The notes below the pieces were generated by a model that saw nothing but the letters and a program-made list of their open reading frames with translations, was not told where the DNA came from and ran no database searches. This document shows, one piece after another, positions 1 through 64,000 of a DNA stretch of 64,000 bases. Position 1 is the first letter of the stretch, and the number at the start of each line of letters is the position of its first letter. Position numbers and translations under genes: made by a program. Origin of the DNA: Sphingobium sp. KCTC 72723. GTDB taxonomy: Bacteria > Pseudomonadota > Alphaproteobacteria > Sphingomonadales > Sphingomonadaceae. Where the stretch lies: the NCBI RefSeq assembly GCF_014280435.1, contig NZ_CP060388.1, forward strand, positions 1,426,001 to 1,490,000, given 5' to 3'.

Positions 1-534
1 GGCCGGGGCCGCAGGTGCCGCCGCCGGGGCCACCATATCCTGCGTCAACCACATGTCGGCTTCGCCGACCATATCCTCGCGCACCGTCGTCAGCACCAGA
101 TCGGACGATCCGAACGCTTCCAGCGCCAGCCGCGTCTGCGGCCCGACATCGCGCCGTCCGCGCAGCACGCCGCGCGCCGTGGGGTTCAACGCGGGCAACA
201 TCCCGGCCCACACCGCATCGGGCAACTGCGCCCGCGCGATCGCCGCCGCTGCAATCGACGGCCGATCACCTGCGAAAAATTCGACCAGGCTGGCCGACCG
301 CAATCGCTGCCCCAGTTCCACCACTGTCGCGATTCGCTGCGTTTCCGACAGCTTGGGCCGCAATTGCGCCATCCGTTCCAGCAATTGCCCCCGCTCATCG
401 GCGGCCAGGCCCGGCCGATCCGCCCGGTCCTGCTGCGCCAGCAGGTCGACGCACTGACGCCACAACGTCACCGCGCCCAGACCGGCCCGGTCATCAGCCG
501 CCAGCACTGTCTGCATCAGATCGTTGAAACGCAC
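1..534 (-). CDS. N-terminal part of a probable sensor histidine kinase (runs off the window)
   Basis: The minus frame is open from the window edge to a GTG at 534, preceded by AAGGA six bases upstream, which decides the start (VRFNDLMQTVL). The 178 visible residues are soluble, Leu/Ala/Arg-rich and helical, ending in an Ala/Pro linker. The pattern, including PALNPTARGVLRGRRD and FGSSDLVL, is like the N-terminal region that precedes the kinase core in a group of sphingomonad sensor kinases. No H-box or ATPase motif is in view, so the kinase call rests on remembered family resemblance. It is divergent from the downstream AsnC-type regulator with about 200 bases between them. Confidence 0.45.
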   Translation of the reverse strand, partial: MRFNDLMQTVLAADDRAGLGAVTLWRQCVDLLAQQDRADRPGLAADERGQLLERMAQLRPKLSETQRIATVVELGQRLRSASLVEFFAGDRPSIAAAAIARAQLPDAVWAGMLPALNPTARGVLRGRRDVGPQTRLALEAFGSSDLVLTTVREDMVGEADMWLTQDMVAPAAAPAAPA

Positions 535-739
535 CGCAAATCCTTATATGCCGCCCGCGACAGGCCGATCATCCACCACGCATCGCGGCACTCTTGCCTC
601 TACCGATAAGCGTTCGCATCCGAAAGGAAAAGGGGCGGGACACGCGAACGAAAGCGATCGTCGCATAGTGGGACAATTGCATTGCCCTGAAACATTATTA
701 TGATGGCGCGGGTAAACAGGACAGGAAATAATCGTAATA

Positions 740-1213
740 ATGGCCGGCCCGAATATCGACGACATCGACCTGCAAATCCTGGGCGAATTGCAGCAGGATG
801 GCAGAATGACCAATGTGGAACTGGCGCGTAAAGTCGGCCTGACCGCCCCCCCTTGCCTGCGCCGCGTCCGCGCGCTGGAGGAAGCAGGGGCAATCACCTC
901 CTACCATGCCGTGGTGGATCCGGGGATGCTGGGTTACACCATCACCGTGTTCGCGATGGTCAGCCTGAAAAGCCAGGCGGAAGCAGACCTCAAGGCGTTT
1001 CAGGATCATGTCGCCACGCTTCCCGAAGTGCGCGAATGTCATATGCTGAACGGCGAAATCGACTTCATTCTCAAGGTGGTGGCAAAGGATCTGCAAAGTT
1101 TCCAGCAGTTCCTGACCTCCAAACTCACCCCCGCCCCCAACGTCGTCAGCGTCAAGACATCGCTGACGATCCGCACGTCCAAAAACCTGCCGGGCGTCCC
1201 GCTGCCGGTGTGA
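740..1213 (+). CDS. Lrp/AsnC family transcriptional regulator
   Basis: This 157-residue protein has the standard two-part layout. An N-terminal winged helix (residues about 5-60, IDDIDLQILGELQQDGRMTN, with the recognition segment NVELARKVGL) is followed by a C-terminal RAM/AsnC ligand-binding ferredoxin-like domain (residues about 70-150, including the motif HMLNGEIDFILKV). Such proteins are octameric feast/famine regulators that bind amino acids. No metabolic gene is adjacent, so the effector cannot be inferred. Its length is normal for the family. The 535-739 gap should hold divergent promoters, but no clear -35/-10 pair stands out. Confidence 0.9.
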   Translation: MAGPNIDDIDLQILGELQQDGRMTNVELARKVGLTAPPCLRRVRALEEAGAITSYHAVVDPGMLGYTITVFAMVSLKSQAEADLKAFQDHVATLPEVRECHMLNGEIDFILKVVAKDLQSFQQFLTSKLTPAPNVVSVKTSLTIRTSKNLPGVPLPV

Positions 1214-1291
1214 TGCGCCGGGGAAGATTTACTAAGATTCTCCCCTGTGGGGGGAGGTCTATCGAATATGGGTTTGCACTCTTACCTCATA

Positions 1292-1421
1292 CGTCATGCT
1301 GAACTTGTTTCAGCATCCATTTCTCGTTTCAAGCAATTGCTTTTTCTCGAAAAATGGATGCTGAAACAAGTTCAGGGTGACAAATGAAGGGGGCGCTATT
1401 CCATATGCGATAGCCCTGCCT
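1292..1421. repeat. Dispersed palindromic intergenic repeat, copy 1
   Basis: Two arms of about 29 bases (1292-1320 and 1354-1381) form a near-perfect inverted repeat around GCTGAACTTGTTTCAGCAT. It is followed by CATATGCGATAGCCCTGCCT at 1402-1421. The right arm and this tail recur at 24036-24063 and 24083-24102 in the same order with near-identical spacing. It lies between the convergent AsnC and secreted-protein genes, as expected for a REP-like chromosomal element. Confidence 0.8.
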
Positions 1422-1436
1422 CACAGGAGCCCCCCC

Positions 1437-2678
1437 TCAAGCCGCCTTGCGGCTCTGCTGATCCACCCATACCGACCAAAATCCCGCAACGCTGGCCCAA
1501 GCACCGTCCGCCTGCGCCAGTGCGGCCTGCGCGCCGGTCAGGTCGCCCGACCGCGCCAGTGCCACGCCCAGCCGGGCGTTGACCCGGCCTGCATCCACGC
1601 CACCCTTGGTCAGCGCGATCCGATATTGCTCGACCGCCTGAGGATATTGCGCCAGCGCGGCATAGCCATCGCCCGCCGCCAGCGCTTCCTTGCCGGTCGC
1701 CGCTGCCGCCGCTTTCTTGGCCATAGCGGGCATCCCGGCGATTTCCTTCGTCGCCTTGGGCGTCACGGCCTTCAACAGGGCGCTCGTGGTCGGCTGGGTC
1801 GCGGTCAGCTTGCCCGCTTTGCGTCCGGCTTCGATGATTGCCTTGCTCTCGGCATAATAGCCCGACTTGTCGGCCAGTTGCGCATAGGCCTGATAGTCGC
1901 GCTCGCTGGCCATTGCGCCATTGGCGGCCTGCAATCGGTACAGGTCCAGTTGCAACTGCGTGTCCACGGACGCTGCGGCCAGATAGTTGGTCAACGCCGA
2001 ACGCCATTCCTCACGCCCGCCCGCCTGCGCCAGCCGCTCGCGATACAACTGCCCGACTTCGGGCCAGTCGCCCGCCTGATAGGCCATGGCAATCGCCCGG
2101 TCGATCCACGCGATCGGCACCGGCTGCCCCGACGCGCGCTGCTGGGCCAGCGCCTCGCGCACGAAAACCCGTGCGTCCTTGGGCTTGTTCCGGCGCAACG
2201 CAATGTCCGCGCGCAGCAACAGTGCATCGACACCGCCATAACCCAGTGTCTTGGCGTAATCGAGCTGCGCTGTCGCATCGTCATAATTGCCCACGACATA
2301 GGACAGATAGCCCGCGACATAGCGCAAACGCGGCGCGTCACTCTTTGGCACGGCGCTCGTCTTGAACAGGTCGGTCAGCGCAACCCGCTGCGCCTGCGCA
2401 TCGCGCCGCTTGGTCGCCAGTTCCAGCCGCAGACCGGCCACGGCATAAGTCTCGAAATCATTGGTCGGCGACAATGTGCCGATCCGCGCCCCGGCCGTCG
2501 CCAGATCACCCGCTCGCAACGCGGCCTGCGCCTGCGTCACGCTGGCGCGGAACGTGTCGGACATGGCGATGACTGGCCCGGCCGGCACCTTCTTCTTGGC
2601 CATGGCAGGGGATGAAGCCAGCAACACGCCGACGATGGCAAGAGGCAGCCCAGTGGAAATAATCGCACGAAAACGCAT
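1437..2678 (-). CDS. Secreted repeat protein, paralogue of the gene upstream
   Basis: 413 residues from the ATG at 2678; a TTG seven codons earlier gives no better start. A Sec signal peptide is clear: MRFRAI, a hydrophobic core, then SSPAMA|KKK. The mature part is Ala/Leu-rich with helical repeats of TPR character (alternating A/G at helix packing positions, GDLATAGARIGTL, GNYDDATAQLDYAKTLG). It shares layout and motifs with the next gene (2756-4030), including the C-terminal GGVDA and R(L/M)GVA/GIA block. They are tandem paralogues separated by 77 bases. Probably a periplasmic scaffold; function unknown. Confidence 0.75.
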   Translation of the reverse strand: MRFRAIISTGLPLAIVGVLLASSPAMAKKKVPAGPVIAMSDTFRASVTQAQAALRAGDLATAGARIGTLSPTNDFETYAVAGLRLELATKRRDAQAQRVALTDLFKTSAVPKSDAPRLRYVAGYLSYVVGNYDDATAQLDYAKTLGYGGVDALLLRADIALRRNKPKDARVFVREALAQQRASGQPVPIAWIDRAIAMAYQAGDWPEVGQLYRERLAQAGGREEWRSALTNYLAAASVDTQLQLDLYRLQAANGAMASERDYQAYAQLADKSGYYAESKAIIEAGRKAGKLTATQPTTSALLKAVTPKATKEIAGMPAMAKKAAAAATGKEALAAGDGYAALAQYPQAVEQYRIALTKGGVDAGRVNARLGVALARSGDLTGAQAALAQADGAWASVAGFWSVWVDQQSRKAA

Positions 2679-2755
2679 GGCTGCCTGTGGCCTCCCCAAA
2701 ATAAAATATTATGCAATGCGCGCCGTCGCCGCGTGGGCGGCGGCGCGCTTTACGG

Positions 2756-4030
2756 TCAGGCGCCCTTGGTGGCCAGATAGGCGATCCACAGGTCGGCTAT
2801 CTGCTTGCGCGCGCCGCCCTGAACCGACTGGAACGCAGCCTTGGCCGCCGGCAGGTCGCCGCCCAGCGTCTTGGCAATGCCCATGCGGGTGCTGACTTCG
2901 TCGGCATCGACGCCGCCCTTCTGCTTGGCCAGGTCGAACATCGACGCCGCCTTGGCATAATCGCCATAGCCAAGATAAGCGTCGGCGGTCGCCGCTGCGA
3001 TCTTGCCGTTGGCTGCCTTCTTCGCATCGGCTTCCGCCGCACCCAGCGTCGACTTGTCGCCCGAGATCTTGGCCACGGCCGCCTGATAGGTTTCACTACC
3101 CTGCGACGCGCTCACTGCACCCTTGGCCCGGCCCGCGTCGATCGCCGACTTGACCTCGCCATAAATGCCCAGCTTCGATGCGGTTTCGGCATATTCCACG
3201 AAATCGCCTGCAACCACCAGACCGCCCGATGCCGCCATCAGGCGCAGCACGTCCAGATTTTCGCGGTTGGAGATATTGGGGTTGGCCTGCTGGAACAGGC
3301 GAATAAGCGTGCGCAGATTTTCACCGCTCGGCTGCGCGGCATAGGCCGCCTTCGCCCATTCGGTCACTTCGGGCAGCTTGGCCGTCGCGGCGCGGCTGAC
3401 GCCGATCTGATACCATTGGGCGGGCGGCTGCTGACCCGCCGCCTTCATCGCGTCGGCAGCCGCTTTCAGCGCGGCCAGACCCTGCTGGTTGAGCGAACGC
3501 TGCGGCTCGACCGATGGGTTGGCGGTCCCCGCCTTACCGAAATAGGCCTGCGCAATCGTCGGATTGACGGCTTCGGGCTTGTAGCCAGCCGCCAGCGCCG
3601 CCTGGCCACGCTTGATCGCCAGATCGTAATTCTTCGCGCCCATCGCCTGATCGGCGGCGATCGCATTGAACTGGCCGGCCTGCTCCGGCGGGGTCAGGCC
3701 GCTGTCCAGCATCTGGGTCAGCGCCTCGCTCTGAAGCGCGGCATCCTTCGCACCGATCGACGTGTTCAGCTTGATCGCGCCGATCTGATATTTGTCGTCA
3801 TTGCTCACGGCCTTGGTGTCCGCATCGGCCAGCGCAGCCTTGGCACCGGCGAAATCCTGCGCTTCGGCGGCTTTCTGCGCGACCTGCAACGACTTGATGA
3901 CTTCAGGCGAAACATTCAGCTTCGGCCCGGCCTTCTTCTCTTCCTTCTTCGCGGCAAAGGCTGGCGCACTGATCGCGCCGCCGGTCATCGCCAAAGCCAG
4001 CGCGAGCGCCACCGGGGTTACAAAACGCAT
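2756..4030 (-). CDS. Secreted repeat protein, tandem paralogue
   Basis: Start chosen at the ATG at 4030 because GAGGAGA lies nine bases upstream and a signal peptide follows at once (MRFVTPVALALALAMTGG ending APAFA|AKK). The mature protein of about 400 residues consists of Ala-rich helical repeats (QDFAGAKAALADAD, KNYDLAIKRGQAALAAG, GDYAKAASMFDLAKQKGG) resembling degenerate TPR units. It precedes the 1437-2678 paralogue in the same orientation, so an operon and gene duplication are likely. The exact role is unknown; periplasmic or outer-envelope location is predicted from the leader. Confidence 0.75.
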   Translation of the reverse strand: MRFVTPVALALALAMTGGAISAPAFAAKKEEKKAGPKLNVSPEVIKSLQVAQKAAEAQDFAGAKAALADADTKAVSNDDKYQIGAIKLNTSIGAKDAALQSEALTQMLDSGLTPPEQAGQFNAIAADQAMGAKNYDLAIKRGQAALAAGYKPEAVNPTIAQAYFGKAGTANPSVEPQRSLNQQGLAALKAAADAMKAAGQQPPAQWYQIGVSRAATAKLPEVTEWAKAAYAAQPSGENLRTLIRLFQQANPNISNRENLDVLRLMAASGGLVVAGDFVEYAETASKLGIYGEVKSAIDAGRAKGAVSASQGSETYQAAVAKISGDKSTLGAAEADAKKAANGKIAAATADAYLGYGDYAKAASMFDLAKQKGGVDADEVSTRMGIAKTLGGDLPAAKAAFQSVQGGARKQIADLWIAYLATKGA

Positions 4031-4311
4031 GTTTCTCGTCTCCTCTACGCACCTGACGGGGGACATCAGGCGACCTTTGGGCTGTTATGCGCCGATTAGG
4101 GGTCGGCGCGTGAATGGGCATTGAACAAGCCTATATCGGCGGATCTTGCAACTGTCATGCGCGCGCTTCGTTCCCTTGCGACAAACACGGCGCGCCTCCC
4201 CCCTTTGTATCCCGCGCATAGGCGCGGGAGCGCGCGCGAGGGGTGACAGATTTGTTTCGCTGGGCTAGGGATCGGGCAACACTTCCATATCCGTTATAAA
4301 AGAGAATCGCC

Positions 4312-6990
4312 TTGACCGACGAGACTGTCCTCGCCGACCCTTCGGACATCAGCCCCATCTCCATCGTGGAGGAGATGAAGGCCAGCTATCTCGACTATGC
4401 CATGTCGGTCATCGTGTCCCGCGCCCTGCCCGACGTGCGCGACGGGTTGAAGCCGGTCCATCGCCGTATTCTGTTCTCGGCCCAGGAATCGGGCTTCGTC
4501 TACAACCGCCCCTATCGCAAATCCGCCCGTCTGGTCGGTGAAGTCATGGGTAAATATCACCCCCATGGCGACAGCTCGATCTACGACGCCTTGGCCCGCA
4601 TGACGCAGGACTGGTCGATGCGCGTGCCGCTGATCGACGGTCAGGGCAATTTCGGTTCCATGGATCCCGATCCGCCAGCCGCGATGCGCTATACCGAAGC
4701 GCGCCTGGCCAAGGTCGCCAACGCCCTGCTGGAGGATCTCGACAAGGACACCGTCGATTTCACGCCCAACTATGACGCTTCGGAAAGCGAGCCGCAGGTT
4801 CTGCCCGCCCGCTTCCCCAACCTGCTCGTCAATGGTGCGGGCGGCATCGCGGTCGGCATGGCGACCAACATTCCGCCGCACAATCTGGGCGAAGTGCTGC
4901 GCGCCTGCCTTGCCTATATCGACAATCCCGGCATCACGACCGACGAACTGATCGCCATCGTCCCCGGTCCCGATTTCCCCACCGCGCCACTGATCCTGGG
5001 TCAGTCGGGCGCGCGCAACGCCTATCACACCGGGCGCGGCTCCATCATGATGCGCTCGCGCTATGTGATCGAAACCGGGCGCGGCGACCGTGAATCCATC
5101 GTCCTGACCGCAATCCCCTATCAGGTTGGCAAGAACGGCCTCGTTGAAAAGATCGCCGAAGCCGCCAAGGAAAAGCGGATCGAGGGGATCAGCGACATCC
5201 GCGACGAATCCAGCCGCGAAGGCGTGCGGATCGTCATGGATTTGAAGCGCGACGCCACCCCCGAAGTCGTCCTCAACCAATTGTGGCGCAACACCCCCGC
5301 GCAATGCAGCTTCCCCGCCAACATGCTGGCCATTCGCGGCGGCCGCCCCGAATTGCTGGGCCTGCGCGACATCATCTCGGCCTTCATCACCTTCCGTGAA
5401 GAAGTCATCACCCGCCGCACCAAGTTTGAACTGAACAAGGCGCGCGACCGGGCGCATATCTTGCTCGGCCTCGTCGTCGCGGTCAGCAATCTGGACGAAA
5501 TGGTCCGCATCATTCGCGGCTCCTCCAGCCCCGCCGAAGCCCGCGAAAAGCTGCTGACGCGCGAATGGCCGATTGGGGAGATCGCCCAATATATCAAGCT
5601 GGTCGAAGCCATCGACACCGAAATTTCGGGCGACTTCTACAAGCTGTCGGACGTGCAGGTCCGCGCCATCCTCGACCTGCGCCTGCATCGCCTGACCGCG
5701 CTGGGCCGCGACGAAATCGGCAAGGAATTGTCCGAACTTGCCGCCGCCATCGCCGAATATCTCGCCATCCTGGGCGACCGGGTGAAACTCTACGCCGTCA
5801 TGCGCGGCGAACTCGAAGCGATCGAGCGCGAATTTGCCACCCCGCGCCTGTCCGAAATCACCGCCGCTGCCGACGGGATAGAGGATGAGGATCTGATCGA
5901 GCGTGAGGAGATGGTCGTCACCGTCACCGTGCAGGGCTATATCAAGCGCACCCCGCTCGAAAGCTTCCGGGCGCAGGCGCGCGGGGGCAAGGGCCGCTCC
6001 GGCATGGCGACCAAGGATGAGGATGCGATCACCGAACTGTTCGTGACCTCCACCCACACCCCGGTCCTCTTCTTCTCGACCGCCGGCAAAGTCTATCGCA
6101 TGAAAGTGTGGCGCCTGCCCGAAGGCGGCCCGGCCACGCGCGGTCGCCCGATGGTCAACCTGCTGCCGCTGGCGGCGGGCGAAACCATTCAGACCGTCCT
6201 CCCTCTGCCGGAGGATGAGGATAGCTGGAAGGATCTGCACGTCATGTTCGCCACCGCGAACGGCACCGTGCGCCGCAACAGCATGGACGCCTTCGCCAAT
6301 GTGCCATCCAACGGCAAACTCGCCATGCGCTTCGACGAAGGCTCCGACGATCGCCTGATCGGCGTCGCCCTTCTGTCCGAAGACGACGACGTCTTGCTCG
6401 CCACGCGCCAGGGCAAGGCGATCCGCTTCGCCGCGACCGACGTGCGCGAATTTCAGAGCCGCACCTCGACCGGCGTGCGCGGCATGACGCTCAAGGCCGA
6501 CGACGAAGTCATTTCGCTCTCCATCCTCCACCGTTCCGGCGCGGATCAGGAACAGCGCGAGGATTATCTGCGCTTCGCCCCGTGGAAGCCGGAAAAGGAA
6601 GGCGAAATGACCGATCAGGCCATGTTCGCCCATATGAAGGAACACGAACAGTTCATCCTGACGGTCTGCGCCAATGGCTATGGCAAGCTGTCGTCGGCCT
6701 ATGACTATCGCCGCACCGGGCGCGGCGGTCAGGGCATCACCAACATCGACAATATCAACCGCAACGGTCCCGTCGTCGCCAGCTTCGCCGCGACTCAGGG
6801 CGACCAGTTGATGCTCGTCACCGATCAGGCCAAACTCATCCGCATGGGCCTTGAAAGCCTGCGCGTCATTGGCCGCAATTCGGCGGGCGTCCGCCTGTTC
6901 GACGTGGCGAAGGACGAACATGTCGTCAGCGCCGCCAAGATCGAGGAAAGCGATGACGCCGTTCCGGTCGAAGCCACGCCGGAAGCATGA
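4312..6990 (+). CDS. gyrA: DNA gyrase subunit A
   Basis: 892 residues. GyrA and GyrB together introduce negative supercoils into DNA using ATP. The breakage-reunion domain begins [20 protein letters not shown]; the catalytic Tyr is Y127 (AAMRYTEAR). The quinolone-determining region has Ser and Asp at the positions equivalent to E. coli 83 and 87 (S88 and D92), so no classical resistance substitution is present. The GyrA box appears as QARGGKG in the six-bladed C-terminal domain, which supports GyrA rather than ParC. The start is TTG at 4312, behind AAAGAGA; the resulting N-terminus matches the family length. It overlaps the next gene by four bases. Confidence 0.96.
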
Positions 6991-7334
6991 CTGACCTCTT
7001 CGCCTATAAAATCCTGACGGCGGAGCAATATGACCAGTTCAAGACCGAGGGCGTTTTCAAAGGCGCCCCGGTCGATCTGGCCGACGGCTATATCCACATG
7101 TCCACCCGCGATCAGGCCGCCGAAACCGTGGCCAAACATTTCGCCGGACAAGACCGCCTCGTCATGCTGATGATAGACCTCGCCGCCGTGCGCGACGCAA
7201 TCCGGTGGGAAGAGTCACGCGGCGGCGCCCTCTTCCCCCACCTCTACGCCGACCTGCCGATCGCCGCCGTCGCAGGCAAAGTGATCCTGCGCATCGGCGA
7301 CAACGGCGCGCACTCGTTCCCAGCGGGGTTCTAA
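6987..7334 (+). CDS. DUF952 family protein
   Basis: 115 residues. The family signature is visible: AYKILTAEQYDQF, the DGYIHMST block around residue 34, then RWEESRGGALFPHLYADL. DUF952 proteins are small soluble proteins related in fold to ADP-ribosyltransferase-like enzymes; their biochemical role is not settled. The start ATG overlaps the gyrA stop (ATGA), so it is translationally coupled to gyrA, an arrangement common in alphaproteobacteria. Confidence 0.85.
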   Translation: MTDLFAYKILTAEQYDQFKTEGVFKGAPVDLADGYIHMSTRDQAAETVAKHFAGQDRLVMLMIDLAAVRDAIRWEESRGGALFPHLYADLPIAAVAGKVILRIGDNGAHSFPAGF

Positions 7335-7375
7335 AGACGCGGCAAGCAAGCCAACCCCAACCCAACTCCACCGCA

Positions 7376-7393
7376 CCCCGGCGAAGGCCGGGG
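7376..7393. terminator. GC hairpin after the gyrA operon
   Basis: CCCCGGC-GAAG-GCCGGGG is a perfect 7-bp stem shortly after the DUF952 stop. There is no T-run, so it is either a weak terminator or a member of the GC-rich palindromic repeats common in these genomes. The IS element begins 20 bases later. Confidence 0.4.
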
Positions 7394-7412
7394 TCCAGTC
7401 CGGTGCGTGAGG

Positions 7413-9330
7413 CCCAAGTTGAACAGTGCCAGCGGAACACGCAGAGAACGTGAGCTAGTAAGTATCTGATATTGCTGGGCGTGGATTTGGTGGCAAAACC
7501 GGGTGTGCTAACAACATTTTGCCTGTGACTGGCGGCTTGGTTTATTTTTACGGGAGCAGGCAGTAACAACCTGCCTATGTATGTCGTCGAACGAGTCGCG
7601 CGCGGGCACCGCTATCTGTACCTGGTCGAGAGCGTGCGCGAGGGCAAAGCCGTCCGCCAGCGCACGATCAAGGCTCTGGGCCGTAAGGATGTGCTGGCCG
7701 CCAGTGGCGAACTCGACAGGCTGGCCGCCTCGATCGCACGTCACGCGGGACGCAGTGTCATTCTGTCTGACATTGATGCAGGCCGGATCGCAGCCCGCCG
7801 GATAGGCGGTCCGCTGCTGTTCGGGCGCCTGTGGCAGCGGCTTGGCATCGATGCTGTAATGGAAGAGGTGCTGGAAGGCCGCCAGTTCGGCTTTGCCGTG
7901 GAGCGCGCCGTGTTTGTCGCCACACTGCACCGCCTGTTTGTCTCCGGCTCGGACCGAGCCTGCCTGGACTGGATGGAGAGCTACGCCATCGACGGCAGCG
8001 AGGATCTTGCCCTTCATCACTTCTATCGCGCCATGGCCTGGCTCGGCGAGGAGATCGAGGAGAAGACAGAAGGCGCATTGGCACCTCGCTGTGTGAAGGA
8101 CGTGATCGAGGAGAAGCTGTTCGATCGCCGGCGGGACCTGTTCACTGATCTCAGCCTGGTGTTCATGGATACGACGTCGCTCTCGTTCTACGGTGCAGGC
8201 GGCGACACGCTGGGTCGGCGTGGTCATTCCAAGGACCACCGGCCCGAGCTTGCCCAGATGATCCTGGCCGTGGTGATCGACGCCGAGGGGCGTCCGATCT
8301 GCACCGAGATGGTCCCGGGCAACACGGCCGACGTGAAGGTGCTCATGCCCATCGTCACGCGCCTGCGTACCCGCTTTGGGATAACCCGCTCGTGCGTCGT
8401 GGCCGACCGCGGCATGATCAGTGCCGGTACGATCGCCGCCCTTGAAGAGCTGGGGATGGAATACATCCTGGGTGCGCGAGAGCGCACCAGCAACGTCATC
8501 CGCGATGTCGTGCTTGCCGACACTGCTCCGATGGTGCCCCTGGTCCTCGAGCGACAGGCAGGAGACACCCAGCTGTGGGTCAAGGAAGTGCGCGTTGGCA
8601 AAGGCGCAGATGCCCAGCGCTACGTCGTCACGCTCAACGAAGCTGAGGCAAGGAAGGACAAGGCCGACCGGCAAGCGATCATCGATGGCCTCCAAACCCA
8701 GCTGAAGAAGGGCGACAAGGCCCTGGTCGGTAACTCAGCCTATCGCCGCTATCTCAAGGCCAGCGGCAAGACCTTCGAGATCGACATGGGAAAGCTTGCC
8801 GACGAGGCGCGCTACGACGGCATCAGCGTGCTGCGCACCAATGCCCGGATCACCCCGCTGCAGGCCGTCATCCGCTACCGTGACCTGCTTCAGGTCGAGG
8901 CCCTGTTCCGGGTTGCCAAGGCGAGCTTCGATACCCGTCCCATCTTCCATCAGTCCGATGCCGCTATCCGCGGCCATGTGTTTGTCTCGTTCCTGGCCCT
9001 GACGCTGGCCAAGGAACTGACCCGCTTGTGTCAGGAAAAGGGCTTGCAGCCCGAATGGCAGCCGCTCCTCAACGATCTCGATCGCCTTCAGGAAGCCACC
9101 ATCGAAAAGGACGGCAAGGTCATTACCACCCGCACCCACGTTTCGGGCCAGGTGGGGAATGTCTTCAAGGCAACCGGCATCGCGCTGCCGGCCAATATCA
9201 GCGAACTGCCGCCGCGAACCTGAGCCTCTGCAAGCTCAACCAAACCCAAAAATGTAGTGGTAACACTCGCGCCGGTGCGTGCATGTCATTGAACAAAAAT
9301 GCCTTTTCCAAAAGCACTGTTCAAGTTGGG
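7413..9330 (+). mobile_element. Complete IS1634-like insertion sequence (IS4 superfamily)
   Basis: The element is 1,918 bp. Its ends form a 17-bp inverted repeat with one mismatch: CCCAAGTTGAACAGTGC at 7413-7429 and the complement of CCCAACTTGAACAGTGC at 9314-9330. The 5-bp target duplication TGAGG is present at 7408-7412 and 9331-9335. One intact transposase gene fills it. The perfect duplication and intact ORF suggest a recent insertion. Confidence 0.92.
7577..9223 (+). CDS. IS1634-family DDE transposase
   Basis: 548 residues, DDE transposase with an IS4-type core. Acidic residues are visible in VFMDTTSLSF (about residue 197), VVADRGM (about residue 276) and the late Y-[2]-R/E region LLQVEALFRVAK (about residue 442). 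Length is usual for the family. The reading frame is uninterrupted and lies within matching inverted repeats, so the element is probably transposition-competent. A 164-base leader separates the left end from the start. Confidence 0.92.
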   Translation: MYVVERVARGHRYLYLVESVREGKAVRQRTIKALGRKDVLAASGELDRLAASIARHAGRSVILSDIDAGRIAARRIGGPLLFGRLWQRLGIDAVMEEVLEGRQFGFAVERAVFVATLHRLFVSGSDRACLDWMESYAIDGSEDLALHHFYRAMAWLGEEIEEKTEGALAPRCVKDVIEEKLFDRRRDLFTDLSLVFMDTTSLSFYGAGGDTLGRRGHSKDHRPELAQMILAVVIDAEGRPICTEMVPGNTADVKVLMPIVTRLRTRFGITRSCVVADRGMISAGTIAALEELGMEYILGARERTSNVIRDVVLADTAPMVPLVLERQAGDTQLWVKEVRVGKGADAQRYVVTLNEAEARKDKADRQAIIDGLQTQLKKGDKALVGNSAYRRYLKASGKTFEIDMGKLADEARYDGISVLRTNARITPLQAVIRYRDLLQVEALFRVAKASFDTRPIFHQSDAAIRGHVFVSFLALTLAKELTRLCQEKGLQPEWQPLLNDLDRLQEATIEKDGKVITTRTHVSGQVGNVFKATGIALPANISELPPRT

Positions 9331-9449
9331 TGAGGATGGGGGCGGGCTTGGCGAGTGTCGGCTTTGCGCCACTTCGAGACGTTCAGCGCGCCATCCATTA
9401 TTCTCAGGAGCTGACACTCGCCGGGTCTGGTTATCATTATCCCTAGGGA

Positions 9450-9893
9450 TCAGTATGGCCCTTGAGGATCAATCACCCCTTCGACCGTCAATTCACGCTG
9501 GTCGCAAACGATATGAAAGCCCGTTTTGAACTTCTTCATAATGGCAGATTGCGCTCGCCGCACATATGTATCGTGTCGCGGAAAACGACGACAGACAACT
9601 AGAAAGCCTACTTTGCTTTCAAGGAGCGGTATGATCGCTTCGTGCTTCACTGTCTCAAGGAGTTGATTACAGGCGTGTTCGACGCCCTTGCCCTTCAGTT
9701 CGACGATGACAGAGGCCACACCCTTCTTCGAAACGATGTAGTCCGATCTCAGGCCATCAGTGATAAGGCATCCATCAACCTCGTGGACATCAAAGGTCTG
9801 GTTGTCTGGATTGAGGAAAACAGCTTTGCGTCCCAGCTGCTCGACCTTCACTTTCGAATGCGTGACGGTATTAGTGCAAGAATGTTTAGACAT
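9450..9893 (-). CDS. Small PD-(D/E)XK-like protein, partner of the upstream ATPase
   Basis: 147 residues, no named family recognised. The segment TDGLRSDYIVSKKGVASVIVELKGKG has the form of a PD-(D/E)XK nuclease core: D51 in a beta hairpin, then E65-x-K67 on the next strand. Upstream residues HEVDGCLI add a further acidic strand. Its ATG overlaps the end of the ATPase gene by eight bases (ATGTCTAA), so the two are translationally coupled and probably form one complex. Base composition is more AT-rich than the core genes, a sign of transfer. Nuclease activity is inference. Confidence 0.55.
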   Translation of the reverse strand: MSKHSCTNTVTHSKVKVEQLGRKAVFLNPDNQTFDVHEVDGCLITDGLRSDYIVSKKGVASVIVELKGKGVEHACNQLLETVKHEAIIPLLESKVGFLVVCRRFPRHDTYVRRAQSAIMKKFKTGFHIVCDQRELTVEGVIDPQGPY

Positions 9894-11202
9894 TGCTGAT
9901 TTCGTTCTCGATCATCAGAAGCTTTGTGAAATCCTTGGAGAGATCCTCCGAGATTGAATCGAGGTAGCAGCCATCTATCAACCCTTCGTCGTCTATAAGC
10001 GAAGTCAGCTGCCCATCTGAGATAGAAAGCGCAGTAAGCTGCGAAACATTCAGCCAGCAGTTTCTAGGAATTACTTCATTCACTTCCGAATTACGCTTCT
10101 TTCGTCGCGCAATCTGACCAGCTTTCAGGAAAAGATTGAGTTTGGACATAATATAGGGGCTGTGAGTAGTAATGATGAGACTGCGCCTACTTCGCTCGGA
10201 AACGATCGATCCAATTAGAAACTCCATAAGCAAACTTTGTGCGGAGGGGAACAAGTGCGCTTCTGGTTCTTCGATGTATACTAGCTCATGCCTCAATCTG
10301 CGTGATGTGCGGTCGCCAGCCATTGCATCTAGCTCGATAAAATAGTCCATCAAGGACCACATTGGCAGAAGTTCTTGCTGGCCGCTTGAAAGCGCAGTGA
10401 AAGGTATTTTACGCCCGTCGGGCGTCTCGACAAACTCGGTGTCGTTCTCAAATTTGATTTCCCCGCCGAAGAGCTTGTCCATGAAGGACGTCCGCCGAGC
10501 GGCCGCCTCCTCGCCGAGCCGCGAGGTTCTCAACGTGGAACGGTGAGCATTGCGATCTCGTAGATTCGCGAACAACCTAGCAAACTTGACTGTTACCGGA
10601 TCGAGGCTTCCCGCCTGCTCAAAACCAGCTACTAGACGGCCAATGCTAGTGAAGAAAGCCCTGCCAGCAGGGATAAATGTTTGCTGGGTCAGATAGTCAG
10701 GCCCAAGGGCGCCCGTCAGGCGGCGGCTGATAATCTCTCTGGTGCGCCACTGGCGATCAATTGCTGCTGATACTTGCAGGTTGAGGTCAGCATCGTCCGG
10801 CTTCGATTGCTCGTAAGATTCCAGCATGTCCTCGTAGAAACCAGTGAACCAGTCCGAGAATTTTATCGTGACTTCATCGCTTACCTGCATAGCTTTCTTC
10901 TTGCGAAGAATCCGAACGCTGAAGAGGTTTGCGCTGTAGGTAATATTGAATCGACCCGGTCCCCAAGCTTGGGGAGGGAACCACAAAACGAACTGCTTCG
11001 ACAGCTGGCGCTTGACCTCTTCCAGGCTCTGCCCACGCTCCGCATACTGCATACAGTTTGATAAGATATCAGTGAAAAAGTAAAAGAGTTTTGTGGTGAC
11101 GCTCTTTCCACTGCCCTGAGGCCCAATGATGATATTCACGCGCGAGAGCGTGAAGGTGGCTTCTTTCAAACAGGAGAAATCAGAAACGTTTAATGTCGGC
11201 AC
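9886..11202 (-). CDS. AAA/ABC-type (OLD/SMC-like) ATPase of a putative defence pair
   Basis: 438 residues from a GTG at 11202, chosen because AGGAGGG lies six bases upstream; a TTG 11 codons earlier lacks such a site. Walker A is GPQGSGKS at about residues 27-34, an ABC-signature-like LSSGQQELLPM follows near residue 280, Walker B is ELVYIEEPEAHLFP, and the D-loop/H-switch is LIITTHSPYIMSKLN. This is the AAA_15/AAA_23 arrangement used by many anti-phage ATPases. It shares an operon with the small nuclease-like gene and sits beside an IS element in AT-richer DNA. Target and trigger are unknown. Confidence 0.75.
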   Translation of the reverse strand: MPTLNVSDFSCLKEATFTLSRVNIIIGPQGSGKSVTTKLFYFFTDILSNCMQYAERGQSLEEVKRQLSKQFVLWFPPQAWGPGRFNITYSANLFSVRILRKKKAMQVSDEVTIKFSDWFTGFYEDMLESYEQSKPDDADLNLQVSAAIDRQWRTREIISRRLTGALGPDYLTQQTFIPAGRAFFTSIGRLVAGFEQAGSLDPVTVKFARLFANLRDRNAHRSTLRTSRLGEEAAARRTSFMDKLFGGEIKFENDTEFVETPDGRKIPFTALSSGQQELLPMWSLMDYFIELDAMAGDRTSRRLRHELVYIEEPEAHLFPSAQSLLMEFLIGSIVSERSRRSLIITTHSPYIMSKLNLFLKAGQIARRKKRNSEVNEVIPRNCWLNVSQLTALSISDGQLTSLIDDEGLIDGCYLDSISEDLSKDFTKLLMIENEISNV

Positions 11203-11568
11203 GATTGGCCCTCCTGATGCGCTCTCTATAATCAAAATTGGGGAGTGTCACCAGAGCGCTGTGTGGTCTGAAAAGCTTACGCCGCTGCGACGGCAGCTAT
11301 CTTTGTTTGTGCGTCCGTGACCGGACATTCCGCAATCGACCAGAAGGCGACACTACCCCTTCCCTACTAGCCTCCCATCTGATCCACCTATCCAATGGAT
11401 CACCACATCCCTCCCGCGCGCCCACGCCAACGCCCGACCGCAACCGCGCGCCATATCTATCACTTTACCGTAACCCAGCCGTTACTTTTGCGTAGCTTCA
11501 CCGGCGCTTTACCGTTGCATTTCGCCCAAATCGCCCCACGACAGTGTGAACTTCGGGCAGCCGCCGCG
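11203..11568. other. Intergenic gap between the ATPase operon and glycosyltransferase
   Basis: No convincing gene in either direction. The left third should hold the ATPase promoter; the AGGAGGG ribosome-binding site is at 11208-11214. The rest is C-rich on the plus strand and marks the border between the transferred ATPase operon and core genes. Confidence 0.5.
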
Positions 11569-12684
11569 CTACCCCACCCGCACCATCCGCTCGACCTTCC
11601 CACGCCGCACCCAATAATCCCATCCGCCCCAGCATATCCGCCGCGACACCACCGCCGCGACCTGCACCACCAGATGCGCCCATGTCACCGCAAAGGGCGC
11701 AACCACATCCCACGCCAGCGACCGCCAGGCCGCCCGTCGCTGCCCGTCCTCCAGCACCGCCGCAACGATCCGCGCCCGCACCAGCGCCCGGCCCCATGCC
11801 ATGCCATAGCCGACCGCGACCGCGCTCCATCCTCCCCAGCCGATCGCCCACAGCCACCCCGCCGCTTGGCAACCCACCACGCCGGTTGCGACGGCCCACA
11901 TGCCAATGCTGTTGGTCGCGATATGCCGATATTGCCGCACGCCAAACCCCAGCAGATCGCCCACCCCGCCGCCAATGGGCGTCGCCACCAGCAGATCGCG
12001 CACCGGCCGCAAGCGCATCCCGGCGCGCCATCCCGCCTGCCCCATCGCCATATCGTCGGACAATCGCCCCGCCAGCACCGCGTCCAAATCCAGCCGGTCG
12101 GCCACCTCCCGCGTCATCGCCATCGCCCCGCCCCATGGCATGGTCGCACTGGCTGATCGCGGCAAAGTCGCCAGCTGCATTTCCACTGCCCCGACCAGCG
12201 CCGCCATGCCGCCATTTTCCGGCAGCAGCAGGCGATAGCCGGTCACGATGTCCGCCTTCCCCCGCACCAGCGGAAACAGCAACCGCCCCGCCATCCGCAC
12301 CGGCGGCACTATGTCCACGTCGCTGAATATCAAAAAGCGATCCTCCGCCCGCAACGCCCGCAACGCCGCGCGCAATTTATGGACCTTCTGCCCCTCATCC
12401 TCCGCCACACCGGCATGGACGACCTGCACCCACTCGCCCTCCGCCGCCGCCAGAGCCTCCGCCGCCGGGCAGGCTCCCGATGTCGAAATCAGCAAGCGGA
12501 ACCGCGCTGTCTGCGCCTTCAACCCCGCGATCAGTGCCGCGCCGCCATCCCAATCGTCCCGCACCGACACCAGCATGACGACGCCATCGGGCGCATCCTC
12601 CTGGGCGTCGGCGGGCAAATGCCGCCAATATAGCAGCACGCCGATCAGCGTCAGCGCCTGAAGCCCTATCCATAGCCACAGCAT
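11569..12684 (-). CDS. Family 2/21 glycosyltransferase, ceramide-glycosyltransferase-like
   Basis: 371 residues. An N-terminal membrane anchor (LWIGLQALTLIGVLLYW) is followed by a GT-A domain with the DXD motif in FSDVDIVPP (about residue 122), the acceptor-site acidic motif LSDDMAMG (about residue 213) and a QxxRW-like RQYRHI. At least two hydrophobic segments follow. This D-D-D-QxxR(W/H) pattern is that of GT2/GT21 enzymes acting on lipid acceptors such as ceramide. Sphingomonads carry glycosphingolipids instead of LPS, so a role in outer-membrane lipid synthesis is plausible. It diverges from the acyltransferase gene with 48 bases between. Confidence 0.7.
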   Translation of the reverse strand: MLWLWIGLQALTLIGVLLYWRHLPADAQEDAPDGVVMLVSVRDDWDGGAALIAGLKAQTARFRLLISTSGACPAAEALAAAEGEWVQVVHAGVAEDEGQKVHKLRAALRALRAEDRFLIFSDVDIVPPVRMAGRLLFPLVRGKADIVTGYRLLLPENGGMAALVGAVEMQLATLPRSASATMPWGGAMAMTREVADRLDLDAVLAGRLSDDMAMGQAGWRAGMRLRPVRDLLVATPIGGGVGDLLGFGVRQYRHIATNSIGMWAVATGVVGCQAAGWLWAIGWGGWSAVAVGYGMAWGRALVRARIVAAVLEDGQRRAAWRSLAWDVVAPFAVTWAHLVVQVAAVVSRRICWGGWDYWVRRGKVERMVRVG

Positions 12685-12732
12685 CGTGCCGCCCCTTTAC
12701 CGTCTCACCGCCTGCTGTATGACTGCAACCCC

Positions 12733-13596
12733 ATGCTCTCCAACCCCTTTCTCTTTTTCCTGATGCGGCACCTGCCGGTTTCGGTCGCGTCATGGATCGG
12801 CGGATGGCTCTCCGCCCATGTCGCCCGGCGGCAGATGCGGTTGCGGGACGCGCGCGCCCGCGCCAATCTGGCCCTGCTGCGCCCCGACCTGACGGACGAT
12901 GCGCGCGAAAAGCTGCTGACCCGGCGCTGGACCAATATGGGGCGGACGCTGGCGGAACTGGCCAATGTCGACCGGCTGGTCACCCCGGCACATGTCGTGG
13001 TGGACGATGCGGCGGACTATCAGGCGGTGCTGGACGATGACCGCCCGCTGATCGGCCTGTCGCTCCATATCGGCAATTGGGATTTGCTGGGCGCCCATGG
13101 CAAGGCCGCGACTGATCGCCCCGGCCTCGGCGTCTACGCTCCCCCCGCCGACGACAGGACCGCCGCGCAACTGCAAAAGGCGCGGGAAAGCTACATGGGC
13201 CAGGTCGTCACTGGCGAAGGCGGCGCACGCATCCTGATGAAGCATCTGGCCAGCAACCCGCGTGCCTCCCTCTTCATCCTGCTGGATGAGCGCCGCGACC
13301 GGCAGGTGTGGTTCCCCCGCTTCGGCCGCGACCTGCCGCCATCGGGCAATCTGTCGATTGCGCTGCGGCTGGGGCGACGGGTCAACGCCCGTTTCCTGCC
13401 CTTCTACGTTGCCCGAACCGACGGCCCGCATTTCTGCCTGCACTGGCACCCCCCGCTCGACCCGCTGACCATGAGCGACGATGCGATCTTCATGGCGGTC
13501 GATAGCTATCTTGGTGCCGCCAGCATCGCCCATGCCGACCAGTGGCTGGCGCTGCATGACATGGACCTGACCGCAGCTACCCCTGCGGACATGTGA
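12733..13596 (+). CDS. LpxL/HtrB-like lysophospholipid (lipid A type) acyltransferase
   Basis: 287 residues. The catalytic HX4D motif is HIGNWD near residue 111, and the substrate-binding DERRD appears near residue 184. The N-terminal hydrophobic stretch PVSVASWIGGWL suggests a peripheral inner-membrane protein. Such enzymes move acyl chains onto lipid A precursors or related lipids. In a lineage generally said to lack LPS the substrate is uncertain. Divergent from the lipid glycosyltransferase. Confidence 0.8.
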   Translation: MLSNPFLFFLMRHLPVSVASWIGGWLSAHVARRQMRLRDARARANLALLRPDLTDDAREKLLTRRWTNMGRTLAELANVDRLVTPAHVVVDDAADYQAVLDDDRPLIGLSLHIGNWDLLGAHGKAATDRPGLGVYAPPADDRTAAQLQKARESYMGQVVTGEGGARILMKHLASNPRASLFILLDERRDRQVWFPRFGRDLPPSGNLSIALRLGRRVNARFLPFYVARTDGPHFCLHWHPPLDPLTMSDDAIFMAVDSYLGAASIAHADQWLALHDMDLTAATPADM

Positions 13597-13627
13597 CTTG
13601 CCCGCCCATCGCCGCTAAAGCCGCCTC

Positions 13628-14272
13628 ATGTCCCGACTCGCAATCAAGATTTGTGGCCTGTCCACGCTCGAAACCGTTGGTGCCGCCGTGCGCGCGGGCG
13701 CGTCTCATGTGGGCTTCGTCCATTTCCCCAAAAGCCCCCGCCATATCGCCGCCGACCAGATGCGCGCCCTGTCCGCCGCCATCCCCGCCAGCATCGAGAA
13801 GGTCGGCGTGGTGGTCGATCCTGACGATGAACTGCTGGCCGATCTGCTGGCCAGCGGCGCGCTGACCGCGCTGCAACTCCATGGCAAGGAAAGCCCGCAA
13901 CGCGCCGCCGCCATCCGCCAGCGTTTCGGCCTGCCGGTGTGGAAAGCCATTGCGGTCAAAACCCGCGCCGACATAGACGGAGCCAGCGCCTATACTGGCG
14001 CTGTCGACCGGCTGCTGTTCGACGCCAAGACGCCCGAAGGCGCGGCGCTGCCCGGCGGCATGGGCCTGCGTTTCGACTGGACGCTGCTGAACGGACTGGC
14101 AATCGGCGTGCCATGGGGGCTGTCGGGCGGACTGTCCGCCGACAATGCGGCGGAGGCTGTCCGCATCACCGGCGCACCGCTGATCGACATTTCATCGGGC
14201 GTCGAAAGCGCGCCGGGCATCAAGAGTGTGGACAAGATCATGGCCTTCTGCAAAGCGGTTGGCCCATGTTGA
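13628..14272 (+). CDS. trpF: Phosphoribosylanthranilate isomerase
   Basis: 214 residues, a TIM barrel that converts N-(5'-phosphoribosyl)anthranilate to CdRP in tryptophan synthesis. Visible signatures are the N-terminal KICGLST with catalytic Cys, GFVHFPKSPRHI, LQLHGKES, the catalytic Asp in LLFDAKTPE, and the phosphate-binding GLSGGLSADN. It heads the trpF-trpB-trpA-accD-folC cluster; 97 bases with no evident gene separate it from trpB. Confidence 0.95.
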   Translation: MSRLAIKICGLSTLETVGAAVRAGASHVGFVHFPKSPRHIAADQMRALSAAIPASIEKVGVVVDPDDELLADLLASGALTALQLHGKESPQRAAAIRQRFGLPVWKAIAVKTRADIDGASAYTGAVDRLLFDAKTPEGAALPGGMGLRFDWTLLNGLAIGVPWGLSGGLSADNAAEAVRITGAPLIDISSGVESAPGIKSVDKIMAFCKAVGPC

Positions 14273-14369
14273 CGTTGAACGCCCCTGCCGTGCGCATCGA
14301 AGGACGATGGCGCTGATCGCTTCCCCCTGACGCCAAGCGAACGCCCTTCATTGTCCCGGAAAGATTGTC

Positions 14370-15611
14370 ATGACCGATACCATAGCCTTGCCCAACAGCC
14401 TGCGTAGCCAGCCCGACGCCAATGGCCATTTCGGCGCGTTCGGCGGACGTTATGTCGCCGAAACGCTGATGCCGCTGATCCTGGACCTGGAAAAAGTCTA
14501 TAAGGCCGCCAAGGCCGATCCGGCGTTCGAGGAGGAATATGACTATCTCCTCAAACAATATGTCGGGCGGCCCAACCCGCTTTATTATGCCGGTCGCCTG
14601 ACGCAAGCGCTGCGCGCGACCGCGCCCGCAGGCAAGGGCGCGAAAATCTACCTCAAGCGTGAGGAACTCAACCACACCGGCGCGCACAAGATCAACAACT
14701 GCATCGGCCAGGCGCTGCTCGCCCGCCGGATGGGCAAGAAGAAGGTGATCGCCGAAACCGGCGCGGGCCAGCATGGCGTGGCGACCGCCACCGTCGCTGC
14801 GCTGTTCGGCATGGAATGCAAGATCTTCATGGGCGCCAAGGATGTCGAGCGGCAAAAGCCCAACGTGTTCCGCATGAAGCTGCTGGGCGCGGAAGTCATC
14901 CCCGTCACCTCCGGCTCTGCAACGCTCAAGGATTCCATGAACGACGCGCTGCGCCACTGGGTGTCGAACGTGCATGACACATTCTACATCATCGGCACGG
15001 CGGCGGGTCCGCATCCTTACCCGGAACTGGTCCGCGACTTTCAGTCGATCATCGGCAAGGAAACCCGCGCGCAGATATTGGAGGCAGAAGGACGCCTGCC
15101 CGACATGCTGATCGCCCCGGTTGGCGGCGGTTCCAATGCCATCGGCATGTTCCACCCTTTCCTCGACGACCTCGACGTCGCGATGATCGGCGTGGAAGCG
15201 GCGGGCGAAGGACTGGACAAGAAGCACGCCGCATCGCTGGCGGGTGGCGCTTCGGGCATATTGCACGGCAATCGCACCTACCTGCTTCAGGATGAGGACG
15301 GCCAGATCACCGAAGCGCACAGCATTTCGGCGGGCCTCGACTATCCCGGCATCGGCCCTGAACATAGCTGGTTGCACGATATCGGCCGGGTGCAATATAT
15401 GCCGATCAAGGACGACGAGGCACTGGCCAGTTTCCAGATGCTCAGCAAGCTGGAAGGCATCATTCCGGCGCTGGAGTCTGCCCACGCCATTGCTGCCGCC
15501 GAACAGATCGCGCCGACCATGGATGCGGACAAGATCATCGTCATCAATCTGTCCGGCCGGGGGGACAAGGATATCTTCACCGTCGCCGACGCATTGGGAG
15601 TGGAAATGTGA
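14370..15611 (+). CDS. trpB: Tryptophan synthase beta chain
   Basis: 413 residues. It makes L-tryptophan from indole and serine using pyridoxal phosphate. The PLP lysine lies in [10 protein letters not shown] (about residue 108), with [10 protein letters not shown] and the phosphate-binding GGGSNAIG further on. It acts as an alpha2beta2 complex with TrpA, whose GTG start overlaps the trpB stop. Confidence 0.97.
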
Positions 15612-16426
15612 CTGACCGCCTCTCCACCCGCTTTGCCAGTTGCAAGGCACAGGGCCGCGCCGCGCTCATCACCTTCGTGACGGCCGGTGATCCCGATGTT
15701 GCCGCAACCCCCGCCATCCTCGACGCCCTGGTCGCGGGCGGCGCGGACATCATCGAACTGGGGATGCCCTTTACCGATCCGATGGCCGATGGCCCGGCGA
15801 TCGAACTGGCGAACCTGCGCAGCCTGGGGTCCGGCACGAAAACGAAGCATATCTTCGAAATCGCGGCCGCTTTCCGCGCGCGCCACCCCGAAACGCCGCT
15901 GATCCTGATGGGCTATGCCAACCCGATGCTGGTGCGCGGGTCAGACTGGTTCGCCGACCAGTGCAAGGCGGCGGGCGTCGATGGCGTCATCTGTGTCGAT
16001 GTGCCGCCGGAGGAAGATAACGAGATCGGCCCGGCGTTGCGCGGCGCGGGCGTTCACCTCGTCCGCCTGGCCACGCCGACCACCGACGCGGCGCGCCTGC
16101 CCACCGTATTGGAAGGGGCCAGCGGCTTCGTCTATTATGTCTCGGTCGCCGGGATCACGGGCAAGCAGCAGGCAGCACAAGCCAATATCGAACTGGCGGT
16201 AGCAAAGCTGAAAGCCGCAACCGACCTGCCCGTCGCAGTCGGCTTTGGCGTGCGCACGCCCGAACAGGCAGCGGCGATTGGCCGCATTGCCGATGGGGTC
16301 GTCGTCGGCTCTGCCATCGTGGATATCGTGGGCAGCCATGGCGATGCCGCCGCGCCCTTCGTCGAACAATTCATCGCCACATTGCGCGATGCCCTTAAAG
16401 TCAAAACCCAAGAGACTGCCGCATGA
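15608..16426 (+). CDS. trpA: Tryptophan synthase alpha chain
   Basis: 272 residues, TIM barrel that releases indole from indole-3-glycerol phosphate and channels it to TrpB. The catalytic Glu and Asp lie in [16 protein letters not shown], and the phosphate site in [10 protein letters not shown] and VVVGSAIV. The start is GTG overlapping the trpB stop by four bases; its own stop overlaps the accD ATG in the same way, so the three are translationally coupled. Confidence 0.97.
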
Positions 16427-17274
16427 GCTGGATAAACCGCGTCCGCAAGGCCATTCCCTTCATTGCCAAGAAGGAAGGCAGCGCAGAAACCCTGTGGCAT
16501 AAATGTCCGTCCTGTTCGGAAATGATATTCATCAAGGAATGGGAAGAAAATCTGTCCGTCTGCCCGCGTTGCGACCATCATGGCCGCATCGGACCATCGG
16601 AGCGGTTCGCGCATATATTGGACGCCGGCTTCATCCTGCTGCCGACGCCGCACGTGCAGGAAGACCCGCTCAAATTCCGTGACAGCAAGCGCTATGTCGA
16701 CCGGATCAAGGCCGCGCGGACCGCGACCGGCGACCATGACGCGCTGATCAACGCACGCGGCGCGATCGACGATGTGCCGCTGGTCATGGGTGTGCAGAAT
16801 TTCGCCTTCATGGGCGGTTCCATGGGTATGGGCGTTGGTGCGGCCTTCATTCAGGGGATCAATGACGCGATCGCGCATAAATGCCCTTATGTGATCTTCA
16901 CGGCTGCTGGCGGCGCGCGGATGCAGGAGGGTATCCTCTCGCTGATGCAGATGCCCCGTTCGACCGTGGCGATCCGCAAGCTGCACGCCGCTGGCCTGCC
17001 CTATATCGTCGTGCTGACCGATCCGACCACCGGCGGCGTGACGGCCAGCTATGCGATGCTGGGCGACATCCAGATTTCCGAACCCAATGCGTTGATCGGC
17101 TTTGCCGGGCAGCGGGTGATCGAAAGCACGATCCGCGAAAAACTGCCCGAAGGGTTCCAGCGCGCCGAATATCTGCTGGACCATGGCATGATCGACATGG
17201 TCGTCCACCGCAGCGCATTGCGCGATACGCTGGCGCGCGTGATCGGTTATCTCAGTCCGCGCGTGGCGGCCTGA
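16423..17274 (+). CDS. accD: Acetyl-CoA carboxylase carboxyltransferase subunit beta
   Basis: 283 residues. With AccA it transfers the carboxyl group from carboxybiotin to acetyl-CoA for fatty-acid synthesis. A four-Cys zinc ribbon opens the protein ([10 protein letters not shown], then VCPRCDHH), followed by the crotonase-fold carboxyltransferase core with GGSMGMGVG and [10 protein letters not shown]. It sits between trpA and folC as in most alphaproteobacteria. ATGA overlap with trpA. Confidence 0.97.
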
Positions 17275-17300
17275 GACACTCGTTCCGGGGGGAGCGCAGC

Positions 17301-18623
17301 ATGGCTGACAATGCCGTTTCGGACGACCCGCAGGTGCAGGCGCAACTGGACCGGCTTTGGTCGCTGTCGCCGGGCGCGGACATATTGGGGCTGGACCGCA
17401 TCGCCCGGCTTATGGAGCGGCTGGGCGATCCGCATCGGGCCATGCCGCCGATATTCCATGTCGCGGGAACCAACGGCAAGGGATCGACCTGTGCCTTCCT
17501 GCGCGCAGCGATGGAGGCGGACGGGAAAAGCGTCCATGTCTTCACCTCCCCTCACCTCGTCCGCTTCAACGAGCGTATCCGGGTGTCGGGGCAGCTGATT
17601 TCCGACGCGATGCTGGCCCGTTATCTTGAATGGGTGCTGGACATTGCCGAGGGGATCGGTGCCAGCTTCTTTGAAGTGACGACCGCTGCGGCGTTCCTCG
17701 CCTTTGCCGAACATCCTGCCGACGCCTGCATCATCGAAGTGGGTCTGGGCGGGCGGCTGGACGCGACCAACATCATCGCCGATCCGGTGGTATGCGGGAT
17801 TGCGCAACTGGGCATCGACCATCAGGCCTTTCTGGGTGACACGCTGGCAGGCATCGCAGCGGAAAAGGCCGGGATCGCCAAGCCGGGCGCGGCGCTGGTT
17901 ACCCAGCGCTACCCCGACGCCCTGTTCCCGGTGATGATGGACGCCGTTGCCAGAGCGCAGACGAGCTGGATCGGTCAGGGCGATGGCTGGGACGCGGCGG
18001 CCTATCGCGACCGGCTCCATTATCGCGACGAGCAGGGGCGGATCGACACGCCGCTGCCAAGGCTGGCGGGCGCGCATCAGGTGCAGAACGCCGCGCTGGC
18101 CTTTGCCATGCTGCGCCACCAGAGCGCAGTGTCGGTGTCCGAAGCCGCGCTCAAGGCCGCGCCGCTTTGGGCGCACTGGCCAGCGCGGCTCCAGCGGCTG
18201 GACAAGGGGCCGCTGCTGGCTCCCCTGCCCGACGCCGCGACCGTGTGGCTGGATGGCGGGCATAATGCAGGCGCGGGCGAGGCGATCAGCGCTTTCTTCA
18301 CGCCAGAGCGGCTGGAAGGGCAGCAACTCGCGCTGGTCATCGGCATGTTGAGCAACAAGGACATGGACAGTTACCTCGCGCCTTTTGCCGGGCGTGTTGG
18401 CCACATCCACGCGCTGCCGGTGCCGGGGCATGAGCATCATGCGCCGGAGCGATTCGCAGGGGTCGCGGCGCAATGGGGCATTGGCTTTACGGCATATGAG
18501 GAACCGACAGCGGCGATCCGGGCCATTGCGGCGCAGGGCGATCCGGCACCCAAAATCCTGATTGCCGGGTCGTTATATCTGGCGGGCGAAGTTTTGCGGC
18601 TGAACGATCAACTGCCCGATTGA
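17301..18623 (+). CDS. folC: Dihydrofolate/folylpolyglutamate synthase
   Basis: 440 residues from the ATG at 17301 with GGGGGGAG upstream; the frame stays open farther 5' but that part is out of frame with accD and has no ribosome site. It adds glutamates to folates using ATP. The P-loop is GTNGKGST (about residue 57); the Mur-ligase centre shows FTSPHLVRFNERI, EVGLGGRLDATN and, in the C-terminal domain, WLDGGHNAGAGEA. Last gene of the trp-acc-fol cluster. Confidence 0.95.
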   Translation: MADNAVSDDPQVQAQLDRLWSLSPGADILGLDRIARLMERLGDPHRAMPPIFHVAGTNGKGSTCAFLRAAMEADGKSVHVFTSPHLVRFNERIRVSGQLISDAMLARYLEWVLDIAEGIGASFFEVTTAAAFLAFAEHPADACIIEVGLGGRLDATNIIADPVVCGIAQLGIDHQAFLGDTLAGIAAEKAGIAKPGAALVTQRYPDALFPVMMDAVARAQTSWIGQGDGWDAAAYRDRLHYRDEQGRIDTPLPRLAGAHQVQNAALAFAMLRHQSAVSVSEAALKAAPLWAHWPARLQRLDKGPLLAPLPDAATVWLDGGHNAGAGEAISAFFTPERLEGQQLALVIGMLSNKDMDSYLAPFAGRVGHIHALPVPGHEHHAPERFAGVAAQWGIGFTAYEEPTAAIRAIAAQGDPAPKILIAGSLYLAGEVLRLNDQLPD

Positions 18624-18691
18624 TTATGCTTGCGATTGACTCGCAATAGCGTACCTTGGGGTGACTCGAACACCGCAGAAGGCGCTTCCTT

Positions 18692-19132
18692 ATGGCTTAT
18701 GGAGAGACATCCCCCATCGACCTGCCCCGGCCGATCCCCGGTGGTTATGGCAATCGCCTGTTCCTGTTCGTCCTGCGGCGGATGGCCAGCGCGGGCGTGA
18801 ATGATGCCCATGCCGCCAATGCGATGCTGGGCGCGTTCGGGCGCAGCTATCGCCGTCCGCTGGTACTGATGCGGGCGATGATGCTGGAACTGGCGCGGGC
18901 ATCGAGCCGCAAGATATTGGTCGCTCCTTGTTGCTGCGCCCGGATGACGGCGGACGAGGCGTTGATGATGGAAGCTACCGGGGAAGCGCTGCGCGACCCC
19001 GATAGCGCCTATGAACAGGTTAGTGCGCTGCTGGGCAATGATCATGCGCTGGGTGCGCTGACCTGTTTGCAGGCGGTGGCGCAGGCCCATGCCGATCTGG
19101 GGCGTCCGCTGGAACTCTATGCAGCGGGCTGA
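18692..19132 (+). CDS. Conserved sphingomonad protein (DUF6628-like)
   Basis: 146 residues with no known catalytic motif. Features are an Arg-rich N-terminal half, a Cys cluster (APCCCARMT) and a conserved-looking C-terminus (DSAYEQVSALLGNDHALGALTCLQ). I associate this pattern with DUF6628, a small family confined largely to Sphingomonadales; that assignment is from memory. It is convergent with the AmpG-like gene and their 3' ends overlap by 16 bases. Confidence 0.6.
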   Translation: MAYGETSPIDLPRPIPGGYGNRLFLFVLRRMASAGVNDAHAANAMLGAFGRSYRRPLVLMRAMMLELARASSRKILVAPCCCARMTADEALMMEATGEALRDPDSAYEQVSALLGNDHALGALTCLQAVAQAHADLGRPLELYAAG

Positions 19133-20442
19133 TCCCCCGGATCGGTCGCGGCGGTGCCGACGCTGGCGTCGATCAACCCCGCGCGCATCATCAGCCAGAA
19201 CAGCGCGATGCCTGGCACGGCCAGAACGGTGGTGAACAGGTAGAAATCGACATAGCCGAAACGTTCGATCAGGCTGCCCGCCGTCGTGCCGGTCAGGAAC
19301 CGGCCGACTATGCTGGCGGCGGCGGAAATCAGCGCATATTGGGCAGCGGTGAAGCGCAGGTCGCACAGGGCGGAGAAATAGGCGACGACGGTGACGCCGC
19401 CGATGCCGCTGGCGATATTTTCAAAGCCGATCGCGCCAGCCATGCCCCAATTGCTTTTGCCGACGGCGGCCAGCGCGGCGAAGCTGAAATTGGACACGCC
19501 CATCAGGATGAGGCTCAAAAGCACCGAGCGCTTCATGCCGATGCGGGCGTAGAGGATGCCGCCGATGAATATGCCGATCAGATAGGCCCAAAAGCCAATG
19601 CCGATGTCGTAAATGGCAATTTCGTCATTGGTATAGCCCATATCGTCGAACAACAGGCGAAAGGTGAGGTTCGCCAGCGTGTCGCCAATCTTGTGCAGCA
19701 GGATGAACAGCAGCACCAGAAATGCGCCGCGCCGCCGGAAAAATTCGACCAGTGGCCCGGCGATCGATTGCCACACTTCGCCCATGCCGCGCCGCGCCAG
19801 CGGATCACGATGCCGTTCCGGTTCCCCCAGCAGCAGGCCGGTCAGCATGGCGGGCAAGGCGAACGCCGCGCAGGCGAGATAAGCACCCTGCCAACCGATC
19901 CGTGCCGCCAGTATCAGCGCGAGCGCGCCCGCAGCGACCGATCCGATGCGCCAGCCATATTGCGACATGCCCGATCCCACGCCCAATTGTTCGGGCTTGA
20001 GCATTTCGATGCGATAGGCGTCGATCACGATGTCGAAGGTCGCGCCCGCCGCGCCCACAAGAATCGCGGCATAGGCGGTCTGGATCAGGCTGCTCGTCGG
20101 ATCGACGAAGGCGAGATTGGCGACCGCCGCCATTACCAGCACCCCTGCGACGATCAGCCAGGAAACGCGCTGCCCCAGTCGCCCGATCAGCGGCAAGCGC
20201 ACGCCATCGACCACCCAGGCCCATAGCCATTTGAGGTTGTAGACGAGGAAAGCCAGGGTGAAGGCAGTCACCGCTTTCTTGTCGATGCCGTCCTGCGCCA
20301 ACCGCGTGGTCAGCGTCGCGCCGATCATGGCATAGGGGAAACCGGAAGAAACACCGAGGAAGAAGGCCGCCAATGGTCCTTTTTGCGCATAGGGCTTCAT
20401 GGCATCGAGCCAGCTATTCGTGCCTTTGATGGCGTCGGTCAT
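19117..20442 (-). CDS. AmpG-like major facilitator transporter
   Basis: 441 residues from the ATG at 20442. About twelve hydrophobic segments and the motifs FFLGVSSGFPYAMIGATL, LKWLWAWVVD and DIVIDAYRIEML are those of AmpG permeases, which import anhydromuropeptides for cell-wall recycling and beta-lactamase induction. No ampD or ampR neighbour is visible, so the substrate is inferred from family only. Located in the inner membrane. Confidence 0.8.
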   Translation of the reverse strand: MTDAIKGTNSWLDAMKPYAQKGPLAAFFLGVSSGFPYAMIGATLTTRLAQDGIDKKAVTAFTLAFLVYNLKWLWAWVVDGVRLPLIGRLGQRVSWLIVAGVLVMAAVANLAFVDPTSSLIQTAYAAILVGAAGATFDIVIDAYRIEMLKPEQLGVGSGMSQYGWRIGSVAAGALALILAARIGWQGAYLACAAFALPAMLTGLLLGEPERHRDPLARRGMGEVWQSIAGPLVEFFRRRGAFLVLLFILLHKIGDTLANLTFRLLFDDMGYTNDEIAIYDIGIGFWAYLIGIFIGGILYARIGMKRSVLLSLILMGVSNFSFAALAAVGKSNWGMAGAIGFENIASGIGGVTVVAYFSALCDLRFTAAQYALISAAASIVGRFLTGTTAGSLIERFGYVDFYLFTTVLAVPGIALFWLMMRAGLIDASVGTAATDPGDQPAA

Positions 20443-20518
20443 ATTGGCGCGCGTCCCCGGTAGCGTTTGTTGCAAGCCACCATATGGACTGACGCGATGT
20501 AGGCAAGCGCGGCGTGGT

Positions 20519-21001
20519 TCAGTTTGCGTCGAAGAGGCTGAGACCCGTCGGCAAACGGGGACGGCGGGCGTCGCGCAATACGGCATCGACGACGCCGATC
20601 GCCGCGATCAGATCGCGCGGAGCGTAGGGTTTGGCCAGACAGCCGACCGCCAGTTCGCGCGCGTCGATGGGGCAATGGCCCGTGACAAATAATACCGGCA
20701 GTCCTTTCGACCGGGCGTGGCGGGCAACGTCGATGCCGCTTTTGTCGCCGCGCAGGGAAACGTCGGCAATGACCAGGTCGACGCCGCCGCCGTCGATGAC
20801 CGCGACGGCATGGTCATGATCGTCCACCGTAGCGGCGATCCGATAGCCAGCCTGTTCCAGCGCATGTTCGTTATCGAAGGCGACCAGAGGCTCATCCTCC
20901 ACCACCAAAATGGTGCGAATTGCCTTGCGGCGCGCCTTTCCGGCGGTTTCCCCCTTCACCAGCCCGAAAAACATTTGCCAAGTCCGCCCTGTTTCCGCCA
21001 T
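20519..21001 (-). CDS. Single-domain response regulator (CheY-like)
   Basis: 160 residues from the ATG at 21001; a second ATG at 20977 is possible because neither has a strong ribosome site. The receiver domain is complete: acidic pair in VVEDEP, phosphoacceptor Asp in VIADVSL, Thr in FVTGH and Lys in LAKPYAP. A basic 35-residue N-terminal extension precedes it and no output domain follows, so it probably acts by protein contact or phosphotransfer. No cognate kinase is adjacent. Confidence 0.85.
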   Translation of the reverse strand: MAETGRTWQMFFGLVKGETAGKARRKAIRTILVVEDEPLVAFDNEHALEQAGYRIAATVDDHDHAVAVIDGGGVDLVIADVSLRGDKSGIDVARHARSKGLPVLFVTGHCPIDARELAVGCLAKPYAPRDLIAAIGVVDAVLRDARRPRLPTGLSLFDAN

Positions 21002-21150
21002 GCAGCCGGTTAAACGCCTGTCCCCGTGTCGGGTTGCCGGATCGCGAGAATCCGCACCATCGACCAAGCGCCCGGACGGCAATATTCAACCTGTTGCTGG
21101 CTTTGCATCCATATAGGAAGTGCCAGTGGCCGACAAAAGGAACTTTCCCC

Positions 21151-22605
21151 TTGGCACCGCCAAAAAAATCTGGACCGCCCCGCAGGGCTGGACCCGGCGG
21201 TCCCAAACGGCCCGGTGGTCCCACGCGCCCCGGTTCCGGCAGGGGTAATGAGGGCCAGGATCGCGACCGCAGCGCCCGCCCGCCCGAGGGGCGTGGCGGG
21301 TCGTCGCGCTTTGCCCCCGCAGATGGCATGAGCGGCGAACGGCGCAGCGGCGGCGGGCGTTCGGATCAGGGGCGGTCTGGTCAGGGGCAGTCTGGTCAGG
21401 GACGTTCGGATCAAGGTAGGGGCGATCAGGGGCGTTTTGGCCGCAACGCGCCCGCCGAACAGCGTGGGGCGCAGGACCGGACGGATCGTATTGGCGCAGG
21501 GCGGACCCGGCCCACGTCCGACCGCAGCCCCTATGCCAAGCCGGATGCGCCGCGCGGCGAACGTAGCAGGAGCGATGCCCCCCGGACGGAGCGCGTCCGC
21601 AGCGACGCACCGCGCACCGACCGCCCACGGCCCGATCCCACGCCTGTCGGATCGGCGCGACCGCCGGTGCCGCGCGCCATGTCCGAAAAAACGCAAGCCG
21701 CCAAGGCTGCACCGGCCCGGCCGGGCGGTGGCAAGTCGGGGATCGGCCAATTCGCGTCGCACGGTTCGGCCGCAGACAAGCCATGGTCGCGCAAGCCCCC
21801 GCGCCGGGGCAGCGGGGCGACGGCACCCACCGCCAATCCGCATCCGGCCCGTGCCGCTGCGACCGAGAGCGGCAGCAACGAGCCGCAGCGCATCGCCAAA
21901 TTGCTGGCGCGGGCGGGCGTGGCGTCGCGCCGGGAAGTCGAACGGCTGATCGAGGAAGGCCGGGTGACGTTGGACGGCGTGGCGGTCGAAACGCCAGCGA
22001 CGCTGCTGGCTTCGCTGCATGGCATAGCGGTCGATGGCGTGGCGATCATGGCACCGCCGCCGACCCAGCTGTTCATCTTTCACAAGCCGACCGGCTGCCT
22101 GACGACCGAGCGCGATCCGGCGGGGCGACCGACCATCTATGACCGGCTGCCCGCCGACCTGCCGCGTGTGATGCCGATCGGGCGGCTCGACATGGGGACC
22201 GAAGGGCTGCTGCTGCTGACCACCGATGGCGCGTTCAAGCGGCAGATGGAATTGCCGTCGACCGGCGTGCCGCGCACATACCGCGCCCGCGCCTTTGGCG
22301 AAGTGAGCCAGGCGCAGCTGGAGGATCTGTTCGACGGGATCGAGATAGAGGGCATCCGTTATGGCCCGATCGAGGCCAATCTGGAGCGGCGGACGGGTGC
22401 CAACCAGTGGATTGAAATGACGCTGACCGAAGGCAAGAACCGCGAAGTGCGGCGCGTTCTGGAACATCTGGGGTTGCAGGTGAACCGGCTGATCCGCACC
22501 AGTTATGGCCCGTTCGTGCTGGACGACCTGCCGATGGGCGCCGTGGTCGAGGTGCGCGAGCAGGATCTGGCGATATTCCGCAAGACGTTGAAAGAGGCGA
22601 AATGA
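21151..22605 (+). CDS. RluB/RsuA-type pseudouridine synthase with long Arg/Gly-rich extension
   Basis: 484 residues from a TTG at 21151, chosen because AAAGGAA lies eight bases upstream and the first ATG in the frame is far inside. The first 240 or so residues are low complexity, rich in Arg, Gly, Asp and Pro, with five pentapeptide-like units encoded by a 15-bp tandem repeat near 21360-21440. An S4 RNA-binding domain (RIAKLLARAGVASRREVERL) and the synthase core follow, with catalytic Asp in GRLDMGTEGLLLLT. Members modify 23S rRNA near position 2605 or related sites. Overlaps rsmD by four bases. Confidence 0.88.
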   Translation: MAPPKKSGPPRRAGPGGPKRPGGPTRPGSGRGNEGQDRDRSARPPEGRGGSSRFAPADGMSGERRSGGGRSDQGRSGQGQSGQGRSDQGRGDQGRFGRNAPAEQRGAQDRTDRIGAGRTRPTSDRSPYAKPDAPRGERSRSDAPRTERVRSDAPRTDRPRPDPTPVGSARPPVPRAMSEKTQAAKAAPARPGGGKSGIGQFASHGSAADKPWSRKPPRRGSGATAPTANPHPARAAATESGSNEPQRIAKLLARAGVASRREVERLIEEGRVTLDGVAVETPATLLASLHGIAVDGVAIMAPPPTQLFIFHKPTGCLTTERDPAGRPTIYDRLPADLPRVMPIGRLDMGTEGLLLLTTDGAFKRQMELPSTGVPRTYRARAFGEVSQAQLEDLFDGIEIEGIRYGPIEANLERRTGANQWIEMTLTEGKNREVRRVLEHLGLQVNRLIRTSYGPFVLDDLPMGAVVEVREQDLAIFRKTLKEAK

Positions 22606-23153
22606 GAATCATATCGGGCCAGTGGCGCGGCCGCCCGCTGACTGCGCCCAAGGGAGACGCGACTCGCCCTACCGGCGACCGGACGCGCGAGACGCTGTTT
22701 TCGATGCTGGTCAGCCGGATCGGATCGTTCGAGGGGCTGGCCGTGGGAGATTTCTTCGCCGGGTCGGGCGCGCTGGGGTTCGAGGCGCTGTCGCGCGGGG
22801 CGGCGACATGCCTGTTCGTGGAACAGGACAAGCCTGCGCTGGACGCGATCCGCGCCAATGGCGACCGGCTGGGCATCAAGGCTGATATTCGCGCGTCGAG
22901 TGTGCTGTCGCTGGGTTCTGCGCCCAAACCGCTGGACCTGATTTTCATGGACCCGCCCTATGGCACCGGCGCGGGGCAAGTCGCGCTGGACAAGCTGTCC
23001 CGGCTGGGGTGGACCAGCGGCGCGACCTGGATCAGCATAGAGACGGACCGGCGCGAAGATGTGCTGGTCAAGGGCTTTGCCGTGGACGCGGTGCGGGACG
23101 TGGGCAAGGCGCGGATCACGCTGCTGCGGGCCGAGGATCAGGCCGTAAAGTAG
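22602..23153 (+). CDS. rsmD: 16S rRNA (guanine(966)-N(2))-methyltransferase
   Basis: 183 residues. Uses S-adenosylmethionine to methylate G966 of 16S rRNA in the assembled 30S subunit. The family start MRIISGQWRGRPL, the RPTGDRTRETLFS block, motif I DFFAGSGALGFEALSRGA and the catalytic DPPY (FMDPPYGTG) are all present. It is translationally coupled to the upstream pseudouridine synthase, giving a two-gene rRNA-modification operon. Confidence 0.95.
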   Translation: MRIISGQWRGRPLTAPKGDATRPTGDRTRETLFSMLVSRIGSFEGLAVGDFFAGSGALGFEALSRGAATCLFVEQDKPALDAIRANGDRLGIKADIRASSVLSLGSAPKPLDLIFMDPPYGTGAGQVALDKLSRLGWTSGATWISIETDRREDVLVKGFAVDAVRDVGKARITLLRAEDQAVK

Positions 23154-23177
23154 ACGACGAAGTAGACATATACAGCG

Positions 23178-23221
23178 ATATGCGCAAATTTAGTTAGCCT
23201 GCTAACTAAATTTGCGCATAT
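23178..23221. terminator. Perfect 44-base palindrome between convergent genes
   Basis: Two perfect 21-base arms (23178-23198 and 23201-23221) flank a two-base centre, between the ends of rsmD and the minus-strand secreted protein. A second hairpin, TTCAATA-GCT-TATTGAA, follows at 23224-23240. The position suits a bidirectional terminator. There is no T-run, and the length and perfection are unusual, so it could instead be a protein-binding or cruciform-forming site. Confidence 0.6.
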
Positions 23222-23252
23222 ATTTCAATAGCTTATTGAACCGTTTATCTAC

Positions 23253-23717
23253 TCAGCGCTTACGCATTTTGCGCGCTTCACCCGGATTGACGCAACTGTC
23301 CTGCACAGTGCGCGAGCAGACGGGATAGTCTTTCGCTTCGGCAGGCGGCGGGGTCATGTTGCCGCCGACCGTGACTGGATTGGCCGACGAGCCGACCGGG
23401 GCCGCCGGGTCTTGCGGCACACCTGCGGGTGCGGGGGCCATGCCGGGGTCGGCAGGGACTGCGCCGGTGGGCTGGGCCGCATTAGGGTCTGCGGCCGTGG
23501 CAGCGGGGTCTACGGGTGGCGGAGGCGCGGCGGGATCGGCGGGCGGGGCCATGTCGCCAGCGGGCGGCGCCATTTGCCCGGCCGGGGGTGCCATTTCCCC
23601 TGCCGGGGGAGCCGTTTCCCCTGCCGGGGGCTGGGCCGCCGTCGTGGGCATATTCTGCGCGAGGGCGACGCCGGTAAAACTCAGCATCGCGGCGCTGGCC
23701 AGCATAAGGGATTTCAT
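23253..23717 (-). CDS. Secreted Pro/Ala-rich repeat protein
   Basis: 154 residues. A signal peptide (MKSLMLASAAMLSFTGVALA|QN) leads into an extended Pro/Ala region with heptad copies of the form APPAGxM, four in a row, then a shorter APPP/DPAA stretch. The C-terminal 25 residues hold two Cys (YPVCSRTVQDSCVNPG) and a basic tail. The disordered middle suggests a wall- or envelope-spanning periplasmic protein. No family is recognised. Confidence 0.7.
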   Translation of the reverse strand: MKSLMLASAAMLSFTGVALAQNMPTTAAQPPAGETAPPAGEMAPPAGQMAPPAGDMAPPADPAAPPPPVDPAATAADPNAAQPTGAVPADPGMAPAPAGVPQDPAAPVGSSANPVTVGGNMTPPPAEAKDYPVCSRTVQDSCVNPGEARKMRKR

Positions 23718-24128
23718 CGGGATGATCCTTTCCTTTGGTTCTTCTTGGCCCCGTTTCTGGCGCGTGGGCTGAAGGGAGAACCGGCGTCATGACGCACCCG
23801 TTCCGGCCATGCGCGATGAAGCGTGGCGGATGCGCCGTGAGGGGAAGGACGGGGTGTGCCAGCGATGGGGGGACGCCGCTCCGTCAGGGCTGCGCCCTGC
23901 CGCCTCCCCTGCCAAGGCAGAGCTATCGCATGTGACCTTTCGTTATCACTACAACGTCATCCTGAATTTATTTAGCTGCGCTGGCCTGCGGCTCAGGATC
24001 CATCGTACCCCAAAAGCCGCCGTTCGTGACGAGGAATGGATGCTGAAACAAGTTCAGGGTGACGACGAAAGAAGGGTGGACTCATATGCGGTAGCCCTGC
24101 CTTGCAGAGGACGGATTTTACGATGCTG
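23718..24128. repeat. Gene-free stretch with dispersed repeat, copy 2
   Basis: The right half of the palindromic repeat at 1292-1421 recurs here: arm at 24036-24063 and tail CATATGCGGTAGCCCTGCCT at 24083-24102. A diverged left arm begins near 23956. A plus-strand reading frame crosses the region but consists of translated repeat and I do not count it as a gene. Confidence 0.7.
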
Positions 24129-24539
24129 TTATTCGCCGGGGAAGCGATCGAATTTGGGGAGGTCGTTCGCGGTGGCGGCCCATGGCGGGGCGTCTGCCAT
24201 CTGGATATGGGCCTGTGGCGGGAAGGCGGCCTGATCGTCCAGAGTTGCGGTCTGAATGTCGATGCAGCCGGGGAAGATGGCCGGGTTGGTGTAGAACAGC
24301 CCGGTGCCGCAATTGCCGCAAAAATGGCGCGTGGCCTTTTCCGACGACTGATAGGCGACCGGCGTGCCGTGGATCGTCACTTCATCCTGCTGGAACAAGG
24401 CCCAGCCGACCATGGGTGCGCCCGAACTGGCGCGGCAGTCGGTGCAATGGCAGATCGCGCTATGGGCCGGATCGCCGCTGACTTCGTAGCGGATTGCCCC
24501 GCACTGGCATTTGCCGGTCGCAATTGTGTCGGCGGCCAT
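24129..24539 (-). CDS. GFA-family (CENP-V/GFA) zinc protein
   Basis: 136 residues from the ATG at 24539, behind GGGAGGAA. The zinc ligands of the GFA fold are visible: GKCQCGAIRY, ICHCTDCRASSG and FCGNCGTGLFY. The family is named after glutathione-dependent formaldehyde-activating enzyme, though most members have no proven activity. It stands alone between a repeat region and the helicase gene, divergent from the latter. Confidence 0.88.
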   Translation of the reverse strand: MAADTIATGKCQCGAIRYEVSGDPAHSAICHCTDCRASSGAPMVGWALFQQDEVTIHGTPVAYQSSEKATRHFCGNCGTGLFYTNPAIFPGCIDIQTATLDDQAAFPPQAHIQMADAPPWAATANDLPKFDRFPGE

Positions 24540-24642
24540 GTTTCTTCCTCCCTTGCATGATTCGCCTTTTGTTCTCATAGAAGGCGCTTCGCCGCAAGGG
24601 TCATGCCTTGCCCCTGCCCCTGCCCTTCCCTAGTTGTCCCCC

Positions 24643-26919
24643 ATGACCTTTCCTGCACCCTCCCCCAATGATCCGCCCTATATGAAGGGGCTGAACACGC
24701 CCCAGCGCGAAGCCGTGCTGACGACCGAGGGACCAGTGCTGGTGCTGGCGGGGGCCGGCACGGGCAAGACGGCGGCGTTGACGGCGCGGCTGGCGCATCT
24801 GGTCGGGACCGGGCGCGCCTATCCATCGCAGATTTTGTGCGTCACCTTCACCAACAAGGCCGCGCGGGAAATGCGCGAGCGGGTGGGCAAGATGATCGGC
24901 CCGGCGGTCGAGGGGATGCCGTGGCTCGGCACATTCCATGCGATCGCGGCCAAGATGTTGCGCCGTCATGCCGAACTGGTCGGGTTGCAATCCAATTTCA
25001 CGATATTGGATACCGACGACCAGTTGCGGTTGATGAAGCAGTTGATCCAGGCGGAGGGGATCGACGACAAGCGCTGGCCCGCCAAGCAATTGGGCGGGCT
25101 GATCGACCAGTGGAAGAGTAAGGGATGGACCCCCGACGATGTGAGCGCGGGGGAAAGCGAGGGCTATGCCAATGGCAAGGGGCAGAAGCTCTATGCCGCC
25201 TATCAGGCCCGGTTACGCACAGTAAATGCGTGCGATTTCGGGGACTTGTTGCTGCATGTTCTGACGATATTGAAGAAACATCGCGATGTGCTGGAAAGCT
25301 ATCAGGAGCGGTTCCGCTATATCATGGTGGACGAATATCAGGACACCAACAGCAGCCAGTATCTGTGGCTGCGGCTGTTGGCGCAGACGCGCAAAAATCT
25401 GTGCTGCGTGGGCGATGACGACCAGTCCATCTATTCATGGCGCGGCGCAGAAGTCGCCAATATCCTGCGGTTCGAAAAGGATTTTCCGGGCGCGACCATC
25501 GTGCGGCTGGAGCAGAATTACCGGTCGACCCCGCATATATTGGGCGCGGCGTCGGGGGTGATCGCCGAAAATGGCAATCGGTTGGGCAAGACATTGTGGA
25601 CCGACATCGACGTGGGCGAGAAAGTGCGCGTCATCGGGGTGTGGGACGGGCCGGAGGAAGCGCGGCGGGTCGGCGAGGAAATCGAGCGGATCGAGCGGGA
25701 TGGCGGATCGCTGGACCAGATCGCGATCCTCGTGCGGGCGCAGCATCAGACCCGCGAGTTCGAGGATCGCTTCATCCAGATTGGCCTGGCCTACCGCATC
25801 GTGGGAGGCTTTCGTTTTTATGAGCGGGCGGAAATCCGCGATGCGCTGGCCTATCTGCGGCTGGTGAACCAGCCTGCCGACGATCTGGCGTTCGAGCGGA
25901 TCGTCAACATGCCCAAGCGGGGATTGGGCGACAAGGCGGTGGAGAAGCTGCACCGGCTGGCGCGGGCGGAGGGGATCCCACTGGCGCTGGCGGCGGCGCG
26001 GATCATCGACACCGACGAATTAACGCCGCAGGCGCGGCGGGCGCTGGGCAGCTTCGTGGGCGATGTGGCGCGCTGGCGCGACCGGGCGGCCACCCTGCCC
26101 CATGCCGAACTGGCGCGGCAGATATTGGACGAGAGCGGCTATACCGCGATGTTGCAGGCCGAGCGTTCGACGGAGAGCGCGGGGCGGCTGGAGAATCTGT
26201 CCGAACTGGCGCGGGCGATGGAAGAATATGAGACGCTGGGCGCGTTTCTGGAGCATGTGTCGCTCGTCATGGACAATGAGGCGCAGGCAGAGACAGTCAA
26301 AGTCACGATCATGACCATCCATGCCGCCAAAGGGCTGGAATATGACACGACGTTCCTGGTCGGGTGGGAGGAAGGGATTTTCCCGTCGCAGCGGGCGCTG
26401 GACGAAGGCGGCCTCAACAGCCTGGAGGAGGAACGGCGGCTGGCCTATGTCGCGATCACGCGGGCGAGAAAGCGCTGCACGATTTTGCACGCGGCCAACC
26501 GGCGCATCTATGGCCAGTGGACGAGCAGCATCCCGTCGCGCTTCGTCGGCGAATTGCCGCCCGAACATGTCGAGGAAGAAAGCAGCATGACTGGCGGCGC
26601 GTCGCTGTGGCGGGCCAACTGGTCGGAGCGGGACGACCCCTTCGCCCATGTCGGGCGCGGCACAGGGCGCGGGCCGGGATGGCAGCGGGCGCAGGCCGAG
26701 GGGCAGTATAGCCGCGAGCCGGTGCGGATCGTGGAAGCGCGCGCTTCGGCCGTGTCGATCGGCAATAAGGGGCGCAGCGACATGAATGTGGGGCTGCGCG
26801 TGTTCCACCAGAAATTCGGTTACGGCACGGTCGCCGAGATTGAGGGCAACAAGCTGGAAATCGAATTCGAGACGGCTGGGCGCAAGCGGGTGATGGATAG
26901 TTTCGTGTCAGTCGCCTGA
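24643..26919 (+). CDS. UvrD/PcrA-type ATP-dependent DNA helicase
   Basis: 758 residues from the ATG at 24643; a TTG three codons earlier is possible and neither has a clear ribosome site. SF1A helicase motifs are in order: Q-motif LNTPQREAV, Walker A AGAGTGKT, VTFTNKAAREM, Walker B VDEYQDTN, motif III GDDDQSIYSWRGA, motif IV EQNYRS, motif V TIHAAKGLEYD and motif VI VAITRARK. A C-terminal Tudor-like segment (VFHQKFGYGTVAEIEG) as in PcrA/UvrD closes it. Roles are nucleotide excision and mismatch repair. Its 3' end overlaps the convergent GAF gene by 12 bases. Confidence 0.93.
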   Translation: MTFPAPSPNDPPYMKGLNTPQREAVLTTEGPVLVLAGAGTGKTAALTARLAHLVGTGRAYPSQILCVTFTNKAAREMRERVGKMIGPAVEGMPWLGTFHAIAAKMLRRHAELVGLQSNFTILDTDDQLRLMKQLIQAEGIDDKRWPAKQLGGLIDQWKSKGWTPDDVSAGESEGYANGKGQKLYAAYQARLRTVNACDFGDLLLHVLTILKKHRDVLESYQERFRYIMVDEYQDTNSSQYLWLRLLAQTRKNLCCVGDDDQSIYSWRGAEVANILRFEKDFPGATIVRLEQNYRSTPHILGAASGVIAENGNRLGKTLWTDIDVGEKVRVIGVWDGPEEARRVGEEIERIERDGGSLDQIAILVRAQHQTREFEDRFIQIGLAYRIVGGFRFYERAEIRDALAYLRLVNQPADDLAFERIVNMPKRGLGDKAVEKLHRLARAEGIPLALAAARIIDTDELTPQARRALGSFVGDVARWRDRAATLPHAELARQILDESGYTAMLQAERSTESAGRLENLSELARAMEEYETLGAFLEHVSLVMDNEAQAETVKVTIMTIHAAKGLEYDTTFLVGWEEGIFPSQRALDEGGLNSLEEERRLAYVAITRARKRCTILHAANRRIYGQWTSSIPSRFVGELPPEHVEEESSMTGGASLWRANWSERDDPFAHVGRGTGRGPGWQRAQAEGQYSREPVRIVEARASAVSIGNKGRSDMNVGLRVFHQKFGYGTVAEIEGNKLEIEFETAGRKRVMDSFVSVA

Positions 26920-27420
26920 CGGGAGCGAGACGGCCATGTTGGCGGACAATATATCGGCGATCGAGCGGGCATAGCCCTGCATGGCGAGAATAGCCGCCGT
27001 GTTGCGCAACAGCCGAGGTTTCGGGTCGATGGCGCATAAGGTGCCATAAAAGCTGCCGTCCGCCAGCAGGATGGGGAAGGAGGCATAGCTTTGGAAGCCA
27101 TAGAAGATCGGGACATGATGCGTGCGCCAGTCAGTGTCGGCAGCGACATGATCGATCACGATGGCTTCGCCGCTACGGCGAATATCGTCGCAGATCGTTT
27201 TCTGGATTTCCAGTTCTTCGCCGGGATCGAGGCCAAATTCGATGCGGTCGACAATCTGGCAGGCGATCCAGCGATCTTCGGTAACGCGCGCGACGGCGGC
27301 GAAGCCCATGCCGGTGAACTGGCACACATCGTTCAGGATCGCGCTGATCCTGTCGTCCTTGCCCTGCGCAGCCACGGCCGCTGCAAAATCATCCCGCATA
27401 AACGCATCTCCGGCTGACAT
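26908..27420 (-). CDS. GAF domain protein
   Basis: 170 residues forming one GAF domain: an N-terminal helix, strands around TGMGFAAVARVTEDRWIACQIVD, the IDHVAADTDW segment and YASFPILLADGSFYGTLCAIDP. Free-standing GAF proteins bind small ligands or act as sensors; no output domain is attached. Convergent with the helicase gene. Confidence 0.85.
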   Translation of the reverse strand: MSAGDAFMRDDFAAAVAAQGKDDRISAILNDVCQFTGMGFAAVARVTEDRWIACQIVDRIEFGLDPGEELEIQKTICDDIRRSGEAIVIDHVAADTDWRTHHVPIFYGFQSYASFPILLADGSFYGTLCAIDPKPRLLRNTAAILAMQGYARSIADILSANMAVSLPSGD

Positions 27421-27492
27421 TCAGGTCACGAAGCGGATCGTGGCGGGATGCCAGAGCGTAGCTGTAAGTGATGCGCCATTTTGCGCAAGCGT

Positions 27493-27568
27493 TGGTGGAG
27501 CCTAGCGGGATCGAACCGCTGACCTCCTGCATGCCATGCAGGCGCTCTCCCAGCTGAGCTAAGGCCCC
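27493..27568 (-). tRNA. tRNA-Ala(GGC)
   Basis: On the minus strand the 76-base cloverleaf begins GGGGCCTTAGCTCAGC, has the anticodon stem CCTGC/GCAGG around loop ATGGCAT (anticodon GGC), T-arm GGTTCGATCC and an encoded CCA. Identical in sequence to the copy at 27638-27713. Confidence 0.97.
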
Positions 27569-27637
27569 ATCCGTGCGGCATGGCCGCATAGTCGTGGATC
27601 AATGCCATGTCCGGTAAAAAACCGTCGGCAGAAAAGA

Positions 27638-27713
27638 TGGTGGAGCCTAGCGGGATCGAACCGCTGACCTCCTGCATGCCATGCAGGCGCTCTCCCAGCT
27701 GAGCTAAGGCCCC
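27638..27713 (-). tRNA. tRNA-Ala(GGC), second identical copy
   Basis: Same 76-base sequence and structure as the downstream copy, anticodon GGC, CCA encoded. The two are 69 bases apart on the same strand and are probably cotranscribed; this copy is the upstream one. Confidence 0.97.
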
Positions 27714-27905
27714 GTCACCATCATGAAGCGCCGCTTGGGTCCGGCGCCTCGGAGGTCGCTGCCATTAAGTCGCAGCAACCTCCTTTGCAACAATAAAATT
27801 GTCTTGGGCAATTTTCGATCCGATCGTATCGGCCCAGTTGCTCAAGTCTTTTGATTTTACGCGTTTTCCAAGTCAGCGGGTGTTTCCACCCGCTTCGAAA
27901 ACGCT

Positions 27906-28241
27906 CTAGTTGTCGTCGCTGTCGTCGTCGCCGGGCGCTTCCACGCCCAGATCGTCGTCACCGCCCAGATCGACGTCATTGTCCGGCGAATCATCGTCCT
28001 CGTCCACGTCGAGATCGAGGTCGAGATCGTTGTCGACAGCCTCGACTTCGCCATCGGCGGTTTCGATGACCTTCTTGGGCGCTTCCTCATAAGGAAGCGG
28101 CTGCTTCGACTTCAGGACCGGCTCAGGTTCCCAGGCAGCGTTGCAATTGATGCAGACTACCGGATCATCCTTGCCAAGGTCGTAGAAGCGCGTGGCGCAT
28201 TTCGGGCAGGTCCGCTTCGTACCCCATTCAGCCTTCACCAT
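27906..28241 (-). CDS. TIGR02300-type acidic zinc-ribbon protein
   Basis: 111 residues from the ATG at 28241 (AAGGAA upstream). The start carries a four-Cys zinc ribbon, TCPKCATRFYDLGKDDP then VCINCNAAW, typical of TIGR02300. The C-terminal half is an extreme Asp-rich tail (DLDLDLDVDEDDDS and beyond). The family is confined to alphaproteobacteria and unassigned in function. It is divergent from aroA. Confidence 0.88.
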   Translation of the reverse strand: MVKAEWGTKRTCPKCATRFYDLGKDDPVVCINCNAAWEPEPVLKSKQPLPYEEAPKKVIETADGEVEAVDNDLDLDLDVDEDDDSPDNDVDLGGDDDLGVEAPGDDDSDDN

Positions 28242-28389
28242 GTCCGGCCTGTTCCTTCTTCGATGCTCAAATAGAATTTGACGCGGCACAACTGACGTTG
28301 CCCGCGAAACGTGGCGCGCCTTGCCATAGCGCAAGCGCGCTGTCAAAAGCCGGGCGCATTTTTTCCCGCCAGACCAGACTGGACGCATA

Positions 28390-29730
28390 GTGACCGCTTC
28401 TGCCCAACTGCCCCGCCCGATGACCTTTTCCGCCGCATCGCCCCTGTCGGGCCATGTCACCGTGCCGGGGGACAAGAGCATTTCGCACCGATCGCTGATG
28501 CTGTCGGCGCTGGCGGTGGGGGAAAGCCGGGTCGAGGGGCTGCTGGAGGGCGAGGATGTGCTGGCGACCGCTGCGGCGATGCGCGCCATGGGGGCGGACA
28601 TCGTGCGCGATGACGAGGGCGTGTGGCACATATATGGCGTGGGCGTGGGCGGGCTGTTGCAGCCTGAGACGGCACTGGACATGGGCAATAGCGGCACGTC
28701 GACCCGGTTGCTGATGGGGCTGCTGGCCAGCCATGACCTGACGGCGACTTTTGTTGGCGACGCATCGCTCAGCAAGCGGCCGATGGCGCGGGTGACCGAA
28801 CCGCTGGCGCGGATGGGGGCAAGCTTCACGAGCAGTCCGGGCGACCGCCTGCCGCTGACGATGAAGGGCGCCTGCCCTGCCGTACCGCTGGACTATCGCC
28901 TGCCGGTCGCGTCGGCGCAGGTGAAGTCGGCGATATTGCTGGCGGGGCTGAACACGCCGGGCATTACCCGCGTGGTCGAGCCGGTGCCGACCCGCGACCA
29001 TAGCGAACGGATGCTGCGCGGGTTCGGCGCGGACCTGAATGTCGAGGTCGAGGCCGACGGGGCGCGGATCATCACGCTGGTGGGTGAGGCGGAATTGAAG
29101 CCGCAGAATATCGTCGTGCCGGGTGACCCCTCCTCCGCTGCGTTCCCGATGGTTGCCGCGTTGCTGGTGCCGGGATCGCAAGTGACGATCGCCAATGTCG
29201 GGCTGAATGCGACGCGCGCGGGGCTGATCGACCTGCTGCGCGAGATGGGCGGCGACATTGCTGTCATCAATGCGCGGGAAGTCGGTGGTGAGCCGGTGGG
29301 CGACCTGGTGGTGACGGCGTCGGCGCTGCACGGCGTGGAGCCGGACCCGGCGCGCGCACCGGCCATGATCGACGAATATCCCGTCGCCTTCATTGCCGCC
29401 GCCCTTGCGCAGGGGCGCAGCGTGTTTCGCGGGCTGGAGGAATTGCGGGTCAAGGAATCAGACCGGATCGCCACCATGGCGGCGGGGCTGCGCGCCATCG
29501 GCGTGATGGTCGAGGAGTTGGAGGATGGCATCATCATCGAGGGGAGCGGTGGCGCGCCGCTGGCCGGTGGCGGGCCAATCGCCACCAGGCTGGACCATCG
29601 CATCGCCATGAGCTTTGCCGTGGCGGGACTGGTATCGCGGGACGGGGTGACGATCGACGACATGGCACCGGTGGCGACCAGCTTTCCGACCTTCGTGCCG
29701 CTGCTCCAGACACTGGGAGCGATCGCATGA
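28390..29730 (+). CDS. aroA: 3-phosphoshikimate 1-carboxyvinyltransferase (EPSP synthase)
   Basis: 446 residues. It joins phosphoenolpyruvate to shikimate 3-phosphate in the shikimate pathway. Signatures: VPGDKSISHRSLML, the DMGNSGTSTRLLMGLLA block, and RVKESDRI. The residue after GNSGT/S context and LLAS resembles class II, glyphosate-tolerant enzymes of alphaproteobacteria. Start GTG at 28390; an ATG at 28420 is an alternative. Overlaps the next gene by four bases. Confidence 0.95.
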   Translation: MTASAQLPRPMTFSAASPLSGHVTVPGDKSISHRSLMLSALAVGESRVEGLLEGEDVLATAAAMRAMGADIVRDDEGVWHIYGVGVGGLLQPETALDMGNSGTSTRLLMGLLASHDLTATFVGDASLSKRPMARVTEPLARMGASFTSSPGDRLPLTMKGACPAVPLDYRLPVASAQVKSAILLAGLNTPGITRVVEPVPTRDHSERMLRGFGADLNVEVEADGARIITLVGEAELKPQNIVVPGDPSSAAFPMVAALLVPGSQVTIANVGLNATRAGLIDLLREMGGDIAVINAREVGGEPVGDLVVTASALHGVEPDPARAPAMIDEYPVAFIAAALAQGRSVFRGLEELRVKESDRIATMAAGLRAIGVMVEELEDGIIIEGSGGAPLAGGGPIATRLDHRIAMSFAVAGLVSRDGVTIDDMAPVATSFPTFVPLLQTLGAIA

Positions 29731-29975
29731 CTTTTGATCTGGCCAATATCGTCGGGTTGGCGGGCAGCGCGATGATGGTCGTGGCCTATGCCTACAGCAA
29801 TATAGCCAAGACGATGAATTTCGTCCTGTTCAACCTGCTCAATCTGGTGGGATCGCTGTTGCTGATCTGGTCGCTGACCGTGCATTTCAACCTGGCGTCG
29901 ATGGCGCTGGAAATCGTGTGGACGCTGATCGCGCTGCTGGGGCTGGCCAAGGCCATTCGGAGCAAATCGGCATGA
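29727..29975 (+). CDS. Small CBU_0592-type membrane protein
   Basis: 82 residues, three hydrophobic segments (IVGLAGSAMMVVAYAY, FVLFNLLNLVGSLLLIWSL, ALEIVWTLIALLGLA) with a conserved Asn-rich middle (NFVLFNLLN). This fits the CBU_0592 family of small inner-membrane proteins, function unknown. It is tied between aroA and cmk by four-base ATGA overlaps on both sides. Confidence 0.8.
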   Translation: MTFDLANIVGLAGSAMMVVAYAYSNIAKTMNFVLFNLLNLVGSLLLIWSLTVHFNLASMALEIVWTLIALLGLAKAIRSKSA

Positions 29976-30607
29976 TTATCGCCGTCGATGGTCCCGCTGC
30001 GTCGGGCAAAGGCACGATCGCCAAGGCGCTGGGGCGGCATTATGCCCTGCCCGTGCTGGACACTGGGTTGCTGTATCGCGCGGTCGGGCTGGCGGTGCTG
30101 AAAAGCGGTGGCGACCCGGATGTCGCGGCGGACGCGCTGGCAGCGTGCGGGTTCGACGACATGACGCTGGCCGACCCGGCGCTGCGCAGCGAAGCGGTGG
30201 GCAGTCTGGCGTCGCGCGTGTCGGTGCATCAGGGGGTGCGCGACGCGCTGGTCCAGCGGCAGCGCGATTTTGCGACGCAGCCGGGCGGCGCGATATTGGA
30301 CGGGCGGGACATCGGCACCGTCATTGCGCCCGATGCCGACGCCAAGATATTCGTGACGGCCAGCGTCCATGTGCGCGCCGAGCGGCGGTACAAGGATGCG
30401 ATAAGCCATGGCGGCCATGCCGATATGGACAGCCTGATCGCGGACATTCAGGCACGCGACACACGCGACATGAGCCGGGACCATGCACCGCTCAAGCAGG
30501 CCGACGGTGCGGACTTGCTAGATACCAGCGATTTGACTATAGACGCGGCCGTCCGGCAGGCTGTTGCGCTTGTGGACGCACAGCTTGAAGGTCGCGCCAG
30601 CCGCTGA
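29972..30607 (+). CDS. cmk: Cytidylate kinase
   Basis: 211 residues from the ATG at 29972. It phosphorylates CMP and dCMP. Walker A is DGPAASGKGTIAK; LDTGLLYRAVGL and the lid DGRDIGTVIAPDA follow. The start overlaps the upstream membrane-protein stop; downstream lies rpsA, the usual alphaproteobacterial order. Confidence 0.96.
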   Translation: MIIAVDGPAASGKGTIAKALGRHYALPVLDTGLLYRAVGLAVLKSGGDPDVAADALAACGFDDMTLADPALRSEAVGSLASRVSVHQGVRDALVQRQRDFATQPGGAILDGRDIGTVIAPDADAKIFVTASVHVRAERRYKDAISHGGHADMDSLIADIQARDTRDMSRDHAPLKQADGADLLDTSDLTIDAAVRQAVALVDAQLEGRASR

Positions 30608-30688
30608 CCCGTCAAGGCGCGCGGTTATGCCACGCGCCCTTTTCGCTTTTCAACGCCGCGCGTTCCCAAGCCTTCTAACCTGCGGGAT

Positions 30689-30715
30689 ATGTTCAGGATA
30701 TTCGGTCCTGAACAT
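30689..30715 (+). promoter_or_regulatory. Hairpin in the cmk-rpsA gap
   Basis: ATGTTCAGGA-TATTCGG-TCCTGAACAT is a perfect 10-bp stem, 62 bases before the rpsA start. No T-run follows, so it is more likely a leader structure in the rpsA mRNA than an intrinsic terminator. Autogenous control of rpsA by S1 is known in other bacteria; whether this hairpin serves it is unknown. Confidence 0.45.
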
Positions 30716-30777
30716 GGTTTGGCCAAAGACCATCGGATCCAACCGGTTGGCCAGCAATGACGAGTGAAGGACTAACC

Positions 30778-32490
30778 ATGGCCTCTACGGCATTCCCCAC
30801 GCGCGACGATTTCGCCGCGCTTCTCAATGATTCCCTCGGTGGCGAGGACGGCGGCTTTGAAGGTCGCGTCGTCAAGGGCACCGTTACCGCCATCGAAAAC
30901 GACCTGGCCGTCATCGACGTAGGTCTGAAGTCCGAAGGCCGCGTGCCGCTGCGCGAATTCGCGATGCCGGGCCAGAAGGCCGACATCAAGGTCGGCGACG
31001 AAGTCGAAGTCTATGTCGACCGCGTCGAAAACGCCCATGGCGAAGCCATGCTGTCGCGTGACCGCGCCCGCCGCGAAGCCGCCTGGGACAAGCTGGAAGC
31101 CGAGTTCACCGAGAGCGCGCGCGTCGAAGGCGTCATCTTCGGTCGCGTCAAGGGCGGCTTCACCGTCGACCTGGACGGTGCCGTTGCGTTCCTGCCCGGC
31201 AGCCAGGTCGACATTCGCCCCGTGCGCGATGTCACCCCGCTGATGGATATTCCGCAGCCTTTCCAGATCCTCAAGATGGATCGTCGTCGCGGCAACATCG
31301 TCGTGTCGCGTCGCGCCATCCTCGAAGAAACCCGCGCCGAACAGCGCAGCGGCCTCATCCAGACGCTGGCCGAAGGTCAGATCATCGAGGGCGTCGTCAA
31401 GAACATCACCGATTATGGTGCGTTCGTTGACCTGGGCGGCATCGATGGCCTGCTGCACGTCACTGACCTGAGCTACAAGCGCATCAACCACCCCAATGAG
31501 ATGATCAACATCGGCGATACCGTCCGTGTCCAGATCATCCGCATCAACCGCGACACCCAGCGCATCTCGCTCGGCATGAAGCAGTTGGAAAGCGATCCGT
31601 GGGAAGGCGCGAGCGCCAAGTATCCGATCGGTGCCAAGCTGTCGGGCCGCGTCACGAACATCACCGAATATGGTGCGTTCGTCGAGCTGGAGCCGGGCAT
31701 CGAAGGTCTGGTCCACGTCAGCGAAATGTCCTGGACCAAGAAGAACGTCCACCCCGGCAAGATCGTTTCGACCAGCCAGGAAGTCGAAGTTCTGGTTCTG
31801 GAAGTCGATCCCGAAAAGCGCCGCATCTCGCTGGGCCTCAAGCAGGCACAGTCGAACCCGTGGGACAGCTTTGCCGAGCGTCACCCGATCGGTTCGACCG
31901 TCGAGGGCGAAGTCAAGAATGCGACCGAGTTCGGCCTGTTCATCGGCCTGGACGGCGACGTCGACGGCATGGTCCACATGTCCGACATCGCATGGGGCAT
32001 TTCGGGCGAAGACGCGCTGGCGCTGCACCGCAAGGGCGAGGCCGTTTCGGCTGTCGTTCTCGACATCGACGTCGAGAAGGAGCGCATCAGCCTTGGCATG
32101 AAGCAGCTTGAGCGTGGCGGTCCGGCTGCGGGCGGCACCACTGCTGCTGCTGCTGGCCTGAACAAGAACGCGATCGTCACCGTGACCGTGCTTGAAGTTC
32201 GCGACGGCGGCCTGGAAGTCCAGGCTGGCGAAGATGGCGCCACTGGCTTCATCAAGCGCAGCGACCTGGGCCGTGACCGTGACGAACAGCGTTCGGAACG
32301 CTTCCAGACCGGCCAGAAGTTCGACGCCATGATCACCGGCTTCGACCGTGCCAAGAAGCCGACCTTCTCGATCAAGGCGATGCAGATCGCCGAAGAGAAG
32401 CAGGCTGTGGCGCAATATGGTTCGTCCGACAGCGGCGCGTCGCTGGGTGACATTCTGGGCGAAGCGCTCAAGGCCAAGACCGAAGGCTAA
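30778..32490 (+). CDS. rpsA: 30S ribosomal protein S1
   Basis: 570 residues from the ATG at 30778 (GAAGGA six bases upstream; an in-frame ATG at 30757 lacks one). Six S1 OB-fold repeats are visible, for example GVVKNITDYGAFVDLGGIDG and the parallel GRVTNITEYGAFVELEPGIE. S1 binds mRNA and delivers it to the 30S subunit. Codon choice is strongly biased to C/G-ending favoured codons, as expected for a very highly expressed gene. Confidence 0.97.
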   Translation: MASTAFPTRDDFAALLNDSLGGEDGGFEGRVVKGTVTAIENDLAVIDVGLKSEGRVPLREFAMPGQKADIKVGDEVEVYVDRVENAHGEAMLSRDRARREAAWDKLEAEFTESARVEGVIFGRVKGGFTVDLDGAVAFLPGSQVDIRPVRDVTPLMDIPQPFQILKMDRRRGNIVVSRRAILEETRAEQRSGLIQTLAEGQIIEGVVKNITDYGAFVDLGGIDGLLHVTDLSYKRINHPNEMINIGDTVRVQIIRINRDTQRISLGMKQLESDPWEGASAKYPIGAKLSGRVTNITEYGAFVELEPGIEGLVHVSEMSWTKKNVHPGKIVSTSQEVEVLVLEVDPEKRRISLGLKQAQSNPWDSFAERHPIGSTVEGEVKNATEFGLFIGLDGDVDGMVHMSDIAWGISGEDALALHRKGEAVSAVVLDIDVEKERISLGMKQLERGGPAAGGTTAAAAGLNKNAIVTVTVLEVRDGGLEVQAGEDGATGFIKRSDLGRDRDEQRSERFQTGQKFDAMITGFDRAKKPTFSIKAMQIAEEKQAVAQYGSSDSGASLGDILGEALKAKTEG

Positions 32491-32523
32491 AAGCTTTCGT
32501 CTTTCGACTTGTCGTTTAGAAAA

Positions 32524-32556
32524 ACCCGCCGGACCTTATGGTTCGGCGGGTTTTTT
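32524..32556 (+). terminator. Rho-independent terminator of rpsA
   Basis: ACCCGCCGGACC-TTAT-GGTTCGGCGGGT forms a 12-bp stem with one G-U pair, followed directly by TTTTTC. It lies 34 bases after the rpsA stop. Confidence 0.95.
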
Positions 32557-32661
32557 CTTGTCAGTGTCTGGAAACGAAACGATCTTTTTGTTGCCTGATT
32601 GTCAACGCCTCGCAGAACCTCTATGCAATGAAGGGGCACAGCATAGGGGGCTGGAGAACCA

Positions 32662-32952
32662 ATGATCCGTTCGGAACTGATCCAGAAACTGGCTGACGAG
32701 AATCCGGGGCTTAACCTTGCGGAGGTAGAAAAGATCGTCGATCTTTTCTTCCGCGAGATTGTGGACCGGCTGGCGTCGGGGGGCCGGGTCGAATTGCGCG
32801 GCTTTGGCGCATTCACCACGCGGGCGCGCGACGCCCGGACCGGGCGCAACCCGCGCACGGGGGAGCAGGTGCCGGTATCGGCCAAGCGCGTCCCCTATTT
32901 CAAGCCGGGCAAGGAAATGCGCGAGCGGTTGAACGTCAAGGGCGACGACTGA
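32662..32952 (+). CDS. ihfB: Integration host factor subunit beta
   Basis: 96 residues. With IhfA it bends DNA at specific sites, including phage attachment sites. The HU/IHF fold is clear: [32 protein letters not shown], and the beta-arm [11 protein letters not shown]. It follows rpsA, as is usual, and lies just before the tRNA-Leu used by the prophage. Confidence 0.96.
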
Positions 32953-33018
32953 TCCTGCCACAGCGGGCTTGACCTGACCCGCGCCAGCGGTCAGGGGAGC
33001 GTGACCGGAACGGTTCGC

Positions 33019-33104
33019 GCGGACGTGGCGAAATCGGTAGACGCAGCGGACTTAAAATCCGCCTTCCCCTGGAAATGCGGGTTCAAGTCCCGCCGTCCGC
33101 ACCA
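33019..33104 (+). tRNA. tRNA-Leu(TAA); prophage attachment site
   Basis: An 86-base class II tRNA with acceptor stem GCGGACG/CGTCCGC, anticodon loop CTTAAAA (anticodon TAA), a short variable arm, T-arm GGTTCAAGTCC and encoded CCA. The prophage integrase gene begins 110 bases downstream, so the 3' half of this tRNA is the probable bacterial att core (attL). The other copy is not in the window. Confidence 0.96.
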
Positions 33105-33214
33105 TTCTGTAAACGTTGGATTTTCCGGCGCGCTTCGGCGTTGCCGGGTTTCGTCGTTCCGACTTTTTCCGACATGTCATTCCGACAAATCGCGATCCGA
33201 TCTGGCGGCGTCGG

Positions 33215-34438
33215 TCATGGTCGATCCTTCTCTTTCCTCGCCCGCTCGACAATGTGCCGCTGCCGGGCAGTGCCCGCGCTGCGCGCCTTTTCCTGATTCG
33301 CCTTGTTGTAGGTCGCCGTTTGCTGAAGCGTCCGGTGGCCCGATATCGGCCGAATGTCATATATCCCGGCATCGCCCATCTCGGTTGCCCCTCCGTGGCG
33401 GAAGCCTGTCATGGTGAAATCCTTGGGCAGTCCAGCCGCCTCGCGAATCGACCGCAGCCGACGGCCGACCTCGCGCTCGGTGAACCGCTTGCCGGTGCGC
33501 TCGTTGATGACGATGTGCCCCTGCCCGCGCTTCATGCGGGCCAACTCCGCCTCCAGTTCAGGATAGAGCAGCGCACCGCGCGCGCGGACGTCGTCATCCT
33601 CGCTGTCAGGATCCGGCGCACCGCGCAGGGGGATGATCTGGGTGTCGCCCGTCTTGCCTTGGCGCATGGCGAACTGGACGCCCGGCTGGTAATCCTCCCA
33701 GAAGAAGCCCCGTTCCTCGTCGCCCGGCTCAAGGATGTAGCCGAACACGTCCGACACGCGGCGCAACAGCTCGAAGGAGATCGCTGCGGCGGTCGCCAAA
33801 GACTGATGCCCCATCTCCCGCGCCTTTGCCCGGAACAGGTCATATTCAGCGCGAGTGTTGGCCCGGTTTCCCTTCTTCGCGGTCATCTTGATGCCCATGC
33901 GCGCGAACGGGTTGGGATCTTTCACCTTCTTCGCGCGAATCGCCTCATTCCACACGCGCCGGCACACCTGCATGCAGTATGCGCCCTGCCGGTCACCCTT
34001 CTGTTTGATGAGCAGCCGATAGAGCGCGTCCGCGTGACTGGCGTTGACCTCGACGGCGCGGCGCTGGCCAAAGGTCGTTGTCTTGAGTTGGACCGCCTCC
34101 ACGATCGCCATCATCTCGCGATAGTCCTGGCGGGTGCGGTGACTGGCCTCCTTGTAGCGGACGTGGCCACGATACCAGGCGAACAGCGCCTTGACGCTAC
34201 CCTCGGCAGCCTTGCCCTCCACACCCAGCCGCCAGTCGTCCAGCGCGGCATTGAGAAGTTCGGCCTTGCCGATAGCGTGCGACAGGTCGCTGCCCAGCGC
34301 TTCAGAATCGACCATGCAGACGCGACCGAACTTCTCGGCTGGCGGCTTCGCCCAGCTGGGGCGTTCCCAGAAATATGCAGTCTCGCCCTTCGACGTCCGC
34401 TTGGCGCGCAGGTAGCGCGGCAGTCTGATCTTAGCCAC
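33215..34438 (-). CDS. int: Prophage tyrosine recombinase (integrase)
   Basis: 407 residues from a GTG at 34438, with GAGGGA just upstream and an eight-base overlap (GTGGCTAA) with the preceding gene. Catalytic residues are visible: first Arg in ELLRRVSDV, HxxR in FRHGGATEMG, H in ISGHRTL and the nucleophile in TATYNKANQ. It would integrate the prophage into the adjacent tRNA-Leu. Downstream of it lies only the att site, the standard lambdoid arrangement. Confidence 0.93.
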   Translation of the reverse strand: MAKIRLPRYLRAKRTSKGETAYFWERPSWAKPPAEKFGRVCMVDSEALGSDLSHAIGKAELLNAALDDWRLGVEGKAAEGSVKALFAWYRGHVRYKEASHRTRQDYREMMAIVEAVQLKTTTFGQRRAVEVNASHADALYRLLIKQKGDRQGAYCMQVCRRVWNEAIRAKKVKDPNPFARMGIKMTAKKGNRANTRAEYDLFRAKAREMGHQSLATAAAISFELLRRVSDVFGYILEPGDEERGFFWEDYQPGVQFAMRQGKTGDTQIIPLRGAPDPDSEDDDVRARGALLYPELEAELARMKRGQGHIVINERTGKRFTEREVGRRLRSIREAAGLPKDFTMTGFRHGGATEMGDAGIYDIRPISGHRTLQQTATYNKANQEKARSAGTARQRHIVERARKEKDRP

Positions 34439-34685
34439 CCAGTCCCTCGAATTCGCTATCAATGTCGGTGGAGGTGCCGCCGAACAGATTGGCCGTCACC
34501 TTGTCCAGATGCTCGCGCAGATAGACCAGTTCACCATTGCGCCCGATTCGCCGGCCGGTCAGCGAGCCGGATGTCTCGAGGTGCGTGAACAGCTTGGGCG
34601 CCAGCCCGGTATATTGCAGGGCGGCGTCTCGGTTGAACGTGAGCGGCGGCGTGTTGAACGTCACCTGGCGCGCAGCGGCTCCCAT
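34431..34685 (-). CDS. Small HTH (excisionase-like) protein
   Basis: 84 residues. The core TFNRDAALQYTGLAPKLFTHLETSGSL reads as a MerR/Xis-type winged helix, with ELVYLREHLDKVTANLF after it. Its place directly before int and the overlap with int's start fit a recombination directionality factor. The call is from position and a weak HTH pattern. Confidence 0.6.
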   Translation of the reverse strand: MGAAARQVTFNTPPLTFNRDAALQYTGLAPKLFTHLETSGSLTGRRIGRNGELVYLREHLDKVTANLFGGTSTDIDSEFEGLGG

Positions 34686-34927
34686 TATTTACCCTCCTCG
34701 ATCGCCGATCGCACGGCGAGGCCGGTCGCGTTGTTCCAATACATTCCCGGCAGCGGTCCGCCCGGCCCTTGGCGATGCCCCAGCTTGCGGCGCTCCAGCG
34801 CCTTGGCGACCGCGTAATCGGCACCGCTGCGCAGTTCGATACCCACGCCCCGCGCGCCCGTGACATCGTCCGGTTCGCTGTCCATGAGCATACGGCGCTG
34901 CGGCGCCGTGAGGTTGGGCCAGGTCAC
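34685..34927 (-). CDS. Small prophage protein
   Basis: 80 residues from a GTG at 34927 (AAGGAG seven bases upstream). Soluble and basic in its C-terminal half; it contains GARGVGIELRSGADYAVAKALERRKLG. No family recognised. Overlaps the upstream gene by four bases and ends one base into the Xis-like gene start, so it is part of the leftward operon. Confidence 0.6.
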   Translation of the reverse strand: MTWPNLTAPQRRMLMDSEPDDVTGARGVGIELRSGADYAVAKALERRKLGHRQGPGGPLPGMYWNNATGLAVRSAIEEGK

Positions 34928-35316
34928 GCCGTACTCCTTTCGATCAAGAGGGAATGACGGATGCGCAGCCCCAGCCGCGTCAGTCGGCAATAGCCGCGAT
35001 TGCGGTTCTGGAATGAATACCCCTCCCCGCCCACCATGATCCCGCGCCGGGCGAGCGCCGCGCAGGTGTCAAGGCCCACGCCGCGCGTTTCCACGACATA
35101 GGTAAAGTCCTGCCCGTCATCGTCGGCTGGCCGGTGGGGCTGGAGGCGGCAGAGCAGGCGCTTCTGCGGGTCCGACAGTCCGGCGACGACGACGGCAATG
35201 GCCGCCTGCCCTTCGGCGAGCATGGCGCGCAGCTGCTCGACATGACGCTCTGCGGCCCCGGCGCGGCGATCGGCCTCGTCACGTTCGGCGCGCAGGGTTT
35301 CGAGGGTGTCGGTCAT
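34924..35316 (-). CDS. Prophage coiled-coil protein with winged-helix-like C-terminus
   Basis: 130 residues. The first 50 form a heptad-type coiled coil (TLETLRAERDEADRRAGAAERHVEQL). The remainder, LSDPQKRLLCRLQ to YCRLTRLGLRIRHSLL, looks like a small winged-helix domain. Unnamed family. Overlaps the methyltransferase stop and the next gene start by four bases each. Confidence 0.55.
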   Translation of the reverse strand: MTDTLETLRAERDEADRRAGAAERHVEQLRAMLAEGQAAIAVVVAGLSDPQKRLLCRLQPHRPADDDGQDFTYVVETRGVGLDTCAALARRGIMVGGEGYSFQNRNRGYCRLTRLGLRIRHSLLIERSTA

Positions 35317-36878
35317 GCCGCCTGCCTTTCCACGCGCTGGAGGTAGTGGCGGATGACGTTGACGGGCATGGAATTGCCCAGCGCCTTGTAGCGCGGGCCG
35401 TCTGCCATGCAGTCGGTCACAAGCCGATCACCATCTTGCCAGACCGACCGCCCCTCGATCGCCGCCAGTTCAGCCTCATCGGCGTCGACGGTGCGCGTCC
35501 GGTAGGGAACGGCAGTGAAGTGGTCGGGAAAGCCCTGAAGCCGCTCGCACTCGACCGGCATGAGGCGGCGAACGCCGGTGCTGGCGACATAGCTACGGCT
35601 GGACCCGCCGGACGCGGCCCGGATGTTGGCGGTGTCGTGCGGCCCCTCAAGCTGCGCGCCACCTTCGCGGCCTCGCATATCAAACGCAACGGCGTGCGGC
35701 TGGCCCGATGTCAGGCTGAATGATGCATCCTCGCTGATGCCCATGCCAGCGTCGCGCAGGCGCATACGGCCCTCCGCATCTGGTGACATGCTTTTGGCCT
35801 CACCGGTACGGCCGACGGCGTCGGCATGAACCGCATAGGCGATCGCCTGCGCCTGCGGACTGGATGATCCGAGCGACCCGAAAACTTCCTCGCTCGAACA
35901 ACAATCTTCCCGGCTGTTAAATGCCAATGGAACCGCAACCAGATTCTGGCATTCGTCGCCGCACGGCCCGCCGGACCCCTTGGCCCATTTGGACGACACG
36001 GTTGCGCTTACCAGCATCGTGGCCGCAGTCTCCGCCCCCATTCCCGGCTGGCGCGCGCCGCCCGTCTGGTTGCCGCCTGCGGGCAATGTGGCGGCTATCT
36101 CAGCGACGTGGCGGATCAACCCTCCATCGCAGTCGAAGTCGGTGCCGAGGCCCCCGCCTCCAGTGCTGCGGCTAGGGATGGTGGGAGCCGCTTGCCCCGG
36201 TTCGCGGCGCGGCGGATGATTCCCGTGCAGGCCAGTGCGCTCAAAAAGTACCGCAGCGGGATCAATCCCGTCCACAAAACTTGCGACAAGGATGACACGC
36301 GCGCGGCGCTGGGCCAGGCCGAAATATTGAGCGTCCGAAACGCGCCACGCGGCTTTTCCGAAGGGTCCATCAACCATGCCCGCACCAGGCCACCGTCCGC
36401 GTTTGAGTGGTGAAACGATGGGGGTATCGCTCCCGACAATTCCTGCCAGGAAACATCCGAAGGGGTTGTCGGCGTGGGAGAGGATGCCGGGGACGTTTTC
36501 CCAGAGGAATCCCCGGAGGCTTCCAGCGCGTCGAAGAGCGTGAACAAGGCGAAGGAACTCCATGGTGAGATTGCCGCGCGCATCGGCCATGCCGCCGCGC
36601 AGGCCTGCGACGGAAAAGGACTGGCACGGCGTCCCGGCGACCAGCCATTGCGGCAGGGTGACGCCCAGCCTGCGGAGGAACCGCACGCGGATCGCGGTGA
36701 AGTCGCCCCAGAGCGCGGGACCGCCGCCCTGGCGAGTGCGGCGCGCATCCTCCGCGCCATGGCGATAGGACATGATGGAGCGCGGTGCCGCCTCGATCTC
36801 CGAGGCGAGCGACCATCGCCAGTGCGGCATGGCGACTTCCGGCGCGCCGATGCCAGAGCAGACGGTGGCGGCGATCAT
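35313..36878 (-). CDS. DNA (cytosine-5) methyltransferase
   Basis: 521 residues. Motif I CSGIGAPEVAM, catalytic motif IV GTPCQSF (C85), motif VI WENVPGI, motif VIII QRRARV and motif X YKALGNSMPVNV are in the right order. The region between VIII and X is long (about 250 residues) and holds the target-recognition part. No restriction endonuclease is nearby, so this is an orphan phage methyltransferase, likely protecting phage DNA or altering host methylation. Confidence 0.92.
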   Translation of the reverse strand: MIAATVCSGIGAPEVAMPHWRWSLASEIEAAPRSIMSYRHGAEDARRTRQGGGPALWGDFTAIRVRFLRRLGVTLPQWLVAGTPCQSFSVAGLRGGMADARGNLTMEFLRLVHALRRAGSLRGFLWENVPGILSHADNPFGCFLAGIVGSDTPIVSPLKRGRWPGAGMVDGPFGKAAWRVSDAQYFGLAQRRARVILVASFVDGIDPAAVLFERTGLHGNHPPRREPGQAAPTIPSRSTGGGGLGTDFDCDGGLIRHVAEIAATLPAGGNQTGGARQPGMGAETAATMLVSATVSSKWAKGSGGPCGDECQNLVAVPLAFNSREDCCSSEEVFGSLGSSSPQAQAIAYAVHADAVGRTGEAKSMSPDAEGRMRLRDAGMGISEDASFSLTSGQPHAVAFDMRGREGGAQLEGPHDTANIRAASGGSSRSYVASTGVRRLMPVECERLQGFPDHFTAVPYRTRTVDADEAELAAIEGRSVWQDGDRLVTDCMADGPRYKALGNSMPVNVIRHYLQRVERQAA

Positions 36879-37291
36879 CAGTCCGGCCTCCCGATCATCT
36901 CATTGTGGACAGCGACGATCGCGCACAGAGCGCCCATCGCCGCATGGTTGTCGCCGAAGCTGACAAGGATGGTGCGCGCCCGCGTGTCGTCATCGATCGC
37001 GGCGATGTGCAGGCCGTCGGCTGGCCATATCTCGTCGGTGCCCAAGTCGCCCGATACGCGGTCGCTTTCGAGCCACTTCTTGCCCCAGTTCGCGCGCAGC
37101 AGTTCGCAGGCGGCATCGAAAGGATCTGGCGGGTTCTGCGGCACGCCGTGTTCGTGGCAGAATTTGCATGACGCGGGGTTGCGGCGGCAGTGGGAGATCC
37201 GCCCCTCCGTGCCCGACCGCGTGATGTGGCAAGGCCCCCACCGGCTCATGCCGATAGTGAATTCATCCGTTTCGGCACCGAACTTGCTCAT
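36878..37291 (-). CDS. Prophage protein with Cys/His-rich N-terminus
   Basis: 137 residues from the ATG at 37291. Residues 15-50 hold several Cys and His (GPCHIT, ISHCRRNPASCKFCHEHG), consistent with a zinc site. The rest is soluble. Unnamed family. Its stop shares one base with the start of the methyltransferase gene. Confidence 0.55.
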   Translation of the reverse strand: MSKFGAETDEFTIGMSRWGPCHITRSGTEGRISHCRRNPASCKFCHEHGVPQNPPDPFDAACELLRANWGKKWLESDRVSGDLGTDEIWPADGLHIAAIDDDTRARTILVSFGDNHAAMGALCAIVAVHNEMIGRPD

Positions 37292-37830
37292 GCCGGCGGC
37301 ACCTCTTCCGGGCCATTGATGAAGTCCAGCTGTGCGCCATGCAGGTCGCAACACTCTGCGAACCATCCGCGCAGCGTGGCCGCCAGGCGAGCCTCCAGTT
37401 CGATGGCGTGTGGACCGTCCATGTGGCCGCCCTCCCATCCGTCTTCACCCCAGACTTCATCCTCCAGAAGCTGCTCATTGATCTGGTCAGCGTCAAAAAT
37501 ATGAAAGTTAGGGATCTGGCGCTTGGCCTGTAGAATCCAGACCGGCTCACCTGGCATGTCCGCGCGAGCGGCTGCGATCGTGCTATCGCGGTCGATGCCT
37601 CCCATGGTCCACCATTCTGCGTCGTGATGGCCGGCATAGAACCATCCCGTCGGGTTTTTGATTGCAGGCTCAAGGCCAACCAGCGCATCAGATGCGAGAT
37701 CGGCTAAGCGCTGGTTGGTAGCAGCCTTCTCTGCTTTCCCCGCCCCGCGATGCTCCCCAGCATAGAAGGCGAATTGATCCCGGCATTTGATGAGGGCGGC
37801 GCTTAGCCGCGCGATCGTGTCGTCGGCCAT
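37288..37830 (-). CDS. Prophage protein of unknown function
   Basis: 180 residues from the ATG at 37830. The N-terminal third is helical (TIARLSAALIKCRDQFAFYAGEH), followed by an aromatic-rich centre (GWFYAGHHDAEWWTMGG). No known motif. Overlaps its neighbours by one and four bases, as do most genes in this operon. Confidence 0.6.
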   Translation of the reverse strand: MADDTIARLSAALIKCRDQFAFYAGEHRGAGKAEKAATNQRLADLASDALVGLEPAIKNPTGWFYAGHHDAEWWTMGGIDRDSTIAAARADMPGEPVWILQAKRQIPNFHIFDADQINEQLLEDEVWGEDGWEGGHMDGPHAIELEARLAATLRGWFAECCDLHGAQLDFINGPEEVPPA

Positions 37831-38300
37831 CACGCCATCTCCCCGCAGCCACGCCCAACCAGCTCACCGTTCGCGCCGCCGGTGAAGTCGCGCCAGTGGA
37901 CCCAGCCATTGCGGCAGTCGAAGCCCCACTCACGCTCTTTCGTGCCGGTGAAGAACAGCGACACGGCTGGCATACCGTCGATCAGTTCAAGGCGGTGCAT
38001 CGCGGTCGCGGGGCGCGTGACGACGTCGCCAGGCTGGCGGATGAAGATGCCGTCGGGCGTGATCTCGCGATAGCTGCCCGCGATGAGGTAGGACGTGTTC
38101 GCCCACGGGTGATCATGCAGCGCGCGATCGTCATCGTCGCGCAGGATCCGATGCAGGTAGACATTCTGCTGCTCATTGCGCGGGATGATCCACCAACGTT
38201 CCAGATAGACCGGATCGCCGATCGGGAAGTCGCATGGCCGCGCCATGACGGATGCGGCCCATGACTGCATGTCGGCGAGGGAGGCGTAGCCGACGTTCAT
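37830..38300 (-). CDS. Phage cupin-fold protein
   Basis: 156 residues. The cupin motif is HRILRDDDDRALHDHPWANTSYLIAGSYRE, followed by the second strand set PGDVVTRPATAMHRLELID. Several His and Asp could bind a metal. Phage-encoded cupins of this type are common in alphaproteobacterial prophages; substrate unknown. Confidence 0.7.
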   Translation of the reverse strand: MNVGYASLADMQSWAASVMARPCDFPIGDPVYLERWWIIPRNEQQNVYLHRILRDDDDRALHDHPWANTSYLIAGSYREITPDGIFIRQPGDVVTRPATAMHRLELIDGMPAVSLFFTGTKEREWGFDCRNGWVHWRDFTGGANGELVGRGCGEMA

Positions 38301-38716
38301 GCGCGGCTCCCTTCGAGATATTCAATCTCCCAGGTCGGATGATAGAGGCCGACGTAATCCGACCCGTCGAGCTTGATCCGCAATCGGGCGCCTTCGACTG
38401 ACACGATCGTGCCGTCCTGCGGCTGGTCGTCTCCGGAATAGCGGATGCGCCCGCCGATGGTGACGGGCACGCCATACTGGCGGCTGATGTAGTCGGCGCT
38501 GGCCTGCATAGGATCATCCTGGGGCATGGCAGATCGACCGGCCTCGACGGCCGACCTGCGGGTTCGCAATGACGACGGGGGAGAGGTCCGATCGTCCGAG
38601 GCTACCGTCCGATGCGCGCGGGTCGCGCTTGCGCACATTGAGGACAGTGGGGGAAGGTGGAGAATGGCGCGGAAGCGTTCGGCCTGCGCGGCGGCGGTGC
38701 GGGCGACGGCGATCAT
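38297..38716 (-). CDS. Small prophage protein, start uncertain
   Basis: 139 residues if started at the ATG at 38716, which overlaps the stop of the upstream 47-residue gene (ATGA). A second candidate start, ATG at 38509 with AGGA seven bases upstream, gives a 70-residue protein that contains all of the ordered sequence (YGVPVTIGGRIRYSGDDQPQDG and beyond, a KOW/SH3-like strand pattern). The intervening Arg/Ser-rich segment looks less like real protein. No family recognised. Confidence 0.5.
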   Translation of the reverse strand: MIAVARTAAAQAERFRAILHLPPLSSMCASATRAHRTVASDDRTSPPSSLRTRRSAVEAGRSAMPQDDPMQASADYISRQYGVPVTIGGRIRYSGDDQPQDGTIVSVEGARLRIKLDGSDYVGLYHPTWEIEYLEGSRA

Positions 38717-38856
38717 TGCCCTGCCCCCGCCACGACACGGCAGGCCATGGCCAGCAGCTTGAAACTGAAAAGCCACATGCCTGCGCCCAGGGCGCAAGCA
38801 ATGCCGACGACGACCGGCGAGAGTGCGCAGCCGCGCGGATCAGCGTCGGGGCGCAT
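38713..38856 (-). CDS. 47-residue single-span membrane protein
   Basis: A short gene with an excellent ribosome site, AGGAGG six bases before the ATG at 38856. The protein MRPDADPRGCALSP is followed by one hydrophobic span (VVVGIACALGAGMWLFSF) and ends AGAGQ. It overlaps the genes on both sides. In a phage early operon, small membrane proteins may be accessory or exclusion factors; function unknown. Confidence 0.6.
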   Translation of the reverse strand: MRPDADPRGCALSPVVVGIACALGAGMWLFSFKLLAMACRVVAGAGQ

Positions 38857-39001
38857 GTACGGCCTCCTGCGGGATCGGTTCGAACAGCAGGGCGGCGGCC
38901 ATTTTGTCGCGGTAGTGCCAGAGCATATGGACCGTCATGGCGAGCGAGCCGATGCCAGCGGCGGCGAACAGCGAGGCGGCGAAGATTGAGAAGGCGCTCA
39001 T
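38840..39001 (-). CDS. 53-residue membrane protein
   Basis: ATG at 39001 overlapping the upstream stop (ATGA). An N-terminal hydrophobic span (FSIFAASLFAAAGIGSLAM) is followed by a soluble tail, MLWHYRDKMAAALLFEPIPQ. Overlaps the 47-residue membrane gene by 17 bases; the two may work together. Confidence 0.6.
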   Translation of the reverse strand: MSAFSIFAASLFAAAGIGSLAMTVHMLWHYRDKMAAALLFEPIPQEAVHAPRR

Positions 39002-39264
39002 GCGGCGATGCTCGACTTGATCGCGACCAGGCCTTTCAGCGCTGCGTTGGCGTCGTCACCGTCAGCGGTTGCGATTTCAGCGTCGCCCCAAGTGCCTTCC
39101 GCCTGAAAGTGGCCGTCGCGATGGACGTGGATGCCCAGCCAAGTGAAGCCGTAGCTTGCCCGCATCGATGCCAGGATACTGCCCAGAGCGGCGAATGCCA
39201 CCTCCGGGTCAAAGTCGGCAGGAATGTCGGGATTGACGCCTCTCAGGCGATCGATGCCAACCAT
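38998..39264 (-). CDS. First gene of the leftward prophage operon
   Basis: 88 residues, acidic, soluble (DIPADFDPEVAFAALGSILASMR, then TWLGIHVHRDGHFQAEG). No family recognised. It is the first gene downstream of the operator pair at 39327-39365, so it heads the repressed leftward transcript. Confidence 0.6.
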   Translation of the reverse strand: MVGIDRLRGVNPDIPADFDPEVAFAALGSILASMRASYGFTWLGIHVHRDGHFQAEGTWGDAEIATADGDDANAALKGLVAIKSSIAA

Positions 39265-39326
39265 GATCTTCTCCCCACCGTCTCTCGCGCTGGCTGGATG
39301 CCGAGCGGGTCAGGTGATGGAGAAAC

Positions 39327-39365
39327 AATACATCACGTATCGTTCATGTCAATACGTTATGTATC
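39327..39365. promoter_or_regulatory. Two repressor operators (OL-like) before the leftward operon
   Basis: AATAC-ATCAC-GTATC (39327-39341) and AATAC-GTTAT-GTATC (39351-39365) share the form (G/A)ATAC-N5-GTAT(C/T) with three sites in the repressor-cro gap. Centre-to-centre spacing is 24 bases. Position and shared pattern mark them as binding sites of the S24-type repressor. Confidence 0.7.
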
Positions 39366-39366
39366 G

Positions 39367-39753
39367 CTATTCGTCGGGCGGTATCCAGTCGGGATAAAAC
39401 CCGTCTTCATCCTGCGCTGATTCGGCTGGCAACTCAGGCAGCGTCGGGATCTCACCATCCAGCCCAATCCGAATGACGGCGCCCCATGCCGCCCGATCCT
39501 GAAAGATGGCCGCCGTAATCCGCCCGCGCGCCAGGTAGGTGTGGATGAGCTGCGCCTGAAAGGATTTCACATAGCCGATCTGCACGCCGCGCGTGCTGAA
39601 CGCCGCCACCGCCTGGGGATCGACCGGGTTTTTCGGCTCAGGTACGAGATGCACTTCCTCGCCCGGCGTGGACCACAGGATCTCCGACCGGCGGTTGGAC
39701 TTGTCCTTGTTCGGGTGGTCAGCGCCGACGATGGCGAGGGAGAGTTGCGACAA
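39367..39753 (-). CDS. HIRAN domain protein
   Basis: 128 residues. The HIRAN pattern is clear: LAIVGADHPN, RRSEIL, GEEVHLVPEPKNPVDPQAVA and GVQIGYVKSFQA. HIRAN domains bind DNA ends, often in repair or remodelling proteins. It is free-standing here, a little apart from the leftward operon, and its stop lies two bases from the operators. Confidence 0.8.
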   Translation of the reverse strand: MSQLSLAIVGADHPNKDKSNRRSEILWSTPGEEVHLVPEPKNPVDPQAVAAFSTRGVQIGYVKSFQAQLIHTYLARGRITAAIFQDRAAWGAVIRIGLDGEIPTLPELPAESAQDEDGFYPDWIPPDE

Positions 39754-39757
39754 ACTA

Positions 39758-40177
39758 CTACACAGTCAAAAAATTAATTGACCCTGTAAGGAGGTCGCCG
39801 TGCGACCCGCGCAATACAACCGAATAATGCCCCGGAACCGGGAAAACAAAAGGCTCTCCTATTACCCTCATGACGATCGATCCGGTCGGATCGCCATATT
39901 TGAGCATCGCCGACTGGCATTCGTCAATGACCGCCTGCTCCAGCTTGGATAAAAACATGGACTGCCCGTTCGGCGTGATCATTATCAGGTCGAAGAGTTC
40001 GAGCTTGGCGCCCGCCAGCAATGTAATCCTAGTGTAGATACAAAACTTAGTAACGGCTGCTGGAAAAGCTGGCATGCCGATGTTGCTAGGCAATGCGCCG
40101 ACCAAGCTCTCCTTGTTGCCAAGCTCCGCGCGAAGATCTTCACAGAAAATCGACACCGCCTGAACGCCGGGAATCAT
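39758..40177 (-). CDS. Prophage cargo protein (DUF6941-like)
   Basis: 139 residues with the pattern FCEDLRAELGNKESLVGALPSNI, then predicted beta-sandwich strands ending in HYSVVLRGSHGDLLTGSINF. I associate this with DUF6941, a family found near stress and mobile genes; this is from memory. Overlaps the XRE gene by four bases. AT-richer than the flanking prophage operons. Confidence 0.5.
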   Translation of the reverse strand: MIPGVQAVSIFCEDLRAELGNKESLVGALPSNIGMPAFPAAVTKFCIYTRITLLAGAKLELFDLIMITPNGQSMFLSKLEQAVIDECQSAMLKYGDPTGSIVMRVIGEPFVFPVPGHYSVVLRGSHGDLLTGSINFLTV

Positions 40178-40557
40178 GCTGGCACCTCGAATTTTTTGCT
40201 ATTGGCACGCAAAGTGGCAACATCGTTGCCGAATGCTGAAGAGCTGGATCGCAAAGCGGGAGGCACAGCTGGTAGAATATTACCGCGACCACTTACTGGC
40301 TTTTCAACGAACTTCAGGTCGACATCGTAGCCCATCGCCCAGGCGAATTCAGCAACCCTACCAATGGACATGTCATCGTTGCCGTTGAGTTGGCGGTTAA
40401 TCACGGACCGATGTACATCGAGCTGTTCAGCTATAGCGGCTTGTGTCAGTCCAGCCGCTTTGCGAACCTCGAAAGCCTTTTGCACCGTGCGGTGCGCCTT
40501 TGCGACAAATCGAGCAGCCGCACGACGATTGCCCTTAACTCCAGTTCGATATGACAT
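40174..40557 (-). CDS. XRE-type HTH protein, probable antitoxin
   Basis: 127 residues from the ATG at 40557. HTH: VRKAAGLTQAAIAEQLDVHRSVINRQLNGNDDMSIGRVAEFAWAMG. A disordered tail follows. It overlaps the end of the upstream toxin-like gene by 23 bases, the order and spacing of HigBA/Gp49-type toxin-antitoxin pairs. Confidence 0.7.
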   Translation of the reverse strand: MSYRTGVKGNRRAAARFVAKAHRTVQKAFEVRKAAGLTQAAIAEQLDVHRSVINRQLNGNDDMSIGRVAEFAWAMGYDVDLKFVEKPVSGRGNILPAVPPALRSSSSAFGNDVATLRANSKKFEVPA

Positions 40558-41029
40558 TGTCAGGTTCCGTCCCGCTGATATATTCAGCTTCATCTCCGAA
40601 AAACTTAATTCTCAAGTCTGAGGCTTCGTTGATGTAACCGGTATATAAATTATGCTCTAGAATACGATGCTTGGTATCAACTGATGTCGCGATGAAAACG
40701 TCTTTCAGATAAAACCAGCCAAACATTCGAACATCTGGCGTCTTTATCTCCCAAACCCCTTTAGATTTTGGGTTCAAACACTTAAACTGTTCGCTCGTAT
40801 ATAGCTCAGTTCCATCGCAAAAATCCGTAAATACAGCGTCAAGCTGCTCCATCGGCGATGTTTCAAGCTGACGATCTGAGGCGGCGTGCTGAACGCGATC
40901 CGCAATCTGATCACGAACCTTCTTAAACATATAGATTGTACGCGCCTCTAGAACATGCGCCTCCAGTTCCGGATCATACCGCTCGATTACGCCCGATGCG
41001 ATGAGCTGCTCAATCTCATTTGTTGACAT
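40535..41029 (-). CDS. Probable toxin partner of the XRE protein
   Basis: 164 residues from the ATG at 41029. The segment from CLNPKSKGVWEIKTPD through MFGWFYLKDVFIATSVDTKHRI resembles the core of phage Gp49/HigB-type RNase toxins (strand-WElr-strand, a following His/Lys pair). A longer N-terminal helical region is unusual. Composition is AT-rich, a sign of independent cargo. Toxin activity is inference from form and neighbour. Confidence 0.5.
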   Translation of the reverse strand: MSTNEIEQLIASGVIERYDPELEAHVLEARTIYMFKKVRDQIADRVQHAASDRQLETSPMEQLDAVFTDFCDGTELYTSEQFKCLNPKSKGVWEIKTPDVRMFGWFYLKDVFIATSVDTKHRILEHNLYTGYINEASDLRIKFFGDEAEYISGTEPDNVISNWS

Positions 41030-41078
41030 GTAGGTCAACAACCCTTGATTATCAATGAACGAAAAATGCGTTCGGTTT

Positions 41079-41747
41079 TCAATGCCGCCGCCCCGACCAA
41101 ACCACCCGCCCGATAATCCGCACATCCTCGACCGACACGACCTTGTTCGGCACGATCGGATTGTCGGAAATAATTTCCACCTTGCCGCTCTCGGCCAGGC
41201 CGATGCGCTTTACTGCTCCCGCGCCATGAAGGCTTATCGCCCAGATGCGGTCCCATTTGTTCAGCTGGTTCTGCATCGTGTCGATGACGATCATGTCGCT
41301 GTCCATGAGTGTGGGGAGCATACTGTCGCCCACACCGTCGGCCACCAGCAGGCGGTGCGCTGGTGACGGGCTGATAAGGCGCAGGATGTTCGGATCGAAC
41401 AGGGCGACCGCTTCCTCGACATAGTCGTCCAGGTTGGTGCCATCTCCCATGGCAAAGCCCAAGTTAATGCGCTTCAGCGCGATCGCGCCGTCGCCGTCGG
41501 CAGCGCCGCGCACAAGAGGCAGATCCGGCGATGGAGCATCCCCACCTTCACCCATGAGCCACGGGGCTTGAACCTTGAAGGCCTTTGCGTAGCGCTGCGC
41601 TGTCGCAAAGTCGAAGCCACGGGTGCCGTTCTCATGGTGACGGTAGGCCGCCGACGACCATCCATAAGCATCGACAGCCGCCTGCGCGCTTTGATATCCT
41701 GCATCTATTCGGGCGCGCCGTAGCCGCGCGGCTGGTTCTGAAGACAT
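41079..41747 (-). CDS. Prophage repressor (HTH plus S24 peptidase)
   Basis: 222 residues from the ATG at 41747. An N-terminal HTH (RLRRARIDAGYQSAQAAVDAYGWSSAAYRHHENG) is joined to a LexA/CI-type S24 domain with catalytic Ser in GVGDSMLPTL and Lys in GAVKRIGL. It would keep the prophage silent and self-cleave on SOS induction. It diverges from the cro-like gene across the operator cluster. Confidence 0.92.
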   Translation of the reverse strand: MSSEPAARLRRARIDAGYQSAQAAVDAYGWSSAAYRHHENGTRGFDFATAQRYAKAFKVQAPWLMGEGGDAPSPDLPLVRGAADGDGAIALKRINLGFAMGDGTNLDDYVEEAVALFDPNILRLISPSPAHRLLVADGVGDSMLPTLMDSDMIVIDTMQNQLNKWDRIWAISLHGAGAVKRIGLAESGKVEIISDNPIVPNKVVSVEDVRIIGRVVWSGRRH

Positions 41748-41756
41748 ATGACGATC

Positions 41757-41810
41757 AATACACAGCGTAGCGATACGTTGGGTATTGACTTGACCGATAC
41801 GTATTGTATC
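41757..41810. promoter_or_regulatory. Three operators (OR-like) between repressor and cro
   Basis: AATAC-ACAGC-GTAGC (41757-41771), GATAC-GTTGG-GTATT (41772-41786) and GATAC-GTATT-GTATC (41796-41810, a perfect palindrome) lie in the 71-base gap between the divergent genes. A TTGACT hexamer at 41785-41790 could be the -35 of the rightward promoter. The layout is that of lambda OR. Confidence 0.75.
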
Positions 41811-42258
41811 AATGCGGCATGTCTCACCTGTCATCGATCTATGCCGTCTGGGATGGCAACGCGGAGGCGCTCGCAGCCGATATCGGCGAAAGCGGCGTCC
41901 TTGTTCGCCAGTGGAGGAACCGGGGAAGCATTCCCGCGCGATACTGGCAGCGGATCATCGATGCCGCTGGAAAGCGCGACCATGTCGTAGCGTGGACCAA
42001 TTTCATTGCCCCGGAGGATATTTCGCCCGCCCTTTGCACCACATGCGCGGCGACAACTACGATGGCCGGTTGAGCGGCGACTATGATGGCCGGTAGGATC
42101 GGTTGTCTGGTCTGATCGTAGGGAGGGGCGCAGCCCCGACCGGAGAGCGGACCAGACAACCGGTGGCGATCTTTTTCCCCTTCTTTCGGGGGGCAGATCG
42201 GGGCTGTGGCGGGCGGTGGTATCGGAACACTCATCGAACAACGAGCGATGGGTTTGCG

Positions 42259-43764
42259 ATGCCGGGCCACCACATTTCCGATCAGCAGGTATTTCTCTTC
42301 ATGACCCATCGTCGCCAACACACCCAGGCCGTCGCGGCTGCCAAGGCCGGTATCAGCGAACGCAGCGCACGCCGGATCGAGAACGATCCGCAGCTTCCGT
42401 CCCAGAAGAAGAAGGAGCGCCACTGGCGCACCCGCGCCGATCCGCTCGAGCCATTCTGGCCACGTATAGAGGAGTTGCTCCAGATCGACGGTATCATTGC
42501 CGTCACGGTCTTCGAGACGCTCCAGGACGAGTTCGGCGAGGATGCTGTTCCCGATGCGATACGACGAACACTGGAACGCCGGATCGCCCGCTGGCGGGCA
42601 CTGCACGGCGGCGAGAAGGAGATCTTCTTCCCGCAGCATCATGAGCCCGGTCGGCAGGGCCTGTCGGATTTCACGGTATGCGACAGTCTCAAGGTCACTG
42701 TTGCCGGCGAGACCCTGGCCTATCGCCTCTACCACTTCCGCTTGGCGGCGAGTGGCTGGGAGCATGCGGCTGTCGTGCTGGGCGGGGAGAGCTTTGCCGC
42801 CCTTTCGGAGCACCTGCAGGATGCGTTGTGGAAGCTGGGCGGTGCGCCGGCCGAACACCGCAGCGATTCCCTGTCAGCCGCCTACAAAAACCTCAACGCC
42901 GATGCGCAGCGGGATTTCACCCGAAGCTATGACGAGCTGTGTCGTCATTACGGCATGCTTGCTACCCGCAACAACCGCGGCGAGGCGCACGAGAACGGAT
43001 CGATCGAAGGTCCCCATGCCCATCTCAAGCGACGGCTCGATCAGGCCTTACGCCGGCGGGGCAGCCGCGATTTCGTCAGCATCGAGGCCTGGCGCGAGTT
43101 CGTTGAGGCGCAGGTCGCCAGACAGAACCGGCGACATGCTGCGCGCATCGATGCAGAACGCAGGGTACTCAAGGCGCTGCCCGCAAGGCGAACCACCGAT
43201 TTCGCCATGGTCACCGTCGATGTCACCCGCAACGGCACCGTCGCCATCGATCGGGTTACCTATTCGGTGCCTTCCCGCCTCGTCGGACGGCGCCTCAACG
43301 CGCATCTCTTTGACGATCGCATCGAGCTCTTCCTCGGTCCAGACAGGGTAATGTCCACGCCGCGTGTGCGGATCAGTCATCCCCACCGGGGGCATAGCAT
43401 CGATTTCCGGCACATGATCGGTAACCTGCGCCGCAAGCCCGGTGCACTGCGCAACCTCGTCTACCGCGAAGCCCTCTTCCCCGATCACGCCTACCGGCGG
43501 GCCTGGCAAGCCTTCGATGCCCAACTCGATGGACGGCAGGCCTGCCGCGATGCCGTCGCGCTGCTCGATATCGCCGCCAGGGGCGACTGTGTCGACGTGC
43601 TGGCCCGGCGGATCGATGAGGCTCTCGACAGCGGGCGCTTGCCCGATGTCGATGCGCTCAGGGACGAGTTCCTGCCAACCGCAAGATCGCAGCGCGATGT
43701 CGCTATCCCGCCACCCGATCTGCACAGCTACAACAGCCTGATCGCCAGCGGGGAGGTGCACTGA
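42259..43764 (+). CDS. istA: IS21-family transposase IstA
   Basis: 501 residues. N-terminal HTH (THRRQHTQAVAAAKAGISERSARRIE), an rve-type DDE catalytic centre (late Glu in NNRGEAHENGSIEGPHAHLKRR), and a C-terminal beta-barrel part (VTRNGTVAIDRVTYSVPS). IstA catalyses strand transfer and needs IstB. Its stop overlaps the istB start by one base. Confidence 0.93.
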   Translation: MPGHHISDQQVFLFMTHRRQHTQAVAAAKAGISERSARRIENDPQLPSQKKKERHWRTRADPLEPFWPRIEELLQIDGIIAVTVFETLQDEFGEDAVPDAIRRTLERRIARWRALHGGEKEIFFPQHHEPGRQGLSDFTVCDSLKVTVAGETLAYRLYHFRLAASGWEHAAVVLGGESFAALSEHLQDALWKLGGAPAEHRSDSLSAAYKNLNADAQRDFTRSYDELCRHYGMLATRNNRGEAHENGSIEGPHAHLKRRLDQALRRRGSRDFVSIEAWREFVEAQVARQNRRHAARIDAERRVLKALPARRTTDFAMVTVDVTRNGTVAIDRVTYSVPSRLVGRRLNAHLFDDRIELFLGPDRVMSTPRVRISHPHRGHSIDFRHMIGNLRRKPGALRNLVYREALFPDHAYRRAWQAFDAQLDGRQACRDAVALLDIAARGDCVDVLARRIDEALDSGRLPDVDALRDEFLPTARSQRDVAIPPPDLHSYNSLIASGEVH

Positions 43765-44573
43765 TGACCCGCACCAAGGATCAGGCCGCCGCCGTACTGC
43801 CTACCCTGCTGAAGGCCTTGCGCCTGCCGAGCATCAACCGCAACTGGAAGCGCCTCACCGACACCGCCGATCGCGATGGCTGGCCGGCCGCCAACCTGCT
43901 GGCCTCGCTTCTCGAGATCGAGATGGCTGATCGCTCCTCCCGGCGCATCCAGCGCCATCGCGACCAGTCCGGCTTGCCCGCAGGCAAGACCTTCGCCACC
44001 TTCGATTTCGACGCCGCCCCCGGCATCCGCAAACCGCACCTCTTGTCCCTCGCCGCCGGTGACGACTGGATCGAGAACGGCGGCAACCTGCTGCTGTTCG
44101 GCCAGAGCGGGACCGGCAAGACGCACGCAGTTGCCGCCATTGGCCATGCCCTCATCGACACGGGGCGGCGCGTCCTGTTCTGCTCCACCACCGACATGGT
44201 CCAGAAGCTCCAGTCCGCGCGCCGCGACCTCAGCCTGCCCGCCATGCTCGACAAGCTCGACAAGTTCGATCTCATCGTGCTCGACGATCTGTCCTACGTC
44301 CGCAAGGACCAGGTCGAGACCAGCGCCTTGTTCGAGCTCATCGCCCACCGCTACGAACGCCACTCGCTCGCCATTACCGCCAACCAGCCATTTTCGGCAT
44401 GGGACAACGTCTTCCCTGATCCCGCCATGACTGTCGCCGCGATCGACCGCCTCGTGCACCACTCGACCATCATCGAGATGAACGGCGAAAGCTACCGCAA
44501 GCGTTCCGCCGTCGCCCGCATCAACGCCGGCGATTACGACACGCCCAATGGCGCCCCGGACCGGCCATCATAA
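43764..44573 (+). CDS. istB: IS21-family helper ATPase IstB
   Basis: 269 residues, AAA+ ATPase of DnaC type. Walker A is LFGQSGTGKTHAVAA, Walker B LIVLDDLSY, sensor I ANQPFSAW. It selects the target and activates IstA. Intact, so the IS may be active. Confidence 0.94.
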   Translation: MTRTKDQAAAVLPTLLKALRLPSINRNWKRLTDTADRDGWPAANLLASLLEIEMADRSSRRIQRHRDQSGLPAGKTFATFDFDAAPGIRKPHLLSLAAGDDWIENGGNLLLFGQSGTGKTHAVAAIGHALIDTGRRVLFCSTTDMVQKLQSARRDLSLPAMLDKLDKFDLIVLDDLSYVRKDQVETSALFELIAHRYERHSLAITANQPFSAWDNVFPDPAMTVAAIDRLVHHSTIIEMNGESYRKRSAVARINAGDYDTPNGAPDRPS

Positions 44574-44917
44574 TTGCCGCTGGCTTCGCGCTCGGGAGCA
44601 CCCTTGCTGAGGCAACGGGTAATTGTCGCCAGCGCCAATTACATGCCAACCATCCCATGCGCTTCAAACCCTCGCTTCCGGCCAGCGCCAGCGACAATTA
44701 CCCAGCGTCGTAATTGTCGCTCGACGGTTGCTCCTCGCAACAGCAAATGGTAGCCAGAATTCACCAACCGGCGCGGCCACCTATCGGCCATCAAAATTGA
44801 CGCCGACCGGACACCGTAATCGTCGCGCTACACCACATGCGACGCGCGGCTGGACGACATGTCGATCCGCGCTTGCGGCGTGCGTGACTGTCCCAATGCA
44901 CAGAAGGACGCGGCGTG

Positions 44918-45433
44918 ATGAGTGGATGCTGTGATCATGGGGCCGGTCTACGCGCAGGTGCGCCCAGCGTGTTGGGCAAGTTGCCCCGCCTCACCCAAAG
45001 TTCTTATCGCGAGGCTGTCAGCCAGACCGTCAGCGCGCTCGCCGCGCCGGAAGGCCTGACGGATCAGGACATGGCAGAACTGATCGGCGCGTCTGCTGCG
45101 ACGGTCGGCAATGCACGCAACCGCAAGGGCGACCTGTCTCCGCTGCCACTTCTTGGCATCGGAAAGGCGTTCGGCCCTGACGCGCTCAATACCATCCTAG
45201 CCCTGATCGGCGCCAAGGCGGTGCCGACCGACGCGATCTGTTGCGGCAACGTCTCGCACATTCCCGTGGCGATCGCGCAGGCGCTTCCGCTGCTGATCAC
45301 GCTGTTTGGCGATAATGTGTGCTGTGACGACGACGTGCGCACCCTCGACAAGGCGGGCGCCATCGACACGATCATCAAAGCGGCTGGCATGATGGAGCGC
45401 CGCCGCAACGAGGTTCGGCTGAAAGACGGCTGA
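44918..45433 (+). CDS. Prophage regulatory protein of unknown family
   Basis: 171 residues. The centre carries an HTH-like stretch (GLTDQDMAELIGASAATVGNARNRKGDLSPLPLLGIGKAFG). The C-terminus is helical. It overlaps the stop of the broken cro gene by one base, so it belongs to the rightward early operon and its expression may now depend on the IS. Confidence 0.6.
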   Translation: MSGCCDHGAGLRAGAPSVLGKLPRLTQSSYREAVSQTVSALAAPEGLTDQDMAELIGASAATVGNARNRKGDLSPLPLLGIGKAFGPDALNTILALIGAKAVPTDAICCGNVSHIPVAIAQALPLLITLFGDNVCCDDDVRTLDKAGAIDTIIKAAGMMERRRNEVRLKDG

Positions 45434-45477
45434 CGAGATTTTGAACTGAGCGGGCCGGTCGGCCCAGGAGTGACGAT

Positions 45478-45981
45478 ATGGAAAGCGCGAACAGCGCGGT
45501 CCCGGTCAATGCCGGTTCCGCGAAAGATATTATATTGCCCGGCCGGAACGGCAAGCGGACGCCGCAACAGGTGGTCCGCGACGACCGGCTGACCAAGATG
45601 CTGCGCGCGCTGGAACGTGCCGCAAACGCTGGCGTCCCCTGCCCCAGTAATGACGACCTGTCGCGGACGCTGGGTTATGCCAGCCCGTCGAAAGCCTCCG
45701 ACCTGATCGCCATGCTGGAGACTATAGGCTTGATCACGGTCGAGCGCGGCCGCGACACACGGGTCGTGACGATCGTGAAGACCGGGAAGCGGACGGCTGG
45801 CAAGGTCGGCAGGCGCAGGCAGAAAAACGGCTGGACCGACGATCAGGAAGCAATCCTGATGGATGGCATGGCGGAAGGCCTGACCTTCGCGGCCATCGGC
45901 AAGATTCTGAAAAAGAGCAAGAACGCATGCGTCGGCCGGTTCCACGCACTTGCGGCGAGCATGGGGCATCAGGCGGCATGA
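45478..45981 (+). CDS. Winged-helix protein with GcrA-like C-terminal HTH
   Basis: 167 residues (AGGAG seven bases before the ATG). Residues 40-95 form a winged helix (NDDLSRTLGYASPSKASDLIAMLE, ITVERGRDTRVVTIV). Residues 115-160, GWTDDQEAILMDGMAEGLTF then KNACVGRFHAL, have the SANT/GcrA spacing in which W-T opens and N-A-x-x-G-x-x-H closes the domain. GcrA is the alphaproteobacterial cell-cycle factor that works with sigma-70 at methylated promoters. ATGA overlap with the next gene. Confidence 0.6.
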   Translation: MESANSAVPVNAGSAKDIILPGRNGKRTPQQVVRDDRLTKMLRALERAANAGVPCPSNDDLSRTLGYASPSKASDLIAMLETIGLITVERGRDTRVVTIVKTGKRTAGKVGRRRQKNGWTDDQEAILMDGMAEGLTFAAIGKILKKSKNACVGRFHALAASMGHQAA

Positions 45982-46517
45982 GCGTTCATCTGTCATCCCT
46001 TCGCCAGCCCCCCAAGGTCGGACGTTTCTATCTTGTCCCGGTGATCAGGGACTTTCGGTATATGGGCCGTGTCGGTACCTCGCCGGTTATAGGCCCAGCA
46101 CACACTGATAACGGCATCCTGAATTTCCCTCATCGTCATTACCACGTCGACGCCCGCTTCCTCACGGCTGCCCAAGTCAGGTTAATCGAGAACTGGACCG
46201 GCAACACGGTTGATGGCGCTGTCGGGCAATGGCCGCTTCACGACCGAACAGTAGAACTGCCCCGCGGTCGTCCGGCTGTTGCGCGCCGGAAATGCCGATC
46301 TGCGGATTCAAACTATGCCCACGGCGGCAAGCCAACTATTCAGCAGCTCCGCAAGTCATATGGCGATGAGGTGCAACCCGTTCGGTTGCCAGACGGTCGT
46401 GTGCTTTGCCCTCACCGTAAAGCGGATCTGACACAATACCCCGCCGATGGTGATGGCATTGTCACCTGCCCACTGCACGGCCTCCGTGTATGCGTCGGCA
46501 AGGCAGTCGCAGCATGA
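45978..46517 (+). CDS. Prophage protein with a C-terminal Rieske-type motif
   Basis: 179 residues. The last 40 contain C-P-H, 17 residues, then C-P-L-H-G, matching the Rieske iron-sulfur motif CxH-x(15-17)-CxxH exactly. The first 130 residues match no known oxygenase. If the cluster binds, this is an iron-sulfur protein of unknown use in an early phage operon; a structural zinc site is the alternative. Confidence 0.6.
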   Translation: MSVHLSSLRQPPKVGRFYLVPVIRDFRYMGRVGTSPVIGPAHTDNGILNFPHRHYHVDARFLTAAQVRLIENWTGNTVDGAVGQWPLHDRTVELPRGRPAVARRKCRSADSNYAHGGKPTIQQLRKSYGDEVQPVRLPDGRVLCPHRKADLTQYPADGDGIVTCPLHGLRVCVGKAVAA

Positions 46518-46747
46518 CGCGCCGCTACCGCCGTCGCACCTTCGCCGAGGTGTCGGCCCAGGCGCGCAATGATGAACGCGGACAGGTCGCCGACTTCGGT
46601 CGCTGCCAGATCGCCGCGGTCACCAATCTGATCGCGGCTGGCAAAGTTGATGCAGAAGGCGGCACGTTGCTTTGCACCCGGCTGGGCACGTTCGTTGAGC
46701 AGATCGAACAGGGCCTGCATACTGCCCCGGAAGCGCGTGACCAATGA
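46514..46747 (+). CDS. Small prophage protein
   Basis: 77 residues from the ATG at 46514, overlapping the Rieske-motif gene stop. Very basic start (MTRRYRRRTFAEVSAQARN) then an amphipathic helical part. No family recognised. Confidence 0.55.
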   Translation: MTRRYRRRTFAEVSAQARNDERGQVADFGRCQIAAVTNLIAAGKVDAEGGTLLCTRLGTFVEQIEQGLHTAPEARDQ

Positions 46748-47007
46748 CCGGAAAGAGAATCTGGCAGCGCCGCTGTAGCGATGCATCTTCCGGTGCCGAG
46801 CCTATTGGTAATGCCGAGATGGCTGTGCGCCGTGCCGATGGCAGCAATGGCAGTGAACGACTGCACGGCCGCGTCGAGTCGCTGATCGCCCGTACCGCTG
46901 ACACGCTGGCGGTACCCGCTCAGTTCTCCGCCCGTCGGCCGGACTATGCCCGCGCGTATCTGGGTTTCGAGGTCGCCGACGCCGCTGAGGTGTCCAGTGA
47001 AGATTGA
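46744..47007 (+). CDS. Small prophage protein
   Basis: 87 residues, ATGA overlap with the previous gene. Composition is ordinary, with an Arg-rich first third and acidic end (AEVSSED). No motif recognised; supported by operon position and tight overlaps. Confidence 0.5.
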   Translation: MTGKRIWQRRCSDASSGAEPIGNAEMAVRRADGSNGSERLHGRVESLIARTADTLAVPAQFSARRPDYARAYLGFEVADAAEVSSED

Positions 47008-47230
47008 GCCACGCCCCGCAACTCCGGAGCAACAGCGCGAGCGGCTGGTGGCTGCAGTGACCTTTGGCGAGGCTCGTCGTGATCGGGCGGCTGCGAAACA
47101 CGCGGCTGCCGTCACCGAACGAGATGCCTCCGTCGCCGATCTGGAAAGGGCAAAAGCCCACTTGGCTCACTGGGATGTCGCGCATCCCGACCCGCAGAGA
47201 TCTATTTTTGAGGAGATACCGAATGTCTGA
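46997..47230 (+). CDS. Small coiled-coil prophage protein
   Basis: 77 residues from a GTG at 46997 with GAGG upstream. One long helix ([37 protein letters not shown]). It overlaps the previous gene by 11 bases and the GapR-like gene by eight. Confidence 0.55.
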
Positions 47231-47465
47231 AGGCAATGTCGCCGCCGACCAATTGCGCTTGCTCATCGAGCGGATCGAAAGGCTCTCAGAAGAAGACAAG
47301 GGGATCAGGGACGACATTAAGGACGTCTATCTGGAGGCGAAGGCCACCGGCTACGACCCTAAGATCATGCGCCAGATCGTCCGCCTGCGGAAGATGCAGC
47401 CGCATGACCGGCAGGAGATGGAGGCCATCCTCCAGACCTATCTTGCCGCGCTAGGGATGGAGTAA
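47223..47465 (+). CDS. GapR-like (DUF2312/UPF0335) DNA-binding protein
   Basis: 80 residues: [40 protein letters not shown], then [28 protein letters not shown]. This is the full DUF2312 domain. In alphaproteobacteria the chromosomal member GapR binds overtwisted AT-rich DNA and aids replication. A phage copy next to RusA and replication genes suggests a role in phage DNA replication. Confidence 0.9.
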
Positions 47466-47470
47466 GGGCG

Positions 47471-47824
47471 ATTTCCAACTCGGTCCGCCTTCCCTGGCCA
47501 TCGCGCCCGCTTTCGCCAAACTTCCATGGCAAGATGCGCGACAAGTTGCGGGCGAAGAAATCCTATCGCCAGGCGTGCTGGGCAGCCTCATTGGAGGCAA
47601 AGCTCCGCGCGCCTGACAGTGAGAGGATCGCGCTGCGCATTGAATTCTTCCCGCCAGACCGACGGTCGCGGGATGACGACAATCTTATTGCCAGCTTCAA
47701 GCATGGTCGGGACGGCGTCGCGCTGGCGGTGAAGGTGGACGATAAACGGTTCCGCACCGTTCCCATATTTCATGATGAGATCGTGCCTGGCGGCGAAATC
47801 ATCGTCACGTTGGAGCCGCTATGA
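47471..47824 (+). CDS. rusA: RusA-type Holliday junction resolvase
   Basis: The core FFPPDRRSRDDDNLIASFKH through GRDGVALAVKVDDKRF carries the RusA acidic residues (D-D-D-N and later D-D). Family resemblance begins upstream of the first ATG (47534) at LPWPSRPLSPNFHGKM, so I extend the gene to an ATT at 47471 behind GGAGTAAGGG. No ATG, GTG or TTG lies between the upstream stop at 47405 and 47534. The 3' end overlaps the next ATG by four bases. Confidence 0.8.
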   Translation: MSNSVRLPWPSRPLSPNFHGKMRDKLRAKKSYRQACWAASLEAKLRAPDSERIALRIEFFPPDRRSRDDDNLIASFKHGRDGVALAVKVDDKRFRTVPIFHDEIVPGGEIIVTLEPL

Positions 47825-48666
47825 GCAAGCGTCCTGCATTTCAATTCTATCCCGGTGACTGGCGCACCGATCCGGGCCTGCGGCTTTGCACCATGCTCGC
47901 GCGTGGGCTTTGGATCGAGATGATGGCGATCATGCATGAGGGGGAGCCTTATGGACATCTGACCGCCCAGGGTCGCCCTATCTCCGATGACATGCTCGCT
48001 CGCCTCGTGGGCGAAAGCCCGGCGGCGGTGAAGCGCGCCATCAAGGATCTGGACGCGAACGGCGTGTTCTCGCGCACCGATGATGGCGTGATCTACAGCC
48101 GTCGCATGGTGCGTGATGAGGCGGTTCGTGATGCGCGCGCCGCCGGTGGATCGCTGGGCAAGGTCCATGGCCAAAAGGGGGCTTCCCATGGAACAAAGGG
48201 GGGGCGTCCTCGCAACGAGAAACCCCCCTTGGATGATGATATAAGGGGGGTTATTTTACCCCCCCCTTCTTCTTCATCTCCTTCTCCATCTTCAATTGTT
48301 GTTGGTGATGATGATGCAGGCGCGATCGATATCGCTGCCCTGACCGACGAACTGGCAAGGATGGCGAGAGTTCGCCACGTCGATCCCAGCCGCATCGGTC
48401 AACACATCGACCTGATCCGAGAATGGATCGGCCATGGCGCAACGCCCGACGACATGCGGGATGCGGTGCGCGAAGGCATCACATCAGCGTCAGCCGCCAT
48501 CCACAGCCTCAAATATTTCAGCGGCGCAGTCCGCCTCAAGGTCGCCAAACGGGAGAATGAACATGGGTCATCTGGTGAAGGTTCAGCCGCAGCGCACAGC
48601 GGTGACGAATTACTGCGAGCCGCCGCTGCACGCCGCGCTCGCCGCCGCGCTGGACAGTCGGATTAG
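47821..48666 (+). CDS. Phage replication-organizer-like protein
   Basis: 281 residues. The start FQFYPGDWRTDPGLRLCTM, LARGLWIEMMAIMHEGEPYG and RLVGESPAAVKRAIKDLDANG form an N-terminal winged helix typical of O-like replication proteins in alphaproteobacterial phages. The middle is a low-complexity linker encoded by runs of C, G and CTT near 48225-48320; the C-terminus is basic. C and G runs could pair into hairpins inside the gene, as at a phage origin. Confidence 0.7.
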   Translation: MSKRPAFQFYPGDWRTDPGLRLCTMLARGLWIEMMAIMHEGEPYGHLTAQGRPISDDMLARLVGESPAAVKRAIKDLDANGVFSRTDDGVIYSRRMVRDEAVRDARAAGGSLGKVHGQKGASHGTKGGRPRNEKPPLDDDIRGVILPPPSSSSPSPSSIVVGDDDAGAIDIAALTDELARMARVRHVDPSRIGQHIDLIREWIGHGATPDDMRDAVREGITSASAAIHSLKYFSGAVRLKVAKRENEHGSSGEGSAAAHSGDELLRAAAARRARRRAGQSD

Positions 48667-49114
48667 CGTGTTGGAGCTTAAGGTTCCAGGTCCCGTGGGC
48701 CGCGCTGCACTTCAGGCATATGTTGATGCGGCTCGACCACCTCTCGCCGATGAAGAGGAGATCGACACAATCATTTCGGGCCTGGCCGTGGCACTTCCGC
48801 GCGCAAAGGGCGACGGCGCTGTAGCCGAGGCAAAGCTGGACATTTACGCATCCGCCCTCGCCGACATCCCATTGGTCGACCTGCGCGCGGGTGCCGATCA
48901 TCTGATCAATACGGCCCGGTTCTTTCCCACTGTATCCGAGATCCGCGCCGCCGCTGCGCGCACCAGGGGCAAGCGCACAGCGCGCATAGCGCGGGCGGAG
49001 ATGATGATGCTGCGACATGACCGGGAATGGGTGCCGCCATACGACGCGGAGCATTCGGCGCAGGTTGAGGCGACGGTCAGCGATGCGCTGGCGTCCCATC
49101 CTTCGAAGCGGTAA
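48563..49114 (+). CDS. Prophage replication-region protein
   Basis: 183 residues from the ATG at 48563 (GGGAG seven bases upstream; an ATG two codons earlier is too close). It overlaps the previous gene by 104 bases in another frame. Helical C-terminal half (AKLDIYASALADIPLVDLRAGADHLI, FFPTVSEIRAAA) resembles small loader/accessory proteins encoded after O-like genes. Function is inferred from position. Confidence 0.55.
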   Translation: MGHLVKVQPQRTAVTNYCEPPLHAALAAALDSRISVLELKVPGPVGRAALQAYVDAARPPLADEEEIDTIISGLAVALPRAKGDGAVAEAKLDIYASALADIPLVDLRAGADHLINTARFFPTVSEIRAAAARTRGKRTARIARAEMMMLRHDREWVPPYDAEHSAQVEATVSDALASHPSKR

Positions 49115-49143
49115 AGAACAAGAGAAGAACGGAGCAAGCGGGC

Positions 49144-49716
49144 ATGAGCGGGCATAGGGCAACAGATTGGTGTATCGTGCGCACGTCGAGCGCTGGGACA
49201 CTTGCCGTCGCCAGCGCGCTGGCAGACGCTGGCATTGAAGCATGGACACCCATCGGGATCGCGGTCAAGCGCGTGGGCAAGATGCGCGAGCGGGTCGAGC
49301 AGACTGCGCCGCTGATGCCCACATTCGCCTTTGCCCGCTATGACCGGATCGCAGATGTGCTGGCCATGGCGCACTCGCCGACGCCTTCATATCAGGTATG
49401 GGACAAGGATCAGCGCAGAATGGTTATGCGCGGATGCCCGTTCTTCAGGGTGTTCCGCCATGGTTTGACCTATCCTGCGGTGAGTGATCGTGAGCTTGAT
49501 CAGCTGCGCGTTGCTGAGCAACACGGCCGCCCAATTGAGCATGTGCGGATGTTCACGCCGGGCGAGGCGGTGCGGTGCGGTGACATGCCCAGCTTCGAAG
49601 GGCTGGTAGGCATTATCGAAGAGGTGCAGGGCAGCTATGCGCATGTGCGGTTTACTGGCTTTGGCGGACACGCCAGGGTGAAGGTCAATTCACGCCGCCT
49701 TCTATCGGCCGCTTGA
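49144..49716 (+). CDS. NusG-like transcription factor, possible late antiterminator
   Basis: 190 residues. The first 110 read as an NGN domain (WCIVRTSSAGTLAVASALAD, GIEAWTPIGIAVKRVGKMR, LMPTFAFARYDRI), and the last 60 as a KOW domain (PSFEGLVGIIEEVQGSYAHVRF). NusG paralogues such as RfaH and LoaP steer RNA polymerase through terminators. The place, last gene before cos and terS, is where lambda keeps Q. Function is inference. Confidence 0.65.
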   Translation: MSGHRATDWCIVRTSSAGTLAVASALADAGIEAWTPIGIAVKRVGKMRERVEQTAPLMPTFAFARYDRIADVLAMAHSPTPSYQVWDKDQRRMVMRGCPFFRVFRHGLTYPAVSDRELDQLRVAEQHGRPIEHVRMFTPGEAVRCGDMPSFEGLVGIIEEVQGSYAHVRFTGFGGHARVKVNSRRLLSAA

Positions 49717-49876
49717 CGACTGCGGAACATATCATATACATCTGCGTCTTCGCCGCGCAGCGCGGCATAGGCATTTGCCGAAGTGTGGCCTAGCCACTGC
49801 GGTCGCCGATCCACCGATCATGCTTTCGGGGTTGTGCGACGCATTTCTGTGATCACTGATCGAGATGGAGCGAGCC

Positions 49877-50050
49877 ATGCAGCATCGCTTATGCCCGGCT
49901 GACCACATGGAGCGCCTGGCCGGCGAACTGCACAGCGTGGCATTCGACATGCGCGAGCCGTCGCGGTCCATCGGGCGGGCGGAGCGGATCATCAGCGAGG
50001 TGGAGCGCATCGTGGCCGAGGCACGGGCCGTGGTGCGCGGGAGGGGGTGA
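49877..50050 (+). CDS. Small prophage protein before cos
   Basis: 57 residues from the ATG at 49877 (GGAG upstream). Helical: LCPADHMERLAGELHSVAFD, then SEVERIVAEARAVVRG. No family recognised. The 160 bases before it hold no other gene. Confidence 0.5.
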   Translation: MQHRLCPADHMERLAGELHSVAFDMREPSRSIGRAERIISEVERIVAEARAVVRGRG

Positions 50051-50061
50051 CGCCGCCCCTC

Positions 50062-50138
50062 CCCCCCCCTGCCCTTGGGTCCTTCCGGGCGGATCTCCCT
50101 ATACGGGGGGCAAAGGCGCAGAAGCTCGCTAGCCACAG
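50062..50138. other. Putative cos (cosN) region of the prophage
   Basis: A 77-base segment just before terS recurs without gaps at 54086-54162, just before the satellite terS, with only five differences. It contains a run of C, GGGCGGATCTC (compare lambda cosN, which has GGGCGGCGACCT) and CTATACGGGGGGC. Position upstream of terS is that of cos in lambda-type phages. The 80 bases after it, before terS, do not match between the copies, as expected for TerS-specific binding sites. Confidence 0.7.
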
Positions 50139-50217
50139 AAACTGCCTTAGTTCTTCCTCCCTAAAGTAATAGGCGACGGTTTTCTGCGGGTTTCACAGTA
50201 ATCGAACAGGGAAGTGC

Positions 50218-50709
50218 ATGGACATCGACCTGAGCGAGCCGACCCGGCCACACCTTGCCGCTCTGTTCGGATGCTCCAGCCGCTGGATTGGCGAACTGCG
50301 ATCGAAGGGCGACCTGCCTGCGGATGGCGCTAGCTGGGCCGAAAACCTTGAGGCCTACGTCAGCATCAAGATCGGGCGGCATGATCCCGATGCCCTCGAT
50401 CTGGAATCGGAGCGCGCGCGCCTTGCCAAGGAACAGGCCGACGGCAAGGCCATGGACAATGCCGAGCGCCGCAAGGAGTTGGCGAACCGCACCGACATGA
50501 TCGCCGCAGGCGCGGGCGTCATCATCATGGCGGTTTCCCGGTTGCAGCAGGTCGGCGCGCAGGTGGCGCAGGGCGATGTGAAGCTGCGCAAGAGGATCGA
50601 AACCGCAATCAATGACGTGCTGACCGATCTTAGCATGACACGCATCGAGGAGGCGGTTGGCGGGGGCTTTGATGACGAAGACGCCCCCGGAGACGACGAC
50701 GAAGATTGA
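50218..50709 (+). CDS. terS: Prophage terminase small subunit (Nu1-like)
   Basis: 163 residues. An N-terminal winged-helix part (HLAALFGCSSRWIGELRSKGDLP) recognises DNA; a helical C-terminal part (MAVSRLQQVGAQVAQGDVKLRKRIE) should bind TerL. The acidic tail DDEDAPGDDDED is extra. The C-terminal half is closely similar to the satellite TerS at 54243-54725, the N-terminal half is not. Confidence 0.85.
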   Translation: MDIDLSEPTRPHLAALFGCSSRWIGELRSKGDLPADGASWAENLEAYVSIKIGRHDPDALDLESERARLAKEQADGKAMDNAERRKELANRTDMIAAGAGVIIMAVSRLQQVGAQVAQGDVKLRKRIETAINDVLTDLSMTRIEEAVGGGFDDEDAPGDDDED

Positions 50710-50988
50710 GGCGCTGCGCATCACCAGCGTTGACGGCGCGGTCGTCGCTCAGCACTGGCTGGCGGCTTTCGCTCCAAAGATGCGGCCGAAGCTGTCGCAG
50801 TTCATGTGCGACCACGCCCGGTCCGATGATGGCGCGAAGATCCGGCCGTTCCCCTTCCAGTCCGACATGGCGGACGCCTTCACCGACCCGGAAACGTCCC
50901 AGGTCTCCGTCCGTAAGAGCAGCCGCATCGGCTACTCCACAATCCTGCAATCGTTCGTCGCATGGCGCATCGCTTATGATCCGGCGCG
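50672..50988 (+). pseudogene. terL: terL, 5' part (interrupted terminase large subunit)
   Basis: From the ATG at 50672, overlapping terS by 38 bases. Encodes the TerS-binding N-terminus and the lambda gpA-type Walker A (VRKSSRIGYST). At IAYDPAR the phage sequence stops and satellite DNA begins; the frame then ends at 51079 after 30 foreign codons. Continues at 61370. Joined, the parts give 1,998 bases, exactly 666 codons. Confidence 0.92.
50980..50988. repeat. Satellite left attachment core (attL)
   Basis: TCCGGCGCG here and at 61361-61369 are the direct repeats at the two junctions of the inserted element. Phage coding sequence ends here and resumes in frame after the right copy. Confidence 0.8.
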
Positions 50989-51162
50989 GAAACTGATTAA
51001 TCCGCCAAAAAGAACCAATTACATCAATAATAACAGTACCTTAGGCTCGCTCCGGCGGGCCATTTTTTCATCCTTATAACCCCCAACCACCACAAGCCGA
51101 AAGGCTTAAGATTCAACTACTTACAATCAGGCGCGGCTGGCCCGTGTCGCAAGGAGTGTCGC

Positions 51163-51387
51163 ATGAGCGTTGCAAGAGACGATAAGCAATCTGACCTTTT
51201 AACGGGTGTCGCGGCGATTGCCGAGCACCTAGATTGGCCTGAGCGCAGAGTGCTTTACCAGCATGAAAAGGGCCTAATCCCTACATTCCGCCAAGGGCGT
51301 TTGATTTGCGCGCTCCGCTCCGCCCTCGCCGAGCATTTCGCCGAACAGACGCGCGCGGCGCGGGCAGGCAGCGATGCCAAGCCTTGA
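51163..51387 (+). CDS. Small HTH protein at the satellite left end
   Basis: 74 residues (AAGGAG six bases before the ATG). TGVAAIAEHLDWPERRVLYQHEKGLIPTFRQGRLICALRSAL is a MerR/AlpA-like winged helix. The C-terminal CALRSALAEHFAEQTR is repeated in the 59339 protein, down to the DNA level. Candidate excisionase or regulator. The 174 bases before it hold only the att flank. Confidence 0.65.
   Translation: MSVARDDKQSDLLTGVAAIAEHLDWPERRVLYQHEKGLIPTFRQGRLICALRSALAEHFAEQTRAARAGSDAKP
51307..51353. repeat. 47-bp direct repeat, left copy
   Basis: Matches 59579-59625 with one mismatch. Both lie in the 3' parts of HTH genes near the two ends of the satellite. Recombination between them would delete 8.27 kb, including cos, terS and all cargo. 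Confidence 0.85.
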
Positions 51388-51583
51388 GCTTACCGGCCGG
51401 GCCATCGTGCTTGACTGGCAAGGCCGAAGCATGATCCGCCTGCGCGTCCAGCCGCCCCGCATTGGCGGCTCTGACGATGCAGACCCAGCCGACGCGCTGT
51501 TCACCTCCGCCCTGACCGCCTCCCGCGCCGCTGGAGAGCTTTCCGTCGCCCACGGCTGGCCCATCGTCGCCGCCTTCGCCTGA
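51374..51583 (+). CDS. Small satellite protein
   Basis: 69 residues, overlapping the HTH gene by 14 bases. Mixed strand-helix pattern (TGRAIVLDWQGRSMIRLRVQPP, then LFTSALTASRAAGELSVAHGW). No family recognised. Confidence 0.5.
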   Translation: MPSLELTGRAIVLDWQGRSMIRLRVQPPRIGGSDDADPADALFTSALTASRAAGELSVAHGWPIVAAFA

Positions 51584-51630
51584 GCGCGCCCCTGAGCGGC
51601 CTCCCTGCCGCCCTCCCGAGGAAATGCCCC

Positions 51631-51876
51631 ATGAAGAAACGCCAATCCGGCGCGCATCGTCGCGGCCGGGCAGAAATCCATGCGCCCTATTGCCTCCTGA
51701 TCCGCCGCACCCGGTACGACTTCCGCGTCGATGTCAGACCGGATCATATCGACAGCGCCGCCATGAACCTGGGGTTCGACGCTCTCGCCGACGCTCGCGA
51801 CTATGCCGCCCGGCTGGCCGCCAGGCGCGGCTGGGAGGTGGACGATCGCACCACGCCGAGCGGTGCGGCCCAATGA
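51631..51876 (+). CDS. Small basic satellite protein
   Basis: 81 residues (GAGGAA upstream). Basic N-terminus (MKKRQSGAHRRGRAE), then a small alpha/beta domain (YCLLIRRTRYDFRVDVRPDH, DARDYAARLAARRGWEV). No family recognised. Its stop overlaps the ATG of a 22-residue reading frame. Confidence 0.5.
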   Translation: MKKRQSGAHRRGRAEIHAPYCLLIRRTRYDFRVDVRPDHIDSAAMNLGFDALADARDYAARLAARRGWEVDDRTTPSGAAQ

Positions 51877-51941
51877 GCGAGGCCGCCACCGCCGCCCTCA
51901 CCCGCACCATGCCAGCCGCGACGGGGGCGCACCTTGCATGA
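51873..51941 (+). CDS. 22-residue coupled reading frame
   Basis: ATG overlaps the previous stop and its own stop overlaps the next ATG (both ATGA). The peptide MSEAATAALTRTMPAATGA has no recognisable function. It may exist only to couple translation of the two larger genes. Confidence 0.3.
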   Translation: MSEAATAALTRTMPAATGAHLA

Positions 51942-52654
51942 GCTTTTCAGCCATCGCATGGGCGGCGACACAGGACACCGGAAACATGGCCGCCAAAATG
52001 GCTCTGCTCGCACTGGCCAACTGGGCAGACGATAGCGCCCGGGCTTTCCCATCGACCGCAGCCCTAGCCGCCTTCGGCAACATGGACGTTAAAACGGCGA
52101 TCACTGCTATTGCCCGGCTCGAGGCCATGGGCTTTGTGTCAGACACGGGCGAACGTCGCGGCCGGACCCGTCAAATCAAGGTCTATGCCATCAACCTTGA
52201 TCGACCGCCCGAAAAGGCAAAGGCCACCAAAAGCGGAACACTTCCGAAAACGGAAGACTTCCAAAAGCGGAACACTTCCGTTTTTCCCGGGGAAGACACC
52301 CGAAAACGGGTGACGGACACTATCAGGGACACGGTAGATATAGATGCTAACGCATCTATCCCCGAAGATGCCGAAATTGGGCATGAACCGGATGCCCTTA
52401 GACCAGAGCATTTCGTGGAAATATGGAACGCGCTTGCTGCCCGTCTGGGCAAGCCGTCAATCCGTAGCCTGACGCCCGAGCGCCGCCAGAAGCTCAAGGC
52501 GCGGATGGCTGAATATTCAATCGAAGACTTCAAGCAGGTGCTGGCCAGCATCGATCACTCCCCCTTCCTGCGCGACGGCCGGTTTCTCACCTTTGATTGG
52601 ATCATCGGCAAGGCCAATTTCCTCAAGGTGCTGGAAGGGAATTACAACCGATGA
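51938..52654 (+). CDS. Satellite replication initiator-like protein
   Basis: 238 residues. An N-terminal winged helix (KMALLALANWADDSARAFPS, NMDVKTAITAIARLEAMGFV) is of the O/RepA type. A basic linker follows, then a helical C-terminal domain (LRPEHFVEIWNALAARLGKPSI). The linker codons contain three 17-bp iterons, as lambda O contains ori. Likely the satellite's own replication initiator. Confidence 0.65.
   Translation: MSFSAIAWAATQDTGNMAAKMALLALANWADDSARAFPSTAALAAFGNMDVKTAITAIARLEAMGFVSDTGERRGRTRQIKVYAINLDRPPEKAKATKSGTLPKTEDFQKRNTSVFPGEDTRKRVTDTIRDTVDIDANASIPEDAEIGHEPDALRPEHFVEIWNALAARLGKPSIRSLTPERRQKLKARMAEYSIEDFKQVLASIDHSPFLRDGRFLTFDWIIGKANFLKVLEGNYNR
52227..52277. repeat. Three 17-bp iterons, candidate satellite origin
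   Basis: CCAAAAGCGGAACACTT, CCGAAAACGGAAGACTT and CCAAAAGCGGAACACTT lie head to tail. The first and third are identical. Seventeen is not a multiple of three, so the repeat is not kept for the protein. Each unit holds the partial palindrome CGGAA/TTCC. Position inside the initiator gene is like lambda ori. Confidence 0.7.
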
Positions 52655-53019
52655 AAGCAAACCCCCTTGGCAACGCACAAGCCATATCATCGGGCGGCTG
52701 GAGCGAGCAGCGCATGCTCGAATGGTGTCACGAGAACAACCGCTGGGCATACGACATCGGCATGCGCAGGTGGCATTACGTCCAATCGGGTCAAGACGGC
52801 AAGGCTGCGAATTTGCAGATGGTCGACGGCATCACCGCAGATGAAGTCTGGACGATCTCGCGCGGCAAGCATCTCGCTTATGCCAATTGGGCGCCGGAGC
52901 GCCTCGACAAGCTGGAGCGTCGCTGTCGCTGGCTGATCGAGCGCGGCATGCCGCCAGAAGCCTTCGCAACTCTCTGCGCCCGGCACGGCTGGGCTACACC
53001 CCGGAGTGCAGCAGCATGA
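52651..53019 (+). CDS. Satellite protein after the initiator gene
   Basis: 122 residues, ATGA overlap with the initiator gene. Aromatic-rich, small domain (GGWSEQRMLEWCHENNRWAY, RWHYVQSGQDGKAANLQMVDG). The C-terminal helix (RRCRWLIERGMPPEAFATLC) is basic. Possibly a replication accessory protein by position; no family recognised. Confidence 0.5.
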   Translation: MKANPLGNAQAISSGGWSEQRMLEWCHENNRWAYDIGMRRWHYVQSGQDGKAANLQMVDGITADEVWTISRGKHLAYANWAPERLDKLERRCRWLIERGMPPEAFATLCARHGWATPRSAAA

Positions 53020-53762
53020 CGAACATCGTCCCCTTTCATTTCGAGGATCACGCGCTCCGCGCCATCACCGACCACGATGGACAGGCTTGGTTTGTCCTGG
53101 CCGACATTTGCGGGATGCTGGGCCTTCGCAATCCGACCACGGCCGCAAAGCCGCTCGACCAGACGGAGAAGGCTAAGATTTTCCTAGGGTCGGGATCCGA
53201 TGCCACCATAGTCAGCCTCTCCGGCTTGCTCACGCTGATCGTGCGTTGCCGGGATGCCATGAAGCCCGGGACCCTGCCATACCGGGTGCGCAAATGGATT
53301 ACGGCTGAAGTCGTCCCAAGCATCATGAGAACCGGGCAATACGGCACTCCAGCCCCCGCGCTGGACCTGTACGATCCAGCCGTACTTAAACGCCTAGTCC
53401 ACGACCTATCGGGCATGGCCGTCAATGCAGGTGAGCGCATTGCCCAACTCGAACCCAAGGCTGCCGCCCTTGACCGGATCGCAGACGCCCAAGGCATGAT
53501 GTGCCTGACCGACGCGGCAAAGGCGTTGGGCGTCCCGCCGCGCAAACTGTCAGCGTGGATGGAGGGCGCAGGCTGGATATTCCGCAGGTCCGATGGCGGC
53601 CCCTATGTCGCCCACGGGAAGGCGCTGGCGGCGCACCTACTGGAACATAAGGGCTACACAGTCCAGCGACCCGGCAAGCCTGACAAGTGGGTTGCCCAGG
53701 TGATGGTGACACCGAAAGGGATGGCGCGCCTGGCCGAACTACGAGCGGGCACGGGAGGATAG
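53016..53762 (+). CDS. BRO-N / KilA-C type antirepressor
   Basis: 248 residues. A BRO-N domain opens the protein (VPFHFEDHALRAITDHDGQA, FVLADICGMLGLRNPTTAA, YRVRKWITAEVVPSIMRTG). A KilA-C-like domain closes it (MMCLTDAAKALGVPPRKLSAW, VAHGKALAAHLLE). In phages such proteins neutralise repressors. In a satellite it could derepress the helper or control its own genes. Confidence 0.8.
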   Translation: MTNIVPFHFEDHALRAITDHDGQAWFVLADICGMLGLRNPTTAAKPLDQTEKAKIFLGSGSDATIVSLSGLLTLIVRCRDAMKPGTLPYRVRKWITAEVVPSIMRTGQYGTPAPALDLYDPAVLKRLVHDLSGMAVNAGERIAQLEPKAAALDRIADAQGMMCLTDAAKALGVPPRKLSAWMEGAGWIFRRSDGGPYVAHGKALAAHLLEHKGYTVQRPGKPDKWVAQVMVTPKGMARLAELRAGTGG

Positions 53763-53818
53763 CCGCACACCTTTTCCCCGCCACTTGCGCCCCGAACATT
53801 CCACCTAAGGAGACGACG

Positions 53819-54028
53819 ATGACCACGGACACCAGCACCCCAACGCCCGAGACGCCCGCATGGGATTACGCACAGTTCGCCGCCCGAGAGTTCTGGCTAG
53901 ACCTAGGCCGCGAGATCAACGACCACACGATGGCGGCCACTGCCATGATCAACCTCGCCACGTCGATGTTGACGGAAACGCTGGGCTACACGGACGCGCC
54001 GGAAAGCCCTTGCGAGGCTACCCCCTAG
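53819..54028 (+). CDS. Small satellite protein before cos
   Basis: 69 residues (TAAGGAG upstream of ATG at 53819). N-terminal Thr/Pro-rich tail, then an amphipathic helix (EFWLDLGREINDHTMAATAM). It holds the same place relative to cos as the small protein at 49877-50050 in the prophage. Confidence 0.55.
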   Translation: MTTDTSTPTPETPAWDYAQFAAREFWLDLGREINDHTMAATAMINLATSMLTETLGYTDAPESPCEATP

Positions 54029-54085
54029 CCTGCATCATCAGTGTGAGACGATGGTGCCAGCCGATCCGGCAACGATGGCCGCCTG

Positions 54086-54162
54086 CCCCCCCCTGCCCTT
54101 GGGTCCTTCCGGGCGGATCTCGCTATACGGGGGGCAAAGGCGCACAATCTCTCTAGGCACAG
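54086..54162. other. Putative cos (cosN) copy carried by the satellite
   Basis: 72 of 77 bases match 50062-50138 with no gap. Flanking sequence on both sides does not match, so this is a conserved functional block and not part of a long duplication. It would let the helper TerL cut satellite DNA. Confidence 0.7.
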
Positions 54163-54242
54163 CCTCTCCTAAGGGGGGCATAATAATATTTGCCAAAACC
54201 ACCGGATTTGCTGAACTTTGCACCACCCGGAGAATAAATTTT

Positions 54243-54725
54243 ATGGCGACGCAATCGCAGGTCGCGGAACATCTCGACCTAAATCAGTCCACAGTCTCAA
54301 AATTGAAAGACAAGGGCGTTTTGCCCGATCGCGCCAAACCGGGGGGCTTCGATCTTGACGCCTGCCGCTTGGCCTACATTCGTCACCTGCGCACGGGTGC
54401 GGCCGGGCGCGACAGCACGAAGCCCGGAAGCCTTGAAGCCGAACGCGCACGGCTGGCGTCCGCGCAGGCCGAAGCGATCGAACGAAAGAACGCGATCGAG
54501 CGTGGCGACCTTGCATCCCGGCCCGATATGACGAACGCCTACGCTGGCGTCATCGAGATAGCCGTTTCACGCCTTCAGCGGGTAGGAGCCCAGGTCGCCA
54601 ATCAGGACTGGAAGCTGCGCAAGCGCATCGAAGACGCGCTGAACGATGTGCTTTCTGATTTGGCTAAGACGCCGATCGATCTCGCCCTCGCTGACCAAGA
54701 CGACGACCGCGAAGAAGGAGAATAG
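54243..54725 (+). CDS. Satellite terminase small subunit (Nu1-like)
   Basis: 160 residues. N-terminal HTH TQSQVAEHLDLNQSTVSKLK is unlike that of the prophage TerS. From AGVIEIAVSRLQRVGAQVAN to KLRKRIEDALNDVLSDL the two are closely similar, with VSRLQ.VGAQVA, KLRKRIE and NDVL in common. This split suits a protein that docks on the helper TerL but binds its own cosB. Confidence 0.85.
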   Translation: MATQSQVAEHLDLNQSTVSKLKDKGVLPDRAKPGGFDLDACRLAYIRHLRTGAAGRDSTKPGSLEAERARLASAQAEAIERKNAIERGDLASRPDMTNAYAGVIEIAVSRLQRVGAQVANQDWKLRKRIEDALNDVLSDLAKTPIDLALADQDDDREEGE

Positions 54726-54728
54726 GTT

Positions 54729-54902
54729 ATGGACGCCCCCAACAGCTCCAACCCGACAAACCGACATGAAGAGAGGCCCAGCGGCATAAAGGTCGCTAGC
54801 GCCGACGGGGCAGTCATCGCCCGCGCATGGCTTCGCGCATTCCGCCCCGTCCCTCAACCCCATCGGGAAGCCGATGAACGCCGGGATGGGCCGGAGGCCT
54901 AG
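54729..54902 (+). CDS. TerL N-terminal-like stub
   Basis: 57 residues, four bases after terS. IKVASADGAVIARAWLRAFRP lines up with LRITSVDGAVVAQHWLAAFAP of the prophage TerL N-terminus, the part that in lambda gpA binds the small subunit. It ends in a natural TAG before the ATPase region. It is either a relic of a longer terL or a short adaptor/decoy. Confidence 0.65.
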   Translation: MDAPNSSNPTNRHEERPSGIKVASADGAVIARAWLRAFRPVPQPHREADERRDGPEA

Positions 54903-54964
54903 CGCACGCGTGTGATTTGCGCCTTCGCCACAGATATGCGAGTTTCAGGGCAGAGGGGCGATTC

Positions 54965-55741
54965 ATGCAGGTGCTGCCAGTGACGAAAGGCGTAGGGCGA
55001 TCGACAACGGCCGGGACGCGCGGTCCTCGCTATGTCCCGCCAGCGGGCGCGGAAGCGGTGCCATTCTCGCGCTTGCTCGCCATGGGCGGGCGCGCCCAGA
55101 TGGAGCCGCGCCAAATCGACTTTCTGCGATCCGTCACCAAATCGGACGAGACGGGTGCAGGCCGGGTGTATGTGGCGGGCGACGTCGATCTTCTGTCCAA
55201 TCGCTGCATCGCTGTAATCGGCGCGCGCAAGGCGAGCGAGTTGGGCCGCAAGCGCGCCCGCCAGCTGGGGCGGCAACTCGCCGAGGCGGGGATAATCGTC
55301 ACCTCCGGGCTTGCGGAGGGCATCGACACCGAAGCGCTTACAGGTGCGATCGAGGCGGGCGGGCGCGTCGTCGCTGTCATCGGAACTCCGCTGGACAAAG
55401 CCTATCCGGCTGGCAACCGGGAATTGCAGGAAGCGATTTACCGCGACCACCTGCTAATTTCCCAGTTCGCGACGGGGGAGAGGGTCTTTCCCTCAAACTT
55501 CCCGGCCCGCAACCGGACCATGGCCGCCCTGTCAGATGCAAGCGTGGTCATTGAGGCTTCCGATTCATCTGGCACTCTGCATCAGGCGGTAGAGTGCCAA
55601 CGTCTGGGGCGCTGGTTGGTCATCGCTCGCAATGTGGTAGAAAACCCGGACCTGACGTGGCCCGCAAAGTTTCTGGCATCGCCGCGAACGACGATCCTAG
55701 ATAGCACGGCTAAATTGATCGGGGATGTCTACCCGGCATGA
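54965..55741 (+). CDS. DprA/SLOG-family protein
   Basis: 258 residues (GAGGGG before the ATG). The Rossmann-like DprA core is complete: CIAVIGARKASELGRKRARQ, VTSGLAEGIDTEALTGAIEAGG, VVAVIGTPLDKAYPAGN and FPARNRTMAALSDASVVIEAS. No C-terminal winged helix follows. Chromosomal DprA loads RecA on transforming DNA; mobile-element members of the SLOG superfamily often pair with nucleotide enzymes and may sense or process nucleotides. Coupled to the PRTase gene by ATGA. Confidence 0.8.
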   Translation: MQVLPVTKGVGRSTTAGTRGPRYVPPAGAEAVPFSRLLAMGGRAQMEPRQIDFLRSVTKSDETGAGRVYVAGDVDLLSNRCIAVIGARKASELGRKRARQLGRQLAEAGIIVTSGLAEGIDTEALTGAIEAGGRVVAVIGTPLDKAYPAGNRELQEAIYRDHLLISQFATGERVFPSNFPARNRTMAALSDASVVIEASDSSGTLHQAVECQRLGRWLVIARNVVENPDLTWPAKFLASPRTTILDSTAKLIGDVYPA

Positions 55742-56391
55742 GCCTGATGGTGCATTCGTACTGCGGATATCCCAGCTATGAGGGATTAACCGCATGGAAC
55801 GGCAGCGACCATGACGCGCATATGTTCGTGCAAACGCTTAAGGGGCGTGCCATCAATGGCTATGTCACCCTTCGCAAACCGAGCGGTCCGTGGGTCAGAT
55901 TCACGACCGAGACGCCGCAACCTGCCTTCGATATCTGGAGCGAATGGGCTGGCGCACTAGCGCTCCGATTGCTGCCAGGCGGAGGCCTCATAGTTCCTGT
56001 CCCGTCGTCCGATTGCCTCGCAATAGGTGCAGACGCCAAGGGCAAAAAGCTGGCCGATCATGTCGCGTTGCGAGCGCCAGGGTTCACGGTCGCAGAGGCG
56101 CTGCATTGGGAAGAGCAGTGGCAGAAGGCCAGCGAAGGCGGGCCGCGCGATCCCGGCATCCTGTTCGAAAATATCCGTGTGGAAGACGCCCTGCCCAAAC
56201 ATGAAGTTATCCTGATTGACGACGTAGCGACTACGGGTGGCCACCTAATTACCGCCGCCCGAGCGATGCGCTGGGCAGGCCATCGGGTGCGCTTCGCAAT
56301 CTGCGCCGCGTCCACCGTTAAGACGCGGCCGGAGCGAGGGATTTTCACCATCGCCACGCGGGACCTCGAAGCGGACCCGTTGGAGCTTTAG
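55738..56391 (+). CDS. Phosphoribosyltransferase-like protein
   Basis: 217 residues, ComF/type I PRTase fold. The PRPP loop is VILIDDVATTGGHLITAA, preceded by GLIVPVPSSD and a flexible hood. The N-terminal 80 residues are extra. It is translationally coupled to the DprA-like gene, so the two probably act together, perhaps as a nucleotide-based defence module. Confidence 0.75.
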   Translation: MSLMVHSYCGYPSYEGLTAWNGSDHDAHMFVQTLKGRAINGYVTLRKPSGPWVRFTTETPQPAFDIWSEWAGALALRLLPGGGLIVPVPSSDCLAIGADAKGKKLADHVALRAPGFTVAEALHWEEQWQKASEGGPRDPGILFENIRVEDALPKHEVILIDDVATTGGHLITAARAMRWAGHRVRFAICAASTVKTRPERGIFTIATRDLEADPLEL

Positions 56392-56397
56392 CCGCGG

Positions 56398-56895
56398 TCA
56401 GCCGGCTGGTGCTGCGCCTTCCATTGCATCTGGCGCTTTCACAGAGCTGAATATTTCGACCCGGTCATCGCCGATGCCTGCAACCGTCAACGACCACTGC
56501 GGAAAGGCTGCGAAACGCTCAAAGTCTCGCGTCACTGGCTCGCCGGTCCGAAGCGAGATATAGATTTCTTCATAATTGTAGCGCGCCGATAGGCAGGTCT
56601 CACCGTTGACGATGCAGATCGATCCGGGTGGAATGTCGCCTTTGAAGGGGCTGGCAACAATCCCGGTGTCCACTGACACGGCTGCATCGTCCGCGACAAG
56701 CCAAGGGCCGTCGTTGGTGGCGCCCATTACCATGAACCGCCGGTGTCCCTCGCCGCCCAAGGTAATAACTGAGGGCTTGCCCTCAACCGCGCACCGAAAC
56801 GTCGGAGCTTCCTTATAGCGCGTCGGACAAAGCAGCCAGGTGCCGGGCGCAGACTGCATGACATCGGTCATGGTCAAGTTCTTGATCGGGATCAT
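56398..56895 (-). CDS. Satellite cargo protein of unknown function
   Basis: 165 residues from the ATG at 56895 (AAAGGA upstream). All-beta pattern (GTWLLCPTRYKEAPTFRCAV, CIVNGETCLSARYNYEEIYIS). Convergent with the PRTase gene, seven bases apart. AT-richer than neighbours. Confidence 0.6.
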   Translation of the reverse strand: MIPIKNLTMTDVMQSAPGTWLLCPTRYKEAPTFRCAVEGKPSVITLGGEGHRRFMVMGATNDGPWLVADDAAVSVDTGIVASPFKGDIPPGSICIVNGETCLSARYNYEEIYISLRTGEPVTRDFERFAAFPQWSLTVAGIGDDRVEIFSSVKAPDAMEGAAPAG

Positions 56896-56915
56896 GTCTT
56901 TCCTTTGGGCGAGGG

Positions 56916-57398
56916 TTAGGCTTTTGGACGATCGATGAAACCGTAGACTGATACCAGCGCCTCTTTCAGCGCCGCCCGGACGGCTGGCAGGTCGTGGCAT
57001 CCTTCAGGCCGTGAAGCGAACACATCACCTTCATCCGGCATCATACCCACCGTGATCTCGTTTCCATCGTGCGTTATCGTGACGCACAGCCCTGCCACCC
57101 CATATGTCCCGCTGTTATCAGCGCGCGCCTTGTTCCCGAATATCTGAAAAGAGAGGATGGGCGGAATAAGCGGATACTCGGTCCAGCTTTCCTTAATCTC
57201 GACCCGCAAACCCCGCGCTTCATATGCGCGCCGAGCGTCATCTAGTATCGGCTGAACCTTCATCTCCAAAAACGACCGACCGATAACTGCCAAATGGTGT
57301 TGATCGAATAACTCGTCGAGATTCTCGACAACCCCCTGATTTAGCCGTTCCTGCCGCTGCCTCTCAAATTCGTCTGCGAAATCATCAAATTCACTCAT
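56916..57398 (-). CDS. Satellite cargo protein of unknown function
   Basis: 160 residues. Charged N-terminal helix (EFDDFADEFERQRQERLNQG) and an alpha/beta rest (VQPILDDARRAYEARGLRVEI). It precedes the 56398 gene by 20 bases; the two form a small operon. No family recognised. Confidence 0.6.
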   Translation of the reverse strand: MSEFDDFADEFERQRQERLNQGVVENLDELFDQHHLAVIGRSFLEMKVQPILDDARRAYEARGLRVEIKESWTEYPLIPPILSFQIFGNKARADNSGTYGVAGLCVTITHDGNEITVGMMPDEGDVFASRPEGCHDLPAVRAALKEALVSVYGFIDRPKA

Positions 57399-57452
57399 CG
57401 ACGCTGATCCCTCATCATGTAGCCCGCTCCATTGCGCAATCCTGCCTGGCCG

Positions 57453-57641
57453 CTACCGCACAGATCCGTGCAACCGGAGGAATGCCAGCAAGGCCTTGCC
57501 ATCTTCCGTCGGCGCACGCTTCAATCCATGGCAGCGCGGGCACTGAACTGCCGTCTGCATGAATGTCGCCGTCTTGACGCCGCCCACCTTGCCCTCGCCG
57601 CCGCATTCCGGGCATTCCTCATCGAGGGGAGGCAGGGTCAT
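57453..57641 (-). CDS. Small DnaJ-type zinc-finger protein
   Basis: 62 residues with CPECGGEG and CPRCHGLK, the CxxCxG pair of a DnaJ-like zinc finger. ATGA overlap with the BrnA-like stop. Confidence 0.6.
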   Translation of the reverse strand: MTLPPLDEECPECGGEGKVGGVKTATFMQTAVQCPRCHGLKRAPTEDGKALLAFLRLHGSVR

Positions 57642-57889
57642 GGCTGCGCCCTCCGCAGCGCATCATTGACCCGCGTCTGCCACCCCGCCCCGGTCGCCCG
57701 GAACTTCGCCAGCACGTCCACGTCCAGCCGCAGCGTCACCTGCTCCTTGCCCGGACCCGACGGGGGGCGGCCCATGCGCTTGCGGCGCTCCGCCAGCCCA
57801 TGCTGCAATGCTTTCTCGGTAACGTCGAAATCGTCGGGATCGCTGGGATCAGCCGGGATCGCTATTGTAGTATTCGGCTTCCTTGCCAT
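57638..57889 (-). CDS. BrnA-type antitoxin
   Basis: 83 residues. DFDVTEKALQHGLAERRKRM and the ribbon-helix-helix KEQVTLRLDVDVLAKFRATG then GWQTRVNDALR match BrnA. It lies downstream of brnT and overlaps it by 41 bases. Confidence 0.85.
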   Translation of the reverse strand: MARKPNTTIAIPADPSDPDDFDVTEKALQHGLAERRKRMGRPPSGPGKEQVTLRLDVDVLAKFRATGAGWQTRVNDALRRAQP

Positions 57890-58124
57890 TGCTTTTCCTC
57901 ACAGAAATGAAGCGGGCCACTGGCCCTCGCATGACGTAAACGGCCGTCCATAACCGGCCCTCAACATCGCCGATCACCTTTTGACGATCCTCGCCGTCAA
58001 CCGCTCGGGCCGATGACAGGATCAGGTGAGCAGCATCCTCGAACACCTTGACCCCATGCGCCAATGAAACGCCATGTTTGGCGAGATTTGCAGCATTCTT
58101 CTCGGGGTCAAACTCGATGTCCAT
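57849..58124 (-). CDS. BrnT-type ribonuclease toxin
   Basis: 91 residues from the ATG at 58124; an ATG at 58130 is equally possible. DIEFDPEKNAANLAKHGVSL, then RLWTAVYVMRGPVARFISVRKS and KEAEYY, are the BrnT core with its basic and aromatic catalytic residues. BrnT is an RNase neutralised by BrnA. Likely a maintenance or anti-phage module of the satellite. Confidence 0.85.
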   Translation of the reverse strand: MDIEFDPEKNAANLAKHGVSLAHGVKVFEDAAHLILSSARAVDGEDRQKVIGDVEGRLWTAVYVMRGPVARFISVRKSNGKEAEYYNSDPG

Positions 58125-58206
58125 GGCCATTATGTAACTACACATGTCGGCGCGGTCAATCACATTCGTAACTACAAAATGCGATGAATTGAGCGCGCAC
58201 GAAAAG

Positions 58207-58234
58207 AACCCCGCTTGCAAGGCAGGGTTTTTCC
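58207..58234 (-). terminator. Bidirectional-type terminator hairpin
   Basis: AACCC/GGGTT stem with a second GC/GC part around TTGCAAG; T-rich on the plus side (TTTTT) and TTCTTTTC on the minus side. It could end a minus-strand RNA coming from the structured region to its right. Confidence 0.5.
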
Positions 58235-58494
58235 GTTCACTGTAGAAGGTGAGTGTAAGAGCTCGGACCAGTGATAGGCGATCCGACCCGTTGGAGCGGG
58301 AATGATCGCCGAAGACGAACAGCGGGGGTTGGCGCCCTTTGCTGACCGGACCATTATGTCCGGGAGTGGGGCGCTATACAATACCCTCTGGGGAAATCGT
58401 CCCACCTGTCTCACTGGCAGGCTCTTACCCTCCCGGCACCGTGGCGGAACCCACGGAACACCGGCTGTAAGAGGCCAAAACCAGTGAGCAAACC
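58235..58494. ncRNA. Highly structured regulatory region, possible non-coding RNA
   Basis: No gene in 260 bases, but three strong stems: GGCGATC/GATCGCC (58277-58310, with CCCG/CGGG inside), GCGCCC/GGGCGC (58332-58374) around CCGGAC/GTCCGG, and CCGTGG/CCACGG (58439-58456). A motif GTAAGAG-N5-8-CCAGTGA occurs three times: plus at 58255-58274 and 58467-58487, minus at 58411-58428. It separates the leftward BrnTA side from the rightward int operon. It may be an RNA, an operator array or both. Confidence 0.5.
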
Positions 58495-58761
58495 ATGATC
58501 AACTTTAGGTATGATCGGGCGCGGCAAAGTGCTGCCCCCGCAATCCATTTCCTACACGGCCGCGACCTGGCCGCACGGATCGAACGATCCTGCGCCACGG
58601 CTGGCATCACACCATCGCGATTCGGGCGGGATGCCGTTGGCGACCCGGCGCTTGTCGCGGACCTGATGACCGGACGGCGCAACATGCGCGAGCAGACCCG
58701 CGTCCGTGTGCTGGCCGCCCTCACCCGCATGGAGAGCGGAAAGGCGGTGCGCCATGCTTGA
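58495..58761 (+). CDS. Small HTH-like satellite regulator
   Basis: 88 residues. LAARIERSCATAGITPSRFG, DAVGDPALVADLMTGRRNMR is a phage-type HTH. First gene of the int operon; the third copy of the GTAAGAG/CCAGTGA motif ends eight bases before its ATG. Confidence 0.6.
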   Translation: MINFRYDRARQSAAPAIHFLHGRDLAARIERSCATAGITPSRFGRDAVGDPALVADLMTGRRNMREQTRVRVLAALTRMESGKAVRHA

Positions 58762-59002
58762 CCTCAAGATCAAAGCGGCTGGCCGCACCCTCGCCCCTGC
58801 TGACCTCCCCGGCGCGATCGGCGCAGCCCTCGCCTACCGCGAGCTTGGCGATCTGGTCGAAAGCCTCATCGGGCAAATGGTGGCCCTCGCTCCTTTCGTC
58901 GCCGAGGATACAGCCCTTGCAACGGATGGGCGCGCCCTCGCCGATGGCGATTACGCCCACCGGAGCCTTGCCCGCTTCCTCGACCGGAGGGCAGCGGCAT
59001 GA
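58754..59002 (+). CDS. Small satellite protein
   Basis: 82 residues from the ATG at 58754, overlapping the previous gene by eight bases. Helical and acidic (PGAIGAALAYRELGDLVESL). No family recognised. Confidence 0.5.
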   Translation: MLDLKIKAAGRTLAPADLPGAIGAALAYRELGDLVESLIGQMVALAPFVAEDTALATDGRALADGDYAHRSLARFLDRRAAA

Positions 59003-59283
59003 CCCAAACGATCGACCGCACCGGCCGCCCGCTGTTCTTCCCGCCTTCCATGGACATGGACGACGCGGGTATGATCATCCCCCGCCCCTTCGATGAACTG
59101 GCGCTGTTTGCCGCCAACATCGCGCCGCACGAACTGTTCCCGTTCATTCGGAGACTGATCAACGGCACCAGCCGACGGCGCAATCATGCCAAATGGGCAG
59201 CCGTCAACGAGCAGCGCCTGCTGCTGGCCCGCCTCTGCATAGAGCGCGCCATGACAGACGGGACACTGGCCCGCCCTCACTGA
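58999..59283 (+). CDS. Small satellite protein
   Basis: 94 residues, ATGA overlap. FDELALFAANIAPHELFPFI and RRRNHAKWAAVNEQRLLLAR suggest a compact helical domain with a basic face. No family recognised. Confidence 0.5.
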   Translation: MTQTIDRTGRPLFFPPSMDMDDAGMIIPRPFDELALFAANIAPHELFPFIRRLINGTSRRRNHAKWAAVNEQRLLLARLCIERAMTDGTLARPH

Positions 59284-59338
59284 CACAACCGCCCCGCCCG
59301 GATCGGCTGGGCGGGGCCTCCCATGGAGGATCACGATC

Positions 59339-59656
59339 ATGACGACACCCACACTATTGCGGCCGCAATACAAGCCGTTCGACGTTGACGCATGGCGGCG
59401 AGAGAATGACGCCCCAGATCCGGCGATAAAACTCGCTCCAGCCCATGCATCAGCCAATTACAGCGACCTGATTTATGGCCTTGAAGCCATAGCCGATTTT
59501 GTCGGCCTGACGGTAGCCCAGGTGAAGCATCAGATATCAATTTCCGGCTGGCCGACCTTCAAACAGGGCCGCACCGTCTGCGCGCTCCGCTCCGCCCTCG
59601 CCGAGCATTTTGCCGAACAGACGCGGCTGGCGATGCAGAACCGGAAGGGCGGCTGA
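59339..59656 (+). CDS. HTH protein, partial paralogue of the left-end protein
   Basis: 105 residues. The C-terminal half (YGLEAIADFVGLTVAQVKHQ, GWPTFKQGRTVCALRSAL) is an AlpA/MerR-like winged helix that matches the 51163 protein; the N-terminal 45 residues are different. Contains the right copy of the 47-bp repeat. Confidence 0.65.
   Translation: MTTPTLLRPQYKPFDVDAWRRENDAPDPAIKLAPAHASANYSDLIYGLEAIADFVGLTVAQVKHQISISGWPTFKQGRTVCALRSALAEHFAEQTRLAMQNRKGG
59579..59625. repeat. 47-bp direct repeat, right copy
   Basis: Matches 51307-51353 with one mismatch; same orientation. Confidence 0.85.
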
Positions 59657-59657
59657 T

Positions 59658-60128
59658 ATGGCGACCCTCGCACCCTGGCACCTGCGCGACGACGATCGGG
59701 TCTATGGCCTCGATCGGTTGGCCGCGTGGTTGGCCTTCCCCTTCCTGCACACCCGCATGATGGTCCGGGAGGGGTATCTGCCCCACCGGCGTGAAGGCCG
59801 CTCCATCTACATCAGCAAGGCTGAAGCGATAGCGCACTTCGACGCGACGGAGGCGGCCAAGTGCCGCCCCGACGCGATCGCGGCGCGGCTGGCGGGGGAG
59901 CCTGATGTAATAGCGGGCACGGCTGACATCGCGGCGCATCTGGGCATGAGCCTGCCTCAGCTGCGCCACCATTATCTCCGCAACGGCGTCCCGCTGTTCC
60001 AGATCGGCCGGACGCCCTACGCGCGCCGGCCTTCCCTCAACCTATGGGCGACGGCGCTGGGCAGCATGTCCGGCTGGGACCGCCGCCGCGCACGCAAGGA
60101 AGGAGCCGACCATGGCCAACGTCTCTAA
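59658..60128 (+). CDS. Double-HTH protein before the satellite integrase
   Basis: 156 residues with two winged-helix-like units: YGLDRLAAWLAFPFLHTRMM with LPHRREGRSIYI, and VIAGTADIAAHLGMSLPQLR with GVPLFQIGRTPYA. This is the AlpA/excisionase pattern, doubled. It overlaps the integrase start by 17 bases, so it may direct excision from terL. Confidence 0.65.
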   Translation: MATLAPWHLRDDDRVYGLDRLAAWLAFPFLHTRMMVREGYLPHRREGRSIYISKAEAIAHFDATEAAKCRPDAIAARLAGEPDVIAGTADIAAHLGMSLPQLRHHYLRNGVPLFQIGRTPYARRPSLNLWATALGSMSGWDRRRARKEGADHGQRL

Positions 60129-61341
60129 ACGCCGCTGGACCTATAAGGGCGTCGACAAAGAGGCTTGGATTGTCCGCTACAGGGACATGAAGGGCACCTA
60201 TCGGCAAAAGACCTTCGACAAAAAGAAGGATGCGGATCGCTTTCGTACGAAGGTGGAAACCGAGATCGAAAACGGCACCCATATTCCGGCCGCCGACAGC
60301 CGGACCGTGGATGCCGCGTCCAAGCTGTTCCTCGAAGAGATAGAGCATAAGGTGTCGATCGGCGCGCTACGCCCCAGCACCGGCAAGAACTACCAGCACG
60401 CATTTGCTAACGCCATCTTGCCGGGCCTTGGTGGCAAGCTGCTAATTGACGTTCAGCCCCTCGACGTTGAGCGGTGGTATCGCGATCTTATCAAGGCGAG
60501 CAACCTACATCCTCGTACCGCACATCGTCGCCTGTGGTTCCTCAAGGCCATGTTTCGTTTCGCGATCAGGCGTAAATGGATGCGCGAAAACCCGGTCCTC
60601 GATGCGATGGAGGCGATCGGGCGGCCGAAAGAGGCGAAGATCGAGATATTCGCCTTGGAGGATGTCCGGGCCGTCATTCAATGCGCCAACAATCGACCAT
60701 ACAGGGCGCATGACCGAGCGTTTCAGATGGCGCGGCTGGCCGTGAACCTCGCCGCCTTTTGCGGCTTGCGGTGGGGTGAGATATTCGGCCTCACCCTCGC
60801 CAACGTTGACCTTCAGCGGCAAACGATCCGGGTTGCGCATACCATTGATGGGCTAGGCAACCTACAAGAGCCGAAAACGGCGGCTGGCAACCGAACCGTG
60901 CCTCTGCCCGATCATATAGCCCTTCAACTCACCGAATGGCTGGCGACTTATCCCACGGCCAGTACACGCGGACTCGTTTTTGCCACGAAGAACGGCCAGA
61001 ACATGTGGGCGGGCAACTTTCGGGATCAGCAATGGGTGCCGCTGTTGAAACGGGCGGGCATCGCGGATCGCAACGGCAGCAACCTGCATTTTCACGCGCT
61101 GCGCCATTTCGCGGTGAGCTGGATGATCGAAAATAGCTGGCCGATCACCGACGTTGCTGCGATCGTCGGACATGCAAATGTGTCCATCACGCTCAAAACA
61201 TATGCGCACGTCGTGAAGGGCCGCCAGCAGTCGGCGGAGGCCATGCAGAGCCTCGCTCAAAAGCTCCTCATGGGCGCGCCGGTTGCGCAACAGCAGATCG
61301 CGCACGTTGCAAGAGCGTCGCATGAGACGCTAAACCACTGA
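60112..61341 (+). CDS. Satellite tyrosine recombinase (integrase)
   Basis: 409 residues. Catalytic set: Arg in FCGLRWGEIF, HxxR in HALRHFAVS, His in IVGHANVS and Tyr in LKTYAHV. The N-terminal arm (YKGVDKEAWIVRYRDMKGTY) and SAM-like domain are normal. It differs clearly from the prophage integrase. The gene ends 19 bases from attR, as for an integrase that serves its adjacent site, so it is the enzyme that would target terL. Confidence 0.93.
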   Translation: MANVSKRRWTYKGVDKEAWIVRYRDMKGTYRQKTFDKKKDADRFRTKVETEIENGTHIPAADSRTVDAASKLFLEEIEHKVSIGALRPSTGKNYQHAFANAILPGLGGKLLIDVQPLDVERWYRDLIKASNLHPRTAHRRLWFLKAMFRFAIRRKWMRENPVLDAMEAIGRPKEAKIEIFALEDVRAVIQCANNRPYRAHDRAFQMARLAVNLAAFCGLRWGEIFGLTLANVDLQRQTIRVAHTIDGLGNLQEPKTAAGNRTVPLPDHIALQLTEWLATYPTASTRGLVFATKNGQNMWAGNFRDQQWVPLLKRAGIADRNGSNLHFHALRHFAVSWMIENSWPITDVAAIVGHANVSITLKTYAHVVKGRQQSAEAMQSLAQKLLMGAPVAQQQIAHVARASHETLNH

Positions 61342-61360
61342 AAAATATCCATACATAGCG

Positions 61361-61369
61361 TCCGGCGCG
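61361..61369. repeat. Satellite right attachment core (attR)
   Basis: Second copy of TCCGGCGCG. The base after it (61370) completes the codon CGA and terL continues in frame (R-T-L-I-Y-Q-P). Confidence 0.8.
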
Positions 61370-63050
61370 AACGCTCATCTACCAGCCGACAATCGATGAC
61401 GCTGAGAAGTTCAGCCGAGACGATCTCGATCCGGTTTTGCAATGGTCGGTTGTTCGCAAGGTAGCCCAGTTCAAGCCGCGCCATTCGGATAACCAGATCC
61501 GGGCGAAGCGCTACAAGGGCGGCTGGATACAGATCAAGGGCGCGAACAGCCCCAAGGAATTCCGGCGCGTCACATCTGACGACGTGTTTCTGGAGGAATG
61601 CGACGGCTACCCATGGGCCACCAAGGAAGAAGGCGACCCGGCCCGCCTGGCATATAAGCGCAACCTGACATCGCCGCGCCGGTTCAGTGCGGCTGGCTCC
61701 ACGCCCAAGGTCAAGGGCTTCAGCCGCATCGACATGATGTTCGAGCAGGGCAGCCAGGAATATCGCTACGTCCCTTGCCCTGATTGCGGTCATATGCAGA
61801 CGCTTGTTTTTGGCGACGGCACGGGCACCGGAATCCGATGGGCACCGAAGGAAAACCCGACGCGCGCTTGGTATCAGTGCGAGAATGGATGCGAGATCGC
61901 CGAGGCTGAGAAGCCTTGGATGGACGAAAACGGCGAATGGCGGGCGCATAATCCCGGCGCGTTCCCCCGCCACCGCTCCTTTCACATCTGGGCGGCTTAC
62001 AGTCAGCATCCCGGCGCGGCGTGGCTGGAAATAGCGCGCGAGTTCATGGAGGTTCGCAAGGACCCGAACCTGCTCCGCACCTTTGTAAATCAGGTGCTGG
62101 GCGAGGCATGGGCCGAACGCGGTGAAGCGCCGGAATGGCAGCGCCTCTATGACCGTCGGGAGAAGGGGATGCGGCTGGGAACGCCCCCGGACTGGGCCGG
62201 ACTTTTGATCGGCGCGGCTGACGTCCAGCGGGGCGGCGGTGGCCGCATCGACATGGATATCTGGGCCTTCGGGCCTGGCAAGCGCCGGGCGTTTGTCGAA
62301 CGTATCGAAGTGTTCGGGCCGATCGCGGACAAGCGCACCTGGGCTAAGCTCGATCAGGAAGTTTCGCGGACGTGGGAAACGGAAGATGGCCGCCGGATGC
62401 GACTTGCGCGCGTGGCAGTCGATTCCGGCGACGGCGAGAATACCATGGAGGTCTATCAGTGGGCGCGCCGCCACCCTGGATTTGCCATGGCGGTGAAGGG
62501 GCGTGAGAGCATCGCCGCCCAGCAGGCGATCGGCAGCCCCAGCTGGCAGGATGTGACGGTCAACGGACGCAAGCTCAAACGCGGCGTCCGGCTGTGGAAC
62601 ATCGGCACGTCGATGTTGAAAATGGAACTCTACGGCCAGCTTGGCCTGGATAAACCTGTCGACGGCGAAGATTACCCCGACGGCTATATCTATCTGCCCG
62701 ACGGGCTTGGCGATGAGTGGATCAAGCAGCTGGTCGCCGAAGAGCTGCGGTTTGTGAAGCTGCGCAACGGCGGCATACGGCGCGAATGGCACAAGGTCAG
62801 AGATCGCAATGAAGCCCTTGATAATGCGATCTATGCCCGCGCGGTGTCCGTGAGCTTGGGCATAGATCAGTGGAAACCGAAACAGTGGGCGCGGGCCATG
62901 GGCGAGAACACCGTCCCGAAGGATGCTCCAGACATAGATCCAGAAGCGGCATCGCCCGCAGAATCTGCCGCGACACTGCCCAGCAAACCTAAAACCGAGC
63001 GCCGCGCCAAGCAGCGCCGGGAGAACCCTTACACGAGCAGGAGGCGGTAG
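61370..63050 (+). pseudogene. terL: terL, 3' part (interrupted terminase large subunit)
   Basis: Continues the frame from 50988. Carries the Walker B-like VFLEECDGYP, the zinc site CPDCGHMQ...CENGCE, and the RNase H-type nuclease domain starting IGAADVQRGGGG. This is the GpA/lambda type. From its own TTG at 61437 it could still make a nuclease-containing fragment without Walker A, but not a working motor. Confidence 0.92.
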
Positions 63051-63051
63051 C

Positions 63052-63270
63052 ATGACGACCTGGACAACGTCCGATCTCGCAATCGTTCGCTCGGCCATCG
63101 CCTCTGGCATTCGCTCGGTCACCTTCGCGGATGGTCGCAAGACAGAATACCAGTCTCTCGATCAACTGCTCGCCGCAGAGCGCGTGATCGAAGCGGCCCT
63201 CAAAATGCAGGCGCAGACAGCAAGCGGCGTTTTGCGCCGTCGGACGCCTTACTATCGGAACGGGTTGTAA
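63052..63270 (+). CDS. gpW-like head-tail joining protein
   Basis: 72 residues: MTTWTTSDLAIVRSAIASGI, VTFADGRKTEYQSLDQLLAA, then a helix. Size, two-helix/hairpin pattern and place between terL and portal are those of lambda gpW. Its stop shares a base with the portal ATG. Confidence 0.8.
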   Translation: MTTWTTSDLAIVRSAIASGIRSVTFADGRKTEYQSLDQLLAAERVIEAALKMQAQTASGVLRRRTPYYRNGL

Positions 63271-64000
63271 TGCAGCGCTTCATCGACCGCCTACTGGGGC
63301 GCACGGGCAGGACAGGTGAGACTGCCGACGTCGCGAAGCCTGTCCGGCAACGCATTCGCACAGCCCAACGCGCACAATATGATGGTGCCACCGTCGGACG
63401 CCGCGCAGCCGGCTGGCGCCGCACACGGCTCGATGCCAACGGCGAACTAACGCCCGCCACCCAGATGGCACTGCGCGGCATCGCCCGTGATCTCGACCGC
63501 AATAATCCATGGGCGACGTCGGGCGCCAACAAGATAGCCGAACACATGGTCGGTACGGGCATCACGTTTCAGGTCTACCGCAATGGTAAGGTCGACGCTG
63601 CCCTGAACGACCTGGCCCGCAAGCACTTCGACACCACCAATTGCGACGCAGGCGGGCGCCACGACCTCTATGGAATTCAATTGCAGGCTGCCCGGGCCAT
63701 CGTTGTCAGCGGCGGCGTCCTGTTGCGCCGCCGCTGGCGTCGGAAGAGCGACCGGCTGCCCTTGCCCATGCAGCTGCAATTACTTGAGCCAGACTATATC
63801 GACGGCTCGCGCATTGGCCCAATGGCAACGACGCCGGGGGTGGCGGCCGGTTACTTCGTTCACGGCATCCAGTTCAGCCCGGTCGGACGTCGCGAAGGTT
63901 ATTGGCTGTATAACACGCATCCGGGCTCGACGCGGCCCAGCGACAGCGCGTCCACCTACGTCCTAGATCGGGATGTTGCCCACATATTCCGAGCCGATCG
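63270..64000 (+). CDS. Lambda-type phage portal protein (partial)
   Basis: First 243 residues. ARDLDRNNPWATSGANKIAE, GGRHDLYGIQLQAARAIVVS, GGVLLRRRW and MQLQLLEPDYIDGS are typical of the lambda gpB portal family. It forms the dodecameric ring through which TerL packs DNA. Runs off the window. Confidence 0.93.
   Translation, partial: MQRFIDRLLGRTGRTGETADVAKPVRQRIRTAQRAQYDGATVGRRAAGWRRTRLDANGELTPATQMALRGIARDLDRNNPWATSGANKIAEHMVGTGITFQVYRNGKVDAALNDLARKHFDTTNCDAGGRHDLYGIQLQAARAIVVSGGVLLRRRWRRKSDRLPLPMQLQLLEPDYIDGSRIGPMATTPGVAAGYFVHGIQFSPVGRREGYWLYNTHPGSTRPSDSASTYVLDRDVAHIFRAD

What the first reader, a model, noticed from the sequence alone, without database searches (positions are those of the whole stretch)
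50989..61369. A phage satellite integrated inside the terminase large subunit gene of a resident prophage
Sequence shows: terL is split at codon DPAR by 10,381 bp with a 9-bp direct repeat (TCCGGCGCG) at both joints, and removing the element gives a 666-codon frame with no lost or gained base. The element has its own integrase 19 bases from attR, initiator, antirepressor and terS but no structural genes. Known: PICI and P4-type satellites carry int, rep and terS-like genes and take helper capsids, usually from chromosomal sites. Inference: by using terL as att site the satellite disables the resident helper and restores it only on excision, so packaging capacity is tied to satellite release. 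I know of no named family with this att site.
Basis: partly seen in the sequence, partly recalled or inferred. Interest (0 to 1): 0.96.

Follow-up and report, generated by a model that had tools for sequence, protein, structure and literature searches.

The report
Satellite nested inside phage packaging gene
A 10.4-kb DNA element sits inside the DNA-packaging motor gene of a resident virus in a sphingomonad bacterium; it is a likely viral parasite, predicted to jump out when the virus wakes and to ride in its particles, and relatives of its integrase lie beside cut head, packaging or tail genes of other bacterial viruses.

Summary
Confirmed: a GpA-type terL is split by 10,381 bp with TCCGGCGCG at both joints. 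In five relatives the two parts run on without a gap at the joint. The host prophage measures 50.6 kb and lies in tRNA-Leu.
The kind is named already: helper-embedded PICIs (HE-PICIs) of Enterobacteriaceae, with a terL among their sites (PMC10111431).
New here: an apparently separate, alphaproteobacterial lineage. Its integrases stand apart from the HE-PICI integrase, which lies at the opposite end of its element. In 32 of 53 related loci the gene right after the integrase is a clearly 5'-truncated head, packaging or tail gene; both halves were found in 11 of these.
The element carries its own terS and, before it, 63 of 66 bases of a block upstream of the helper terS. Helper and element share such a block in three of three further pairs examined: a candidate cos site. 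Cargo includes a ShosTA-like pair.
Likely mechanism: excision after induction makes terL whole again, and the helper terminase packages the satellite. Excision and packaging are inferred.

The parts
33051..33106 (+). left att of the helper prophage: 56-bp repeat at the 3' end of tRNA-Leu; second copy at window-scale 93995-94050 (genome 1519995-1520050)
33215..34462 (-). helper prophage tyrosine integrase next to tRNA-Leu
   Evidence: PF00589 2.7e-07
49144..49716 (+). helper transcription antiterminator just upstream of the late genes
   Evidence: phrog_6386 4e-23
50058..50123 (+). helper cos-like block upstream of terS (candidate packaging site)
   Evidence: 63 of 66 bases shared with the element; related block upstream of terS in L004, L006, L007
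50218..50709 (+). helper terS
   Evidence: phrog_57 4.3e-14
50672..50988 (+). 5' part of helper terL (GpA type), holds the VRKSSRIGYS stretch
   Evidence: 57.8-84% identical to relatives L006, L046, L092, L004, L045
50980..50988 (+). left att core TCCGGCGCG
50989..61369 (+). the embedded element, 10,381 bp (counts one copy of the core)
51163..51387 (+). small ORF at the left end; similar ORFs in many related loci; AlpA-like role guessed by place only (Pfam AlpA not matched)
   Evidence: phrog_18541
51938..52654 (+). replication initiator (O-like, HTH_36)
   Evidence: PF13730 and phrog_1032/11896
52597..53019 (+). unknown ORF, 64% identical in the L045 element
53016..53762 (+). Bro-N/ANT antirepressor
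   Evidence: PF03374 1.7e-20, PF02498 3e-10
54082..54147 (+). satellite copy of the cos-like block
   Evidence: 63 of 66 bases identical to 50058-50123
54246..54725 (+). satellite terS (45% identical to helper terS over 143 aligned positions)
   Evidence: phrog_57 2.5e-26
54729..54902 (+). remnant of a terL start (57 codons; 26 residues align with helper terL)
   Evidence: E 5e-07
54917..55741 (+). DprA-like, ShosA (defence cargo)
   Evidence: PF02481 5.3e-48; PADLOC ShosA 2.5e-63
55738..56391 (+). phosphoribosyltransferase-like, ShosT-like
   Evidence: PADLOC ShosT 1.8e-06; PF00156 under its cut-off
57638..57889 (-). BrnA-like antitoxin
   Evidence: phrog_4692 2e-21
57849..58220 (-). BrnT toxin
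   Evidence: PF04365 5e-20
59339..59656 (+). second small ORF of the phrog_18541 kind, upstream of int
60112..61341 (+). satellite tyrosine integrase, 19 bases from the right core
   Evidence: PF00589 5.3e-27; phrog_1
61361..61369 (+). right att core TCCGGCGCG
61370..63050 (+). 3' part of helper terL (rest of ATPase, nuclease)
   Evidence: PF05876 and PF20454
63270..64000 (+). helper portal start; portal rest, protease/capsid and tail fibre genes follow outside the window

Best explanation
The 10,381-bp element lies inside terL of a 50.6-kb tRNA-Leu prophage and is a likely phage satellite, predicted to excise by its own integrase after induction so that terL is whole again and to be packaged by the helper terminase. 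Shown: the split gene, the uninterrupted gene in five relatives, and an element with integrase, replication initiator, antirepressor, terS and a near-copy of the helper block upstream of terS, with no other head or tail gene found. Shown: related integrases abut truncated late genes of other phages or prophages. Inferred: the block is the cos site; late transcription, driven through the antiterminator upstream of terS, runs into the satellite; its TerS with the helper TerL directs satellite DNA into helper heads; the ShosTA-like pair gives the lysogen phage defence. It works like an HE-PICI but comes, by present evidence, from another integrase clade with the opposite polarity.
For: Clean split with the empty site in 5 relatives. 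Prophage bounded by a 56-bp tRNA-Leu repeat, with portal, protease/capsid and tail fibre genes. cos-like block 63 of 66 identical while the aligned 616-base stretch that holds it and terS is 60% identical; a shared helper/element block also in the three other GpA-terL elements whose helper side I fetched (L045, L046, L092; three of six), with a terS match after the element's copy in two of them, L046 and L092. Of 53 integrase-related loci, 32 have a clearly 5'-truncated head, packaging or tail gene right after the integrase, 7 an adjacent gene not clearly cut (one of unknown function), 14 no call. Both halves were found in 11 of the 32; inserts about 9.4-16.6 kb. L010, with a 55% identical integrase, is cut within a few codons of the same terL place. 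A distant member, L074, assembles as a circle.
Against: No reads or cultures: excision, circle, replication and packaging were not seen for this element. The 9-bp core is barely beyond chance (15 of 300 shuffles); of 11 cores tested only 5 were never reached by shuffles, L050 is out of phase and L048 ambiguous. The cos assignment rests on place and conservation only, and in L045 no terS match follows the element's block. The family is mixed: L080, L104 and L105 carry capsid genes, L045 a capsid-like ORF by eye. L074 also carries a capsid match. No control set of other integrases was run for the late-gene adjacency.
Confidence: 0.8

Rival explanations
1. It is simply a member of the published HE-PICI family that has spread to sphingomonads.
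For: Same lifestyle, same class of target genes, Bro-N/ANT gene, similar size (PMC10111431).
Against: The integrase has no BLASTP match to the 11capE integrase at E up to 10 and falls elsewhere in the tree; int is downstream, not upstream; no primase and no Pfam AlpA found. The tree is a quick one with long reference branches.
Confidence: 0.12
2. A dead insertion: an unrelated island landed by chance in a decaying prophage and nothing excises.
For: The 9-bp repeat is weak; the satellite terL start is a relic; no activity data.
Against: Many hits of one integrase group on late genes, equal reading phase in most mapped cases, open ORFs on both sides, shared cos-like block, bounded helper with late genes.
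Confidence: 0.1
3. The element serves the host: a defence island (ShosTA-like, BrnTA) that keeps the prophage from killing the cell by breaking terL, with satellite mobility lost or minor.
For: Defence-type cargo; broken packaging motor; a DprA/PRTase pair also in L052.
Against: Own terS and cos-like copy point to packaging; integrase and replication gene are open.
Confidence: 0.15
4. The true helper is another phage acting in trans and the resident prophage is only a landing site.
For: Other satellites are helped in trans (PMC10111431); TerL is absent until excision.
Against: The cos-like block matches this prophage at 63 of 66; the own genome has no second TerL match at E 1e-100 or better.
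Confidence: 0.2

Closest known systems
HE-PICI (helper-embedded PICI), type 11capE of E. coli NRG857c (PMC10111431; L111)
   Same: Satellite-sized element inside a late gene of a lambda-type prophage, key genes co-oriented with it; an integrase clade that repeatedly picks late genes; Bro-network gene; a terL of Terminase_1 type is one published site.
   Different: Here Alphaproteobacteria, integrase apart from 11capE's, int at the downstream end (11capE: upstream end), O-like initiator instead of primase, GpA-type terL (the published site list was seen only in the text, not in the figure), own terS with cos-like copy (the paper says that 11capE lacks terS but shares a 258-bp cos-region stretch with its helper).
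Gram-negative PICI
   Same: Size, integrase plus a small left-end gene, replication gene, dependence on helper heads (inferred).
   Different: No Pfam AlpA, no primase found, not at a chromosomal site.
Satellite P4 with P2
   Same: Small satellite with integrase; a variable defence hotspot next to cos in P4 and P2-like phages (PMC9122126, passages seen).
   Different: P4 sits in tRNA genes (recalled) and has its own primase (L128); its integrase lies apart in the tree.
cf-PICI (capsid-forming PICI; seen only in paper listings; otherwise recalled)
   Same: Some relatives here carry capsid genes (L080, L104, L105).
   Different: None found in the window element.

Membership tests
HE-PICI | embedded in a late gene of a prophage, integrase co-oriented with it | tested here: met
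HE-PICI | integrase of the HE-PICI clade | tested here: not met
   quick tree (long branches, one HE-PICI integrase only), no BLASTP match to 11capE
HE-PICI | int at upstream end, followed by AlpA | tested here: not met
   int is the last gene; 11capE int is first and its neighbour matches Pfam AlpA, ours does not
HE-PICI | Bro-network gene | tested here: met
   PF02498/PF03374
HE-PICI | primase replication zone | tested here: not met
   only an O-like initiator
HE-PICI | doubled TGTATTGC motif around attP | not tested
   the motif was read in the paper only
HE-PICI | excision after induction of the composite | not testable with these tools
   needs cultures or reads
phage satellite (general) | integrase and replication gene but no complete head/tail gene set | tested here: met
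phage satellite (general) | packaging signal shared with helper | tested here: inconclusive
   block 63 of 66 shared; its being cos is inferred
phage satellite (general) | transfer in helper particles | not testable with these tools
   needs cultures
ShosTA pair | DprA-like ShosA beside a PRTase ShosT | tested here: met
   the ShosT match is weak (1.8e-06)

The most novel reading that the evidence does not exclude
Helper-embedded satellites arose at least twice: the Alphaproteobacteria hold a second, unrelated class whose integrases moved among terL, portal, protease, capsid and minor tail genes of prophages, with mirrored gene order and a copied cos-terS cassette, so that breaking and re-making a helper late gene is a convergent way for satellites to tie their release to the helper's late phase.
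Probability: 0.7. Interest if true: 0.75.

Novelty: new variant of a known kind. Interest (0 to 1): 0.62.

Why it matters
The one paper on helper-embedded satellites that my searches found maps them in Enterobacteriaceae and saw phage surroundings only among Enterobacterales when it looked at the top five integrase matches per group. A second integrase group with the same tropism would turn an oddity into a convergent strategy and lets one ask why such integrases choose late genes. The paired cos-like blocks make packaging theft testable by short deletions, and the pattern offers a way to find satellites in genomes: look for late genes cut next to an integrase.

Tried and rejected
Rejected: a chance repeat alone (relatives show the empty site); a normal part of intact phages (L004 and L006 have the gene unbroken; the integrase is in 3 of 397 family genomes at E 1e-60, own included); a tRNA target for the satellite kin (3 of 53 loci held any tRNA, none within 2 kb of the integrase).

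Led nowhere: the viral-contig scan with the satellite TerS found no relative; paper searches with Alphaproteobacteria or Sphingomonas and satellite terms found one unrelated preprint and nothing. The portal profile search did not complete, so 5' halves of split portals were not sought. The careful tree was not finished; the quick one is used. L053 and L085 begin close to the TerL start and were not counted as clearly truncated. L047, L066, L084 and L101 gave no profile match, although by eye their short ends look like capsid or terminase ends. L038, L041, L049, L054, L073, L074, L076, L088, L090 and L093 were not scanned; L041 and L073 look like transposase neighbours by eye. Background integrase loci (family score under 300, or no score) and duplicate records were left out of the 53. 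There was no control set of other integrases.
Full report
Observation. The window lies in a two-contig genome. It is a sphingomonad by inference: G231, of the own family, holds a contig of the same length and integrase as L036, titled Sphingomonadaceae. terL is cut at 50988/61362 by 10,381 bp. Both joints bear TCCGGCGCG. The repeat alone proves little (10 copies in the window, 4.45 expected). The proof is comparative: the left part (57.8-84% identical) and the right part (87-99%) match the same unbroken gene in L004, L006 and in the helper terL genes of L045, L046 and L092 at adjoining coordinates. The 5' part keeps the VRKSSRIGYS stretch that aligns with VVKSARVGYS of lambda gpA; most of the ATPase profile and nearly the whole nuclease profile are in the 3' part. 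The split gene therefore cannot be expected to make a working motor (inference).

The helper. A 56-bp repeat of the tRNA-Leu 3' end bounds a 60,944-bp composite, 50,563 bp without the element. It has an integrase beside the tRNA, an antiterminator before terS, portal, a protease/capsid ORF and a tail fibre ORF. Of eight right-hand ORFs scanned these three were clear; three gave no match, one an unknown-function family, and one unknown-function families with a weak tail match. Lysis genes were not looked for. No second TerL at E 1e-100 or better was found in the own genome.

The element. Order from left: small ORF, O-like initiator, unknown ORF, Bro-N/ANT antirepressor, cos-like block, terS, terL start relic, DprA/PRTase (ShosTA-like by PADLOC), unknown reverse ORFs, BrnTA, small ORFs, integrase. 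Of 18 element ORFs scanned with PHROGs only terS matched a head-and-packaging family and none a tail family.

The packaging block. Upstream of terS the helper has a block of which 63 of 66 bases recur upstream of the satellite terS, while the aligned 616-base stretch that includes terS is 60% identical. Related blocks stand upstream of terS in L004, L006 and L007. I then took the helper side of three of the six other GpA-terL loci: in all three, L045, L046 and L092, helper and element share a block (L045 83% over 105 columns, L046 74% over 65, L092 66% over 321, which runs into terS). A terS match follows the element's block in L046 and L092, none was found in the L045 element. Place and sharing suggest cos; no cut was mapped.

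The integrase family. Scans with the alignment A1 gave 30 loci in genome contigs and 71 in viral contigs. After dropping duplicates and background integrases 53 loci remain besides the window; L043, L081 and L054 have nearly the same integrase. Nineteen of the 53 are genome contigs, 18 of them titled as genera that I know to be Alphaproteobacteria and one 'Proteobacteria bacterium'; 34 are viral contigs of untold host, L010 among them being the same contig as a Sphingomonadaceae MAG. Right after the integrase, 32 of 53 have a gene whose profile match starts well inside the profile: GpA-type terL 6 (L010, L037, L045, L046, L089, L092), Terminase_1-type terL 6 (L042, L044, L050, L052, L096, L102), portal 8 (L043, L051, L077, L081, L087, L091, L097, L098), protease 4 (L039, L048, L068, L080), capsid or virion structural 6 (L011, L072, L079, L094, L104, L105), minor tail 2 (L069, L106). 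Seven more have an adjacent gene that is not clearly cut or, for L055, of unknown function (L040, L053, L055, L075, L083, L085, L103). Fourteen gave no call: four scanned without match and ten not scanned. Both halves were found in 11 of the 32 (L039, L044, L045, L046, L048, L050, L052, L080, L092, L104, L105). Cores of 7-19 bp lie 19-70 bp after the integrase; of 11 tested (the window and ten others, not L044) ten have a core in equal phase on both sides, L048 only for one of two candidates, and L050 has none; where two left frames qualified (window, L046, L092, L039) one of them agrees; five of 11 cores were reached by none of 300 shuffles. Inserts measure about 9.4 to 16.6 kb. Two records of one further locus, L136/L137, found through the antirepressor and not the integrase, also seem by eye to sit in a terL.

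Known kind or new. Paper searches found HE-PICIs (PMC10111431; [quoted passage not shown] The authors saw phage surroundings only among Enterobacterales in the top five hits per group. The 11capE locus, fetched as L111, shows int first, then an AlpA-type gene, primase and its own capsid gene. The window integrase has no BLASTP match to the 11capE integrase at E up to 10. In a quick tree the 52 loci with whole integrases, the window, eight metagenome proteins and one background row stand on one side of a branch (62 rows, SH-aLRT 94), 11capE, P4 and lambda integrases elsewhere; long branches make the place of 11capE unsure. Target labels, the reference group included, are clustered overall (17 changes, shuffled mean 25.0, 0 of 200 as low). 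Singly, GpA-terL (2 of 500 shuffles as low) and Terminase_1-terL (7 of 500) are clustered, protease (31) and capsid (47) weakly, portal (147) not; GpA-terL needs 4 changes, so the same gene seems to have been taken more than once. Gene order is mirrored against 11capE. Hence: works like an HE-PICI, not shown to be one. A search for 'helper-embedded' found three papers and 'HE-PICI' one; the review PMC11389934 mentions satellites in prophages and cites the same work (passages seen). I found no report of alphaproteobacterial cases in my searches; papers outside the held library were not searched.

Mechanism. Shown: architecture, empty sites, shared block. Inferred, following what was shown for 11capE: the composite is induced, late transcription through the antiterminator reaches the satellite, integrase excises it, terL is whole again, and the terminase with satellite TerS packages satellite DNA from its own cos-like site. 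While embedded, the satellite would block helper packaging, so helper release would depend on satellite exit. The ShosTA-like pair may guard the lysogen; a DprA/PRTase system of P2-like phages gave protection from T7 and lambda (PMC9122126, passages seen).

Caveats. No excision data, no control set for late-gene adjacency, cores within reach of chance in six of 11 cases, and a mixed family: L080, L104 and L105 hold inner capsid matches, L048 an inner protease match, L044 an inner terL match with one stop, and L045 a capsid-like ORF by eye, which resembles the late-gene capture described for HE-PICIs.

Noticed in passing
L074 (IMGVR_UViG_3300041409_000962): A 10,425-bp contig with a 70-bp end repeat, so a likely circle, carries a family integrase followed by the small left-end ORF (an attP-like join), a capsid match and a tape-measure-like ORF by eye: a possible excised member.
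   Followed up: partly
L045:3663-8245: The closest relative element carries, by eye, a protease/capsid-like and a tape-measure-like ORF; a satellite with its own tape measure might set tail length.
   Followed up: no
L044, L048, L104, L105: Elements that cut terL, protease or capsid genes hold an inner, more complete match to the same kind of gene (some with one stop inside the match).
   Followed up: partly
L072 and L104 (one record, 87,768 bp): Two integrase-bearing elements in one record, both next to capsid gene fragments: perhaps two satellites in one prophage region.
   Followed up: no
L052:6773-8165: A DprA/PRTase pair like that of the window in another terL-embedded element (70% and 33% identity).
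   Followed up: no
window 35313-36878 (-): DNA methyltransferase-like ORF in the early part of the helper prophage.
   Followed up: no
window 54729-54902: A 57-codon terL start left behind after the satellite terS, as if a cos-terS-terL cassette was captured and then cut down.
   Followed up: partly
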